This document shows positions 1-64,000 of a DNA stretch of 64,000 nucleotides, one piece after another. The notes under the pieces are model-generated. The model had not been told where the DNA came from. It saw only the letters and a list, made by a program, of their open reading frames with translations, and did no database searches. This DNA comes from Zea mays (taxonomy: Eukaryota > Streptophyta > Magnoliopsida > Poales > Poaceae), in contig NC_050098.1 in the NCBI RefSeq assembly GCF_902167145.1, positions 32,730,501 through 32,794,500 of the forward strand. The letters run 5' to 3'. The position numbers were made by a program, and so were the translations under genes. The first letter of the stretch is position 1; each line of letters begins with the position of its first letter.

Positions 1-106
1 TGCGGAGATTATCAATGTTCCAGGAATGCTCCAAGTCCTCGTCGGATGGCGTTGCGAGCCTGTACGCGCTGGGGGACGCCTTCGTCTTGACGATGAAAGG
101 GCCCTC
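1..106 (-). pseudogene. pol: Gypsy A integrase C-terminus (left fragment)
   Basis: Read on the minus strand this continues the integrase reading that stops at the Copia 1 insertion. The sequence on the far side (8953 onward) ends in EPKWEG, and this piece resumes PFIVK and runs to a typical Tat-lineage gypsy integrase tail (SWNIDNLR). The two pieces were one gene before Copia 1 inserted; the 5-bp target CCCTC is duplicated at 102-106 and 8948-8952. The gene runs off the left edge, so the Gypsy A 3' LTR lies outside the window. Broken elsewhere by frameshifts. Confidence 0.8.
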
Positions 107-1282
107 TGAGAGCACCTAGAGGGGGGGTGAATAGGTGATCCTGTAAAAATTAAACTTTAATGCCACAAAACTTGGTTAGGAGTTAGCACAATAAAGCCAA
201 GTGGCTAGATAAGAGTCTTTGCAAGACGTGATAACCACAAGAAGATCAATCACAGATAGACACAGTGGTTTATCTCGTGGTTCGGCCAAGTTGAACACTT
301 GCCTACTCCACGTTGTGGTGTCCCAACGGACGAGGGTTGCAATCAACCCCTCTCAAGTAGTCCAAAGACTCACTTGAATACCATGGTGTTTTGCTTTGCT
401 TTACTATATCCCGTTTGCGAGGAATCTCCACAACTTGGAGCCTTTCGCCCTTACACTTTGATGTTCACAAAGAAGCACGGAGTAAGGGAGGGATGAGCAA
501 CGCACACAAGACACAAAATCCGAGTACCAACACGCACACAAGTCGCAACAAGAGCTCACAACACAACCCGGCGAGTTCACAACTCAAATAGAGCTCTAGT
601 TGCTATCACAAAGAATCAAATGCGCGGAATCGAAGTCTTGGTGCTTAGGAATGCTTAGAGAATGCTTGGTGTCCTCCTCCATGCGCCTAGGGGTCCCTTT
701 TATAGCCCCAAGGCAGCTAGGAGCCGTTGAGTGCATTCCAGGAAGGCAATTCTTGCCTTCTGTCGCCTGGCGCATCGGACAGTCCGGTGCACCACCGGAC
801 ACTATCCGGTGCGGATTTCTTTCCTTCTTTGGCGAAGCCGGCCGTTGGCGCTTTGGAGTCGTTGGCGCACCGGACACTGTCTGGTGCCCCTTCTGACCGT
901 TGGCTCGGCCACGTGTCTCACGCGGATCGCGCGGCTGACCGTTGGCCCGGCCGACCGTTGGCTCACCGGACAGTCCGGTGAATTATAGCCGTACGCCGTT
1001 AATCACTTCCCGAGAGCAGCAAGTTCGCCTGAGCCGGACAGTCCGGTGCACCCAGACAGAGCTGACTTTGGCTGAACAAAGCCATCCTTAATTTCAACTT
1101 GATTTTTCCTGTTTCCAGCACTTAGACACAATACATTAGTCTCTAATACAATGTACTAAGTCTGAGAAACATACCTTTATACTTGATTTGTACTTTGTCC
1201 ACCATTTAACACTTAGGCACTTGTGTTGGACACTAAATCACCAAAACACTTAGAAATGGCCCAAGGGCACATTTCCCTTTCA
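107..1282 (-). repeat. Copia 1 3' LTR
   Basis: 1176 bp, nearly identical to 7753-8947 except in the palindrome cluster (about 760-1060). On the minus strand it starts TGAAAGGGAAATGTGCCC and ends in CTAGGTGCTCTCA. A TATA box (GGCTATAAAAGG on the minus strand, about 697-710) marks the U3/R side. The cluster holds four to five degenerate copies of a palindrome of the form CACCGGACAGTCCGGTG, known from Sirevirus LTRs. Short ORFs here are fortuitous. Confidence 0.93.
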
Positions 1283-2100
1283 ATCTCCCCCTTTTTGGTG
1301 ATTTATGCCAACACAACATAAAGCAAGTAGAACAAGTGCAAAATCAATTCAAATAAGAACTCAAAATTGTTTTGATTCCAATTTGACATATATGGATCAT
1401 TCTTTGCCACCACTTGGTTTGTTTTTGCAAATCAAACTCAATTTCCTATCTCTAAGTCAAATTCACTTGTAGAGACATAAAGAGAGGTATTCCACGAGAA
1501 ATTGATCAAAGGTTCAAAAACTCCCCTTTTTCCCATAATCAACCATTCTCCCCACAAGAGACCAACTTATGACAAAAAGAGACAATAAGAGGATTTTGAC
1601 AAAGCAAATGCTCTATTCTACTATTTTCAAAATTCTCAAAAGCTCTATTCTACTATTTTCAAAATTCTCAAGTGGTAGCTGATCCATTTCTTGCTTTGGC
1701 CTTATTTTCTCCCCATTTGGCATCAAGCACCAAAACGGGATCAATTTTGGCCCTTTGACCCCATTGCCTCTCCAAAATCTTCAACTAAGAGTAAAAAGCA
1801 ATAAGAGTATAGAGATGAACTTGGAATAAGTTACTCTTTCATCGGAGTGCAGTGGAAGTCTTGCATGGTCCAAGTCCACCTTTTCCCTTTCAAACCTCCT
1901 TTGAGACTAGATTACGCAAACTCAAGCACCCAGTTAGTCTCAAAGGGTCAAGTTGTAGCACATCTCCCCCTAAATTTGTGCATCACTTACAAATGGACTT
2001 GTAAGGTCTGGGGAGTGCTTGTACAACTTGAGCACCATAAATAAACAACAAAATGCATAAGGAACATTATCAAAGGCATAAAACACATGTATGCTATGAA
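1283..2100 (-). other. Copia 1 3' noncoding region with PPT
   Basis: Between the pol stop and the 3' LTR. No coding sequence seen, and no env-like ORF such as some Sireviruses carry. The polypurine tract next to the LTR reads AAAAAGGGGGAGAT on the minus strand (about 1283-1296). A second tract, TTAGGGGGAGATG (about 1962-1975), resembles it. A short direct repeat of the type TCTATTCTACTATTTTCAAAATTCTCAA occurs twice near 1612-1670. Confidence 0.75.
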
Positions 2101-5100
2101 TCAATCCAGGTTCCACGAATCTAAGACATTTAGCTCACTACGCAGCCAGCAAAAGGTCTTCTCATCTAGAGGCTTGGTAAAGATATCGGCTAGCTGGTTC
2201 ACGGTGCTAACATGAAACACTTCGATATCTCCCTTTTGCTGGTGGTCTCTCAAAAAGTGATGTCGGATGTCTATGTGCTTTGTGCGGCTGGGTTCAACAG
2301 GATTATCCGCCATGCGGATAGCACTCTCATTATCACATAGGAGTGGGACTTTGCTCAGATTGTAGCCAAAGTCCCTGAGGGTTTGCCTCATCCAAAGTAG
2401 TTGCGCGCAACACTGTCCTGCGGCAACATACTCGGCCTCAGCGGTGGATAGGGCAACGGAGGTTTGTTTCTTAGAACTCCATGACACCAGGGACCTTCCT
2501 AAGAATTGGCACGTCCCCGATGTACTCTTCCTATCGACCTTACATCCAGCATAGTCGGAGTCTGAATATCCAATCAAGTCAAAGGTAGACCCCTTTGGAT
2601 ACCAGATCCCGAAGCAAGGCGTAGCGACTAAATATCTAAGAATTCGCTTCATGGCCACTAAGTGACACTCCCTTGGATCAGATTGAAATCTAGCACACAT
2701 GGATACGCTAAGCATAATATCCAGTCTACTAGCACATAAATAAAGTAAAGACCCTATCATAGACCGGTATGCTTTTTGATCAACGGACTTACCTCCTTTG
2801 TTGAGGTCGGTGTGTCCGTCGGTTCCCATTGGAGTCTTTGCGGGCTTGGCGTCCTTCATCCCAAACTGCTTGATCAAGTCTTGTGTGTACTTTGTTTGGG
2901 ATATGAAGGTCCCATCCTTGAGTTGCTTCACTTGGAACCCAAGGAAATAGCTTAACTCGCCCATCATCGACATCTCAAATTTTTGAGTCATCACCCTACT
3001 AAACTCTTCACAAGACTTTTGGTTAGTATAACCAAATATTATGTCATCGACATAAATTTGGCACACAAAAAGATCACCATCACAAGTCTTAGTAAAAAGA
3101 GTTGGATCGGCTTTCCCAACCTTGAAATCATTAGCAATTAAAAAGTCTCTAAGGCATTCATACCATGCTCTTGGGGCTTGCTTAAGTCCATAGAGCGCCT
3201 TAGAGAGCTTACATACGTGGTCGGGGTACCGGTCATCCTCGAAGCCAGGGGGTTGCTCCATGTACACCTCCTCCTTGATTGGCCCGTTGAGGAAAGCGCT
3301 CTTCACATCCATTTGGAACAACCTGCAAGAATGGTGAGCGGCATATGCTAGCAAAATACGAATGGATTCTAGCCTAACCACAAGAGCAAAAGTCTCCTCA
3401 AAGTCCAAACCTGCGACTTGGGCATAACCTTTTGCCACAAGTCGTGCCTTGTTCCTTGTCACCACCCCGTGCTCGTATTGTTTGTTACGGAACACCCACT
3501 TGGTTCCCACAACATTTTGCTTGGGACGAGGCACCAGTGTCCAAACTTCATTTCTCTTGAAGTTGTTGAGCTCCTCCTGCATGGCCAACACCCAGTCTGG
3601 ATCTAGCAAGGCCTCCTCTACCCTGAAAGGCTCAATAGAAGAGACAAAGGAGTAATGCTCACAAAAATTAACTAATCGAGACCGAGTAGTTACTCCCTTG
3701 CTAATGTCACCCAAAATCTGGTCGACGGGATGATCCCTTTGAATCATTGCTCGGACTTGAGTTGGAGGTGCCGGTTGTGCTTCTTCCTCCATTACATGAT
3801 CATCTTGTGCTCCCCCTTGATCATACGCCTCCTCTTGATGAACCTGTTCATCGTCTTAAGTTGGGGGATGCACCATTTTTGAGGAAGAAGATTGATCTTG
3901 CTCATTTTGTTCCTGTGGCCTCACATCTCTAATTGCCATGGTGCGCATTGCGGCCGTTGGAATGTCTTCTTCATCTACATCATCAAGATCAACAACTTGC
4001 TCTCTTGAAGAGCCATTAGTCTCATCAAATACAACGTCGCTAGAGACTTCAGCCAAACCCGATGATTTGTTGAAGACCCTATACGCCTTTGTATTTGAGT
4101 CATAACCTAACAAAAACCCTTCTACCGCTTTGGGAGCAAATTTGGAATTCCTACCCTTCTTCACTAGAATGTAGCATTTACTCCCAAAAACTCGGAAATA
4201 TGAAACATTGGGTTTGTTACCGGTTAGTAGCTCATACGAAGTCTTCTTGAGGAGGCGATGAAGGTAGACCCGGTTGATGGCGTGGCAAGCCGTGTTCACG
4301 GCTTCCGACCAAAAGCGCTCGGGGGTCTTGAATTCTTCAAGCATCGTCCTCGCCATGTCTATAAGCGTCCTGTTCTTCCTCTCTACCACACCATTTTGCT
4401 GTGGTGTGTAGGGAGCGGAGAACTCGTGCTTGATTCCTTCCTCCTCAAGATACTCCTCCACTTGAAGGTTCTTGAACTCGGACCCATTGTCGCTCCTTAT
4501 CTTCTTCACCTTGAGCTCAAACTCGTTTTGAGCTCTCCTTAGGAAGCGCTTGAGGGTCCCTTGGGTTTCAGATTTATCCTGCAAAAAGAATACCCAAGTG
4601 AAGCGGGAAAAATCATCAACTATAACAAGACCATACTTACTTCCTCCTATGCTTAGATAGGCGACGGGTCCGAAGAGGTCCATATGAAGTAACTCCAGGG
4701 GTCTTGATGTTGTCATCACATTTTTGGCATGATGAGAGCTTCCCACCTGTTTCCCTGCTTGACAAGCTGCACAAGGTCTATCTTTTTCGAAAGTAACATT
4801 AGTTAGACCTATCACGTGATCTCCCTTTAGAAGCTTGTGAAGGTTCTTCATCCCCACATGTGCTAAGCGGTGATGCCATAGCCAGCCCATGCCAGTCTTA
4901 GCAATTAAGCATGCATCTAGACCGGCCTCCTCTTTTGCAAAATCAACTAAATAGAGTTTGCCGTCTAATACACCCTTACAAGCTAATGAACCATCACTTC
5001 TTCTAAAGACAGACACATCTACATTTGTGAATAGACAATTATATCCCATATTACATAATTGACTTACGGATAACAAATTATATCCAAGCGACTCAACTAA

Positions 5101-5307
5101 GAATACATTAGAAATAGAGTGCTCATTTGAGATTGCAATCTTGCCTAAGCCTTTAACCTTGCCTTGGTTCCCATCACCGAATATGATTGAATTTTGGGGA
5201 TCCTTGTTCTTGACGTAGGAAGAGAACATCCTCTTTTCCCCCGTCATGTGGTTTGTGCATCCGCTGTCGATAATCCAGCTAGAGCCCCCGGATGCATAAA
5301 CCTGCAA
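2101..5307 (-). pseudogene. pol: Copia 1 pol: protease, integrase, RT, RNase H
   Basis: Encodes the enzymes that process, copy and integrate the element. In order on the minus strand: aspartic protease start (WIIDSGCTNHMTG, just after 5307), integrase zinc-finger region and DDE core (MDLFGP, then DNGSEFKN; YTPQQNGVVERKN), integrase tail, RT with catalytic YVDD (about 3041-3055), and Copia RNase H with STAEAEY, ending in LNVLDS. One in-frame stop at 3856-3858 (inferred CAA to TAA) splits an otherwise open frame of about 1,070 codons. The pol frame is +1 relative to gag and overlaps the gag end by about nine codons. A splice-acceptor-like TTGCAG|GT lies at 5302-5303. Confidence 0.93.
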
Positions 5308-5314
5308 GGCAAAT

Positions 5315-7702
5315 TTAGGCTTGGGTCTTAGGTACCCAACTCATGTTGGGTCCTACAAGGTTAGTACAAATAGCCTTAGGGACCCAAATGCAAGTTTTAT
5401 CTCCCTTGCATTTTGCCCCTAATTTTCTAGCAACTATCTTTCTATCCTTTCTACAAATAGCAAAGGAAGCATTTAAAGCATGATAAATTGTAGAAGGTTC
5501 ACTATTTGTTTTCCTAGGCACATGAACAACATTTCTTCTAGGCATGTGATTAATAACATTTCTCCTAGCAAAATTTCTTTCATGCATAATAGAAGAACTA
5601 GAAGCAACCATGGCATGAGAATCAAAAGCATCATAACTTTTATAAGCATTTCTAGAATGTCTCCTATCATGATACATGAAGGCATGGTTCTTTTGAGCAC
5701 TACTAGCCATAGGGGCCTTCCCTTTCTCCTTGGCGGAGATGGAAGCCTTATGGCTTGTTAAGTTCTTGACTTCCCTCTTGAAGCCAAGACCATCCTTAAT
5801 TGAGGGGTGTCTACCAATCGTGTAGGCATCCCTTGCAAATTTTAGCTTGTCAAATTCACTCTTGCTAGTCTTAAGTTGGGCATTAAGACTAGCCACTTCA
5901 TCATTTAATTTAGAAATGCAAACTAGGTGTTCACTACAAGCATCAACATTAAAATCTTTGCACCTATTGCAAATCATAACATGTTCTACACAAGAGTTAG
6001 ATTTATTTGCTACTTCTAGTTTAGCATTTAAATCATCAATAACACCTTTTAAAGTAGAAATGGTTTCATGACAAGTAGATAGTTCACAAGAAATCATTTC
6101 ATTCCTTTTAACTTCTAGAGCAAGAGAATTTTGTGCACTAACAAATTATTCATGCTCTTCATATAAAAGGTCCTCTTGTTTTTCTAGTAATCTATTCTTA
6201 TCATTCAAAGCATCAATCAACTCATTAATCTTATCAATCTTACTTCAATCTAAGCCCTTGAATAAGCATGAATAGTCTATTTCATCATCATCACTGGACT
6301 CATCCTCGCTAGAAGAAGCATAAGTAGTATTGTTTCGAGTACATACCTTCTTCTCCTTTGCCATGAGGCATGTGTGATGCTCGTTGGGGAAGAGGGATGA
6401 CTTGTTGAAGGCGGTGGCGGCGAGTCCTTCGTTGTCGGAGTCGGACGAGGAGCAATCCGAATCCCACTCCTTTCCAAGATGTGCCTCGCCCTTCGCCTTC
6501 TTGTAGTTCTTCTTCTTTTCCCACTTTCCACTCTTCTTTTCCTGGTCACTATCATTATCGGGACAATTAGCTATAAAATGACCAATCTTACCACATTTGA
6601 AGCAGGAGCGCTTCCCTTTCGTCTTGTTCTTGTTGGGGTGCTCCTTGCGACCCTTTAGCGTCGTCTTGAACCGCTTGATGATAAGGGCCATTTCTTCCTC
6701 ATTAAGCCCGGCCGCCTCAACTTGCGCCACCTTGCTAGGTAGTGCCTCCTTGCTCCTTGTCGCTTTAAGAGCAACAGTTTGAGGCTCGTGAATTGGGCCA
6801 TTCAATGCATCATCCACGTATCTCGCCTCCTTGATCATCATCCGCCCGCTTACAAATTTCCCAAGAATTTCTTCGAGCGACATCTTGGTGTACCTAGGAT
6901 TTTCACGAATATTGTTTACCAGATGTGGATCAAGTACAGTAAAGGACCTTAGCATTAGGCGGACGACGTCGTGGTCCGTCCATCGCATGCTTCCATAGCT
7001 CCTTATCTTGTTGACGAGGGTCTTTAGCCTGTTGTACGTCTGGGTTGGCTCCTCCCCTCTTATCATCACGAATCTCCCGAGTTCACCTTCCACTAACTCC
7101 ATCTTGGTGAGCATGGTGACGTCGTTCCCCTCATGTGAGATCTTGAGGGTGTCCCAGATCTGCTTGGCATTGTCCAAGCCGCTCACCTTATGATACTTGT
7201 CCCTGCACAATGAGGCTAACAACACAGTAGTAGCTTATGCATTTTTATGAATCTGTTCATTGATAAACAAAGGACTATCCGAGCTATCAAATTTCATTCC
7301 ACTCTCTACTATCTCCCATATACTAGGATGGAGAGAGAACAAGTGACTACGCATTTTGTGACTCTAAAATCCGTAGTCCTCTCCATCAAAATGAGGAGGT
7401 TTACCAAGTGGAATGGAGAGTAAATGAGCATTGGTACTTTGAGGAATACGAGAATAATCAAAAGAAAAGTTTGAATTAACAGTCTTCTTTTTCTCATAGT
7501 CGTTGTCGTCGTCCTTTTGGGAAGAAGAGGATTCGTCGCTGTCGTAGTAGACTATCTCCTTGATGCGCCTTGTTTTCTTCTTCCTCCCATCTTTTCTTTT
7601 GTGGCTCAAGCCCGAGTCAATAGGCTTGACCTCCTTTGGATCATTGACAAAGGACTCCTTCTCCTTATCATTGACCACCATCCCCTTGCCCCTAGGATCC
7701 AT
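5315..7702 (-). pseudogene. gag: Copia 1 gag
   Basis: Capsid/nucleocapsid gene; forms the cytoplasmic particle that packages element RNA. I take the ATG at 7702 (MDPRGKG), shortly after the PBS. The frame runs to 5315-5317 with four internal stops: 7364-7366, 7235-7237, 6245-6247 and 6146-6148. Three look like C-to-T or G-to-A changes from Trp, Gln and Arg codons. Visible parts: basic N-terminus, UBN2-type gag core (about 6700-7220), CCHC knuckle (CFKCGKIGHFIANC, about 6560-6605), acidic Ser/Asp stretch, coiled-coil region, and a C-terminal basic segment ending WVPKTQA. No frameshift is needed along its length. Confidence 0.9.
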
Positions 7703-7736
7703 CACTTCGGGCGGTTAGTCCCTTTCTTGAAGAGAA

Positions 7737-7750
7737 CGGCTCTGATACCA
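7737..7750 (-). promoter_or_regulatory. Copia 1 primer-binding site (tRNA-iMet)
   Basis: Minus strand reads TGGTATCAGAGCC two bases inside the 5' LTR, the standard complement of the initiator tRNA-Met 3' end used to prime minus-strand DNA synthesis. Confidence 0.93.
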
Positions 7751-7752
7751 AT

Positions 7753-8947
7753 TGAGAGCACCTAGAGGGGGGGTGAATAGGTGATCCTGTAAAACTTAAA
7801 CTTCAATGCCACAAAACTTGGTTAGGAGTTAGCACAATAAATCCAAGTGGCTAGATAAGAGTCTTTGCAAGACGTGATAACCACAAGAAGATCAATCACA
7901 TATAGACACAGTGGTTTATCCCATGGTTCGGCCAAGTTCAAGACTTGCCTACTCCACGTTGTGGCGTTCCAACGGACGAGGGTTGCAATCAACCCCTCTC
8001 AAGTAGTCCAAAGACTCACTTGAATACCACGGTGTTTTGCTTTGCTTTACTATATCCCGTTTGCGAGGAATCTCCACAACTTGGAGCCTCTCGCCCTTAC
8101 ACTTTGATGTTTACAAAGAAGCACGGAGTAAGGGAGGGATGAGCAACGCACACAAGACACAAAATCCGAGTACCAACACGCACACAAGTCGCAACAAGAG
8201 CTCACAACACAACCCGATGAGTTCACAACTCAAATAGATCTCTAGTTGCTATCACAAAGAATCAAATGCGCGGAATCGAAGTCTTGGTGCTTAGGAATGC
8301 TTAGAGAATGCTTGGTGTCCTCCTCCATGCGCCTAGGGGTCCCTTTTATAGCCCCAAGGCAGCTAGGAGCCGTTGAGTGCATTCCAGGAAGGCAATTCTT
8401 GCCTTCTGTCGCCTAGCGCACCGGACACTGTCCGGTGCGGATTTCTTTCCTTCTTTGGCGAAGCCGACCGTTGGCGCTTTGGAGCCGTTGGCGCACCGGA
8501 CAGTCCGGTGCCCCCTTCTGACCATTGGCTCGGCCACGTGTCTCGCGCGGATCGCGCGGCCGACCATTGGCTCACCGCATAGTCCGGTGCACACCGGACA
8601 GTCCGGTGAATTATAGTCGTACGCCGTTAATCACTTCCCGAGAGCAGCAAGTTCGCCTGAGCCAGCCTGGCGCACCGGACACTGTCCGGTGCACCACCGG
8701 ACACTGTCCGGTGCACCCAGACAGAGCTGACTTTGGCTGAACAAAGCCATCCTTAATTTCAACTTGATTTTTCCTGTTTCCAGCACTTAGACACAATACA
8801 TTAGTCTCTAAAACAATGTACTAAGTCTGAGAAACATACCTTTATACTTGATTTGTACTTTGTCCACCATTTAACACTTAGGCACTTGTGTTGGACACTA
8901 AATCACCAAAACACTTAGAAATGGCCCAAGGGCACATTTCCCTTTCA
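7753..8947 (-). repeat. Copia 1 5' LTR
   Basis: 1195 bp. Same ends as the 3' LTR. TATA box at about 8339-8352 on the minus strand. Its palindrome cluster (about 8410-8725) differs from the 3' copy by several unit gains and losses, whereas the rest of the LTR differs only at scattered bases. Confidence 0.93.
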
Positions 8948-8952
8948 CCCTC

Positions 8953-11335
8953 CCACTTGGGCTCCAGCTTGCCCCTGGACTCTGTTCGAGCTGTCCGGAC
9001 GAGTACGAGGTCTCCTTCGCTGAATTCCCTCGGGATGACTGTGTGGTCACGCCATGCTTTTGTCTGGGCCTGGTATTTGTTTAGAGCCTGTAGGGCGAAG
9101 ACGCGGTCTCCATCGATGAGGTCCTTCGAAGTGGGCTCGTCCACGTCGGGGACAGCTGACGGGACTGTCCGTGGGGACCCATGTTTTATTTCTTGCGGGG
9201 TCATAGCCTCCGATCCATATAGAAGGCGGAAAGGGGTGAACCCAGTCGCCCTGCACTCAGTCGTGTTTAATGCCCAGACTGCTTCAGGTAACAACTCGAC
9301 CCACTTGCCCTTTTTATCGTCGAGCAGCATCTTCTTGACAGCTGTGAAATTTTTTCCATTTGCGCGTTCCACAACTCCGTTGGACTGCGGGTGGTATACT
9401 GAGGCGAAGGCATGCTTGGTGCCAATGGAGAAGCAGAAATCCTTGAAGTCTTGGCTGTCAAATTGCTTGCCATTGTCAACTGTGAGTTCGGACGGTACTC
9501 CGAAGCGGCAAACAATGTTTTGCCAGAAGAATTTCTGGGCAGTCTTCGATGTTATTGTGGATACAGCCCTCGCCTCAATCCATTTGGTAAAGTATTCGAC
9601 AGCGACGAAGGTGAACTTGAAGTTCCCCTGGGCTGTGGGTAGGGGCCCAACGATGTCGAGGCCCCAGCGCTGAAGAGGCCATGTGTGGGCGATTAGCTTC
9701 GTGAACTGCGAAGGGCTTCCTGATCGTGGAGAAAATTTTCTGGCAGGCTTCGCAGGACCTTGTGACCCGATTTGCAGCGCAGATCATAGCGGACCAGTAG
9801 AAACCTTGCCGGATTACCTTTGCGGCTAGTGCCCTGGGCCCTGCGTGAGAGCCGCAAGTTCCGCTGTGGACTTCGCGCAAAATTTGGACGCCTTCGGTCT
9901 CGGTGACACATTTAAGCATGGGTTGACTGACCCCCTTCTTGTAAATCTATCCTTCAATTAGTGCGAGTTCCGGCTTCGATGTTTGAGGCGCTTGGCCTCA
10001 TTGATCTCGGTTGGATGATAATACCCCTGCAGGAACAGGGTTATTGGTGCCCGCCAGTCTTCGGTCATGATAAGGTTGACTATGCGGTGACCCTCGCTGT
10101 CATTGGTTATTTGGAGTCCTGGGCTGCGGACGGCTGGTGTGCCAATGACATGGTAGAATACATCGGAGGGCAGGGCCTCGCCTCGGGCGGCTGCTTTGGC
10201 CAACGCGTCAGCCTCCTCATTCTTGGCCCGGTCCACATGCTGCAAGGTGAAACCTTTGAATTGCCTCTCGAGACTACGGATAGCCGCGAGGTACTGCATA
10301 AGTGCGGGGTCCTTCGCTGCGTAGTCTTTCTCGACTTGGCCGGCGACTACCTTGGAGTCTGTTCTGATAATGCAGGTAGTGACACCAAGGGCCCTTAGTT
10401 TGCGGAGGCCGAGGATGACAGCTTCGTATTCTGCTATGTTGTTAGTGCATCTGTCAGATTCCAGAGCAAAGCTGAGGCGTGCCGCGTATCTGTGCTTGAC
10501 CCCGGTGGGTGAGGTAATGACTGCAGCAGCGCCTGCCCCCGCGTGGCACCATGCGCCGTCGCAATGGATTGTCCAAACCTTCTCTGCGGACGGGTCCGGC
10601 TGTGTTATTGGCCCAGTCCAGTCGATGATGAAGTCTGCCAGAACTTGTGACTTGATGGCTGTTCTGGGCTCGAATGTGATGTGGTAGCCGGAGAGTTCGA
10701 CCGCCATTTGGCAATCCGGACCGATGCCTCCGGGTTTCTGAACAATTCGCCGAGTCCCCTATCTGAGGTGACCCGGACCTTGAATGCTTCAAAATAGTGG
10801 CGCAATTTGCGCGAAGCCATAACAACTGCATAGGCAATCTTTTCCAGTTCCGTCATATTACATTTTGATGGTGCGAGCACTTCGGAGACGTAATAAACTG
10901 GACATTGCCTGATCATGCCCTCTACTGTCTGCTCTTGAAGTAGTGCCGCGCTGACCGCATGTGGCGAAGCCGCAACATAGAGCAACAGGGGTAGCGAAGA
11001 GTCGGGGCTTGTAAGAACCGCCAATTCCGACAGGTACTGTTTCAATGAGGCGAAGGACGCCGCCTTCTCTGGTCCCCAAGCGAAATCTTTTGCGCCACGG
11101 AGAGTTTTGAGGAAGGGGAGACTTCGCTCTGCGGATTTGGAGATGAATCTGTTGGGGGCGGCCAATCTGCCTGTCAGGTGTTGGATGTCTCTGGCTGACT
11201 GCGGGGGCGTCATGTTGATGATGGCCTAAATTTTGGTTGGGTTGGCCTCGATTCCATGGTGTGACACCAGGTAGCCCAATATTTTCCCCTGGCGAACGCC
11301 GAAGACGCACTTTTCGGGGTTTAGGCGAAGTCGTG
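8953..11335 (-). pseudogene. pol: Gypsy A pol: RT end, RNase H, archaeal-type RNase H, integrase
   Basis: Minus-strand Tat-lineage gypsy pol, truncated at its 5' side. From 11335 downward: RT thumb/connection (FLKTLRGAKDFAWGPEK), the normal gypsy RNase H (LLLYVAASPHAVSAALLQE, about 10750-11000), then a second archaeal-type RNase H (IHCDGAWCHAGAGAAAV ... NNIAEYEAVILGL, about 10230-10600), then integrase with its HHCC region (about 9740-9910) and C-terminal part (GFTPFRLLYGSEA). The double RNase H is the signature of the Tat clade. The reading changes frame at least three times, so it is dead. The RT catalytic motif is missing because the sequence is cut at 11335 by Gypsy B. Confidence 0.88.
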
Positions 11336-12205
11336 TGTGACACCCCAGTGTCACCTAGGGTTTCTCTCAAATGCCAAACCAAGAATCATTATTTTATGTG
11401 AGCCTAAGTAAGCATGAGCATCAAAATAACTTAAGTAATAAAGAATTCACCAAGTACATGCTTAAAAAGTATCATGATCAAACAATTGAGACTTTTAAAA
11501 GATAAGAATGTGCAACCCTAATTAAGAACCCTAAGTGAGCCCTATGAGCTAAATTCAAGAAAATAAGCACAAGGGGATGAAAAGTTTAAAATTATGAATT
11601 GGGCCAATTATAAAAATTGAAGTATATTTAATGGGCAACAAGAAATGTTGAGAAAACTTACCCAAAATAACTCAAATAAAACCCCAAATCAAGCTTCTCA
11701 TGTGGGGACTTAATGGGATTTCTGAATTTCAGAATTCTGAAATTCAGACCTTGAGCCAAAGATCAGGGATGTTCACCTTGATCCCTAACTCGAATCCTAA
11801 TGGCCCCATTGACAAAATTGTGTCTAACTAACCCCTCTGTCGTGTGCTAGAAGATGGCATTGGGACGCGAGCCCTAGACACGACAAAACCTTGGATTTGC
11901 CTCGGGTTTGGGCAGGGAGACAGACCAGATTTCCTGGCTCCATATCTCTGCAACCAGTAGGCAAAATCCTATGACCCCCACACAAGAATGGTAGTTTGTA
12001 GGGAGGAGAAGAGGTTTTGTGCACTGACCAAGGCGAGAGCAGGCTCGGATGAGCGACCACACGTGGCAGAACTTGGGCAGAACGCACGGGCACACGTGTT
12101 CGACCCTGGTCGGCACGCCAGAGCTCGCCCAACCCGCGCGCGCTCACCCCGGCGTCCGGTCAAGTCCGCCGCGCGCCCACACCCTCGGTCGTGCCCACCC
12201 GCGCC

Positions 12206-12211
12206 TATAAA
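12206..12211 (+). promoter_or_regulatory. TATA box of Gypsy B 5' LTR
   Basis: TATAAA in a GC-rich setting (GCGCCTATAAAGCC), expected to place transcription start near 12235. The same box is at 23085-23090 in the 3' LTR. Downstream leader splice motifs: donor GTGAGT at 12496, acceptor AG at 12587-12588, donor GTAAGC at 12737. Confidence 0.75.
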
Positions 12212-14524
12212 GCCTCCCCGGGCGCACCTCACTTCGCCCCGCACTCACCCTCACCGGCCAGCCACCTTTCCTTAGCTCCGGCGAGCTCAATTCCGCCCGC
12301 CATTGCCGCCAGAGCTCCGGCCACCGTGGCCAGCCCACTCCAGCCACCCTCAAGTCGAGCCAGTGCTTCGGCTAGCTCCGCCAGTAGCCCGTGAAGCTTG
12401 CCAAGCCCTCGGACCCGGCCGGACTTCACCGGAGGCCCGAGATCGACCTCACCGGACTTCGGTCTTCCGCCGCCGCGCGTGGACCGAGCTATCCAGTGAG
12501 TCCCCGCCCAATTCCTTGCGCTCATGTCTTCTCTGGCATCCCGTGGACCTCCCTTACCTATTTGATTGAACTATCTCGCCGTGACTAGGCCGGTCCCCTC
12601 GCCACCGACGAGCATCCCCGCCTGCACGCGTGGACCGACCGACTCCGGCCATCTCCGACGGCGTCCCGCACACCGTTGTGATCCCCGCGACCTCCCCTTC
12701 GTCCTCGACCACTTCACCGGAGCAATCTCGCCGCCGGTAAGCCCCTCCGCCCTTTCTTCCGCCGCGGTTACTGTTTGAGGTAGAAGAAGGACCTCGGGTT
12801 AGGATTTGTAGAACCCGAGGGGTTTTCTGTAACGTCAGTGACTCATGTGAATAGTAGCTTAAGGACTGATCCGCGAAGAAAACTTAAAAACCCGCCAGGG
12901 ACCCCAGTGCAAAGTGGATTTCCATTTAAACCAATTCTGTTATTCTTTTTTAAATGACCAGAGAACTTAGAAAATCCATAACTTGATGAAATCTTAATAA
13001 AAAGTTGTCAAACCAATTTTGCTAGCTCCTGAATATTATGAACTATCATTTAAAAATGATAAACCCTATGCTTTCTGTTCTAAATTTTAGAGTTTAAAAT
13101 TAAAAACAGAAACCCACCAAACCTTGTTTAATTAAGGAAAATTAGTTTTTCTTCTGTGCTGAACTTAAGAAAATTTGTAGATGTTTAAACCTCATTTAGC
13201 CACTGTTTAAAAATAATGGGAACCCCAGCATTAGAAATTATGATGTAGTTATTCATTTAAAGCTATTTTGCCCAAAACTTGGAGAAAATCAGAAGGACAT
13301 TAGAAATTAATGAACAGTGATTAAGATTATTTTTCCCAATTTACTTATGTAACAGAGAACCTAGGAAAAATACAGAGCCTATTAATTTGGACCAGTTTTG
13401 AATTAAAATGATTTATTTAGCCTTATATAAACTGAAAATCAATTATTAGAAAGGCAAAACTATAACCAAAATGCTTAATAAAAATCCAGTGGACTTACAA
13501 CCACCAGAACCCCACTACAAAAATATAGAGCACCTCAGCCCAACTTTTTAAGTAAGGAAAATGAATACAAAGTGATAATAAGGCATTTCCCAACTAAATC
13601 ATGAACAACCCCAAATAATGTGATAATGGGCAACCAAAAATTAGCTAAGTCCATAATGAGATAAACTACCAGAGAAAAATGCAAACCCCTGAAAAAGAAG
13701 CAAACTCATACCTATTGCTAATAATTTAAAAAAAGGCCACTTGATTCAAATAATGCATACCACCCCTTCCCTTAAGCAAAAAGATGCCAAACTTCAGAAT
13801 GATTGCTCTTGCACAAAATAATAACCAAGAAAAATAAGAACTCTGTTGTTTGATGTTTTTCAAATATAGTGGTAGTAGAAAGCACCCATTTGGCTAAGAA
13901 CTTGAGAAAACCATAGAAAATTAATTAAAAGGTATTAATGACTAGAAATTTGTATCAAGTCATGTTATAACACCTAAAAGCCAGCAAAAATGAGTTTTGG
14001 AAAATTACCCACTGTTAAATAATAGTTGTAGTTCAAAGTACCCCTTCTGCCCTAAAATTTGGTATTTTTGTCCAGAGAAAACTACTCACTTTCGGATCCC
14101 CAAATTTTGAGACAGGGAAACATACACCAGTAGCAAGCCACTGTAAGTTTTGCAGAATTTTTAGAATTTTATAAAAGCAACTTGTAGTTCAAACCTACTC
14201 CAAAACCTTTAAGAGAATAAAAGAAAAGGGAAGAAGAAATAAACCTCACCCCAATAAGTCTAACTTGAGAACTTATCAATTCTCCCTAAGACTTAAAAGG
14301 AATTCAGTGGAACCCCAAAAATTTAATCTACTACTTACCTTAGCTAAGTTTAACCCAATTTACCAAAGTATACCCCTAAAGGGTCTTACATAAGTAAAGT
14401 TAACTTGTTTAACTCAAGTAGATCATACACCTCCAAAGTTGTAATTTCTAAGAGCACATATCATATCATGCATATATCTTACGCATTGCATTCATTAGAT
14501 TGTAATCTTGCCGACGGAGAGTAC

Positions 14525-15711
14525 ATGCTCATCCCCGAGCAAGGATCTGTCCAAGAGGAGGACCAGGAGCAGGCTTCAGAGGCTGCTATCGAGGATCTCC
14601 CCGCAGCCCCAGCAATTGAAGGCAAGCCCCGGTTTTATGCATAACCTGTTAATTATGCTATTTTACTACACTTAATGCTTGTAGGATTGCAATGTGCACT
14701 TAAGTGTAGGAGTTGCTTGAAACCTCTAGTTGCATGAACTTAGGATTCCTTTTTGAGATGAGTACTAGTATGCTAGGTCGAGTAGCTGCTTGCTAATCAG
14801 GATCTCGGTAGAAGTCGAGTGATTTTTCTAGCACTCGCGCGAGGTCAGGAATTGATTGTATTCATCTTGATAACGGAATTTATGTTGGTCTATGGATTTG
14901 GATCCAGGGAGGATGCCTTGTCCATGAGACGAGAAAAAATGAATTAAGGATTAATGTGTGGATACCTGAGTCAAGCTTTTGAACGTACTAAGCACATGCC
15001 GAAAAAAATGGTAACCTGTAAACCTAGTACCTGAGTGAAGCCGGGCGCGGACTTTATCCCTCATGCGACCTGAGACTGGGTCTCCCATGCTAGCTATGGT
15101 GGGTACAAGTGCGGTCACTGCACGACGGCAGCCGGGGTCAGTGGAGCATTGTATGCCAAGGTGGTGAGGCCTGGACGCGAACGGGGAATCGATGGGGACG
15201 GTTGTCATGTGTGGGGTCGGAGTACCCTGACATGCCGTGTGTTTAGGTTTACCTTGCAAGGTTAAAACTCGATTCGAATCGTCTGCTTCTCGCAGCTAAT
15301 GAGACTGCTTGATTCCTTGTACTGCATCGAGTAAGAAGTGAAATGTGGTTACATGAGATAACTTGTTGATTGAACTAATTGATTGTTACCATGTATGCTT
15401 AGAAGGAGCAAATCTAGCTAAGTTAAGGATGATAGAATTTGAAAGGCTAAAAATTGATTTTAGAAACAGCTAGTGCTTTTGGCCAACCAAACCCCTCAGC
15501 CAAACAGCTGCATAGTCTAGAGGTAGAGGAGTAGACTCCTCACACCGGTTAAGTCTAGCTGAGTATTAGTATACTCAGCCTTGCTTGTGGCACAATTTTT
15601 GCAGGTACCATTCAGGAAATGGTTGATGCTGTGACTTGGCCTACCACCCTGCCACCGGGTTGGACGGTCGAGTGGGATGTTGCTCCGGCAGGAGAGGAAC
15701 ACGAGGAATAG
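14525..15711 (+). CDS. Predicted spliced small acidic protein encoded inside the Gypsy B LTR
   Basis: I do not recognise this protein. The model is two coding exons: 14525-14621 (ATG plus 31 codons plus one base) and 15605-15711, joined over a GC-AG intron (donor AAG|GCAAGC at 14622, acceptor TTTTTGCAG at 15596-15604). The junction keeps the frame (phase 1) and runs to TAG at 15709-15711, giving 67 residues. It starts MLIPEQGSVQEED and ends APAGEEHEE; it is acidic, with a Trp/Pro-rich middle. An acceptor ATTCATTAG precedes the exon at 14498. The leader exons (about 12236-12495 and 12589-12736) contain no ATG, so this would be the first ATG of the spliced RNA. What is seen: sites, frame and stop. 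What is inferred: that it is transcribed, spliced and translated. Alternative: captured or chance sequence. Confidence 0.5.
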
Positions 15712-16024
15712 TGGGCTAGGCCTTGCTCAATTCCTCGATACCGACGACATCGATTATCCGCTGCACCTTATTTTATGAACTTTATTTGCTACTCAAAAAC
15801 TCCGATTTATGTAATAATTCCGCACTTAATTTGAGGTTTTCTGTTTTATTGTATTTCTTCTGTGACTCACCTTCGAGTGAGCTTGTGGAATTTGATCCTG
15901 GTTAAGTGGCTCTATCAGACTAGATCTGAAGAACTGACGGGTTATTCCGATTTAAGTGTGTTACGGCCCCTGAGGCGTGACTTAGGCACTTAAGCTGGAA
16001 TAATTCGGGTGATTCTGCCATAGC

Positions 16025-16037
16025 TGGTATCGGAGCA
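16025..16037 (+). promoter_or_regulatory. Gypsy B primer-binding site (tRNA-iMet)
   Basis: TGGTATCGGAGCA four bases after the 5' LTR, a slightly diverged initiator tRNA-Met complement. The leader from here to 16400 holds no gene. It ends in a pyrimidine-rich tract and CCTTCCGCAG directly against the ORF0 ATG. Confidence 0.88.
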
Positions 16038-16400
16038 AATTCCACCACAGAGAAGGACAATAAACCATGAATACCAATTTCAAAATTCTAAAACTTGCCT
16101 AGAAACTACTACAGATCGTCAGGACTAGACCGCTAGACCTAGGACGAAAGGCCTTAGGCATAGAGGGGAATATAGGTGGCTACCTAATTAGGCCCTATGG
16201 GCCAGTACTTATATTTTTAAGGATGCCCTAAAAAGGCACCCTACTTTCTTTTGAGAGGCAACGTTTCTTCCAGCATGCATGCATTATAAAATGTAAAGAG
16301 GGATTAAAATTTTGAGCTAACCCCCTTCCTTTAAAACCATCCGGGCTCTCTTTTTCTTTTTCCTTCCACCATAATCTTTACCTTTGATTCCCTTCCGCAG

Positions 16401-17276
16401 ATGAATCCACCCACCCCCGCCAGTGGAGGAGACTCTTGTTTCAGTTCTGACTTCCTTTCTCATGATGGCTTTCCTTCCATCTTGTGGGAAGTGCTTAACT
16501 CCGCCGGTTACCCTACGCCCCCTTTGTACACGGTGCAGTTGTATGAGGAGCATCGGGTACCTCGTTGTTGGGTCTGGCTGACTTTGGAGGCTCATCCCCT
16601 TCAGCCGGGTTGGCGTTCTCTTGACTCTGAGACGATTGGACTCAGGACGGACGACACCGTTGAGGCAGCAGCCATGAAGACTCTGACGACTTTCTGTGGC
16701 TACCATCCCCTGGAGATGGTGATGCACCCCTTGGGACTCTTCCCTGCTGAGAAGAAGGATGATCCCATGTGGTGTAACCGAGTGAGCCATGTGAAGGATG
16801 TGTGGGCAATGTATCCTGACTTGGTTGGGAGGGTCACTGTTCAGTGCATGAGTGCGCTGTACCGCCTTCAGGCCCTTCAGAGTGATGCTATGACACTTCT
16901 TGCTAACACCGCTCAGACTGCCAAGCTCACTCTCGACAGTCGGGAAGATTTTGTGGTTGACCTATCCACAGAGTTGGTGGAGAAGGATCTGCAGGTGGAG
17001 AGGCTGAGCCAGCGCATCACCACCCTGGAGCAGCAAGTGGAGATCCGAGACAACACTATTGATGTCTTGGAGAACCAGCTTCACGATGTGCAGAGGGAAC
17101 TCGAGGAAGCAAATGACCACTTGGACATGCACCACCTGGAGATGGAGGCCAATGAAGCAGGAAGCGAGGGAGAAGAGGCTCCCGAGGAGCTAGGACCAGC
17201 CCCTGGTGCCAATGGGACTACCTCCGCGATGCCTCCTTCACCCATATCCAGTGTCGCTTCCACCGCTCAGGGTTAA
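16401..17276 (+). CDS. Gypsy B ORF0: 291-residue coiled-coil protein upstream of gag
   Basis: Intact ORF in the element's own sense, between the PBS and gag. ATG at 16401 follows CCTTCCGCAG directly. The first half (to about residue 150) is a globular region rich in Trp, Pro and Cys (PRCWVWLTLEAHP; TTFCGYHPLEMVMHPLGLFP). Residues of about 170-245 form a predicted coiled coil (ERLSQRITTLEQQVEIRDN). The C-terminus is acidic, then Ala/Pro/Ser-rich. It has no zinc knuckle, protease or RT motif. An extra ORF at this position is known from RIRE3/RIRE8-type rice elements; its function is not known to me. It is the only clearly intact long ORF of this element, while the adjoining gag-pol is broken. 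A 257-bp spacer separates it from gag. Confidence 0.8.
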   Translation: MNPPTPASGGDSCFSSDFLSHDGFPSILWEVLNSAGYPTPPLYTVQLYEEHRVPRCWVWLTLEAHPLQPGWRSLDSETIGLRTDDTVEAAAMKTLTTFCGYHPLEMVMHPLGLFPAEKKDDPMWCNRVSHVKDVWAMYPDLVGRVTVQCMSALYRLQALQSDAMTLLANTAQTAKLTLDSREDFVVDLSTELVEKDLQVERLSQRITTLEQQVEIRDNTIDVLENQLHDVQRELEEANDHLDMHHLEMEANEAGSEGEEAPEELGPAPGANGTTSAMPPSPISSVASTAQG

Positions 17277-17533
17277 GTAGTTGCTTTGACATTTTTAGGC
17301 GGATAGAAACCTATGCGAGCTTAGTAGTATCACATTTTGGACTAGGCTTATGGGTACCTTCCCCTGATTGATGTAACCCTGTGAACCTTTGAAATCTGTG
17401 GGATATTTGTCACCATGTTATCTTCATTTCGAACCTAATATTATGATTATGGCATTTTCCTTCCATATGAGATGATATCTTGTCGTTCGAAACTGTGAGT
17501 TGGGATAACAATGGCGGCAATCTCTGTTTTCAG

Positions 17534-20500
17534 ATGGCAGCTAGGCAGCGTCGCGGGCATAACGAGCAGGTTCCCCCGCCACCTCCTCCGGCTCCCACAG
17601 TGCAGGAGCTGATGGCCCAGCAGAATGAGATTCTGCGACAGCTCTTGCAGCGCCAGCCCCACCAACAGCAGCATGGTGGAGGCCAGCATCAGCGACCTCC
17701 GGCTATGGCAACTTACCAGGAGTTTCTGAGCACGCAGCCGCCTTTGTTCACCAAGGCAGAGGATCCATTGGACGCCGACGTGTGGCTTCGCGTCATCGAG
17801 TCCAAGTTTCCCCTCCTCACGGGAGACTGCCCTGATGAGGCCAAGGCTCGCTTCGCCGCACAGCAGCTTCGCGGCCCTGCTCGGACTTGGTGGGACCACT
17901 TCCGTGCTATGCTCCCCGCTGATCGTGAAGTATCTTGGGAGGAATTCAAGACTGCCTTCAGAGGACACCACATCCCAGCTGGCATTCTTGATCGAAAGTT
18001 GAATGAATTTCTGGCCCTTAATCAAGGAACCCGCACGGTACTGCAGTATGCGCAAGCCTTCAACGACTTATGCCAGTATGCAGGGTATCATGCTGATTCT
18101 GATGAAAAGAAGAGGGATCGCTTCCGCAGGGGTCTCAATACCAAGCTGCGGGAACGACTCAACACTGTCCGGGCTGATAGCTTCAATGAGTTGGTCAACA
18201 TGGCCATCTCCCAGGAGGATTGCATTGTTGCTCACCGGGCAGAGAAGAAGAGAAAGGCACCAATGGCAGCACCATCCGCTCAGGCTCAGAGGTTCCGGAT
18301 TGTTTCTCACAACCAGAGCAGGGGTTTTCAGCAGCAGGCAGGCAGATGGGTGATCAGGCCACCTCAGCAGCAGCAGCAGCCGGCACCCAACCGCTACCCA
18401 GCTCCCGCCCCAAGGAACAATCAGCCTCAGCAGCAGCAGCAGTTCCGCCAGGGCAATGGGAACAAGTGTTTCACTTGTGGCAATGTGGGCCACTATGCCA
18501 AGAATTGTCCCAGGAACCAGCAGAAGCAGATGCCAGCACCAAATCAAGACAAGGGAAGAAAGCAGAAGGTGCAAGTCAGGCAAGGGAAGCTCAACTTCAC
18601 TACTCTGGAGGAAGTACCAGAAGGAGCTCCTATCATGACCGGTACCTTTTCAGTTTATAATCAACCTGCTTTAATTATGTTTGATTCTGGTGCATCTCAT
18701 AGTTTCATTAGCCAAAAGTTCAGTGCTAAATGCAAACTGCCATTCTCTCACTCAAAGGGGTCATTCATGATAGTCACACCTGGGGGTAAAATTGCAACTA
18801 ATCAATTAAACCAAAGTGTGCCTATTCAACTGGGAAGCCACATTATCAAAACCACTCTTCTTGTGTTGGGATTGGAAAATGTGGACATTATTCTAGGGGC
18901 AAATTGGATGACCTTGCACCAAGTTGTGCTCGATGTAGCAGTCATACCGTGGAGGTTAATTCTCCGTTCTGCGGAAATTTCACTTTAATTCTGCCTAGTC
19001 AGGGTTCTTCTCAGTCATGTGCTTTCTCTATGATGGAGTTACCCCTGAAGAAGATCCCAGTGGTCTGTGAGTATGCAAGCGTCTTTCCTGATGAATTGCC
19101 AGGAATGCCACCGGACCGGGATATTGAATTCGCCATCGAGTTGCAACCGGGAACGGCCCCAATTTCTAAGAGGCCCTACCGAATGCCACCCGCTGAGTTG
19201 GCAGAGTTGAAGAAGCAGTTGCAAGAATTGCTGGATAAGGGTTTTATTCGCCCAAGCACTTCACCTTGGGATGTCCAGCACTGTTTGTGAAGAAGAAGGA
19301 TGAAAGCTTGAGGCTGTGCATAGATTACCGCCCTCTTAATGTGGTAACTATCAAGAACAAGTATCCTTTGCCTCGTATTGATGTTCTCTTTGACCAGTTG
19401 GTCGGGGCCAAGGTGTTTTCCAAGATAGACCTTCGCTCTGGCTACCATCAAATCAAGATACGAGCAAGTGATATTCCGAAGACGGCATTCTCAACCAGAT
19501 ATGGGCTATATGAATTTTTGGTGATGTCATTCGGGCTGACAAATGCGCCAGCATATTTCATGTATCTGATGAATTCTGTTTTTATGCCGGAATTGGACAA
19601 GTTCGTGGTGGTTTTCATCGATGATATTTTGGTGTACTCAAAGAACGAAGAAGAACATGCCGGGCATTTGCATGTAGTGCTTCAACGTCTGCGAGAGCAC
19701 CACCTTTATGCCAAGTTATCCAAGTGTGATTTTTGGCTAAAGGAAATCAAGTTCTTGGGTCACACTATCTCTCAGGCTGGAATAGCTGTTGATCCTGATA
19801 AAGTGCAAGAAGTGATGAACTGGAGGCCACCAACAACTGTTCGCCAGATTCGGAGTTTTCTGGGATTAGCTGGTTATTACCGAAGATTTATTCCGGACTT
19901 CTCTCGAATTGCGAAGCCTATCACTGAGTTGCTGAAGAAAGAAGTCAAGTTTGTCTGGAGTCAGAAGTGCGAAGATGCCTTCCATGCATTAAGGCAGCAT
20001 CTGACCACAGCACCAGTATTGGCGCAACCCGACAGCAGCAAGCCTTTTGATGTATATTGTGATGCCTCGGGCACCGGGCTAGGTTGTGTCTTGATGCAAG
20101 ACAACCGAGTCATTGCTTATGCCTCAAGAGCACTCAGGCCTCATGAGCAAAATTATCCCACTCATGACCTCGAGTTAGCAGCAGTGGTTCATGCATTGAA
20201 GATGTGGAGGCACTATCTAATGGGAACCCACTGCAACATCTTCACTGATCATAAGAGCCTTAAGTACATTTTTACTCAGGCTAATCTCAACATGAGGCAG
20301 AGAAGATGGCTAGAGCTGATCAAGGATTATGACCTGGAGGTACATTATCACCCGGGAAAAGCTAATGTGGTAGCAGATGCCTTGAGTCGGAAGTTGCAAT
20401 GCAATTGTATTCTGATGGATTCTCGCATTAACACCTTGTGTGATGAGTTGAGCAAGATGCAAATTGAAGTGATTCCTTCTGGTTCTTTGTCTCACATTTC

Positions 20501-21962
20501 TGTTGAGCCAGCTTTGCAAGACCAGATTATCATGGCCCAGCTCAGTGACAAGGGAGTGCAGATTATCAAGAAGAATCTCCATCAGAAGGTTGAGAAGTAT
20601 AATTGTTTCCGCCAGGATGAAAAAGGTGTGCTATGGTTCAAAAGCAGATTGGTGATTCCTAAAGACCAGGACCTCAAGAGGAAAATTTTGGATGAGGCTC
20701 ATCTCTCCAAATTCTCTATGCATCCGGGAAGCACCAAGATGTACCATGATCTAAAGCCTTTGTACTGGTGGACCAGAATGAAGAGGGAGATAGCCCAGTA
20801 TGTATCAGAATGTGACACCTGTCAGAGGATAAAGGCAAGCCACTTGAAGTCAGCTGGAGCTTTGCAACCACTGTCCGTACCTTCGTGGAAGTGGGATGAC
20901 ATCAACATGGATTTCATTGTGGGTCTGCCCAACACCTCTCGTCATCATGATTCAATTTGGGTTATTGTGGACCGATTGACGAAAGTGGCACATTTTCTTC
21001 CTGTGCACACCACTGATAAGGCTCGGAAGTATGCAGAATTGTATATTGACCGAATCGTGTGTTTGCACGGATTACCTCGGACCATTGTTTCTGACCGAGG
21101 AGCCCAATTTGTTGCCAGATTTTGGGAACAATTGCAAGAGTCTTTGGGAACCAAGCTAATCAGGAGTTCAGCTTAACACCCACAGACTGATGGTCAGACG
21201 AAAAGGGTAAACCAAATCCTGGAGGATATGCTGAGAGCTTGTGCGATCGATTGTGGCAAGAACTGGGATAAGCACCTCTCCTTGGCAGAGTTTGCTTATA
21301 ACAATAGTTATCAATCCAGCCTAAAGATGACACCTTTTGAAGCTCTCTATGGAAGAAGGTGCAGGACACCACTCAATTGGTCTCAACCTGGTGAAAGAGA
21401 AGTTTTTGGACCTGATTTAGTGACGGAAGCCGAAAGGAAGGTTAAGCTAATCAGGAAGAATCTAGAAGCTGCTCAAGCCAGGCAGAAGAGCTATCATGAT
21501 AAAAGAAGGAAACCTCTCCAGTTCGAGGTGGGAAGTTTTGTATACCTCAAGGTATCACCCACCAAGGGAGTGCAGAGGTTTGGGATCAAAGGCAAGCTAG
21601 CCCCTCGTTACATTGGACCTTATGAGATCATAGAAGCATGTGGACCCGTGGCATACAAGCTGAAGTTACCTTCCAAGATGTCTGCCATTCACAGTGTTTT
21701 CCATGTATCTCAGCTGAAAAAGTGTGTTCGATTGCCGACCGAGATCTTAGCAGAGCCAGAATTGGAGATAGAGCCAGATCTATCGTACCAAGAGTACCCC
21801 TCCAAGATTCTGGATTTCAAAGAAAGATCAACTCGGGCTAAATCGGTCAAGATGTTCAAGGTCCAGTGGAGTAATCACTCAGAGGAGGAAGCTACTTGGG
21901 AAACCGAGGAATTCCTGAGATCCAACTTCCCCGATTGCCTACCTAAGGAAGCTGGTACGTAA
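17534..21962 (+). pseudogene. gag-pol: Gypsy B gag-pol polyprotein with chromodomain-like tail
   Basis: Start taken at ATG 17534 (MAARQRRGHNEQ), which directly follows CTCTGTTTTCAG. Order: Gln-rich N-terminus, retrotransposon gag core, CCHC knuckle at about residue 312 (CFTCGNVGHYAKNC), protease (MFDSGASHSFIS, about residue 383), RT with FIDD (about 19612-19626), RNase H ([21 protein letters not shown]), integrase zinc finger and catalytic core ([15 protein letters not shown]), and a C-terminal chromodomain-like segment (KVQWSNHSEEEATWE). Breaks: frameshifts near 18945 and 19277 and a stop at 21174-21176 within the integrase. The RT and RNase H active-site residues are preserved. Confidence 0.92.
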
Positions 21963-22212
21963 TCACCCCAACCCCTCCTCCTGCCCTTCGAATCTAATTT
22001 TCAAAAATATGATCTTAATTCAGAATGAAGAAGCTATGAAGTAAAACCTAAAAGGACTTCCTTCTGAAGTTGCAAAGAGAATGACATTCGAAGAGCAGTT
22101 TTACCCTGATAATAACAATAATCACCCATTTCCTATAAGTCTCACCCTTCGCTTCACCCCGGGAGGACTCTGGCCCGAATCTCGGGCTGAGATTCCTTTA
22201 AGGGGGGAAGGC
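21963..22212 (+). other. Gypsy B 3' noncoding region and PPT
   Basis: After the integrase stop. No gene seen. It ends in the polypurine tract TTTAAGGGGGGAAGGC (22197-22212), directly before the 3' LTR TGTGACAC. Confidence 0.85.
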
Positions 22213-25200
22213 TGTGACACCCCAGTGTCACCTAGGGTTTCTCTCAAATGCCAAACCAAGAATCATTATTTTATGTGAGCCTAAGTAAGCATGAGCATCA
22301 AAATAACTTAAGTAATAAAGAATTCACCAAGTACATGCTTAAAAAGTATCATGATCAAACAATTGATACTTTTAAAAGATAAGAATGTGCAACCCTAATT
22401 AAGAACCCTAAGTGAGCCCTATGAGCTAAATTCAAGAAAATAAGAACAAGGGGATGAAAAGTTTAAAATTATGAATTGGGCCAATTATAAAAATTGAAGT
22501 ATATTTAATGGGCAACAAGAAATGTTGAGAAAACTTACCCAAAATAACTCAAATAAAACCCCAAATCAAGCTTCTCATGTGGGGACTTAATGGGATTTCT
22601 GAATTTCAGAATTCTGAAATTCAGACCTTGAGCCAAAGATCAGGGATGTTCACCTTGATCCCTAACTCGAATCCTAATGGCCCCATTGACAAAATTGTGT
22701 CTAACTAACCCCTCTGTTGTGTGCCAGAAGATGGCATTGGGACGCGAGCCCTAGACACGACAAAACCTTGGATTTGCCTCGGGTTTGGGCAGGGAGACAG
22801 ACCAGATTTCCTGGCTCCATATCTCTGCAACCAGTAGGCAAAATCCTATGACCCCCACACAAGAATGGTAGCTTGTAGGGAGGAGAAGAGGTTTTGTGCA
22901 CTGACCAAGGCGAGAGCAGGCTCGGATGAGTGACCACACGCGCCATAACTTGGGCAGAACGCACGGGCACACGTGTTCGACCCTGGTCGGCACGCCAGAG
23001 CTCGCCCAACCCGCGCGCGCGCTCACTCCGGCGTCCGGTCAAGTCCGTCGCGCGCCCACGCCCTCGGCCGTGCCCGCCCACGCCTATAAAGCCTCCCCGG
23101 GCGCACCTCACTTCGCCCCGCACTCACCCACACCGGCCAGCCACCTTTCCTTAGCTCCGGCGAGCTCAATTCCGCCCGCCATTGCCGCCAGAGCTCCAGC
23201 CACCGTGGCCAGCCCACTCCAGCCACCCTCAAGTCGAGCCAGTGCTTCGGCTAGCTCCGCCAGTAGCCCGTGAAGCTTGCCAAGCCCTCGGACCCGGCCA
23301 GACTTCACCGGAGGCCCGAGATCGACCTCACCGGACTTCGGTCTTCCGCCGCCGCGCGTGGACCGAGCTATCCAGTGAGTCCCCGCCCAATTCCTTGCGC
23401 TCATGTCTTCTCTGGCATCCCGTGGACCTCCCTGACCTATTTGATTGAACTATCTCGCCGTGACCAGGCCAGTCCCCTCGCCGCCGACGAGCATTACCCG
23501 CCTGCGCGCGTGGACCGACCGACTCCGGCCATCTCCGACGGCGTCCCGCACACCGTTGTGATCCCCGCGACCTCCCCTTCGTCCTCGACCACTTCACCGG
23601 AGCAATCTCGCCGCCGGTAAGCCCCTCCGCCCTTTCTTCCGCCGCGGTTACTGTTTGAGGTAGAAGAAGGACCTCGGGTTAGGATTTGTAGAACCCGAGG
23701 GGTTTTCTGTAACGTCAGTGACTCATGTGAATAGTAGCTTAAGGACTGATCCGCGAAGAAAACTTAAAAACCCGCCAGGGACCCCAGTGCAAAGTGGATT
23801 TCCATTTAAACCAATTCTGTTATTCTTTTTTAAATGACCAGAGAACTTAGAAAATCCATAACTTGATGAAATCTTAATAAAAAGTTGTCAAACCAATTTT
23901 GCTAGCTCCTGAATATTATGAACTATCATTTAAAAATGATAAACCCTATGCTTTCTGTTCTAAATTTTAGAGTTTAAAATTAAAAACAGAAACCCACCAA
24001 ACCTTGTTTAATTAAGGAAAATTAGTTTTTCTTCTGTGCTGAACTTAAGAAAATTTGTAGATGTTTAAACCTCATTTAGCCACTGTTTAAAAATAATGGG
24101 AACCCCAGCATTAGAAATTATGATGTAGTTATTCATTTAAAGCTATTTTGCCCAAAACTTGGAGAAAATCAGAAGGACATTAGAAATTAATGAACAGTGA
24201 TTAAGATTATTTTTCCCAATTTACTTATGTAACAGAGAACCTAGGAAAAATACAGAGCCTATTAATTTGGACCAGTTTTGAATTAAAATGATTTATTTAG
24301 CCTTATATAAACTGAAAATCAATTATTAGAAAGGCAAAACTATAACCAAAATGCTTAATAAAAATCCAGTGGACTTACAACCACCAGAACCCCACTACAA
24401 AAATATAGAGCACCTCAGCCCAACTTTTTAAGTAAGGAAAATGAATACAAAGTGATAATAAGGCATTTCCCAACTAAATCATGAACAACCCCAAATAATG
24501 TGATAATGGGCAACCAAAAATTAGCTAAGTCCATAATGAGATAAACTACCAGAGAAAAATGCAAACCCCTGAAAAAAAGCAAACTCATACCTATTGCTAA
24601 TAATTTAAAAGAAAGGCCACTTGATTCAAATAATGCATACCACCCCTTCCCTTAAGCAAAAAGATGCCAAACTTCAGAATGATTGCTCTTGCACAAAATA
24701 ATAACCATGAAAAATAAGAACTCTGTTGTTTGATGTTTTTCAAATATAGTGGTAGTAGAAAGCACCCATTTGGCTAAGAACTTGAGAAAACCATAGAAAA
24801 TTAATTAAAAGGTATTAATGACTAGAAATTTGTATCAAGTCATGTTATAACACCTAAAAGCCAGCAAAAATGAGTTTTGGAAAATTACCCACTGTTAAAT
24901 AATAGTTGTAGTTCAAAGTACCCCTTCTGCCCTAAAATTTGGTATTTTTGTCCAGAGAAAACTACTCACTTTCTGATCCCCAAATTTTGAGACAGGGAAA
25001 CATACACCAGTAGCAAGCCACTGTAATTTTTGCAGAATTTTTAGAACTTTATAAAAGCAACTTGTAGTTCAAACCTACTCCAAAACCTTTAAGAGAATAA
25101 AAGAAAAGGGAAGAAGAAATAAACCTCACCCCAATAAGTCTAACTTGAGAACTTATCAATTCTCCCTAAGACTTAAAAGGAATTCAGTGGAACCCCAAAA

Positions 25201-26900
25201 ATTTAATCTACTACTTACCTTAGCTAAGTTTAACCCAATTTACCAAAGTATACCCCTAAAGGGTCTTACATAAGTAAAGTTAACTTGTTTAACTCAAGTA
25301 GATCATACACCTCCAAAGTTGTAATTTCTAAGAGCACATATCATATCATGCATATATCTTACGCATTGCATTCATTAGATTGTAATCTTGCCGACGGAGA
25401 GTACATGCTCATCCCCGAGCAAGGATCTGTCCAAGAGGAGGACTAGGAGCAGGCTTCAGAGGCTGCTATCGAGGATCTCCCCGCAGCCCCAGCAATTGAA
25501 GGCAAGCCCCGGTTTTATGCATAACCTGTTAATTATGCTATTTTACTACACTTAATGCTTGTAGGATTGCAATGTGCACTTAAGTGTAGGAGTTGCTTGA
25601 AACCTCTAGTTGCATGAACTTAGGATTCCTTTTTGAGATGAGTACTAGTATGCTAGGTCGAGTAGCTGCTTGCTAATCAGGATCTCGATAGAAGTCGAGT
25701 GATTTTTCTAGCACTCGCGCGAGGTCAGGAATTGATTGTATTCATCTTGATAACGGAATTTATGTTGGTCTATGGATTTGGATCCAGGGAGGATGCCTTG
25801 TCCATGAGACGGGAAAAAATGAATTAAGGATTAATGTGTGGATACCTGAGTCAAGCTTTTGAACGTACTAAGCACATGCCGGGAAAAATGGTAACCGGTA
25901 AACCTAGTACCTGAGTGAAGCCGGGCGCGGACTTTATCCCTCATGCGACCTGAGACTGGGTCTCCCATGCTAGCTATGGTGGGTACAAGTGCGGTCACTG
26001 CACGGCGGCAGCCGGGGTTAGTGGAGCATTGTATGCCAAGGCGGTGAGGCCTGGACGTGAACGGGGAATCGATGGGGACGGTTGTCATGTGTGGGGTCGG
26101 AGTACCCTGACATGCCGTGTGTTTAGGTTTACCTTGCAAGGTTAAAACTCGATTCAAATCGTCTGCTTCTCGCAGCTAATGAGACTGCTTGATTCCTTGT
26201 ACTGCATCGAGTAAGAAGTGAAATGTGGTTACATGAGATAACTTGTTGATTGAACTAATTGATTGTTACCATGTATGCTTAGAAGGAGCAAATCTAGCTA
26301 AGTTAAGGATGATAGAATTTGAAAGGCTAAAAATTGATTTTAGAAACAGCTAGTGCTTTTGGCCAACCAAACCCCTCAGCCAAACAACTGCATAGTCTAG
26401 AGGTAGAGGAGTAGACTCCTCACACCGGTTAAGTCTAGCTGAGTATTAGTATACTAAGCCTTGCTTGTGGCACAATTTTTGCAGGTACCATTCAGGAAAT
26501 GGTTGATGGTGTGACTTGGCCTACCACCCTGCCACCGGGTTGGACGGTCGAGTGGGATGTTGCTCCGGCAGGAGAGGAGCACGAGGAATAGTGGGCTAGG
26601 CCTTGCTCAATTCCTCGATACCGACGACATCGATTATCCGCTGCACCTTATTTTGTGAACTTTATTTGCTACTCAAAAACTCCGATTTATGTAATAATTC
26701 CGCACTTAATTTGAGGTTTCCTGTTTTATTGTATTTCTTCTGTGACTCACCTTCGAGTGAGCTTGTGGAATTTGATCCTGGTTAAGTGGCTCTATCAGAC
26801 TAGATCTGAAGAACTGACGGGTTATTCCGATTTAAGTGTGTTACGGCCCCTGAGGCGTGACTTAGGCACTTAAGCTGGAATAATTCGGGTGGTTCTGCCA
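22213..26900 (+). repeat. Gypsy B 3' LTR
   Basis: 4688 bp, closely matching 11336-16020 along its whole length with scattered substitutions and a few 1-3 base indels (for example in the A-rich run near 24575-24610). TATA box at 23085-23090. It contains the second copy of the LTR mini-gene. Confidence 0.93.
25405..26591 (+). pseudogene. Second copy of the LTR mini-gene, with a nonsense codon
   Basis: Same exon layout as at 14525-15711: ATG at 25405, GC-type donor AAG|GCAAGC at 25502, acceptor TTTTTGCAG ending at 26484, stop TAG at 26589-26591. A CAG codon of the left copy is TAG here (25444-25446), ending the frame after 13 codons. One Ala codon is Gly in the last exon. All predicted splice sites are unchanged. 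Confidence 0.5.
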
Positions 26901-26928
26901 CACCGTGCGTCCCACGGTGGGCGCCAAA
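26901..26928 (-). promoter_or_regulatory. Gypsy A primer-binding site region
   Basis: Minus strand reads TTTGGCGCCCACCGTGGG directly after the LTR end, a PBS of the TGGCGCC class used by Tat-lineage gypsy elements. I do not assign the tRNA. Only 28 bases of Gypsy A leader survive before the Gypsy B boundary. Confidence 0.7.
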
Positions 26929-27406
26929 TGTTGGAACTTGCTCTTCTGGGCAAGTTGATCCAACGGGGGAGTGAAGCAACGTAAACAGGGTTTTTGCTCG
27001 AGACGGCAATATCTCTGTTAGTCTAGCCTCTCAAGGGCATTGTGCGGGGGTATTTATAGGTATCTGAGTGCCCAACGTCCAGTGTTAAGGACACATGTGC
27101 CCTCAGGCGCCTAGGTTATCCCCGGAATATTCCCATAAAGCAGGGTTATAGACCGTAATTACAGGGAGACCTTTACAAATTAGGCCCGTAATGCGCAGCG
27201 GCCACGCAGGGCCTGTTACAATGGGCCGGATCACACGTGGGCCTTCATGTTGGACGAGGCCGCAAGATGAGACGACCTCGTCACAGGTCTTTGCCCGGCG
27301 ACGTGTGGGACGAAGGGTAAGTCTGCCAGTCGTCTTGTCTCCGTTGGTGCAGCGAGGTCGGCGAAGGCATCGAGCGAAGGGTGGCGTCTTCGCCTTCGCC
27401 CCAACA
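26929..27406 (-). repeat. Gypsy A 5' LTR (Cinful-like)
   Basis: 478 bp with TG...CA ends. On the minus strand it begins TGTTGGGGCGAAGGCGAAG and ends in AAGTTCCAACA, followed by the PBS. A TATA-type sequence (TATAAATA on the minus strand, about 27051-27058) is present. The outer edge at 27406 abuts Copia 2 integrase sequence, so Gypsy A inserted into Copia 2; the expected target duplication is GCTGG (27407-27411), with its partner off the left edge. Confidence 0.75.
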
Positions 27407-29874
27407 GCTGGACAAATCAGAAACCTAAGGGACCCTAAAGCGCTTTCTAAGGAGGGCTCAAAATTAATTTGAGCTAAAGGTGAAGAAGATAAGGAGCGAT
27501 AATGGGTCCGAGTTCAAGAATTTGCAAGTTGAAGAATTTCTTGAGGAGGAAGGCATCAAGCACGAGTTCTCCGCTCCTTACACACCACAGCAAAACAGTG
27601 TGGTAGAGAGGAAGAACAGGACGCTTATCGATATGGCGAGAATGATGCTTGGAGAGTTCAAGACGCCCGAGCGGTTTTGGCCGGAAGCTGTGAACACAAT
27701 TTCCCATGCCATAAACCGGCTCTATCTGCATCGCCTTCTCAAGAAAACCTCCTACGAACTCCTTACCGGTAACAAACCCAATGTATCTTACTTTCGTGTA
27801 TTTGGGAGCAAATGCTACATTCTGGTGAAGAAAGGTAGACATTCTAAATTTGCTCCCAAGGCTGTAGAAGGGTTTTTACTAGGGTATGAATCAAATACAA
27901 AGGCGTATAGGGTCTTCAACAAATCATCAGGATTAGTTGAAGTCTCTAGCGATGTTGTATTTGATGAGACCGATGGCTCTCCAAGAGAGCAAGTTGATCT
28001 TGATGATATAGATGAAGATGAAGTTCCAACAATCGCAATGCGCACGATGGCTATAGGTGATGTGCGACCACATGAACTACAGGAACAATATCAACCTTCT
28101 TCCTCGACACTGGTGCATCCCCAACTCAAGATGATGGACAGGTACCTCAAGAAGAGGAGCGTGATCAAGGGGAGCACAAGAAGAACAAGTTATGGAGGAA
28201 GAAGCACCACGGGTCCCTCCAACTCAAGTTCGAGCGACGATCCAAAGAAATCACCCCGTCGATCAAATTATGGGTGATATCAGCAAGGGAGTAACGACTC
28301 ACTCACGTTTAGCTAATTTTTGTGAGTATTACTCGTTTGTCTATTCTATTGAGCCTTTCAGGGTAGAAGAGGCCTTGCAGGATCCGGACTGGGTGTTGGC
28401 CATGCAGGAAGAGCTCAACAACTTCAAAAGAAATGAAGTTTGGAGCCTGATGCCACGTCCAAAGCAAAACATTGTGGGAACCAAGTGGGTGTTTCGCAAC
28501 ATGCACGGGGTGGTGACAAGAAACAAGGCTCGACTTGTGGCAAAAGGTTATGCCCAAGTCGCAGGTTTAGATTTTGAGGAGACTTTTGCTCCTGTGGCTC
28601 AGCTAGAGTCAATTCAAATTTTGCTAGCCTATGCCGCTCACCACTCTTTTAGGCTGTTTCAAATGGACGTGAAGAGCTCTTTCCTCAATGGGCCAATCAA
28701 GGAGGAGGTATACATGGAACAACCCCCTGGCTTTGAGGATGACAGGTATCCCGACCACGTGTATAAGCTCTCTAAGGCGCTCTATGGACTTAAGCAAGCC
28801 CCAAGAGCATGGTATGAATGCCTTAGAGATTTCCTAATTGCTAATGCTTTTAAGGTTGGGAAAGCCGATCCCACTCTTTTTACCAAGACTTGTGATGGTG
28901 ATCTCTTTGTGTGCCAAATTTATGTCGATGACATAATATTTGGTTCTACTAACTAAAAGTCTTGTGAGGAGTTTAGCAGGGTGATGATGCAAAAATTCGA
29001 AATGTCAATGATGGGCGAGTTGACATACTTCCTTGGATTCCAAATGAAGCAACACAAGGACGGTACCTTCATCTCCCAAATGAAGTACACTCAAGATCTT
29101 CTCAAGAGGTTTGGGATGAAGGACACCAAGCCCGCGAAGACACCAATGGGCACCGACGGGCATGTCGACCTCAACAAAGGAGGTAAGTCCATTGATCAAA
29201 AGGCATACCGGTCCATGATAGGTTCATTACTTTATTTATGTGCTACTAGACCGGAGATTATGCTTAGTGTATGCATGTGTGCTAGATATCAATCCGACCC
29301 CAGGGAATGTCACCTTATGGCCGTTAAGCGAATTCTTCGATATTTAGTTGCTACGCCGTGCTTCGGGATCTGGTATCCAAAGGGGTCTACCTTTGACTTA
29401 ATTGGATATGCAGACTCCGATTATGCCGGGTGCAAGGTTGATAGGAAGAGTACATCAGGGACGTGCCAATTTCTAGGAAGGTCCCTGGTGTCCTGGAGTT
29501 CCAAGAAACAGACATCCGTTGCCCTATCCACCGCTGAGGCCGAGTATGTTGCCGTAGGACAGTGTTGCACACAACTACTTTGGATGAGGCAAACCCTCCG
29601 AGACTTTGGCTACAATCTGAGCAAAGTCCCACTCCTATGTGACAATGAGAGTGCAATCCGCTTGGCGGATAATCCTGTTGAACACAGCCGCACTAAGCAC
29701 ATAGACATCCGGCATCACTTCCTGAGGGATCACCAGCAAAAGGGAGATATCAATATTTATCATATTAGCACCGAGAACCAGCTAGCCGATATCTTCACCA
29801 AGCCATTGGATGAGAAAACATTTTGCAAGTTGCATAGTGAGCTAAATGTCTTAGATTCGCGTAACTTGGATTGA
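27407..29874 (+). pseudogene. pol: Copia 2 pol: integrase part, RT, RNase H
   Basis: Contains integrase from just before KKIRSDNGSEF, the YTPQQN segment, the integrase tail, RT with intact YVDD (28921-28932), and RNase H with STAEAEY, ending in LNVLDS at 29874. A one-base loss near 28112 (CATCCCCAACT where Copia 1 has one more C) shifts the frame between integrase and RT. A stop at about 28954-28956 (inferred CAA to TAA), shortly after YVDD, splits RT. Three codons present in Copia 1 after FRN are missing here. Confidence 0.9.
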
Positions 29875-30660
29875 TCTATAGCATACATGGGTTCTATGCC
29901 TTTGATCATGTTACTTTGAGCATTTACATTATTCGTTGTATATTTTGGTGCTCAAGTTGTACAAAGACCTCCCTGGACCTCACAAGTCCATATGCAAATG
30001 GTGCACATATTTAGGGGGAGATGTGCTACAACTTGACCCTTTGAGACTAACCTGTTTGTTCGAGTATACTTGATGTAGCCTCAAAGGTGCATTGAAAGGG
30101 AAAGGTGATCTTGGACAATGAAAAGACTTCCACTACACCCCGATATTAGTGTACTTACTTCCAAGTTCATACTTATGCTCTTATTGCCCTTTTGCTCTTA
30201 ATTGACATTTTTGGTGAGGCAATGGGGTTAAAGGACCAAGAATGATCTTGTTTTGGTGCTTAATGCCAAAGGGGGGGGAATTAAGGCCAAAGCAACTGGA
30301 TCAGCCAATCACTAGAGAATTTTGAAAATAGTAGAGTTAGAATTTGTGGTTTGTTCAAAATACTCTTATTGCAAAAAAATGGTCTCTTATGGGGGAGAAT
30401 TTTGATTATGGGAAAAGGGGGAGCTTTTGGCACTTGAAATTTTTTTCTCTTGGAATATCTCTCGATTTGCCCAAACAAGTGTGTTTGACTTAAAGATAAG
30501 AAAAAGAATTTGATTTGCAAAAACAAACCTAGTGGTGGCAAAGAGTGATCCAAATATGTCAAATCATTAGCGAGAACAATTTGGTCTTCAATTAAATTGA
30601 TGTTGCACTTCTTTTGTTGCTTTTTGATGTGTTGGCATAAATCACCAAAAAGGGGGAGAT
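29875..30660 (+). other. Copia 2 3' noncoding region with repeated purine tracts
   Basis: No ORF of note. Purine tracts of the same style recur: TTTAGGGGGAGATGTG (about 30010), AAAGGGGGGGGAA (about 30270), TGGGGGAGAA (about 30390), AAAAGGGGGAGC (about 30413), and the PPT proper, AAAAAGGGGGAGAT (30647-30660), against the LTR. Multiple PPT-like tracts are a described Sirevirus feature. Confidence 0.8.
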
Positions 30661-31917
30661 TGAAAGGGAAATGTGCCCTTGGGCCATTTCTATAAGTATT
30701 TTGGTGATTAGATGCCCCACACATTAATTGAGTTCAAATATGCAAAATGTGTGAAGAGTGCAAACCAAAGCATAAGGTATGTTTCTAGACTTAGTATATT
30801 ATTTTGTATACTAATGTGTTTGTCTAAGTGCTAGAAACAGTGACAAAAGAAGAAGAAAAGAAAAGGAAAAGAGTTGGCTATGTGCAGCCAACACCAACTC
30901 TTGCCAGGCACACCGGACTGTCCGGTGGTGCACCGGACAGTGTCCGGTGCGCCAGGCTGGCCGGCGGTGAACCGCCTGCTCTCGGGAAAACGCAGGGGCG
31001 TACGACTATAATTCACCGAACTGTCCGGTGGTGCACCGGACTGTCCGGTGAGCCAACGGTCGGCTGCACGATCTGCGGGCGACGCGTGGCCCGCAGCAAC
31101 GGTCGGTTGGGCACATCGGACTGTCCGGTGTGCACCGGACAGTGTCCGGTGCGCCAACCGACCCTGAGGACCAACGGTTGGATACGCCAGATATGGAAGG
31201 AGATCGCGCACCAGACAACTACAGTGATTGTCCGATGGTGCACCGGACTATCTGGTGCACCACCCGACAGAAGGCAAGTTTGGCCTTCCAAGATTTATCT
31301 CCAACGGCTCTTAGCTGCCTTGGGGCTATAAAAGGGACCCCTAGGCGCATGGAGGAGGACACCAAGCATACAAGAAACATTCTAAGACTCCTAGACTTCG
31401 ACTCCACGCAATTGATTCTCTGTGTCAGCGATTTGAGCTCCATTTGAGTTGCGAACTCCGTGTATTGTCCATTGAGCTCAAGTTGTGACTTGTGTGCATG
31501 GTTGTGCTATGGATTTGAGTCTTATGTGTGTTGCTCTCCCCAACCTTACTCTGTGCTTTCTTTGTGATTTCAATTGTAAGGGCGAGAGACTCCAAGTTGT
31601 GGAGATTCCTCGCAAATGGGAAACATACTCTAAAGGAAAAGACCGTGGTATTCAAGTTGATCATCGGATCACTTGAAAGGGGTTGAGTGCAACCCTCGTC
31701 CGTTGGGACGCCACAACGTGGAAGTAGGCAAGTGTTACTTGGCCGAACCACGGGATGAAAATCGCGTGTCTCTTGTGTTGCTTTCTCTGTGATTGTTGTG
31801 TCCACAAGAACTCGCTTCAAAGTTACTTAGCCGTACTAACACTTTGAACTAAGTTTTGTGGCTATTAGTGTTTGATTTTACAGGATCACCTGTTCATCCC
31901 CCCTCTAGGTGCTCTCA
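30661..31917 (+). repeat. Copia 2 3' LTR
   Basis: 1257 bp from TGAAAGGGAAATGTGCCC to CTAGGTGCTCTCA, the same family as the Copia 1 LTRs in opposite orientation. TATA box GGGGCTATAAAAGGG at about 31320-31334. About seven CACCGGAC(A/T)GTCCGGTG-type palindromes lie between 30908 and 31265, several in head-to-tail pairs with short GTG spacers. Confidence 0.92.
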
Positions 31918-33009
31918 GATGTTCGTTCCCGTGCTTGGTTTTCCTTATTCACGCCTACCCGTAGCCAATTTGGCCTCGCCGGTGTGTGGCCGCGTTTGCT
32001 CGCCGCGCCCACACGGTGTCCGGCCAACCCAACCCCGTCCTGTGCCCCAATGTCGGCCCATAGCGCTCCCCCAGCTTCACTGGAACTAGACCGAGCCCTA
32101 TCGCGGTCGATTGCCTCTCCCAGCGGTCGAAATTCCTCATCGGAACTGCCCGACCCGCCTGGAGCTCTCCCTCCGCCGTTCTCCCCTCTATGAACCCGGT
32201 CTCGTGGCCAAAACCCCCTTAATGTGTTCGTCGAGCCCTCCTCGACAATTCTGGCCAACCTCGGTGGCCTCGGAACTGCCGTAGCCCACACCCACCCCAG
32301 CGCCGCCGATCTCACCGCCGAGGAGCAGGAACGGCGCCGCCCGCAGCCATAAACCTTCCCGGCGTTGATCTCCACCGTTCGATCTCGTTCACGCGGTCCA
32401 GATCACCGGATACCAATTCGCGCCCGCGCGCTCTGCCTCTGGGCCCCACCGGTCAGTGCCTGCGCCCCCTGGCGCTGGGCCTGGCTGGTCAGCCCGACTC
32501 CCTCCTCAGTCGCTGACACAAGCAGCCTGCCTGTCAGCGCTCGCCCGTCCACGCGCGCTCGTCCGCGGATCTAATCTCAGCCGTTCATCTGTGATCGAGC
32601 GGTCGAGATTGTCCGATACCCCTTCGCACGACGGTTTTGCTTAAGAGACCCTCAGTTCTCGGGTAATAGAACCCGCCATCCTTAGGTTTTACGCGCAGGC
32701 CCCTGATTTCTTATAAACAGATCCCTGCCCTTTTAAATAATCACAGATTTAGACTTAATTTTGTATTTCAAACTTTAAAACTTGTTTATTTCATATCTTT
32801 TTCATATGAACTCCAAATTAAGTGATTCAAATTGCAAAATGTTCATAGAAATATTGTCTGTTCAAATAAATTATGTTCATTCACAGTTTGTGCACTCTAA
32901 TTTTATGTCTAAGCTATAGGTTAGTTTATGTAATAATTTATTTGCTTAATAAAATAAATAAAAAGGAAAACCCTAATGGTACTTAGATGTTTAATTTTGT
33001 GAGGTTAAT

Positions 33010-33385
33010 AATATCCGGTGGATACCTGTTACCCGCCCGTCCACTACAATTTTAGCATTAAACACCAAATAACAAATTTATTACATTTAAAAATAATTAT
33101 CATTCCAATAGCATTAAATGATAATTTCAGCACCAAACAACATGTTATGGATCAAAATTTAAAAATAAGAATTTATGATAATATATAAATCCGAATGGCC
33201 CACATGTTAGATATCCATTGGGTAACGGGTATGGATACTGGATATCCATACCCGCAAAAAATATATCCGCGGATACCTTATTATATCCATAACCGTACCG
33301 GCGGATATCAAATTCCACCATACCCATATCCGATGGATAATTATCCGCGGTTATTTACCCATACCCGTACCCATTGCCATCCCTA
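33010..33385. mobile_element. Degraded non-autonomous hAT-like element
   Basis: Distinct from its surroundings: repeated GGATATCCATACCCGC / ATATCCGCGGATACC motifs, and a right end CCCATTGCCATCCCTA (to 33385). Its reverse complement, TAGGGATGGCAATGGG, is the typical end of plant hAT elements. The matching left terminus is not visible. AATATCCG near the left border only partly resembles AATATGCC at 33386-33393, so no clean 8-bp TSD. No transposase ORF. Confidence 0.4.
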
Positions 33386-33630
33386 AATATGCCTTGTATG
33401 AATTGATCCTTGGTATAATTTTGTGTCTCACTAAAATTAGCATAACTAAGTTATGTAATCCATAATGTGCAGGAATCATTAATCTCTAAATGTATTGATC
33501 CCTAGCACTTAGATTTATCTTTTGAGTTTATAATGTCCTATCAAACTTGTGTCCACTTGGTTGCATATGTTTGGTGTATTATTCATTTTTTGTTATCCAA
33601 ATGTATTGAATGTATGATCGCTTTATTTAG

Positions 33631-33696
33631 ACAACAAGCAACCTGTGGTTCCTGAGTGTATTGCCGAAGATGTTCCTGAGCAACAACCTGGTGAAG
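33631..33696 (+). other. Exon-like block in host D LTR
   Basis: Between an acceptor-like CTTTATTTAG (to 33630) and the sequence GAAG|GGAAGTGTCCCC lies a stop-free frame reading NKQPVVPECIAEDVPEQQP, ending in phase 1. Its position and phase match the exons before the GC-type donor in the Gypsy B and Tekay LTRs; here the donor GC would be GG, hence decayed. A GTGAAG donor six bases earlier is an alternative. Weak on its own. Confidence 0.3.
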
Positions 33697-33807
33697 GGAA
33701 GTGTCCCCTGACGTATTATGTCCTACTTACTCTATAATTCATTGTTCCACATTATATTATTGAAACCTAAGGATTGACTAGTCTGTATTTACCTTATCCT
33801 TGTTTAC

Positions 33808-34968
33808 TGAAAGTCGCCTAGAGGGGGGTGAAAAGGAGGAAACTGAAATTTACAAGCTTTAAGCACAACTACAAGCCGGGGTTAGCGTTAGAAATAAAAC
33901 CGAGTCCGAAAGAGAGGGTAAAAACAAATCAACCAAAGAAAATAGAGCGAATGACACAGTGATTTGTTTTACCGAGGTTCTGTTCTAATGAACCTAGTCC
34001 CCGTTGAGGTGTTCACAAAGACCGGGTCTCTTTCAACCCTTTCCCTCTCTCAAATGGTCACCTAGACCGAGTGAGCTTTCTCCTTAATCAAACGGGTCAC
34101 TTAGACCCCTCACAAGGACCACCACAACTTGGTGTCTCTTGCTTTGATTATAAGTGTTTGAAGAACAAGAATGGGAAGAAGAAAGCGATCTAAGAACAAG
34201 AGCTCAAAGAACACGAGCAAAACTCTCTCTAGTCACTATTTGTTTGGAGTGGATTTGGAACTTGGAGAGGCTTTGATTCTAATGAATTGTGTCTCATATT
34301 GATTGCACTAGCTCTTGTATTGAATGTGAAATCTGAAAAACTTGGATGCTTGGAGTGGTGGTGGTTGGGAGGGTATTTATAGCCCCAACCACCAAAACAA
34401 CCGTTGGGGAGGGCTGATGTCGATGGGCGCACCGGACAGTCCGGTGCGCCAGCCACGTTACCCAACCGTTAGGGTTCTGACGGTTTTGACCGTTGGAGCT
34501 CTAACAGCTTGGGGCACCGGAGATGCACTGTTCACTGTCCGGTGCACCTTCTGGCGCTGCTCTGACTCTGCGTGAACTGTCCGCTCACTGTAGCGCTTTT
34601 GCAGGTGTCGGTTGGAGTCGACCGTTGCGCTGGAGTCGTTGCTCCGCTGGCACACCGGACAGTCCGGTGGCCCACCGGACAGCCCGGTGAATTATAGCGG
34701 AGCGGCTCTCTAGAAACCCGAAGGTGAAGAGTTCAGTCTGTACGGTCCATGGGGCACCGGACAGTCCGGTGCGCTAGACCAGGTTCTCTTCGGTTTCTTT
34801 TACTCTTTTCTTTTGAACCCCAACTTTGATCTTTTTATTGGTTTGTGTTGAACCTTTAGCACTTGTAGAACATATAATCTAGAGCAAACTGGTTAGTCCA
34901 ATTATTTATGTTGGACATTTCAACCACCAAAATTATTTAGGAAAAGGTTTGACCCTATTTCCCTTTCA
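33808..34968 (-). repeat. Copia 3 3' LTR
   Basis: 1161 bp. TATA box GGGGCTATAAATAC on the minus strand (about 34373-34386). CCGGACAGTCCGG palindromes near 34433, 34655, 34675 and 34757. Confidence 0.92.
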
Positions 34969-35841
34969 ATCTCCCCCTTTTTGGTGATTGACGCCAACAC
35001 AAACCAAAGCAAATATATAAGTGCAGTATTGAACTAGTTTGCATAAGGTAAGTGCAAAGGTTGCTTGGAATTAAACCAATTTATACTTTCACTAGATATG
35101 AATGGATTGCTTTCTTTCTTTTAACATTTTGGACCACATTTGCACCACAAGTTTTGTTTTTGCAAATTATTTTGGAAAATCTTTTCAAAGTCCTTTTGCA
35201 AATAGTCAAAGGTATATGAATAAGATTTCGAGAAGCATTTTCAAGATTTGAAATTTTCTCCCCCTCATTCAAATGCTTTTTCCTTTGACTTAAACAAAAT
35301 TCCCCCTGGATGAAAATCTCCTCTTAGTGTTCAAGAGGGTTTTACCAATTGAAAGAAGACCAAATATTTTAGATACCAATTTGAAAAATCCTCTTTTAAA
35401 TATTTCATCATAAGATACCAATTGAAAACCTAAACTTTGAAATTGATGGTGGTGCGGTCCTTTTGCTTTGGGATATATTTCCAATTGAAAACTTATTTTT
35501 AAACTTTGAAATTGATGGTGGAGCGGTCCTTTTGCTTTGGGCTATATTTCTCTCCCCTTTGGCATTAATTGCCAAAAACGGAGTCTTTAGAGCCCTTGTA
35601 ACTTTCTCCTCATTGGTATGAGTAATAAGAGTGAAGATTATACCAAAGTGGAGAGCGGTGTTGAGTGACGACGAAGGGTAAATAATACCGATAGAGTGGA
35701 GTGGAAGCCTTGTCTTCGCCGAAGACTCCATTTCCCTTTCAATCTACGACTTAGCATAAAGATACACTTGGAAACACATTAGTCGTAGCAAATGAAAGAG
35801 ATATGATCAAAGGTATATGAATGAGCTATGTGTGCAAAGTG
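34969..35841 (-). other. Copia 3 3' noncoding region
   Basis: From the PPT (about 34969-34983 on the minus strand) to the RNase H stop. No coding sequence. A roughly 60-bp direct repeat containing AACTTTGAAATTGATGGTGG and CGGTCCTTTTGCTTTGGG occurs at about 35434-35475 and 35498-35540, which creates the short duplicated ORFs seen here. Confidence 0.75.
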
Positions 35842-38800
35842 TCAATCAAAGTTCCGAGAATCAAGTATATTTAGCTCATTCCTAAGTTTGGTAAAGGTTT
35901 TCTCATCTAATGGTTTGGTAAAGATATCAGCTAATTGTTCTTTTGTGCTAACATAGGCAATCTCGATATCCCCTCTTTGTTGGTGATCCCTCAAAAAGTG
36001 ATACCGAATGGCTATGTGCTTACTGCGGCTGTGTTCAACGGGATTATCCGCCATGCGGATTTCACTCTCATTATCACATAGGAGAGGGACTTTGCTTAAT
36101 TTGTAGCCATACTCCCTAAGGGTTTGCCTCATCCAAAGCAATTGCGCACAACAATGGCCTACGGCAATGTACTTGGCTTCGACGGTAGAAAGAGCTACTG
36201 AGTTTTGTTTCTTTGAAGCCCAAGACACCAGGGATCTCCCCAAAAACTAACAAGTCCCTGATGTGCTCTTCCTATCAATTTTACACCCTGCACAATCAGC
36301 ATCTGAATACCCTATTAAATCAAAGGTGGATCCCCTGGGGTACCAAAGACCAAACTTAGGTGTATGAACTAAATATCTCAAGATTCTTTTCACAGCCCTA
36401 AGGTGAACTTCCTTAGGATCGGCTTGGAACCTTGCACACATGCATACGGAAAGCATAATATCCGGTCGAGATGCACATAAGTAGAGTAAAGATCCTATCA
36501 TCGACCGGTATACCTTTTGATCTACGGATTTACCTCCCGTGTCGAGGTCGAGATGCCCATTAGTTCCCATGGGTGTCTTGATGGGCTTGGCATCCTTCAT
36601 TCCAAACTTGGTGAGTATATCTTGAATGTACTTGGTTTGGCTGATGAAGATGCCCTCTTGGAGTTGCTTTACTTGAAATCCTAGGAAATACTTCAACTCC
36701 CCCATCATAGACATCTCGAATTTTTGAATCATTATCCTACTAAACTCTTCACAAGTAGATCTGTTAGTAGACCCAAATATGATGTCATCAACATAAATTT
36801 GGCATACAAACAAATCATTTGCAATGGTTTTAGTAAAGATTGTAGGATCGGCTTTGCCGACTTTGAAACCATTAGTGATAAGGAAATCTCTTAGGCATTC
36901 ATACCATGCTCTTGGGGCTTGCTTGAGCCCATAAAGCGCCTTAGAGAGTTTATAAACGTGATTAGGGTACTCACTATCTTCAAAGCCGTGACGTTGCTCA
37001 ACATAGACCTCTTCCTTGATTGGTCCATTGAGGAAGGCACTTTTCACGTCCATTTGATAGAGCTTAAAGCCATGGTAAGTAGCATAGGCAAGTAATATGT
37101 GAATTGACTCAAGCCTAGCTACGGGTGCATAGGTTTCACCGAAATCCAAACCTTCGACTTGTGAATATCCTTTGGCTACAAGTCGGGCTTTGTTCCTTGT
37201 CACCACACCATGCTCATCCTGCTTGTTGCGGAATACTCACTTGGTTCCTACAACATTTTGGTTAGGACGTGGAACTAAATGCCATACCTCATTCCTCATG
37301 AAGTTGTTGAGCTCCTCTTGCATTGCCAACACCCAATCCGAGTCTCTTAGTGCATCCTCTACCCTGTATGGCTCAATAGAGGACACAAAAGAGTAATGTT
37401 CACAAAAATGAGCGACACGAGATCGAGTTGTTACCCCCTTATGAATATCGCCGAGGATGGAGTTCACGGGGTGATCTCTTTGTATCGCTTGGTGGACTCT
37501 TGGGTGTGGCGGTCTTTGACCCTGTTCTTCTTGCTCATCTTCCTGGTCTTGATCATTGTCATCTCCCCCTTGATCATTGTCCTCCTCTTGAGGTGGCTCA
37601 TTGTCTTGATCTTCTTCTTCATTGTCTTGAGCTTGATCCTCATCTTGGGTTGGTGGAGATGCTTGATTTGAAGATGATGGTTGATCTTGTGTTTGTGGAG
37701 GCTCTTCGGATTCCTTAGGACACACATCCCCAATGGACATGTTCCTTAGCGTGATGCACGGAGCCTCTTCATCATCTAGCTCATCAAGATCAACTTGCTC
37801 TACTTGAGAGCCATTAGTCTCATCAAACGCAATGTCACAAGAAACTTCAACTAATCCAGTGGATTTGTTGAAGACTCTATATGCCCTTGTGTTTGAGTCA
37901 TAACCAAGTAAAAAGCCTTCTACAGCCTTAGGAGCAAATTTAGATTTTCTACCTCTTTTAACAAGAATAAAACATTTGCTACCAAAGACTCTAAAATATG
38001 AAACATTGGGCTTTTTACCAGTGAGGAGTTCATATGATGTCTTCTTGAGGATTCGGTGAAGGTAGAGCCGGTTGATGGAGTAGCAAGCGGTGTTAATCGC
38101 CTCAGCCCAAAACCGGTCCAGAGTCTTGTACTCATCAAGTATGGTCCTCGCCATGTCCAGTAGAGTTCTATTCTTCCTCTCCACGACACCATTTTGTTGA
38201 GGTGTGTAGGGAGAAGAGAACTCATGCTTGATGCCCTCTTCCTCAAGAAAACCTTCAATTTGAGAGTTCTTGAACTCCATCCCGTTGTCGCTTCTTATTT
38301 TCTTGATCCTTAATCCGAACTCATTTTGAGCCCATCTCAAGAATCCCTTTAAAGCCTCTTGGGTTTGAGATATTTCCTGCAAAAAGAATACCCAAGTGAA
38401 GCGAGAATAGTCATCCACAATTACAAGACAATACTTACTCCCGCCGATGCTTATGTAAGCGATCGGGCCAAATAAATCCATGTGGAGTAACTCAATCGGC
38501 CTGTCGGTCGTCATGATGTTCTTGTGTGGATGATGGGTACCAACTTGCTTCCCTGCTTGACATGCGCTACAAACCCTGTCTTTCTCAAAATGAACATTGG
38601 TTAGTCCCAAAATGTGTTCTCCCTTTAGAAGCTTGTGAAGATTCTTCATCCCAACATGAGCTAGTCGGTGATGCCAGAGCCAACCCATATTAGTATTAGC
38701 AATTAAGCAAGTATCGAGTTCAGCTCTATTAAAATCAACTAAGTATAGTTGGCCCTCTAATACTCCCTTAAATGCTAATGAATCATCACTTCTTCTAAAG

Positions 38801-39094
38801 ACAGTAACACCTAAATCTGTAAAAAGATAGTTGTAACCCATTTTTGCATAATTGAGAAACTGAAAGCAAGTTATAATCTAAAGAATCTACAAGAAAAACA
38901 TTGGAAATAGAATGGTCAGGAGATATAGCAATTTTACCAAGTCCTTTGACCAAACCTTGATTTTCATCCCCGAATGTGATAGCTCTTTGGGGATCTTCAT
39001 TTTTCTCGTAGGAGGGGAACATCCTTTTCTCCCCTGTCATATGGTTTGTGCATCCGCTATCAATGATCCAACTTGAGCCCCCGTATGCATAAAC
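35842..39094 (-). pseudogene. pol: Copia 3 pol: protease, integrase, RT, RNase H
   Basis: Begins at GTT 39094 (VYAYGGSSWIIDSGC), directly after an in-frame TAG at 39095-39097 that also forms a TTTTGTAG|GT acceptor-like site. Protease DSG motif, integrase (MDLFGPIAY; IRSDNGMEFKN; SPYTPQQNGVVERKN), an unusually long Asp/Glu/Gln linker (about 37480-37700), RT with YVDD (36781-36795), RNase H. Breaks: frameshift near 38850, stops at 37237-37239 (Trp to TGA) and 36247-36249 (Gln to TAG). RNase H reads STVEAKY where Copia 1 and 2 have STAEAEY, so a conserved acidic residue is lost. Confidence 0.92.
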
Positions 39095-39107
39095 CTACAA
39101 AACAAGT

Positions 39108-41739
39108 TTAGGCCTTGTTCTTAGGTACCCAAACGGTCTTGGGTCCTTTCACATTAGAAACAAGCACATTGGGTACCCAAACACAAGTCTTGGAGCTCTT
39201 GTGTTTGCCCCCAACATATTTGGCAACTACTTTGCCTGATTTGTTAGTAAGCACATAAGCAACATCAAAAGTCTTAAATGAAATGTTATGATCATTTGAT
39301 GCAACAGGAGATTTCTTTTTAGGCATTTTAACACGGGTAGAATGCCTAGAGCTAGAGGACTCATTCTTATACATAAAAGCATGATGGGAAACACAATGAG
39401 TCTTCTTATCATGAACTCTCCTAATTTTATGCTCAGAATAACCAGCAGGATATAAAATGTAACCCTCGTTATCCTGTGCCATGGGAGCCTTGCCCTTAAC
39501 AAAATTGGACAATTTCTTAGGGGCATTAAGCTTGACATTGTCTCCCTGTTGGAAGCCAATACCATTCTTAATACCAGACCATCTCCCATTATAGAGCATG
39601 CTTCTAGCAAATTTAAAATTTTCATTCTCTATCTCATGCTCATTAATTTTAGCAGTTAGTTGAGCTATGTGATCATTTTGTTCTTTAACTAAAGCTAGGT
39701 GATCATGAATAGCATCAACATTAATATCTTATATCTCATGCAAATAGAAAGATGGTCAACAGTGGATGTAGAGGGTTTGCAAGCATTTAATTCATTAATC
39801 TTAGCATGTGACATGGCATTCTCATCTCTAAGATTGGAAACAGAAATATTGCAAACATTCAATTCCTTAGACTTTGAAATTAAACTAGCATTTTCAATTT
39901 TAAGGCTAGAAATTGATTTATTCAATTTATCAATCTTAGCAATTAAACTAGCATTATCATTTTTAAGATTGACAATTGAATCATGACAAACATTTGATTT
40001 TTCAACCTTAGCAAATAAATTACCGTTCTCATTCCTAAGGTTGGAAATGGTGTCATGGCAAATGCTAAGCTCATTAGTTAATTTTTCACATTTCTCTATT
40101 TCCTGAGCATAAGCATTTTTAACTTTAACATGCTTTTTGTTTTCCTTAATAAGGAATTCCTCTTGGCTATCCAAGAGTTCATCCTTCTCATGAATGGCAC
40201 CTATCAATTCATTCAATTTTTTTTCTTTTTGTTGCATGTTTAAGTTGGCAAAAAGAGCAAGCAAATCATCCTCATCTTCACTAGAGCTACCTTCATCACT
40301 AGATGTTGTATATTTAGTGGAGGCTTTAGATTTTACCTTCTTCTTTTTGCCGTCCTTTGCCATGAGGCACTTGTGGCCGACGTTGGGGAAGAGGAGGCCT
40401 TTGGTGATGGCGATGTTGGTGGCGTCCTCGTCGGAGGAGGAGTCGGTGGAGCTCACATCGGAGTCCCATTCCCGACACACATGGGCATCGCCACCCTTCT
40501 TCTTGTAGTATCTTTTCTTTTCCTTCCTCTTTCCCTTCTTGTCATCGCCCCTGTCACTCTCACTAGATAATGGACATTTAACTATAAAATGACCAGGCTT
40601 ACCACATTTGTAGCACACTTTCTTGGAGCGGGGTTTGTAATCTTTCCTCATCCTTTGCTTGAGGATTTGGCGGAAGCTCTTGATGATGAGCGCCATTTCC
40701 TCGTTGTCGAGCTTGGAGGAGTCGATGGGGAGTCTACTTGACGTAGACTCTTCTTTCTTCTCCTCCGTCGCTTTGAATGCAACGGGTTGCACCTCGGGTG
40801 TGGAGGTGCCGCCTTGCTCGACGATTTGTTTAGAGCCTCTGATCATCAACTCAAAGCTCACAAACTTTCCTATAACCTCCTCGGGAGACATTAGCTTATA
40901 TCTAGGATCACCACGGATTAATTGAACTTGTGTAGGATTACGAAAAACAAGTGATCTTAGAATAACCTTGACCATTTCATGGTCATCCCATTTGGTGCTC
41001 TCGAGGTTGCGCACTTGGTTAACCAAGGTCTTGAGCCGGTTGTACATGGCTTGTGGCTCCTCTCCTTGGTTGAGGATGAATCGACTGAGCTCCCCCTCGA
41101 TCGTCTCTCGCTTGGTGATCTTGGTCACCTCATCCCCTTCGTGTGCGGTCTTTAGCACGTCCCAAATCTCCTTGGCACTCTTCAACCCTTGCACCTAATT
41201 ATACTCCTCTCGACATAGAGAGGCGAGGAGTATAGTAGTGGCTTGGGAGTTGAAGTGCCGGATTTGGGCGACTTCGTCCGAGTCGTAGCCTTCATCCCCC
41301 ACGGGTGGTACCTGCGCTCCAAATTCAACAATGTCCCAAATGCTAGCGTGGAGTGTGGTTAGATGATGCCTCATTTTATCACTCCACATACAATAGTCTT
41401 GACCGTCAAAACAGGTGGTTTGCCTAATGGGACAGAAAGTAAAGGAGTGCGTTTGGAAATGTGGGGATAGCGTAAGGGAATCTTACTAAACTTCTTGCGC
41501 TCATGGCGCTTAGAAGTGACGGGCAGAGTGTCGGAGCCAGAGGTGGATGGCGATGAGGAATCGGTCTCGTGGTAGACCACCTTCTTCATCTTCTTTTTCT
41601 TGTCGCCGCTCCGATGCGACTTGGTATGCGGAGGGGATCCCTTCATTTTGTTGCCGGACTCCCCCGATGGAGCCTTCCCGTGGCTTGTAGACTTGTCACC
41701 GCCGGTCATGATCTCCTTCTTGGCATGATCTCCCGACAT
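39108..41739 (-). pseudogene. gag: Copia 3 gag
   Basis: ATG at 41739 (MSGDHAKKE). Basic N-terminus, UBN2-like gag core (about 40770-41190), CCHC knuckle (CYKCGKPGHFIVKC, about 40570-40615), acidic Ser-rich region, then a long coiled coil built from a repeated pattern of the type NLRNEN / NLKNDN / SLKIEN (about 39760-40100), and a basic tail ending WVPKNKA. Breaks: frameshift near 41395, stop at 41195-41197, frameshift near 39740. The pol frame is +1 relative to this frame, as in Copia 1. Confidence 0.9.
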
Positions 41740-41772
41740 CACTTCGAGTGGTTAAACTCTAATGAAGTACCG

Positions 41773-41785
41773 GGCTTTGATACCA
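41773..41785 (-). promoter_or_regulatory. Copia 3 primer-binding site (tRNA-iMet)
   Basis: Minus strand TGGTATCAAAGCC, two bases from the 5' LTR. One base differs from the Copia 1 PBS. Confidence 0.92.
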
Positions 41786-41787
41786 AT

Positions 41788-42960
41788 TGAAAGTCGCCTA
41801 GAGGGGGGTTAATAGGCGAAAACTGAAATTTACAAGCTTTAAGCACAACTACAAGCCGGGGTTAGCGTTAGAAATAAAACTGAGTCCGAAAGAGAGGGTA
41901 AAAACAAATCAACCAAAGAAAATAGAGTGGATGACATGGTGATTTGTTTTACCGAGGTTTGGTTCCAATGAACCTAGTCCCCGTTGGGGTGGTCACAAAG
42001 ACCGTGTCTCTTTCAACCCTTTCCCTCTCTCAAACGATCACCTAGACCGAGTGAGCTTTCTCCTTAATCAAACGGGTCACTTAGACCCCTCACAAGGACC
42101 ACCACAACTTGGTGTCTCTTGCTTTGATTACAAGTGTTTGAAGAAAAATAATGGGATGAAGAAAGCGATCCAAGAACAAGAGCTCAAAGAACACGAGCAA
42201 AACTCTCTCTCTAGTCACTATTTGTTTGGAGTGGATTTGGGACTGGGATAGGCTTTGATTCTATTGATTTGTCTTGTATTGATTGCACTAGCTCTTGTAT
42301 TGAATGTGAAATCTAAAAAACTTGGATGCTTGGAGTGGTGGTGTTTGGGGGGTATTTATAGCTCCAACCACCAAAACAGCCGTTGGGGAGGGTTGCTGTC
42401 GATGAGCGCACCAGACAGTCCGATGCGCCAGCCACATCACCCAACCGTTAGGGTTCTGACGGTTTTGACCGTTGGAGCTCTGACAGCTTGGGGCACCGGA
42501 CAGGCACTGTTCACTGTCTGGTGCGCCTTCTGGCGCTGCTCTGACTCTGCGCGAACTGTTCGCACACTGTAGCGCTTTTGCAGGTGTCCGTTGGAGTCGA
42601 CCGTTGCACTAGAGCTGTTGCTCCACTGGCACACCAGACAGTCCGGTGGCCCCTCGGACAGTCCAGTGAATTATAGTGGAGCGGCTCTCCAGAAACTCGA
42701 AGGTGAAGAGTTCAGCCTGTACGGTCCCTGGGGCACCGGATTGTCCGGTGCTGTGTCCGGTGCGCCAGACCAGGGTTCTCTTCGGTTTCTTTTACTCTTT
42801 TCTTTTAAACCCTAACTTTGATATTTTTATTGGTTTGTGTTGAACCTTTAGCACCTGTAGAACATATAATCTAGCGCAAACTAGTTAGTCCAATTATTTG
42901 TGTTGGCCATTTCAACCACCAAAATTATTTAGGAAAAGGTTTGACCCTATTTCCCTTTCA
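41788..42960 (-). repeat. Copia 3 5' LTR
   Basis: 1173 bp, closely similar to 33808-34968. The last palindrome (about 42732-42765) carries an extra half unit (GTCCGGTGCTGTGTCCGGTG) compared with the other LTR. TATA box GGAGCTATAAATACC on the minus strand, about 42350-42365. Confidence 0.92.
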
Positions 42961-42965
42961 TTTAC

Positions 42966-43530
42966 CTTTTTGGGTTACTATGGTTAGCTTATGCTATTGC
43001 TTTAACTTAATCAATGAACATGATGTGAATATTTATGATACGATGATGTTATCCCGATGATGATTTTGTGATAATTTAGGGGACTCAGGCCATTTTCCTG
43101 AGTACCCCTCCGTATGGACCTATTCGTTGAGTAACCACCTGAGATAACAGTGCAACCATGAGGGTGGAATGGGACGCCCTTAGCTGATTAATTAAATGAA
43201 CATGTGGGTGTAGTTGGCATTGCCTGAGGGCCGTCAATGGGGGCGGGGGCATAGTGCTCGCTCTGCCAAGGGGGGTGCAGAGGTTCATTCGATTTGGTTT
43301 TGTTAGTCAGCCACCTTGGGGAGGTGTACTACGTTTATACGACTAGTGAAACCTAACGAGCAGCTATGCACTAGGGGAGTATTTGTAAATTCTACATAGT
43401 GTATCCCTGGCCATTCACCTCCATAGTGAAGATAGGGTCTGTACAACCCAGGCTGGAAAGGGATCACGGCTCGTGGGTAAAGTGTGCAACCTCTGTAGAT
43501 TGTTAGAAACTAGTATATCAGCCGAGCTCA
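42966..43530 (+). mobile_element. Host D LTR, right piece
   Basis: Continues the sequence interrupted by Copia 3. It aligns with the Tekay LTR (about 45960-46340): both have a GGGACGCCC(T)TAGCTGATTAA block, then a GTGGGTAAAG...GCAACCTCTG block and an ACTAGTATA(T)C...GCTCA end. Spacing differs and there are many substitutions, so it is a relative, not a recent copy. Tekay inserted directly after GCTCA (43526-43530). No gene seen. Confidence 0.65.
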
Positions 43531-46500
43531 TGTAATACTCCAAGTTGTATACAAAGAATAATAGAGAGATCTCCTCAATTTTATGTGCCTCATTTGCATC
43601 ATAAAAAGAGCATACACAAAATTTAGAGATTAATCCAAACAAATGATAAAAAATGCATCATGTTGGAGTTTATATGTTTGTGCATTAAATAAAATAATAA
43701 GGTTAATGATAATAATATAATAATTACTAGAAGTAGAATTAAACCCTAAATTTGAAAATAGGGTTTTGAAAATAAGAAGAAGAGGAATGATATAAAAATA
43801 TAAAAATATAAATATCCTTAAACTTATTACTTTTAACTGTGCAAACATAGTGTAAATGATGAGCCATAAAGTTTGAATTTAAACTTGAATTCAAATTGGA
43901 TTTGAAAATGGAGAAAAAGGAATAGACAAAAAAAGAATAAAGCAAAACCGACCTAAATGGGCCGCCCACCTCCATTCCGGCCCACCAGAGTTTCCTCACC
44001 GCGCAGCCCGTCAGCCCTTCTCCCGCGTCGCCTCACTAGGGTCTCTGTCGTGTGGGTCCTCCCCGTCATCCATTCGCGGGCGCGGTCGTCTTCCTACCGC
44101 GCGGCGCCGACACCCCGTCCCCACACTGTCAGCCTGACATGCACGTTTTGCTTGGTGTCGGCTCCCTGCCAGTGGGTCCTCGTGGGCGCTCCTGTAGATC
44201 TTCACCACCGTGCCGCCTTTGTCGCGTTGACTGGCACAACGAACCAGCAATGGCGGAAGACCCGGCTGGCGGAGCTAGCCACTCCTGGTGGCTACAAATT
44301 GAAGCCCTCCTCGAACGCCTTGAGTCTCGCCCGCTCACCAAAACCCTAGTGCTCCGGACATCAAGAACCGCCGCCATGGGATTCTGGTGCCTACGCCTTG
44401 ATTAGTGACCAAGAAGAGACCGGGGACCCTAGGCATCGCGTATAGAACCTGTGTGCGAATAATCGCCTGCGGTTACCATTCCGGGTGCCCGGAATTGCTC
44501 GCCGGACGGGTGCTTCGTACAGCAAGCTATTGACGACAGGGCTCTGCGCTGCGCGACACCTCGGTAGGAAGCCGCTACTGTACTCACGAGTTTTCCTGTT
44601 ACATTTTGCACACCGCGGATAGACAATCTCGATTGCTGAGACGCTAGGCCACCGGCCGGTGATGGTGCCACCGGGAGAAGAAATCACCGCCGTCCACCTC
44701 ACGCTGAAGACCGGATCGGTTTTGCCCCGTATGCACCGGTGAGACTATCTCTGAATTCTTCGCTGTGTCTTTCTCGTTGCGATTGCATCCGTTGGTTAGT
44801 GAGTTGGGCAGTGGGGCGTTGACTGGGGCCACGCCGTCGAGCAGCGCCGTCGTGGGATGCCTGCGCGACTCAGAGGCTCTGGCCGGAGGTGGATGATGGC
44901 CTCGGGCCGTTGGGTAATAGATCAACGGTTAGGATTGCACCTGTGTACCGGATTGGCCAGATAAAATGCAGGCCACCGATCGGTGAGCGTGCGGCTCGGA
45001 TTTGAGGATAGAGTTAACCCTTCGCAATGTTAAAATCTGGTCGCTGATCATCCATCCTGCGGCTTGGGATATCACGTGCATCTCGGCCGTTCGTGGCGAA
45101 TCTCGCGACCGTGGCTTGCTCATATCCCCTTCGTCAGTTCATTTTGCGAATAAGACCCTATTCTTTTACTAAATAAACCTGCGGTCCACTGCACGGGTAA
45201 ACTGAGTCTTAGGAAAACTTACGCCGGGACCCCTGAACTTATCTGTATTAGTGCGCCCAGTCCAGAGAGTCAGAAAAATCAGAAAACAAATATAGAATTG
45301 GATTTTTAATGTAGAAATAAATGCTAGAATTGGTTTAATTCATAGAAAATTCATATGTAGTCCAAATTAATCCATTTCAGTTTCTATAATTTTGTAATAA
45401 TGTTGTTTATCACCCTGTGTCTCTGTTTCAACATGAAAATGGTATTAAATTTAATTTCTTAATTAACCTCGTATCAAATACATAAAACCTTAGGAAATTC
45501 GTATCTCCTCCGTTTTAACTTCGATTTGATCCGTTCAAGTTGCGTTAGTCTCGTAGCAACGCGTAGATTATTATTATTCAGTTTGTAATTATGTTTGGTG
45601 TGATGCTAATTCTGTCGATACCATGCTTGTTTGTATTGCTACGACTAGCAGTGCGGTCACGAGGATCTGAAGAATCACCCTAGTAACTGGAATCTCAAGT
45701 GCCAGGCAAGTTGTGCCCTTGATCACTTACTTTTTCCCAGCCATGTTCTTATTAATTATAATGATCTGCATAGGTTAATTTTGATGGGACCCAATAGGTT
45801 ACCCCAGTTTTGACTATCTTTATACCTTGTTTTGCCACTGAATATTTTTTTGGTAGTACTTGCTATCGCTTATTGTGGTTTTGGGTATGGAGATACACTA
45901 TTCATTACTACACTTTTATTATCTGTTTATTATTACTGTTCATGATAAGATCATTATTGTTAATGGGAACATGGAGCGACCACCCGGGAAAACAGTGCTA
46001 CCACAAGGGTATAATGGGACGCCCTTGGCTGATTAACTAGGAAAGCTAGTGGATGTCTTCCTTACCCGAAAGGGGCAAGGGCAGTAGGGGAGTGGTCAGT
46101 GTAGGGAGGTCCTTGGGTTGATTTTGCTGCGATGGCGGTCAGGCGAGGGATTCCTGCACTGGAGCTTCCTATAAACTATAGCGGGATTTCTGAAGCTAGT
46201 GGAACTTTGTAAAGGCCTCGTAGTGTTACCCTGCCTCGCCTCCTCGGTAGAGGTGTATGGGATTGGCCATCTCTTGGCAGATGGGTAACATGACTTGTGG
46301 GTAAAGATGCGCAACCTCTGCAGAGTGTAAAACTGGTATACTAGCCGTGCTCACGGTCATGAGCAGCTCAGACCCTCACATGATTAATTTATGGAACTTA
46401 AATTTAATTTGACATTTGCATCGCATTTGGGATTATTTTACTATTACTTTCTTTATTATTATTAAGGTTTGGTATTTACTTACACTTAGTAATTGCTAAT

Positions 46501-46942
46501 AAAATTTTGACCAACTTATAAAAGCAATGCTCAGCTTCAGCTTTTATTTCCTTGATCAGCCTTACACTTCATGAACTCCCACCTTTGTTGAGTTCATGCC
46601 ACATTATTCCCCATGACTTGTTGAGCTATGAACGTATGTGAGCTCACTCTTGCTGTCTCACACACCCCCACAGGAGAAGAACAGGTGGTCGAAGAGGAGC
46701 CGCCTAACTCTGAGGCTTTCGACTTGATCTAGGTGGCGTCTCCCAGTCAGCTTTCTGGCGCCAAGGATAGATTTTAGATCCTGCGATATTTATCTCTTAT
46801 TTTGTAAGACTTCTGCTATGTAATAAAGTACTCTGATTATATTGTGACATTTATCTCTATACACTCTGTTATTATATATGTTGTCTTCTTTGGCGCATGT
46901 ATGAGATGCACCCGGCTTTGTTCCTTGAATCCGGGTGTGACA
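43531..46942 (+). repeat. Tekay 5' LTR
   Basis: 3412 bp from TGTAATACTCC to GGGTGTGACA. The left half matches 62349-64000 closely. Layout as in Gypsy B: AT-rich U3 with TATAAAAATATAAATATCC (about 43794-43815), GC-rich leader (43960-44950) with a donor-like CCG|GTGAGA at 44739 (CAG|GTGAGA in the 3' LTR at 63562), AT-rich stretch, exon-like blocks, and an AT-rich 3' end with AATAAA (about 46822-46827). Confidence 0.92.
45649..46732 (+). pseudogene. Exon-GC donor-exon remnant in the Tekay LTR
   Basis: A block before 45715 ends in the very strong GC-type donor CCAG|GCAAGT (45716-45721). About 950 bp later CACACCCCCACAG (to 46673) precedes a short frame, EEQVVEEEPPNSEAFDLI, ending at TAG 46730-46732. 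As in Gypsy B the join would be phase 1 and the end acidic. The upstream block has stops in that frame (TAGTAA near 45690), so this copy is not coding as it stands. The likeness lies in order, donor type, phase and acidic end, not in obvious sequence identity. Confidence 0.35.
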
Positions 46943-46946
46943 GAAG

Positions 46947-46960
46947 TGGTATCAGAGGAA
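46947..46960 (+). promoter_or_regulatory. Tekay primer-binding site (tRNA-iMet)
   Basis: TGGTATCAGAGGAA four bases after the 5' LTR; the first eleven bases match the initiator tRNA-Met complement. Confidence 0.9.
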
Positions 46961-47710
46961 ATGTTGAATGTAGGACAAAACCTAGATAGAAATGGACAAA
47001 AAACCCTAACCTACTTACCTTCTTCTGATTCATTCTATACTTACCTTACTCTGATTCTTTCTATACTAATCTTGATCTTGTCTCACCTTCTACTGTTCTA
47101 CTCTGATGATTCTTACCTTTTCTACTCCGAGACAAGATGGATTTCACACCTTGGAATCCTACATTTATGACCTTTTTAAGAGATAAGAGACCTAAGACAA
47201 AAATTAAAATTATTTTCTCTATTAAAAATGTTGGTTGATTGTTCTGATGATCAATGCCTGATTTGCTTCTTTGATTGATTGAAATAGTATAGACGGGCAT
47301 CTTAGCATGTACCACCATAAGGTAATGAATTAGCTTTAGTAGGTGACACACTTAGCTAATAAATCCCCCAAAGTAATATGCTTCGTAATCACTGCCTTGT
47401 CTACAATCCTTTCTTTCGTCCCGTGTGTTTCTAACCCAGATGGGCTACCCCTATAGTGTTAGAAGAGAACACTATAGATGTTATCCTTGGTATGTCGTGG
47501 TTAAGAAAGGTAAAGGCAGTTTATACACTGTGCTAAAGGAACCATAGAACTCACCAGTTCCAAAGGAGAAAGATTTGAAGTTGGAATTGCAGTAACTACC
47601 GCCACCAAACTAGCGGCATTCTTAGTCGATGGGAAGTTTGTTGGTGACAACATCTGTGTGGTTAAGGATTTTCTGGATGTCTTTCCAGAGGAGTTACCAG
47701 GGATGCCACC
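46961..47710 (+). pseudogene. pol: Tekay leader and protease/RT-start remnant
   Basis: No gag core or CCHC knuckle is present between the PBS and the Huck insertion. About 46980-47430 is AT-rich sequence I cannot assign. From about 47455 the reading resembles the end of gypsy protease and the protease-RT linker (NTIDVILGMSWL; then DVFPEELPGMPP at about 47675-47710), the same landmarks as Gypsy B. It continues at 59483 across the Huck insertion. Several stops and frame changes. The missing gag implies an internal deletion of roughly 1.5-2 kb. Confidence 0.75.
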
Positions 47711-49259
47711 TGTCGGCGTTTCGAGACAGGGGGGTCCCAAAGCCGACGAGTGAGTGTGCTGCGTGCCCCAGCCCAGATGGGTCGAGCGCGTGGGCGAGCG
47801 CGAAGGGGGGAGAGGCGAGGTGGCCGGAGTCGAGCGTGAGAGAGGTGGAAGTCCCGCGGCCTTCGTGTTTGTCCCGCGCCTAGGTCAGGTGCGCTTGCAG
47901 TAGGGGGGTTACAAGCGTCCACGCGGGTGAGGGAAGCGAGCGGCCCCAAGAGAGCGCCTGTCCCGTCCTCGGTCCCGCGTGGCCAACCTTTTCTAAGAAG
48001 GCCCTGGTCCTCCCTTTTATAGTCGTAAGGAGAGGATCCAGGTGTACAATGGGGGGTGTAGCAGAGTGCTACGTGTCTAGCGGAGAGAGAGCTAGCGCCC
48101 TAGGTACATGCCAATGTGGCAGCCGGAGAGGTCTTGGCACCTTGCTGGCGTGATGTCGTGGCTGTCGGAGGTGCGACGGAGCCTGGCGGAGGGACAGCTG
48201 TTGGAGCGGTCGAGTCCTTGCTGACGTCGCCCTGCTTCCGTAAGAGAGCTGGGGGCCGCCATCGTCACAGAGCTTGTGGAGCGCCATCATTGCCCATTCG
48301 GCGGAGCTGGCCGGATGGGACGCCGGTCTTGTTCTCCGTGACCCGAGTCGATTCGGGGTAGGACGATGATGATGCTTCCTGTTGACGTGGCGGGTCTGTG
48401 CCCTAGGCGGGGTGACGTGGGGGCTCCTCCGAAGCCGAGGTTGAGTCTGTCTTCTGTTGCTGAGGCCGAGTCCGAGCCATGGGGTCGGGCGAGGCGGAGG
48501 CCGTTTGGCCGAGGCCAGGGCGGAGTCCGAGTCCTGGGGTCGGGCGAGGCGGAGTTTCGTCGTCTTCCGGGTCTTAGCCCGAGTCCGAGCCCTAGGGTCG
48601 GGCGGAGCGAAGTTCGCCGTCTTCCGGGTCTTAGCCCGAGTCCGAGCCCTGGGGTCGGGCGGAGCGGAGTTCGCCGTCTTCCGGGTCTTAGCCGGAGTCC
48701 GAGCCCTGGGGTCGGACGGAGCGGAGTTCGCCGTCTTCCGGGCCTTAGCCCGAGTCCGAGCCCTGGGGTCGGGCGGAGCGGAGTTCGCCGTCTTCCGGGT
48801 CTTAGCCCGAGTCCGAGCCCTGGGGTCGGGCGGAGCGGAGTTCGCCGTCTTCCGGGTCTTAGCCCGAGTCCGAGCCCTGGGGTCGGGCGGAGCGGAGTTC
48901 GCCGTGGCGCCTTTGGCAAGGCCTAACTGTCTGTCTGACTCACCCTTTGCGTTAAATGCTCCTGCAACTCGGTCAGTCGGTGTGGCGATTTAGTCAGGGT
49001 CGCTTCTGAGCGAAGCCAAGGCCTCGGGCGAGCCGGTGATGTGTCCGCCGTAAAAAGGGGGGCCTCGGGCGAGACGGAAGTCTCTCGAGGTTGGCTGCCC
49101 TTGGCCGAGGCTAGGCTCGGGTGAAGCGCGATCGAGTCACTCATGTGGACTGATCCCTGACTTAATCGTACCCATCAGGCCTTTGCAGCTTTATGCTGAT
49201 GGGGGTTACCAGCTGAGAATTAGGCGTCTTGAGGGTACCCCTGATTATGGTCCCCGACA
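47711..49259 (-). repeat. Huck 3' LTR
   Basis: 1549 bp. TATA box CTATAAAAGGG on the minus strand at about 48011-48022, leaving about 300 bp of R/U5. It contains six 57-bp tandem units (48561-48902). ORFs on both strands in this LTR follow from that repeat and are not genes. Confidence 0.92.
48561..48902. repeat. 57-bp tandem repeat, six units, in Huck 3' LTR
   Basis: Units start at 48561, 48618, 48675, 48732, 48789 and 48846 with the motif CGTCTTCCGGGTCTTAGCCC. The period of exactly 57 (3 x 19) keeps every frame in phase and, with no stops in the unit, generates long spurious ORFs. It lies upstream of the minus-strand TATA box, in U3. Confidence 0.95.
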
Positions 49260-50550
49260 GTAGCCCCCGAGCCTCGAAGGGAGTGTTAGCACTCGCTTGG
49301 AGGCTTTCGTCGCACTTTTTTGCAAGGGGACCAGCCTTTCTCGGTTGCATTTTTGTTCCGGTGGGTGCGCGCGAGCGCACCCGCCGGGTGTAGCCCCCGA
49401 GGCCTTGGAGGAGTGGTTACACTCCTTCGAGGTCTTAATACCTTGCGTAATGTTTCGGCTGGTCTGGTCGTTCCCTCATGCGAACTGGCCGTAGCCCGGG
49501 TGCACGGTCGGGGCCCAAGCTCTCGGGCTGGTATGTTGACGCTGTCAACGGTTTGGCCGGAGCCGGTTTTTGCGAGAGCAGCCCCCGGGCCTCTGCATAG
49601 GGCGAGAGGACGATCAGGGACAGACTCGACTTTTTACATACGCCCCTACGTCGCCTTTCCGCAAGGAGGAGGGGGGAGTGCGCCATGTTACCCTCGATGG
49701 GCACCGAACATGGTGTCTCCGGTGAGCTGCAAGCGGGTAATCCGAGTGGACGTCCGTGCCCCGTTCGTTGGGGGTCGGCTAGGGGCCCAGAGGCACGCCC
49801 AAAAGTACCTGCGGGTGATTTGCCGGACCCGGTCCCCTGGCGACGGGGTCCGAGGGCTCGATGCCTCCCTCCGATGGGATTCCGTTACAAGATCGTTCCC
49901 GCTGGTCTCGGAAATGTCCTAGGGTACCTCGGGAGCGCAGCCCGAGCCTCGGTTATGTATCGAACGTACCCCTGGTCATCCCTCGCTCGGTGTCTGAGGC
50001 GACTGTGAACCCTTCGGGGGCCAGCCTTCGAACCCCTGATCAGTAATGGGCGCGGAGCCCGAGTAGCCTGAGGCGGCCATGGAGCCCTTCGGGGGGCTGG
50101 CCTTCGAACCCCTGACCAGTAGTGGGTGTCGGGCCCACGCGATCTGAGGCGACTGTTGAACCCTTCGGGGGGCCAGTCTTCGAACCCCTGATCAGTAGGG
50201 GGGGCTCGGAGCCCGGTTCCTTCGCGGAAAAGGATCCTTTTCGGGGTATCCCCCTTTCCCGGTCCCTGTTGCAAGAGATAGAGAGAGAGGAAAAAGGAAA
50301 AGGATACGAAATCAAACGACGTGGCGTACCTTTTCTGACGCGGTTATTATGGTGAAGGTGAAGCGTCGCGCGCTCCTCCCGTCAGAGGTGCCGCGTGTCC
50401 CGCCGCGGAGTTAATGCGACGGGGCAAGTGGTTGGCGGGGTGGCCGTTACGCGTGCGCAAGCCGTTCGAGGAGCGGCTGTTCCGCTTCGCGCTTTTCGAA
50501 TCCCACGTCCGGTCCGGGCGGTGTGCTGGAAACGGTTTCACCTTGGCCTT
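49260..50550. other. Huck region between 3' LTR and antisense gene, with PPT and 75-bp repeat
   Basis: The PPT is GGCTCGGGGGCTA on the minus strand (49260-49272), against the 3' LTR. The rest is GC-rich with no credible coding sequence. A repeat of about 74-76 bp occurs three times (starts near 49995, 50069 and 50145; motif CTTCGAACCCCTGA with a CCCTTCGGGGG core). The end of this stretch would be the promoter region of the plus-strand antisense gene. Confidence 0.7.
49995..50218. repeat. Three imperfect tandem repeats of about 75 bp
   Basis: Each unit begins TGAGGCG and contains CCCTTCGGGGG then CTTCGAACCCCTGA(T/C)CAGTA. The CCC(T)TTCGGGG part can form a hairpin. Confidence 0.8.
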
Positions 50551-50558
50551 CATATACT
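50551..50558 (+). promoter_or_regulatory. Possible TATA box of the Huck antisense gene
   Basis: CATATACT in a GC-rich region, about 140 bp before the ATG at 50694. It fits a TATA box for plus-strand transcription starting near 50580. Weak by itself. Confidence 0.35.
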
Positions 50559-50693
50559 TGAGAGGGGGTCCGGTGACGGTTCTTCGCTCTGCTCCCTTCT
50601 TTTCTCTTTAGGTTTTCGCAACCCGGGAAACTTTAGTCGGAGAAGAGAGAAACCGCTCTCCCTGCCCCCCGCGCCGCCATCTCCTCCATTTTG

Positions 50694-53600
50694 ATGATGG
50701 CGGATCGAGTGACCATAATCCCTCCGCGCGATCCGTGGCCCTTCTCCACGGTGACGGCGAGTGATCTGGAGGAGCTGGTCGGCGAGGGTTTGCTCCGCCC
50801 CCTCACCGACAAGCAGCGGCCAGAGTGGATTCCTCCCGTGGGCGGAGCCGCTCCGTCCCCACCGCCGGGGTATGTCGTAAGCTTCGTCTCCTTCCATGAG
50901 CGGGGATTTGGCGTGCCGACAGGCCGCTTTATGCGGGCCATCTTATTCCACTACGGGGTGGAGTTGCACAACCTCTCCCCCAACTCCATCTCGCAGGCCG
51001 CTATCTTTGTAGCGGTATGCGAAGGGTATCTGGGGATCGCCCCTCATTGGGATTTGTGGACTCATCTCTTCCTCGCCGAGCCTTTCGCTTTGTCGACGGG
51101 GGAGAGGAGGATCCGTGCTGCGGTGCGGGCCGGCGGCTGCACTCTCTTGCTGAGGCAGTCGCGGGCGTCGCAGTACATTCCTGCCATTCTTGCGTCTTCC
51201 AACAAGGGGTGGCAGCGCCGGTGGTTCTACCTCCGGAATGACGATGAGTTGCTCCCACCGTTCTCCCAGCGAGTTGTTACTGCTGCCACCGACGCCTGGC
51301 GCCACGGGACCCCGCACGAGAGGCAAAAAAAATCTTGAGCCCCTTCTCCAGGCCCTGAAGGAGTTGCGGGAGGGGGGACTTACCGCTGCGGGAGTGATCG
51401 CCGCTATCCACCGTCGGAGGGTGCTTCCGTTGGCGGAGCGGCGGCTGCCGCTCTGGGAGATGACCCCGGAAGCTGACTGGGAGGGCTCGCGAATGTCCCC
51501 TGATCCCCTCCCCTTCAACGCTCTCCAATGGCGGGTGTCGGCTGCGATGGGGAAGCCGGACCCCCACGCATACTCCCAGCTTCGGATGCGCCCCGACCAG
51601 GGGTGTGTGACTTTGGTGAGTGTTCGCTCCTTCCTTCTTCGTATGTCGGGTCGCTCTGGGCCCTTATGATCGGGTTCCTTTCTCCCCTCCTTTTAGGATG
51701 TGGGGTGGCACAAACCCTCCCGGCCACGGGTCCCGGAGGACGCGGTGGACCGTGCAGCGCGGCGGGTCGCCGCGGAGGAAAAGAAGAAAAAGAAGGACGC
51801 GGAGAAGGCCCAGGCCCGCGAGCGGAGGCGGGCTCGGGACGCCTTGGAGAAGCGCCGTCGCCTGCAGGAGAGGGACGGGCTCCCGAGGGAGCCGTCGCCG
51901 GAGACGCCTGACGATGATGACGACGATGATGATGATGAAGAGGATGACATGGCGGCCCGTCTCGGCCTCAGCCCCGGCTTGGGGTGTGGCCAGGAGCCGT
52001 CGAGCCAGCCCCCGAGCGGGCCGACTCCGTCAGCCCCCGAAGTCAGGGCGTCGGGCTCCCGACCCGAGGCACGGGGGCGAACCGAGAGGTCACCTGACCC
52101 CTCGGCCGGAGGAGCTGAGGCAGCTCCGGAGGTTTAGGTCAAGGCGTCTGTTCCCCAGGGGCCGCCGCTCGTGTCGGTGGCGCATGGGTGTGACCCTCAA
52201 GTCGTCGCGGCCGTGCCCGGGGAGTCCGCTTCCCGGGCGCCCCAAGCAAGGGTGGTGCCGAAGGCGCCGGCGAAGCGGACCTCGGCGGCTGTTTCGGGAG
52301 CCGGGATCCAAGAAGGCTCCCCCCAGGCGCGGTGGATCATGGCCCGAAGTGGGTGAGTATCTCGGAATGTCTCCGTCTTGGCTTCCCATTCATATGTCTC
52401 GGTCGTGATCTTTCTTTCCTTCTCTCTTTTTTTTTATTCAGCAAGCGAAGTCATGGCCAGACCGACCTGGCGCCCCGGAAGGCCCTCAAGACAGCGCCGA
52501 ACTGTGTGGCCAGCGCCATTCCACCGACCCTTTCGCGGGGTACTTCACCACCGGGGGCTCGGGCGTCGCCAATCTCTGAGGAGCGGGCTCCCGAGGCCGG
52601 CTCTTCAGCCGAGACGGCTACCGTGGTTGAGGAGGCGGCTGACGCCCACGCGGCCCCGAGTTCGCCTGTCGTGCCGGTCATGCCGGCGCCTGCCACCGTC
52701 GAGGTTGCCGCCGTCCCTGTCGAAGGGCGTCCAGTTGCCGCCAGCGTCGGGATGGCTGATGCGTCGGCGCCCAAGATCTCAGAAGAGGTGGGCGTGGACG
52801 CGCGATCCGTCCAGCCGGGTGACAGCCTCATCGCTGTGCGGCGGAGCCCCGAGGCCCGGCGCCCGATGCTCCGATTCCGGACCCGCGAGGCCTCGGACCC
52901 CGTCTTCGTTCTCGATGATGAGCAGGAGGACCAGTCCTGGGGTGAGCTCCGTGAGTGTGCAGAGGCAACGGTGGGGTCGCTCCGGTCGTCGCTTGAGGTT
53001 TTCTGCAGAGACATCCCCAAAATCCTCCAGGTAGCGGTTTCGGGCGTACCTTTTTTCCTTCCGTGGGTGAGACACTCGTCGTGACGCCCTGTTTCCTTTC
53101 CCCAGGATCTGACGGACCGGAGCGCCGCCAAGTCGTCGTTCATCCGCCGCGAGGTTGGTGTCTGGGGCTCGCTGCGATCCCTGAGGTCCTCGCTCGCCGA
53201 GGCTACCGCGCGCCTTTCTCAGCAGGATGCCAAGGTGGCGGACCTCCAGTTGCTCTGCGCCGACCTGAGAGCCGAGGCGGCAGCAGCGCGTGCGGAGGCG
53301 CAACGGCAGCGATCGGAACTCGCCCAGGCTGTCGAGGAACGGGACCGATCTCAGGGCCGGGCTACCGAGGCCGAAAGCCGTGCCGAGACCCTTGCGGCTG
53401 ACTTAGCCGCGGCCCAGGTCGCGGCCTCGGAGCATCGTGCCCGAGCCGGAGGTACGTCTTGGTCCTCCCTGGTTCTTTTTCTTGTCCGTTTCCTTTGCTT
53501 GTGGTTGAGGTATTTCTCCTGGTTGCTTGCAGAGCTCGAGTCCGCCCTTGACGAGTCCGCCAAGGCGCTTGCTGAGGCGCTTGCCGGAGCTGCCGAGCAG

Positions 53601-54030
53601 AGGGATGCGGACCTCGCGGCCATGTCCGAGGCCATCTCGGACTTTTATCGTGTCCTCGGCTCCGGCGATGTCCCTTCAGGAAGTTCCCCTCAGAGCCGCC
53701 TTCGAGCCTTGGGTGATCACGCGCGTGGCAGAGTCCGCGAAGCGCTACACCACGGCGTCAGGCGGGCCTTCGCCGTGCTTGCTTCCCACTATGTTGTGGA
53801 CCTGGAGCGGGTTAGTGAGGGGTACTGTCTTCCTGACGAAGACGATGCCGCCCTAGCGGAGGTCCAGCGGCTCGACGCGGTCGCCGCGGGTCCGAGCGCG
53901 GTGCTGGCGACCACCTTTGAGGCGGAGATCCTTCCCCCTGCGACGTCACCGGAGGCCGAGATGGACCCCCCCCCCCCCCGACGGCGGGGATGGAGCTGAG
54001 GGCGCGGCTCCTTCCCAAGGTGGCGCCTAA
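50694..54030 (+). pseudogene. Antisense five-exon gene of the Huck element, gypsy-type transposon domain and coiled coil
   Basis: Lies on the strand opposite to gag. Exons: 50694-51615, 51697-52352, 52442-53030, 53106-53451, 53533-54030. Introns are 81, 89, 75 and 81 bp, each GT...AG with pyrimidine-rich acceptors, and all junction phases (0, 2, 0, 1) keep one frame. About 1,000 residues. The N-terminus resembles the plant 'putative gypsy type transposon' domain (Pfam PF04195 as I recall it): FHYGVELHNLSPNSI, FVAVCEGYLGI. Exon 2 has a basic coiled coil and a run of Asp; exons 4-5 are coiled coil (ADLRAEAAAARAEAQRQR). Breaks: an A8 run near 51327 shifts the frame, an inferred CAG-to-TAG stop lies at about 52135-52137, and a C-run near 53967-53980 shifts the last codons. 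Additional, often antisense, ORFs are known in Tat-lineage elements; role unknown. A poly(A)-type AATAAT is at about 54159. Confidence 0.72.
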
Positions 54031-54619
54031 TTCTTGTTTGAACAGTTTCTTGTTGGATGTGCGTCTCACCGCGGCCACTGAGGCCTGAACACTTTGTCTT
54101 TCTTGTATGGAGTCGTACTCCCCTTCCTTTCCATCTGCATGTTCGTCTTGGCTTGTCAATAATAGGGTGGCTTCTCGAGTTGGGCTATTCTTCGTGGCAG
54201 GTGATGAGTGAGGTATCCGTAACCCGGAGGCACAGGAGCTCCTCGGCTCAGTCGGCCTTGCCATTTACATGTACCCGCGTTCGCTCCTCGAGACCCTGCT
54301 TCTGACATAGCCGAGAGAACGTGGCCGGGAGAACGCGAGAGGCCCCTTTTTTGATTGAAAATTTTTGACACGGAGAAGTACGCCCGATCTTGACGCAGAG
54401 GGGTTCCCCCTTTTTAGCCCCCGAGGGAGGGTCGGGCTCTGCCAAGGCGAGGCCGACCCTTCCTTGATGACCGAGGCGCAGAGGCTGTCTGACGGATCGG
54501 GCTCCGGCCCGGATATCCAGCGAGTGTTTGGCGACATCCCTCAGTATGGCGGGCATGTCCGAGGGACTCCGCGCAAGGACGTCGGCGTTTGCGCGGAGAA
54601 AGTCGACGAGCACTGCTGC
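54031..54619 (-). pseudogene. pol: Huck RT start fused to post-pol sequence at a deletion junction
   Basis: From 54619 downward the minus strand continues the gag-protease frame into the segment that precedes RT (DFLRANADV, SPSDMP, HSLDIRAGA, RQPLR). After about 54480 the reading turns into unrelated sequence (LGHQGRVG...) with a purine tract near 54400-54420. The RT core, both RNase H domains and integrase are missing, so I place the internal deletion at about 54478-54482. The rest, down to 54031, shows no coding sequence. Confidence 0.75.
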
Positions 54620-57600
54620 CTATTTGGGGTCAAGCCCGGAACCGATCCGGACCTGCTTGGTGGTGTCGCCACTGGGGTCAAGAGGGACGGCCTTAACCGT
54701 CTCTGCTGGTTCGAAGTTGTCGGCATGGCGCTTCACGTCTGGCACCTCCTTAGAGAGGTTCACCAGGTCGGCGATGAGGGTCTCGGACTCGGCGAGGGCC
54801 TCGGCGTACTCCACGCACTCCACATCGCATTCGAACGCGTGTTTGTACGTGGGGCCGACGGTGATGACCCCGTTGGGGCCCGGCATCTTGAGCTTCAGGT
54901 AGGTGTAGTTGGGGACGGCCATGAACTTCGCGTAACATGGCCTCCCTAGTACGGCGTGGTAGGTTCCTCGGAACCCGACCACCTCGAACGTCAGGGTCTC
55001 CCTTCGGAAGTTGGAGGGCGACCCGAAGCAGACGGGGAGGTCGAGTCGCCCGAGGGGCTGGACGCGCTTCCTAGGGATGATCCCGTGGAAGGGCGCAGCG
55101 CCTGCTCGGACGGAGGACAGATCGATGCGCAGGAGCTTGAGGGTCTCGGCGTAGATGATGTTGAGGCAGCTGCCCCCATCCATAAGGACCTTGGTGAGCC
55201 TGACATCGCCGACAACGGGGTCGACGACGAGCGGGTATTTCCCCGGGCTCGGCACGTGGTCGGGGTGGTCGGCCTGGTCGAAGGTGATGGGCTTGTCGGA
55301 CCAGTCTAGGTAGACTGGCGCCGCCACCTTCACCGAGCAGACCTCCCGGCGCTCTTGCTTGCGATGCCGAGCCGAGGCATTCGCCGCATACCCTCCATAG
55401 ATCACGAAGCAGTCGCGGACCTCGGGGAACTCTCCTGCTTGGTGATCTTCGTTCTTGTCGTCGTCGCGGGCCCTGCCACCCTCGGCGGGTGGCCCGGCCC
55501 TGTGGAAGTGACGCCGAAGCATAATGCACTCCTCGAGGGTGTGCTTGATGGGCCTCTGATGGTAGGGGCACGGCTCCTTGAGCATCTGGTCGAAGAGGTT
55601 CGCACCTCCAGGGGGCTTCCGAGGGTTCTTGTGCTCGGCGGCGGCGACAAGGTCCGCGTCAGCAGCGTCGCGTTTCGATTGCGACTTCCTCTTGCCTTTC
55701 TTCTTGGCGCCGCGCGGAGCAGACGCCTCGGGAGCCTCTTCCGATGGGCGGCCCTGGGGCTGCTTGTCCTTTCGGAAGATAGCCTCGACCGCCTCCTGGC
55801 CAGAGGCGAACTTGGTGGCGATGTCCATCAGCTCGCTCGCCCTGGTGGGGGTCTTGCGACCCAGCTTGCTCACCAGGTCGCGGCAAGTGGTGCCGGCGAG
55901 GAACGCGCCGATGACATCCGAGTCGGTGATGTTGGGCAGCTCGGTGCGCTGCTTCGAGAATCGCCGGATGTAGTCCCGGAGCGACTCCCCCGGCTGTTGC
56001 TGGTAGCTTCGAAGGTCCCAGGAATTCCCGGGGCGCACGTACGTGCCCTGGAAATTCCCAGCGAAGGCTTGGACCAAGTCGTCCCAGTTGGAGATCTGCC
56101 CCGGAGGCAGGTGCTCCAACCAGGCGCGAGCAGTGTCGGAGAGGAACAGGGGGAGGTTACGGATGATGAGGTTGTCGTCGTCCGTTCCACCCAGTTGGTA
56201 GGCAAGGCGGTAGTCCGCGAGCCACAGTTCCGGTCTCGTTTCCCCCGAGTACTTCGTGATAGTAGTCGGGGGTCGGAACCGTGTCGGGAATGGCGCCCGT
56301 CGGATGGCCCAACTAAAGGCCTGCGGACCGGGTGGTTCGGGCGAGGGACTCCGATCCTCCCCGCTGTCGTAGCGCCCCCCACGCCTAGGGTGGTAGCCTC
56401 GGCGCACCCTTTCGTCGAGGTGGGCTCGACGGTCGCGTCGATGGTGCTCGTTGCCGAGGTGGCCCGGGGCCGCAGGCGCGGTGTTGCACGTGCGCCCGGT
56501 GTAGACCGAGGCTTCCCGCATGAATCGGGAAGTCGCAGCATGAGGTTCTGAGGGATATCCTTGCTTTCGGGAGGCTGTGCTCTCGGCCCGTCGGGCCGCA
56601 GCGCCTTCCAGGAGATCCTTGAGCTCTCCCTAGATTCGCCGACCCTCGGTGGTTGATGGCTCCGGCATCGCGCGGAGGAGCATCGCTGCGGCTGCCAGGT
56701 TCTGACCAACCCCGCTGGATGCGGGCGGCGGCCTGACCCTGACATCGTTGGCGACGCGGTGCTGGAGACCTTAGGGCAGGTGATGTATTTCTCCGACCAG
56801 GGGTTGGTCCGCCCATACCTGCCCGACGTCCCGACGGATCGGCTCAAGCGCTCCTGTTCCCTCGTCGAGCCTGGCCTGCGCCTCACGGACTTGCTCGAGT
56901 TGTGGGTCGTAACCCCCCGCCGGAGCGGGGACCACAGCTAGCTCCCGTGGGATGTCGGCGCGAGGCACCGGCCTAGGAAGATCACTGTCCTCCGGCATGC
57001 CGAGACGGTTGCCCTCGGAGGGATCCCCTAGCTCGATGTGGAAACATTCGCGGCTTGGGCCGCAGCTCTCGTCGCCAAGGCTGCGGCTTCCGTCGGAACC
57101 GTCGGATAGGCAGTAGTCACATGCGGTCATGAAGTCCCGCATGGCACTGGGGTTGCCAAGTCCGGAGAAATCCCAACAGACGCTGGGGTCGTCATCTTCC
57201 TCGGACCCAGAGGGCCCGTAGGTTGAGACGTCCGTCAGCCGGTCCCAAGGCGACCGTATACGAAACCCCAGTGGGGTTGCATTCGCCTCAATGAGAGCGC
57301 CCGCCAAAACGAGGTCGTTTGGCGGGTTGAGGCCGAGTCGAAATGACGCAAGATGGGAGTTAGCCGGTACCTTTTGGTCGACGAGGAGCGACGTGGTCAC
57401 GTTGGGGACTGGTTGCACCGTCATCTCAGGTACGAGGGCGACGTCCTGCAGGCTTTCCGCGAGCGCACCGGCGTCGTCTTCTTGCTCGGGGTCAGCGTGT
57501 CGCGGGGGGACGGCGCTTGCCTCCGTCTTGAACGCGAGGTCGACGTCCGGCGTGCCTTCCGTCGGGGCGTCGGGGGCGTCGATTCGCTCGACGGCCAACG

Positions 57601-57805
57601 AAGCGTGTCCTCCCGCTTGGCCTTGATGGCCCCGCCTCCTCCTCCGTTGGCGGGGGAGAGAACGGGGCGAGCTCGAATGTTGCTCTTCCACCACGCGGGG
57701 AAGATGTCGTCGATTCCGCCGCCGGCGAGCGGGTTGTCGGCCGCCATTGTCGTTGTCGCGCGGCGGTGGAAGAAGTATCATGTCATAGCTGCCGTCGAAG
57801 GACAT
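54620..57805 (-). pseudogene. gag-pro: Huck gag-protease
   Basis: Start taken at ATG 57805 (MSFDGSYDM), close to the PBS. Single frame of about 1,060 codons with stops at 56768-56770, about 56630 and 54620-54622, each readable as C-to-T changes in Gln codons. Parts: acidic, Pro-rich N-terminal region, gag core (LAYQLGGTDDDNLIIRNLP ... RDYIRRFSKQR, about 55800-56300), a Cys/His segment (CPYHQRPIKHTLEEC, about 55540-55585) in place of a standard CCHC knuckle, and Tat-type aspartic protease (VLMDGGSCLNIIYAETL, about 55140-55190; HAVLGRPCYAKF). Frames on the plus strand over this gene are antisense shadows. Confidence 0.88.
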
Positions 57806-57906
57806 GAACTCAAGAGTCCCGAAACGAAGCACCGTCCCGGGCCGGAGAGGTTGCTGGAGACTGCCCATCTGGAGCTTGACGGGGAGCTGTTCGTCAGCAC
57901 GCAGCG

Positions 57907-57926
57907 TGCCCCTACCTGGCGCGCCA
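57907..57926 (-). promoter_or_regulatory. Huck primer-binding site
   Basis: Minus strand reads TTGGCGCGCCAGGTAGGGG one base after the 5' LTR end. It has the TGGCGC start typical of Tat-lineage PBS sites. I leave the tRNA unassigned. Confidence 0.75.
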
Positions 57927-57927
57927 A

Positions 57928-59477
57928 CTGTCGGCGTTTCGAGACAGGGGGGTCCCAAAGCCGACGAGTGAGTGTGCTGCGTGCCCCAGCCCAGATGGGT
58001 CGAGCGCGTGGGCGAGCACGAAGGGGGGAGAGGCGAGGTGGCCGGAGTCGAGCGTGAGAGAGGTGGAAGTCCCGCGGCCTTCGTGTTCGTCCCGCGCCCA
58101 GGTCAGGTGCGCTTGCAGTAGGGGGGTTACAAGCGTCCACGCGGGTGAGGGAAGCGAGCGGCCCCAAGAGAGCGCCTGTCCCGTCCTCGGTCCCGCGCGG
58201 CCAACCTTTTCTAAGAAGGCCCTGGTCCTCCCTTTTATAGTCGTAAGGAGAGGATCCAGGTGTACAATGGGGGGTGTAGCAGAGTGCTACGTGTCTAGCG
58301 GAGAGAGAGCTAGCGCCCTAGGTACATGCCAATGTGGCAGCCGGAGAGGTCTTGGCACCTTGCTGGCGTGATGTCGTGGCTGTCGGAGGTGCGACGGAGC
58401 CTGGCGGAGGGACAGCTGTTGGAGCGGTCGAGTCCTTGCTGACGTCGCCCTGCTTCCGTAAGAGAGCTGGGGGCCGCCATCGTCACAGAGCTTGTGGAGC
58501 GCCATCATTGCCCATTCGGCGGAGCTGGCCGGATGGGACGCCGGTCTTGTTCTCCGTGACCCGAGTCGATTCGGGGCAGGACGATGATGATGCTTCCTGT
58601 TGATGTGGCGGGTCTGTGCCCTAGGCGGGGTGACGTGGGGGCTCCTCCGAAGCCGAGGTTGAGTCTGTCTTCTGTTGCTGAGGCCGAGTCCGAGCCATGG
58701 GGTCGGGCGAGGCGGAGGCCGTTTGGCCGAGGCCAGGGCGGAGTCCGAGTCCTGGGGTCGGGCGAGGCGGAGTTTCGTCGTCTTCCGGGTCTTAGCCCGA
58801 GTCCGAGCCCTGGGGTCGGGCGGAGCAGAGTTCGCCGTCTTCCGGGTCTTAGCCCGAGTCCGAGCCCTGGGGTTGGGCGGAGCGGAGTTCGCCGTCTTCC
58901 GGGTCTTAGCCCGAGTCCGAGCCCTGGGGTCGGGCGGAGCGGAGTTCGCCGTCTTCCGGGCCTTAGCCCGAGTCCGAGCCCTGGGGTCGGGCGGAGCGGA
59001 GTTCGCCGTCTTCCGGGTCTTAGCCCGAGTCCGAGCCCTGGGGTCGGGCGGAGCGGAGTTCGCCGTCTTCCGGGTCTTAGCCCGAGTCCGAGCCCTGGGG
59101 TCGGGCGGAGCGGAGTTCGCCATGGCGCCTTTGGCAAGGCCTGACTGTCTGTCTGACTCACCCTTTGCGTTAAATGCTCCTGCAACTCGGTCAGTCGGTG
59201 TGGCGATTTAGTCAGGGTCGCTTCTGAGCGAAGCCAAGGCCTCGGGTGAGCCGGTGATGTGTTCGCCGTAAAAAGGGGGGCCTCGGGCGAGACGGAAGTC
59301 TCTCGAGGTCGGCTGCCCTTGGCCGAGGCTAGGCTCGGGTGAAGCGCGATCGAGTCACTCGTGTGGACTGATCCCTGACTTAATCGTACCCATCAGGCCT
59401 TTGCAGCTTTATGCTGATGGGGGTTACCAGCTGAGAATTAGGCGTCTTGAGGGTACCCCTAATTATGGTCCTCGACA
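57928..59477 (-). repeat. Huck 5' LTR
   Basis: 1550 bp, close to identical to 47711-49259. TATA box on the minus strand at about 58230-58240. Six 57-bp tandem units at 58779-59120. Confidence 0.93.
58779..59120. repeat. 57-bp tandem repeat, six units, in Huck 5' LTR
   Basis: Unit starts at 58779, 58836, 58893, 58950, 59007 and 59064. Same copy number and period as in the other LTR. The GGGCCTTAGCCC variant sits in the fourth unit of both arrays, so the arrays have not rearranged since insertion. Confidence 0.95.
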
Positions 59478-59482
59478 CCACC

Positions 59483-62310
59483 AGATACGAAGGTTGAGTT
59501 TGTCATTGATCTCTTACCTGGAACTACTCCTATTTCTAAATAGACATATAGGATGTCTGTAGAAGAGTTAAAAGAACTCAAGAAGCACTTAACGGAGTTG
59601 CAAGAGGCTGGGTACATTCGTCCGAGTCTTCACCTTGGAGAGCACCGGATTTGTTTGTACAGAAGAAAGATGGATTGCAAGGGATGTGCATGGATTAAAG
59701 GTCCCTTAATCGTGTCACTATGAAGAACAAATATCCATTACGCCGCATTGAAGATTTATTTGATCAGATGAGAGGTGCAAGGGTATTCTTGAAGATTGAT
59801 CTCCGATCGGGTTATCACCAAATGAAGATTAGGCGATCGGATATTCCCAAGACAACTTTCTCAACCCGATATGGATTATATGAGTTCACTATTATGTCGT
59901 TTGGATTAACTAATGCACCAATTTATTTTATGAATTTGATGAATAAGGTGTTCATGGAGTATTTGGACAGATTCGTCGTAGTGTTTATCGACAATATTCT
60001 TATCTATTCTAAGAGTGAAAGTGATCATGAGGAACACCTGAGATTGGTGCTACAAAAGCTAAGGGATAATCAACTCTATGCCAAGTATAGCAAATGCGAG
60101 TTCTAGATTGACGAGGTGTCATTCCTTATATCATTTCTAATGGAGGGATATCAGTGGATCCTGCTAAAGTCAAGGAGATAGTGGCGTGGAGCATACCCAC
60201 TACAGTTACGGATATTCGGAGTTTCTTGGGGCTTGCAGGCTATTATCGGAGATTTATTGAAGAATTTTCTAAGATTGCTAAGCCTATGACCTAGCTGCTG
60301 GAGAAAGGAAGAGAATTCAAGTGGGACGAGAAGTGCCAAGAAAGCTTTGAGCAATTAAAGAAGAGATTGATGTCGCCCTAGTGTTGGTTATGCCAGATCT
60401 ACAGAAGGGATTTGACATTTATTGTGATGCATGTGGCTAAGGCTTTGGATGTGAGCTTATGCAAGAAGGACATGTGATTGCCTACACGTCTCGTCAGTTG
60501 CAGAAACACGAGTTGAACTACCCCACTCATGACTTAGAACTGGCATCCGTTGTGCACGCGCTTAAGATCTGGAGACATTATATCATGGGAACCAAGTGTC
60601 GAGTGTACACGGATCATTATAGTTTGAAGAACATATTCACACAGCAAGATCTTAACCTTAGGCAACGCCGTTGGTTGGAGCTTACTAAGAATTATGATTT
60701 GGAGATTCACTATCACCCGGGCAAGGCAAATTTGGTTGCAGATGCCTTGAGTCGAAAGGAGCATGTTCATTCAGCTGTTGTTGCCTACCCGATGAGATTG
60801 TTGAGGATTTCAGGAGACTTAATCTGGGGATAGTTGCTCACACTGAAGGAGTTACTATTGATGTGGAACCTATTTTGGAGCAAGAAATCTGCAAAGGACA
60901 AATTGGTGATGCTAAGATACAAGAGATTAAGGATCTGATTACAGAAGGTCGAGGTCCAGAATTCACGGAAGATGAGCAAGGCACCGTGTGGTTCAAGAAC
61001 ATGATATGTGTTCCTGATATTGAGAGCCTTCGTGAGACTATTTTAAAGGAGGCACATGACTCAGATTATTCTATTCATCCTGGTAGTACCAAGATGTATT
61101 AGGATTTGAAGTAGAAATACTGGTGGTATGGATTGAAGAGAGATGTGGCTGCACATGTGGCTATGTGCGATGTGTGTCTAAGAGTTAAGGCTGAACACTA
61201 GAGGCCAGCTGGACTACTGCAACCGCTAAAGATACCCGAGTGGAAGTGGGAAGAGATTGGTATGGATTTCATTACTGGATTGCCTCGCACCCAGAAAGGA
61301 TATGATGCTATATGGGTGATTGTGGATAGATTGACTAAAGTGGCTCACTTTATTCCTGTCAAGACTACTTATAAAGGCTCTCAACTGGCAGAGTTATATG
61401 TGGCTCGGATTGTGTGTTTACACGTTGTACCGAAGAAGATCGTTTTGGATAGAGGATCACAGTTTACCTCCAGATTTTGGAAAAGTTTTCATGAGAATAT
61501 GGTTACAAAGTTGAATTTTAGTTCGGCCTACCATCGTCAGATTGATTGACAAACTGAAAGGACTAATCAAGTATTGGAGGACATGTTGAGCGCTTATGCC
61601 CTTCAGCATGGTAGTAGTTGGGACAAGAGTCTACCTTATGCTGAGTTCTCATATAATAATAGTTACCAGGCCACTCTGAAGATGTCACTGTTCGAGACTC
61701 TATATGGCGGGAAATGCAGGATTCCTCTACATTGGATCAGACTGGAGGAAGATAGTTCTTTGGACCTGAACTTATTCAAGAGGTAGGAGAACAAGTCCGT
61801 ATAATTCGGGAGAATTTAAGGGTAGCACAGACCAGATAAAGGAGCTATGCTAATAATAGAAGGAGACCACTGGAATTTGTGGAAGGTGATCATGTCTATT
61901 TGAAGGTGTCACCACTCAGGGGTATGAGAAGATTTAAAGTCAAAGGAAAGTTGTCCCCTCGCTTTATTGGACCCTTCTTAATCTTAAAGCGAGTGGGAGA
62001 GGTTGCATATCAATTGGAGTTACCGGATCATCTCGCGGATGTTCATGATGTCTTTCATGTATCTCAGCTGAAGAAATGTCTCAGGGTACCTGAAGAGCAA
62101 TTACCAATGGAGGACCTTAGTGTTCAAGATGATCTGACTTATGCTGAGTACCCCATCAAGATTCTTGATACACTGACTCGAGTTACAAGGAATAAGGTTA
62201 TAAAGATGTGCAAAGTGCAATGGAGCCACCACGGTGAAGATGAAGCAACTTGGGAAAGAGAAGAAGAGCTTCGTATAAATTTTCCCCATCTTTTCCCTAG
62301 ATCTTCCTAA
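59483..62310 (+). pseudogene. pol: Tekay pol: RT, RNase H, integrase, chromodomain-like tail
   Basis: Resumes the reading cut at 47710. RT palm ([14 protein letters not shown], about 59795) with FIDN in place of FIDD: the codon at 59993-59995 is AAT, so the second catalytic Asp is Asn. RNase H (about 60410-60760, with stop at about 60438), integrase zinc-finger and core (MDFITGLPRT at 61261; LDRGSQFTSRFW), integrase C-terminus, then a chromodomain-like segment (KVQWSHHGEDEATWE) ending at 62310. Many stops (for example near 59540, 59700, 60104, 61100, 61200, 61547 and 61783) and frame changes make it far more degraded than the Huck element inside it. Confidence 0.9.
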
Positions 62311-62348
62311 ATCTCGAGGACGAGATTATTTTTAAGGGGGGTAGGATT
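62311..62348 (+). promoter_or_regulatory. Tekay polypurine tract
   Basis: TTTTTAAGGGGGGTAGGATT (about 62329-62348) directly before the 3' LTR start TGTAATACTCC; preceded by GAGGACGAGATTA, typical of the Del-type 3' end. Confidence 0.85.
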
Positions 62349-64000
62349 TGTAATACTCCAAGTTGTATACAAAGAATAATAGAGAGATCTCCTCAATTTT
62401 ATGTGCCTCATTTGCATCATAAAAAGAGCATACACAAAATTTAGAGATTAATCCAAACAAATGATAAAAAAATGCATCATGTTGGAGTTTATATGTTTGT
62501 GCATTAAATAAAATAATAAGGTTAATGATAATAATATAATAATTACTAGAAGTAGAATTAAACCCTAAATTTGAAAATAGGGTTTTCAAAATAAGAAGAA
62601 GAGGAATGATATAAAAATATAAAAATATAAATATCCTTAAACTTATTACTTTTAACTGTGCAAACATAGTGTAAATGATGAGCCATAAAGTTTGAATTAA
62701 AACTTGAATTCAAATTGGATTTGAAAATGGAGAAAAAGGAATAGACAAAAAGGAATCAAGCAAAACCGACCTAAATGGGCCGCCCACCTCCATTCCGGCC
62801 CACCAGAGTTTCCTCACCGCGCAGCCCATCAGCCCTTCTCCCGCGTCGCCTCACTGGGGTCTCTGCCGTGCGGGTCCTCCCCATCATCCATTCGCGGGCG
62901 CAGTCGTCTTCCTACCGCGTGGCACCGACACCCCGTCCCCACACTGTCAGCATGACATGCGCGTTTTGCTTGGTGTCGGCTCCCTGCCAGTGGGTCCTCG
63001 TGGGCGCTCCTGAAGACTTCACCACCGTGCCGCCTTTGTCGCATTGACTGGCACAACGAACCAGAAATGGTGGAAGACCCGGCTGGTGGAGCTAGCCACT
63101 CCTGGCGGCTACAAATTGAAGCCCTCCTCGAACGCCTTGAGTCTCGCCCGCTCACCAAAACCCTAGTGCTCCGGACATCAAGAACCGCCGCCATGGGATT
63201 CTGGTGCCTACGTCGTGATTAGTGACCAAGAAGAGACCGGGGACCCTAGGCATCGCGTATAGAACCTGTGTGCGAATAATAGCCTGCGGTTACCATTCCG
63301 GGTGCCCGGAATTGCTCGCCGGACGGGTGCTTCGCCGCCGTACCGCAAGCTGTCGACGACAGGGCTCTGCGCTGCGTGACACCTCGGTAAGAAGCCGCTA
63401 CTGTACTCACGAGTTTTCCTGCTACATTTTGCACACCGCGGATAGACAATCTCGATCGCTGAGACGCTAGGCCACCAGCCGGTGATGGTGCCGCCGGGAG
63501 AAGAAATCACCGCCGTCCACCTCACGCTGAAGACCGGATCGGTTTTGCCCCGTATGCACAGGTGAGACTATCTCTGAATTCTTCGCTGTGTCTTTCTCGT
63601 TGCGATTGCATCCGTTGGTTAGTGAGTTGGGCAGTGGGGCGTTGACTGGGGCCTCGCCGTCGAGCAGCACCGTCGTGGGATGCCTGCGCGACTCAGAGGC
63701 TCTGGCCGGAGGTGGATGATGGCCTCGGGCCGTTGGGTAATAGATCAACGGTTAGGATTGCACCTGTGTACCGGATTGGACAGATAAAATGCAGGCCACC
63801 GATCGTTGAGCGTGCGGCTCGGATTTGAGGATAGAGTTAACCCTTCGCAATGTTAAAATCTGGTCACTGATCATCCATCCTGCGGCTTGGGATATCACGT
63901 GCATCTCGGCCGTTCGTGGCGAATCTCGCGGCCGTGGCTTGCTCATATCCCCTTCGTCCGTTCATTTTGCGAATAAGACCCTATTCTTTTACTAAATAAA
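62349..64000 (+). repeat. Tekay 3' LTR, first 1.65 kb
   Basis: Matches 43531-45182 closely, with small indels, and is cut by the window edge. The expected remaining length is about 1.76 kb. The donor-like CAG|GTGAGA at 63562 is a better match to consensus than the 5' LTR version (CCG|GTGAGA). Confidence 0.92.

What the first reader, a model, noticed from the sequence alone, without database searches (positions are those of the whole stretch)
12206..15870. The Gypsy B LTR reads as a complete small spliced gene
Seen directly: TATAAA at 12206; GC-rich leader with donor GTGAGT (12496), acceptor AG (12588) and donor GTAAGC (12737); no ATG in either leader exon; a 1.76-kb AT-rich stretch of intron character; acceptor ATTCATTAG (to 14498); the first ATG of the spliced model at 14525; a GC-type donor AAG|GCAAGC (14622); acceptor TTTTTGCAG (to 15604); a phase-1 join that stays open for 34 more codons to TAG (15709); a poly(A)-type signal after it. 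The result is a 67-residue acidic protein. Frame maintenance across a GC-AG intron, plus the first-ATG coincidence, is unlikely to be accidental. I know of no description of an LTR carrying such a gene. It would make each solo LTR a stand-alone gene.
Basis: partly seen in the sequence, partly recalled or inferred. Interest (0 to 1): 0.88.

Follow-up and report, generated by a model that had tools for sequence, protein, structure and literature searches.

The report
Spliced coding exons inside retrotransposon LTR
The long terminal repeats of this plant retrotransposon hold two short exons that evolve like real protein-coding sequence, and the evidence suggests they are the spliced tail of the element's main protein rather than a stand-alone small gene.

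Summary
The splice-like anatomy is real. Exon A (14499-14621) and exon B (15605-15711) behave as coding: between 30 copies of this subfamily (s1) and 33 of a remote one (s3) in the same genome, pS/pN is 0.67/0.20 and 0.49/0.14 in the predicted frame and phase; leader exons show little or none of this. The exons differ by one 3-nt indel, the stop keeps its place as TAG or TGA, and the GC donor is kept. One database ORF spans the A-B junction; no intronless A-B copy turned up in this genome.

The stand-alone reading fails at its start: ATG 14525 is GTG in 33 of 33 other s1 copies and Met in 7 of 130 database ORFs; s3 copies lack it. The 3' LTR copy has a stop at codon 14.

Best model: A+B are pol's 3'-terminal exons, used from the 3' LTR. 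The best-scoring internal GT donor overlaps the pol stop (21955), in the phase exon A needs, and is kept in 15 of 15 other copies. That splice was not observed.

The parts
11336..16020 (+). 5' LTR (4685 bp, TG...CA)
   Evidence: 98.9% identical to 22213-26900; boundaries read
22213..26900 (+). 3' LTR
12206..12211 (+). TATA box, kept in 6 of 6 s3 copies aligned
12236..12736 (+).
12737..14498 (+). AT-rich intron 2 (33% GC), weakly conserved against s3
14499..14621 (+). exon A (5' LTR copy), coding; its first codon is G|AT, one base coming from the exon before
   Evidence: pS 0.667 / pN 0.20, one 3-nt indel against s3; no indel in the s1 copies that hold it
14525..14527 (+).
   Evidence: GTG in 33 of 33 other s1 genomic copies with the site; ATC 31, ATT 1, CTC 1 in s3; Met in 7 of 130 database ORFs
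14622..15604 (+). intron 3, GC-AG; GC kept in 32 of 33 s1 and 33 of 33 s3; the block itself is unusually conserved
15605..15711 (+). exon B (5' LTR copy) to stop TAG
   Evidence: pS 0.488 / pN 0.138, no indels; TGA at the same place in 35 of 35 s3
25379..25501 (+). exon A in the 3' LTR (the copy that could follow pol); has a nonsense change at 25444
26485..26591 (+). exon B in the 3' LTR with stop TAG
16401..17276 (+). ORF0, 291 aa; ATG directly follows AG
17534..18988 (+). gag-protease frame; ATG directly follows strong acceptor TTTTCAG, kept in s3 (2 of 2)
21228..21962 (+). integrase C-terminal part with SH3-like and chromodomain; pol ORF end
21955..21962 (+). GTACGTAA: donor overlapping the pol stop, phase 1; best of 292 scored GT sites in 16021-22212
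   Evidence: kept in 5 of 5 s1, 8 of 8 s3 and 2 of 2 s2 copies

Best explanation
A Tekay/Del-like Ty3-gypsy chromovirus with 4.7-kb LTRs carries two short protein-coding exons, A and B, inside each LTR. Shown: both exons are under purifying selection in one frame, with phases that join across a conserved GC-AG intron, and a conserved stop position. Inferred: in a full-length RNA they act from the 3' LTR as the last two exons of the gag-pol transcript. The donor overlapping the pol stop codon (G|GTACGTAA, 21955) is spliced to exon A (25379) and then to exon B (26485). This replaces the pol stop with an acidic tail of about 75 residues behind the integrase chromodomain. RNA without this splice gives pol without the tail, and the genomic RNA. 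The copies of A and B in the 5' LTR, and those in solo LTRs, are by-products of LTR duplication at reverse transcription. The leader up to donor 12737 is probably the spliced, AUG-poor 5' UTR of ORF0 and gag, whose ATGs lie directly behind acceptor-like AG.
For: Exon A pS 0.667/pN 0.20 (dS median 1.73, dN 0.23); exon B 0.488/0.138 (0.78, 0.154), 30 s1 x 33 s3 copies. The other two frames of these exons do not show it (3 s3 copies). A closer subfamily, s2, agrees: exon A 0.34/0.04 and 0.26/0.05, exon B 0.13/0.05 and 0.13/0.04 (2 copies against one s1 copy). Polymorphism: shared changes 12 nonsynonymous: 25 synonymous, singletons 46 (+3 nonsense): 21, Fisher p 0.0005. Third-position excess in random single pairs, both exons: median p 3e-5, worst of 200 draws 0.001. 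One in-frame 3-nt indel; TAG/TGA at the same place. P0132 is joined exactly at the A-B junction in the s3 type. Pol link: exon A needs one base of a codon from upstream, and no in-frame ATG was seen in leader exon 2. The best GT donor of the internal region is phase 1 at the pol end, in 15 of 15 other copies. The pol tail evolves alike, pS 0.75-0.92/pN 0.14-0.16, 7 of 8 s3 loci.
Against: No read, cDNA or protein showing the pol-to-exon-A junction was found; the genome pattern search for it did not complete. GTAYGTAA at the pol end could be kept simply as the C-terminus and stop. P0132 begins inside exon A and does not continue from pol, so that contig shows A-B joining without pol. All s1 x s3 pairs share one ancient divergence and are not independent; exon B alone is only marginal on the third-position test (median p 0.055). 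Some intron-3 blocks also have pS above pN (e.g. 0.229/0.067 at 14742), and leader exon 2 has a weak excess in one open frame in 2 of 3 copies (0.40/0.29, 0.39/0.27). Several copies are the two LTRs of one element, so some 'shared' changes may be post-insertion; the s3 and s2 copies were found by exon B similarity. One of the two s2 copies (L111) has a stop in exon A. In s3 the donor score is lower (5.5-6.5 against 8.2), and all scores use a recalled matrix. The P0132 fold is low confidence (pLDDT 70, pTM 0.23).
Confidence: 0.65

Rival explanations
1. One reading: a stand-alone small gene in every LTR, driven by the LTR TATA box, with two leader introns and a 67-residue product starting at the first ATG.
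For: TATA and donor 12737 kept in 6 of 6 s3 copies aligned; frame, phase and stop under selection; P0132 joined without pol upstream; Met at this codon in 7 of 130 database ORFs, and some s3 copies have ATG two codons further on (L029; 23 of 99 s3-type ORFs, a sample biased to ORFs with a start codon).
Against: ATG at 14525 in 0 of 33 other s1 and 0 of the 33 s3 genomic copies with a full codon there; no ATG in leader exon 2, and the frame leading into exon A holds stops in both subfamilies; intron-1 sites not kept in place; little coding signal in the leader.
Confidence: 0.12
2. A and B are coding but belong to another product: a non-AUG start near the leader/exon A junction, initiation at the Met of exon B (30-residue product), or an upstream exon other than pol such as ORF0.
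For: No AUG in frame in leader exon 2; the exon-B Met is kept in the s1, s2 and s3 translations read except L063 (Leu); P0132 not joined to pol; two odd exon-A joins, P0188 and P0194.
Against: A start in exon B cannot explain selection on exon A; the ORF0 end has only a weak donor (2.75).
Confidence: 0.18
3. No protein: A and B are non-coding leader exons, and the open frame is accidental.
For: Leader plus exon A has no AUG once the window's ATG is read as in most copies (0 against 2.9 expected, P 0.018; two of six s3 copies have one ATG in leader exon 1); ORF0 and gag ATGs lie directly behind AG; 4 of 300 shuffles match.
Against: Synonymous/non-synonymous asymmetry in the predicted frame of both exons, in-frame indel, stop kept as TAG or TGA, shared/singleton contrast.
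Confidence: 0.04
4. The block 14486-15700 looks conserved because subfamilies exchanged it by recombination or template switching.
For: Intron 3 differs by only about 16% while 150-base windows of U3, leader and intron 2 with at least 100 aligned sites differ by 27-60%.
Against: Exons within the block are more diverged at synonymous sites (pS 0.49-0.67) than the intron between them, which exchange of the whole block does not give.
Confidence: 0.1

Closest known systems
Retrosat2 family (rice; maize homolog ZMsat2), chromovirus clade Tekay/Del (PMC3485330: outline, first part of Results, section 12 and passages seen; PMC6317226: passages seen)
   Same: LTRs over 3 kb, a long R region (2 kb in Retrosat2; inferred here), an ORF0 before gag-pol, grass hosts; the paper reports RT-PCR expression of Retrosat2
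   Different: No coding exon in the LTR and no splicing found in what I saw of it: 'intron' 0 times, 'splic' once, in a reference title
Spliced plant retrotransposons: BARE1 and EVADE (short Gag mRNA), Ogre (intron between PROT and RT) (PMC3735527 abstract and passages; PMC12786077 and PMC6317226 passages)
   Same: Facultative splicing of element RNA
   Different: The introns described there lie in the internal region; the 2025 review says plant LTR elements generally lack introns apart from such exceptions
Cer1 of C. elegans (PMC12786077, passage)
   Same: An LTR element making a protein from a spliced mRNA
   Different: That protein is needed for export of unspliced RNA; nothing here shows such a role, and LTR location is not stated in the passage
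MMTV sag and HIV nef, reading frames in or overlapping the 3' LTR (recalled; only a listing on MMTV superantigen was seen)
   Same: Coding sequence in the 3' LTR of a reverse-transcribing element
   Different: No intron inside the LTR part in those (recalled); here two exons with a GC-AG intron inside the LTR

Membership tests
Tekay/Del chromovirus (Retrosat2 relatives) | gag, protease, RT, RNase H, integrase in Ty3-gypsy order | tested here: met
   Pfam matches in order
Tekay/Del chromovirus (Retrosat2 relatives) | chromodomain at the integrase C-terminus | tested here: met
   PF00385 E 2.9e-7 at 193-238 of 244 aa
Tekay/Del chromovirus (Retrosat2 relatives) | LTR over 3 kb and ORF0 upstream of gag | tested here: met
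   LTR 4685 bp, ORF0 16401-17276; homology to rice ORF0 not tested
Tekay/Del chromovirus (Retrosat2 relatives) | placement with Tekay in an RT or integrase tree | not tested
   no reference set was aligned
Protein-coding exons under purifying selection | pS above pN in one frame of the exons | tested here: met
   sporadic excess in some intron-3 blocks
Protein-coding exons under purifying selection | only in-frame indels, stop kept | tested here: met
Protein-coding exons under purifying selection | conserved start codon in the LTR | tested here: not met
   ATG 14525 a minority variant; none in leader exon 2
GC-AG intron | GC at the donor in relatives, AG acceptor | tested here: met
   GC in 32 of 33 s1 (one GT), 33 of 33 s3; AG in 31 of 32 s1 and 35 of 35 s3
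GC-AG intron | removed from RNA | tested here: inconclusive
   one joined ORF, P0132, whose source contig type is unknown; no true intronless copy found in the genome
Spliced pol tail from the 3' LTR | phase-matched conserved donor at the pol end | tested here: met
Spliced pol tail from the 3' LTR | junction read or peptide | not testable with these tools
   no transcriptome or peptide data; junction pattern search of the genome unanswered

The most novel reading that the evidence does not exclude
A Ty3-gypsy retrotransposon completes its main polyprotein with two exons that lie inside its own 3' LTR, through a donor overlapping the pol stop and a conserved weak GC-AG intron. The intron inside the LTR is itself held more strongly than the protein, perhaps as a signal kept only in unspliced genomic RNA. 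Splicing would thus separate a tailed integrase from a tail-less one and translated RNA from packaged RNA, much as retroviruses keep the packaging signal in an intron (recalled).
Probability: 0.45. Interest if true: 0.92.

Novelty: new variant of a known kind. Interest (0 to 1): 0.82.

Why it matters
LTRs are treated as non-coding regulatory DNA. If an abundant family (3,821 first-look candidates for its leader in this assembly, 40 of them scored) keeps selected coding exons in the LTR, then solo LTRs seed genomes with ready-made splice acceptors and coding exons; one maize UniRef entry appears to join another N-terminus at the exon B boundary (P0154). The model also gives a testable reason for very long LTRs, and makes integrase-tail and RNA-sorting questions in Tekay-like elements directly testable with existing long-read RNA data.

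Tried and rejected
Rejected: ATG 14525 as a family start; the longer frame from ATG 14468 (the stretch before 14498 is 40-52% diverged in the 33 s3 copies with exon A, and its frame varies); L110 as an intronless copy (an unspliced LTR whose intron ends GAAG); exon A/B as a known family (no Pfam match up to E 10; PDB best E 0.038 on 12 residues); Rfam (0 matches at gathering threshold, 11336-17600); an exceptional fold in 14922-15360 of intron 3 (z 0.95). No relatives were confirmed in IMG/VR, GTDB contigs or plasmids. The ORF0 end as donor is weak. Ten paper searches (two returned nothing) listed no title or abstract start naming coding exons in a plant LTR; only open-licence PMC papers are searched.

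Rows dropped: I fetched 36 of the 38 s1 places other than the window's own LTRs (two tandem neighbours on C1 left out). One search used 30 s1 (36 plus LTR2, minus LTR2, L042, L045, L047, L056, L072, L073: truncated, without the exons, unmatched, or, for LTR2, the window's own) and 33 of 35 s3 (minus L012, L092). Several copies are the two LTRs of one element. In one search, L002 and L004 were taken in the wrong orientation and are ignored; a wrong reading frame was used, repeated correctly; L108 was not placed. s1 copies were the closest by leader similarity; s3 and s2 copies were found by exon B similarity.
Full report
What is there. The window lies in a 2.18-Gb assembly at G000:C3:32730501-32794500. 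An LTR retrotransposon occupies 11336-26900, with LTRs of 4.7 kb that are 98.9% identical. Pfam gives gag, protease, RT, RNase H, integrase and a chromodomain; an ORF0 of 291 aa precedes gag. The architecture matches the Tekay/Del chromoviruses with long LTRs, of which rice Retrosat2 and maize ZMsat2 are described (PMC3485330, sections and passages); no tree was made.

Observation. Alone, the two-exon frame is moderately unlikely: 4 of 300 shuffles equal it (splice scores use a matrix I recalled). In this element's own 3' LTR the frame is cut at codon 14 by a C-to-T change. Within the element, exons have not changed more slowly than spacer since insertion (1 event in exon A and 2 in exon B among 50 counted), as expected for dead copies.

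Relatives as proteins. A search with the 67 residues found 329 database proteins (120 listed), one with the exon B part 68, one with P0132 170 (120 listed). Nearly all of those listed look like unspliced reads of genomic copies. One, P0132 (64 aa, one JGI contig of 1685 bases), joins the exon A and exon B of a diverged type exactly at the predicted junction and phase; it was the only 1 of 216 exon-A ends followed by exon B. A maize UniRef entry (P0154) has a different N-terminus up to the exon B boundary. Whether P0132's contig is from RNA is not stated. In the genome, the best 150 of 28,279 candidates held no full-length match to P0132, and a degenerate A-B junction pattern had one match in 2.18 Gb, which proved to be an unspliced LTR with a changed intron end. 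So the junction is best explained by splicing, though one contig is thin evidence.

Relatives as DNA. From the same genome I read 36 stretches of this subfamily (s1), chosen by the leader and not by the exons, and 35 of a remote subfamily (s3). In s1, 33 of 33 copies with the site have GTG where the window has ATG; the donor is GC in 32 of 33; neither exon has an indel other than truncations, while intron 3 has many of 1-2 bases. Besides the window's 3' LTR, single s1 copies show a stop in the exons (L058, L065), a lost exon B acceptor (L065) or a changed exon-B Met (L063), as decaying copies would. Among database ORFs, Met occurs at codon 14525 in 7 of 130. Against s3 (33 copies with both exons), exon A differs at 26-33% of bases with a single 3-base indel, exon B at 23-27% with none, and the stop is TGA in 35 of 35 at the place of TAG.

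Selection. Over 30 x 33 pairs, exon A has pS 0.667 and pN 0.20, exon B 0.488 and 0.138; third positions hold 59% and 50% of differences. The other two frames of the same exons do not show this, nor does leader exon 1 in the three copies scanned beyond small excesses (at most 0.43/0.32); leader exon 2 has a weak excess in one open frame in two of three. Intron-3 blocks read as codons show it only here and there, not in one frame. A sliding scan for stop-free 120-base windows flagged exon A in all three copies and one poorly aligned block at 14818-14970 in two of three; exon B is too short for that scan. Because all pairs share one divergence, I also drew single pairs: Fisher p for both exons had median 3e-5 and worst 0.001 of 200; exon A alone median 1e-4, exon B alone median 0.055. 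A second, younger comparison (s2, 2 copies against one s1 copy) gives the same direction, although one s2 copy has a stop in exon A. Within subfamilies, changes shared by copies are 12 nonsynonymous to 25 synonymous, singletons 46 to 21 plus 3 nonsense (Fisher p 0.0005): constraint while the element was spreading, little after insertion. Pairs of LTRs from one element are among the copies, which blurs 'shared'.

Where does the protein start? Leader exon 2 has no ATG in the window, two s1 and six s3 copies read in the right orientation, and its frame into exon A has stops in both subfamilies. Exon A takes one base of its first codon from upstream. The pol ORF ends G|GT ACG TAA: a donor overlapping the stop, phase 1, and the best of 292 scored GT sites in the internal region. 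It is present at the same offset and phase in 5 of 5 s1 and 8 of 8 s3 copies and at the same place in 2 of 2 s2 copies. Another chromovirus in the window ends pol without such a donor. The pol tail evolves like the LTR exons (pS 0.75-0.92, pN 0.14-0.16, 7 of 8 s3 loci). So I propose that A and B in the 3' LTR are the last exons of pol. Shown: coding constraint, phase, donor conservation. Inferred: the splice and the tailed product. P0132 does not continue from pol and so does not support this step.

Other signs of splicing. The gag ATG follows TTTTCAG directly (2 of 1086 ATGs in the window, itself included, have as good a site) and does so in 2 of 2 s3 copies; the ORF0 ATG also follows AG directly (8 of 1086 as good) and in the 3 s3 loci where ORF0 was matched, though with lower scores. 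Donor 12737 and the TATA box are kept in 6 of 6 s3 copies.

Unexplained. Intron 3 differs by only about 16% between subfamilies, with 17-22 gap events in each of the 33 s3 copies that hold it, against 27-60% for 150-base windows of U3, leader and intron 2 with at least 100 aligned sites. It is more conserved than the synonymous sites of the exons beside it. No Rfam match and no unusual folding energy for 14922-15360. A signal needed in unspliced RNA would fit; this is a guess.

Known or new. Splicing is described for BARE1, EVADE and Ogre, with introns in the internal region, and a 2025 review calls plant LTR elements generally intronless (passages of PMC3735527, PMC6317226, PMC12786077). My ten paper searches listed nothing that names coding exons in a plant LTR. 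I class it as a new variant of a known kind.

Noticed in passing
window 14622-15604 and fetched s3 copies: Intron 3 is a conserved block (about 84% identity between subfamilies whose U3, leader and intron 2 windows are 40-73% identical), more conserved than synonymous sites of the exons beside it.
   Followed up: partly
window 16401 and 17534; L090, L091, L093, L101, L102: The start codons of ORF0 and gag lie directly behind a splice-acceptor-like AG, in two remote subfamilies.
   Followed up: partly
window 11326-11335 and 26901-26910: No target-site duplication is visible around the element (TCGTG against CACCG), although the LTRs are 98.9% identical.
   Followed up: no
window 12054-12201: Differences between the two LTRs cluster just upstream of the TATA box.
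   Followed up: no
G000:C1:50442231-50447015: Three copies of the LTR leader stretch lie about 2.1 kb apart in a row, as if part of the LTR were tandemly repeated.
   Followed up: no
proteins P0188 and P0194 (listed, sequences): Exon A is joined upstream (P0188) or downstream (P0194) to other sequence at or next to its predicted ends, in 6 and 14 contigs; alternative splicing or genomic chimeras.
   Followed up: no
window 59616-62349: A second, 65-66% similar chromovirus ends pol with a plain stop and no donor; it served as a control.
   Followed up: yes
window 48449-48905 and 58667-59121: Repeat units of about 57 bases occur in another LTR pair.
   Followed up: no
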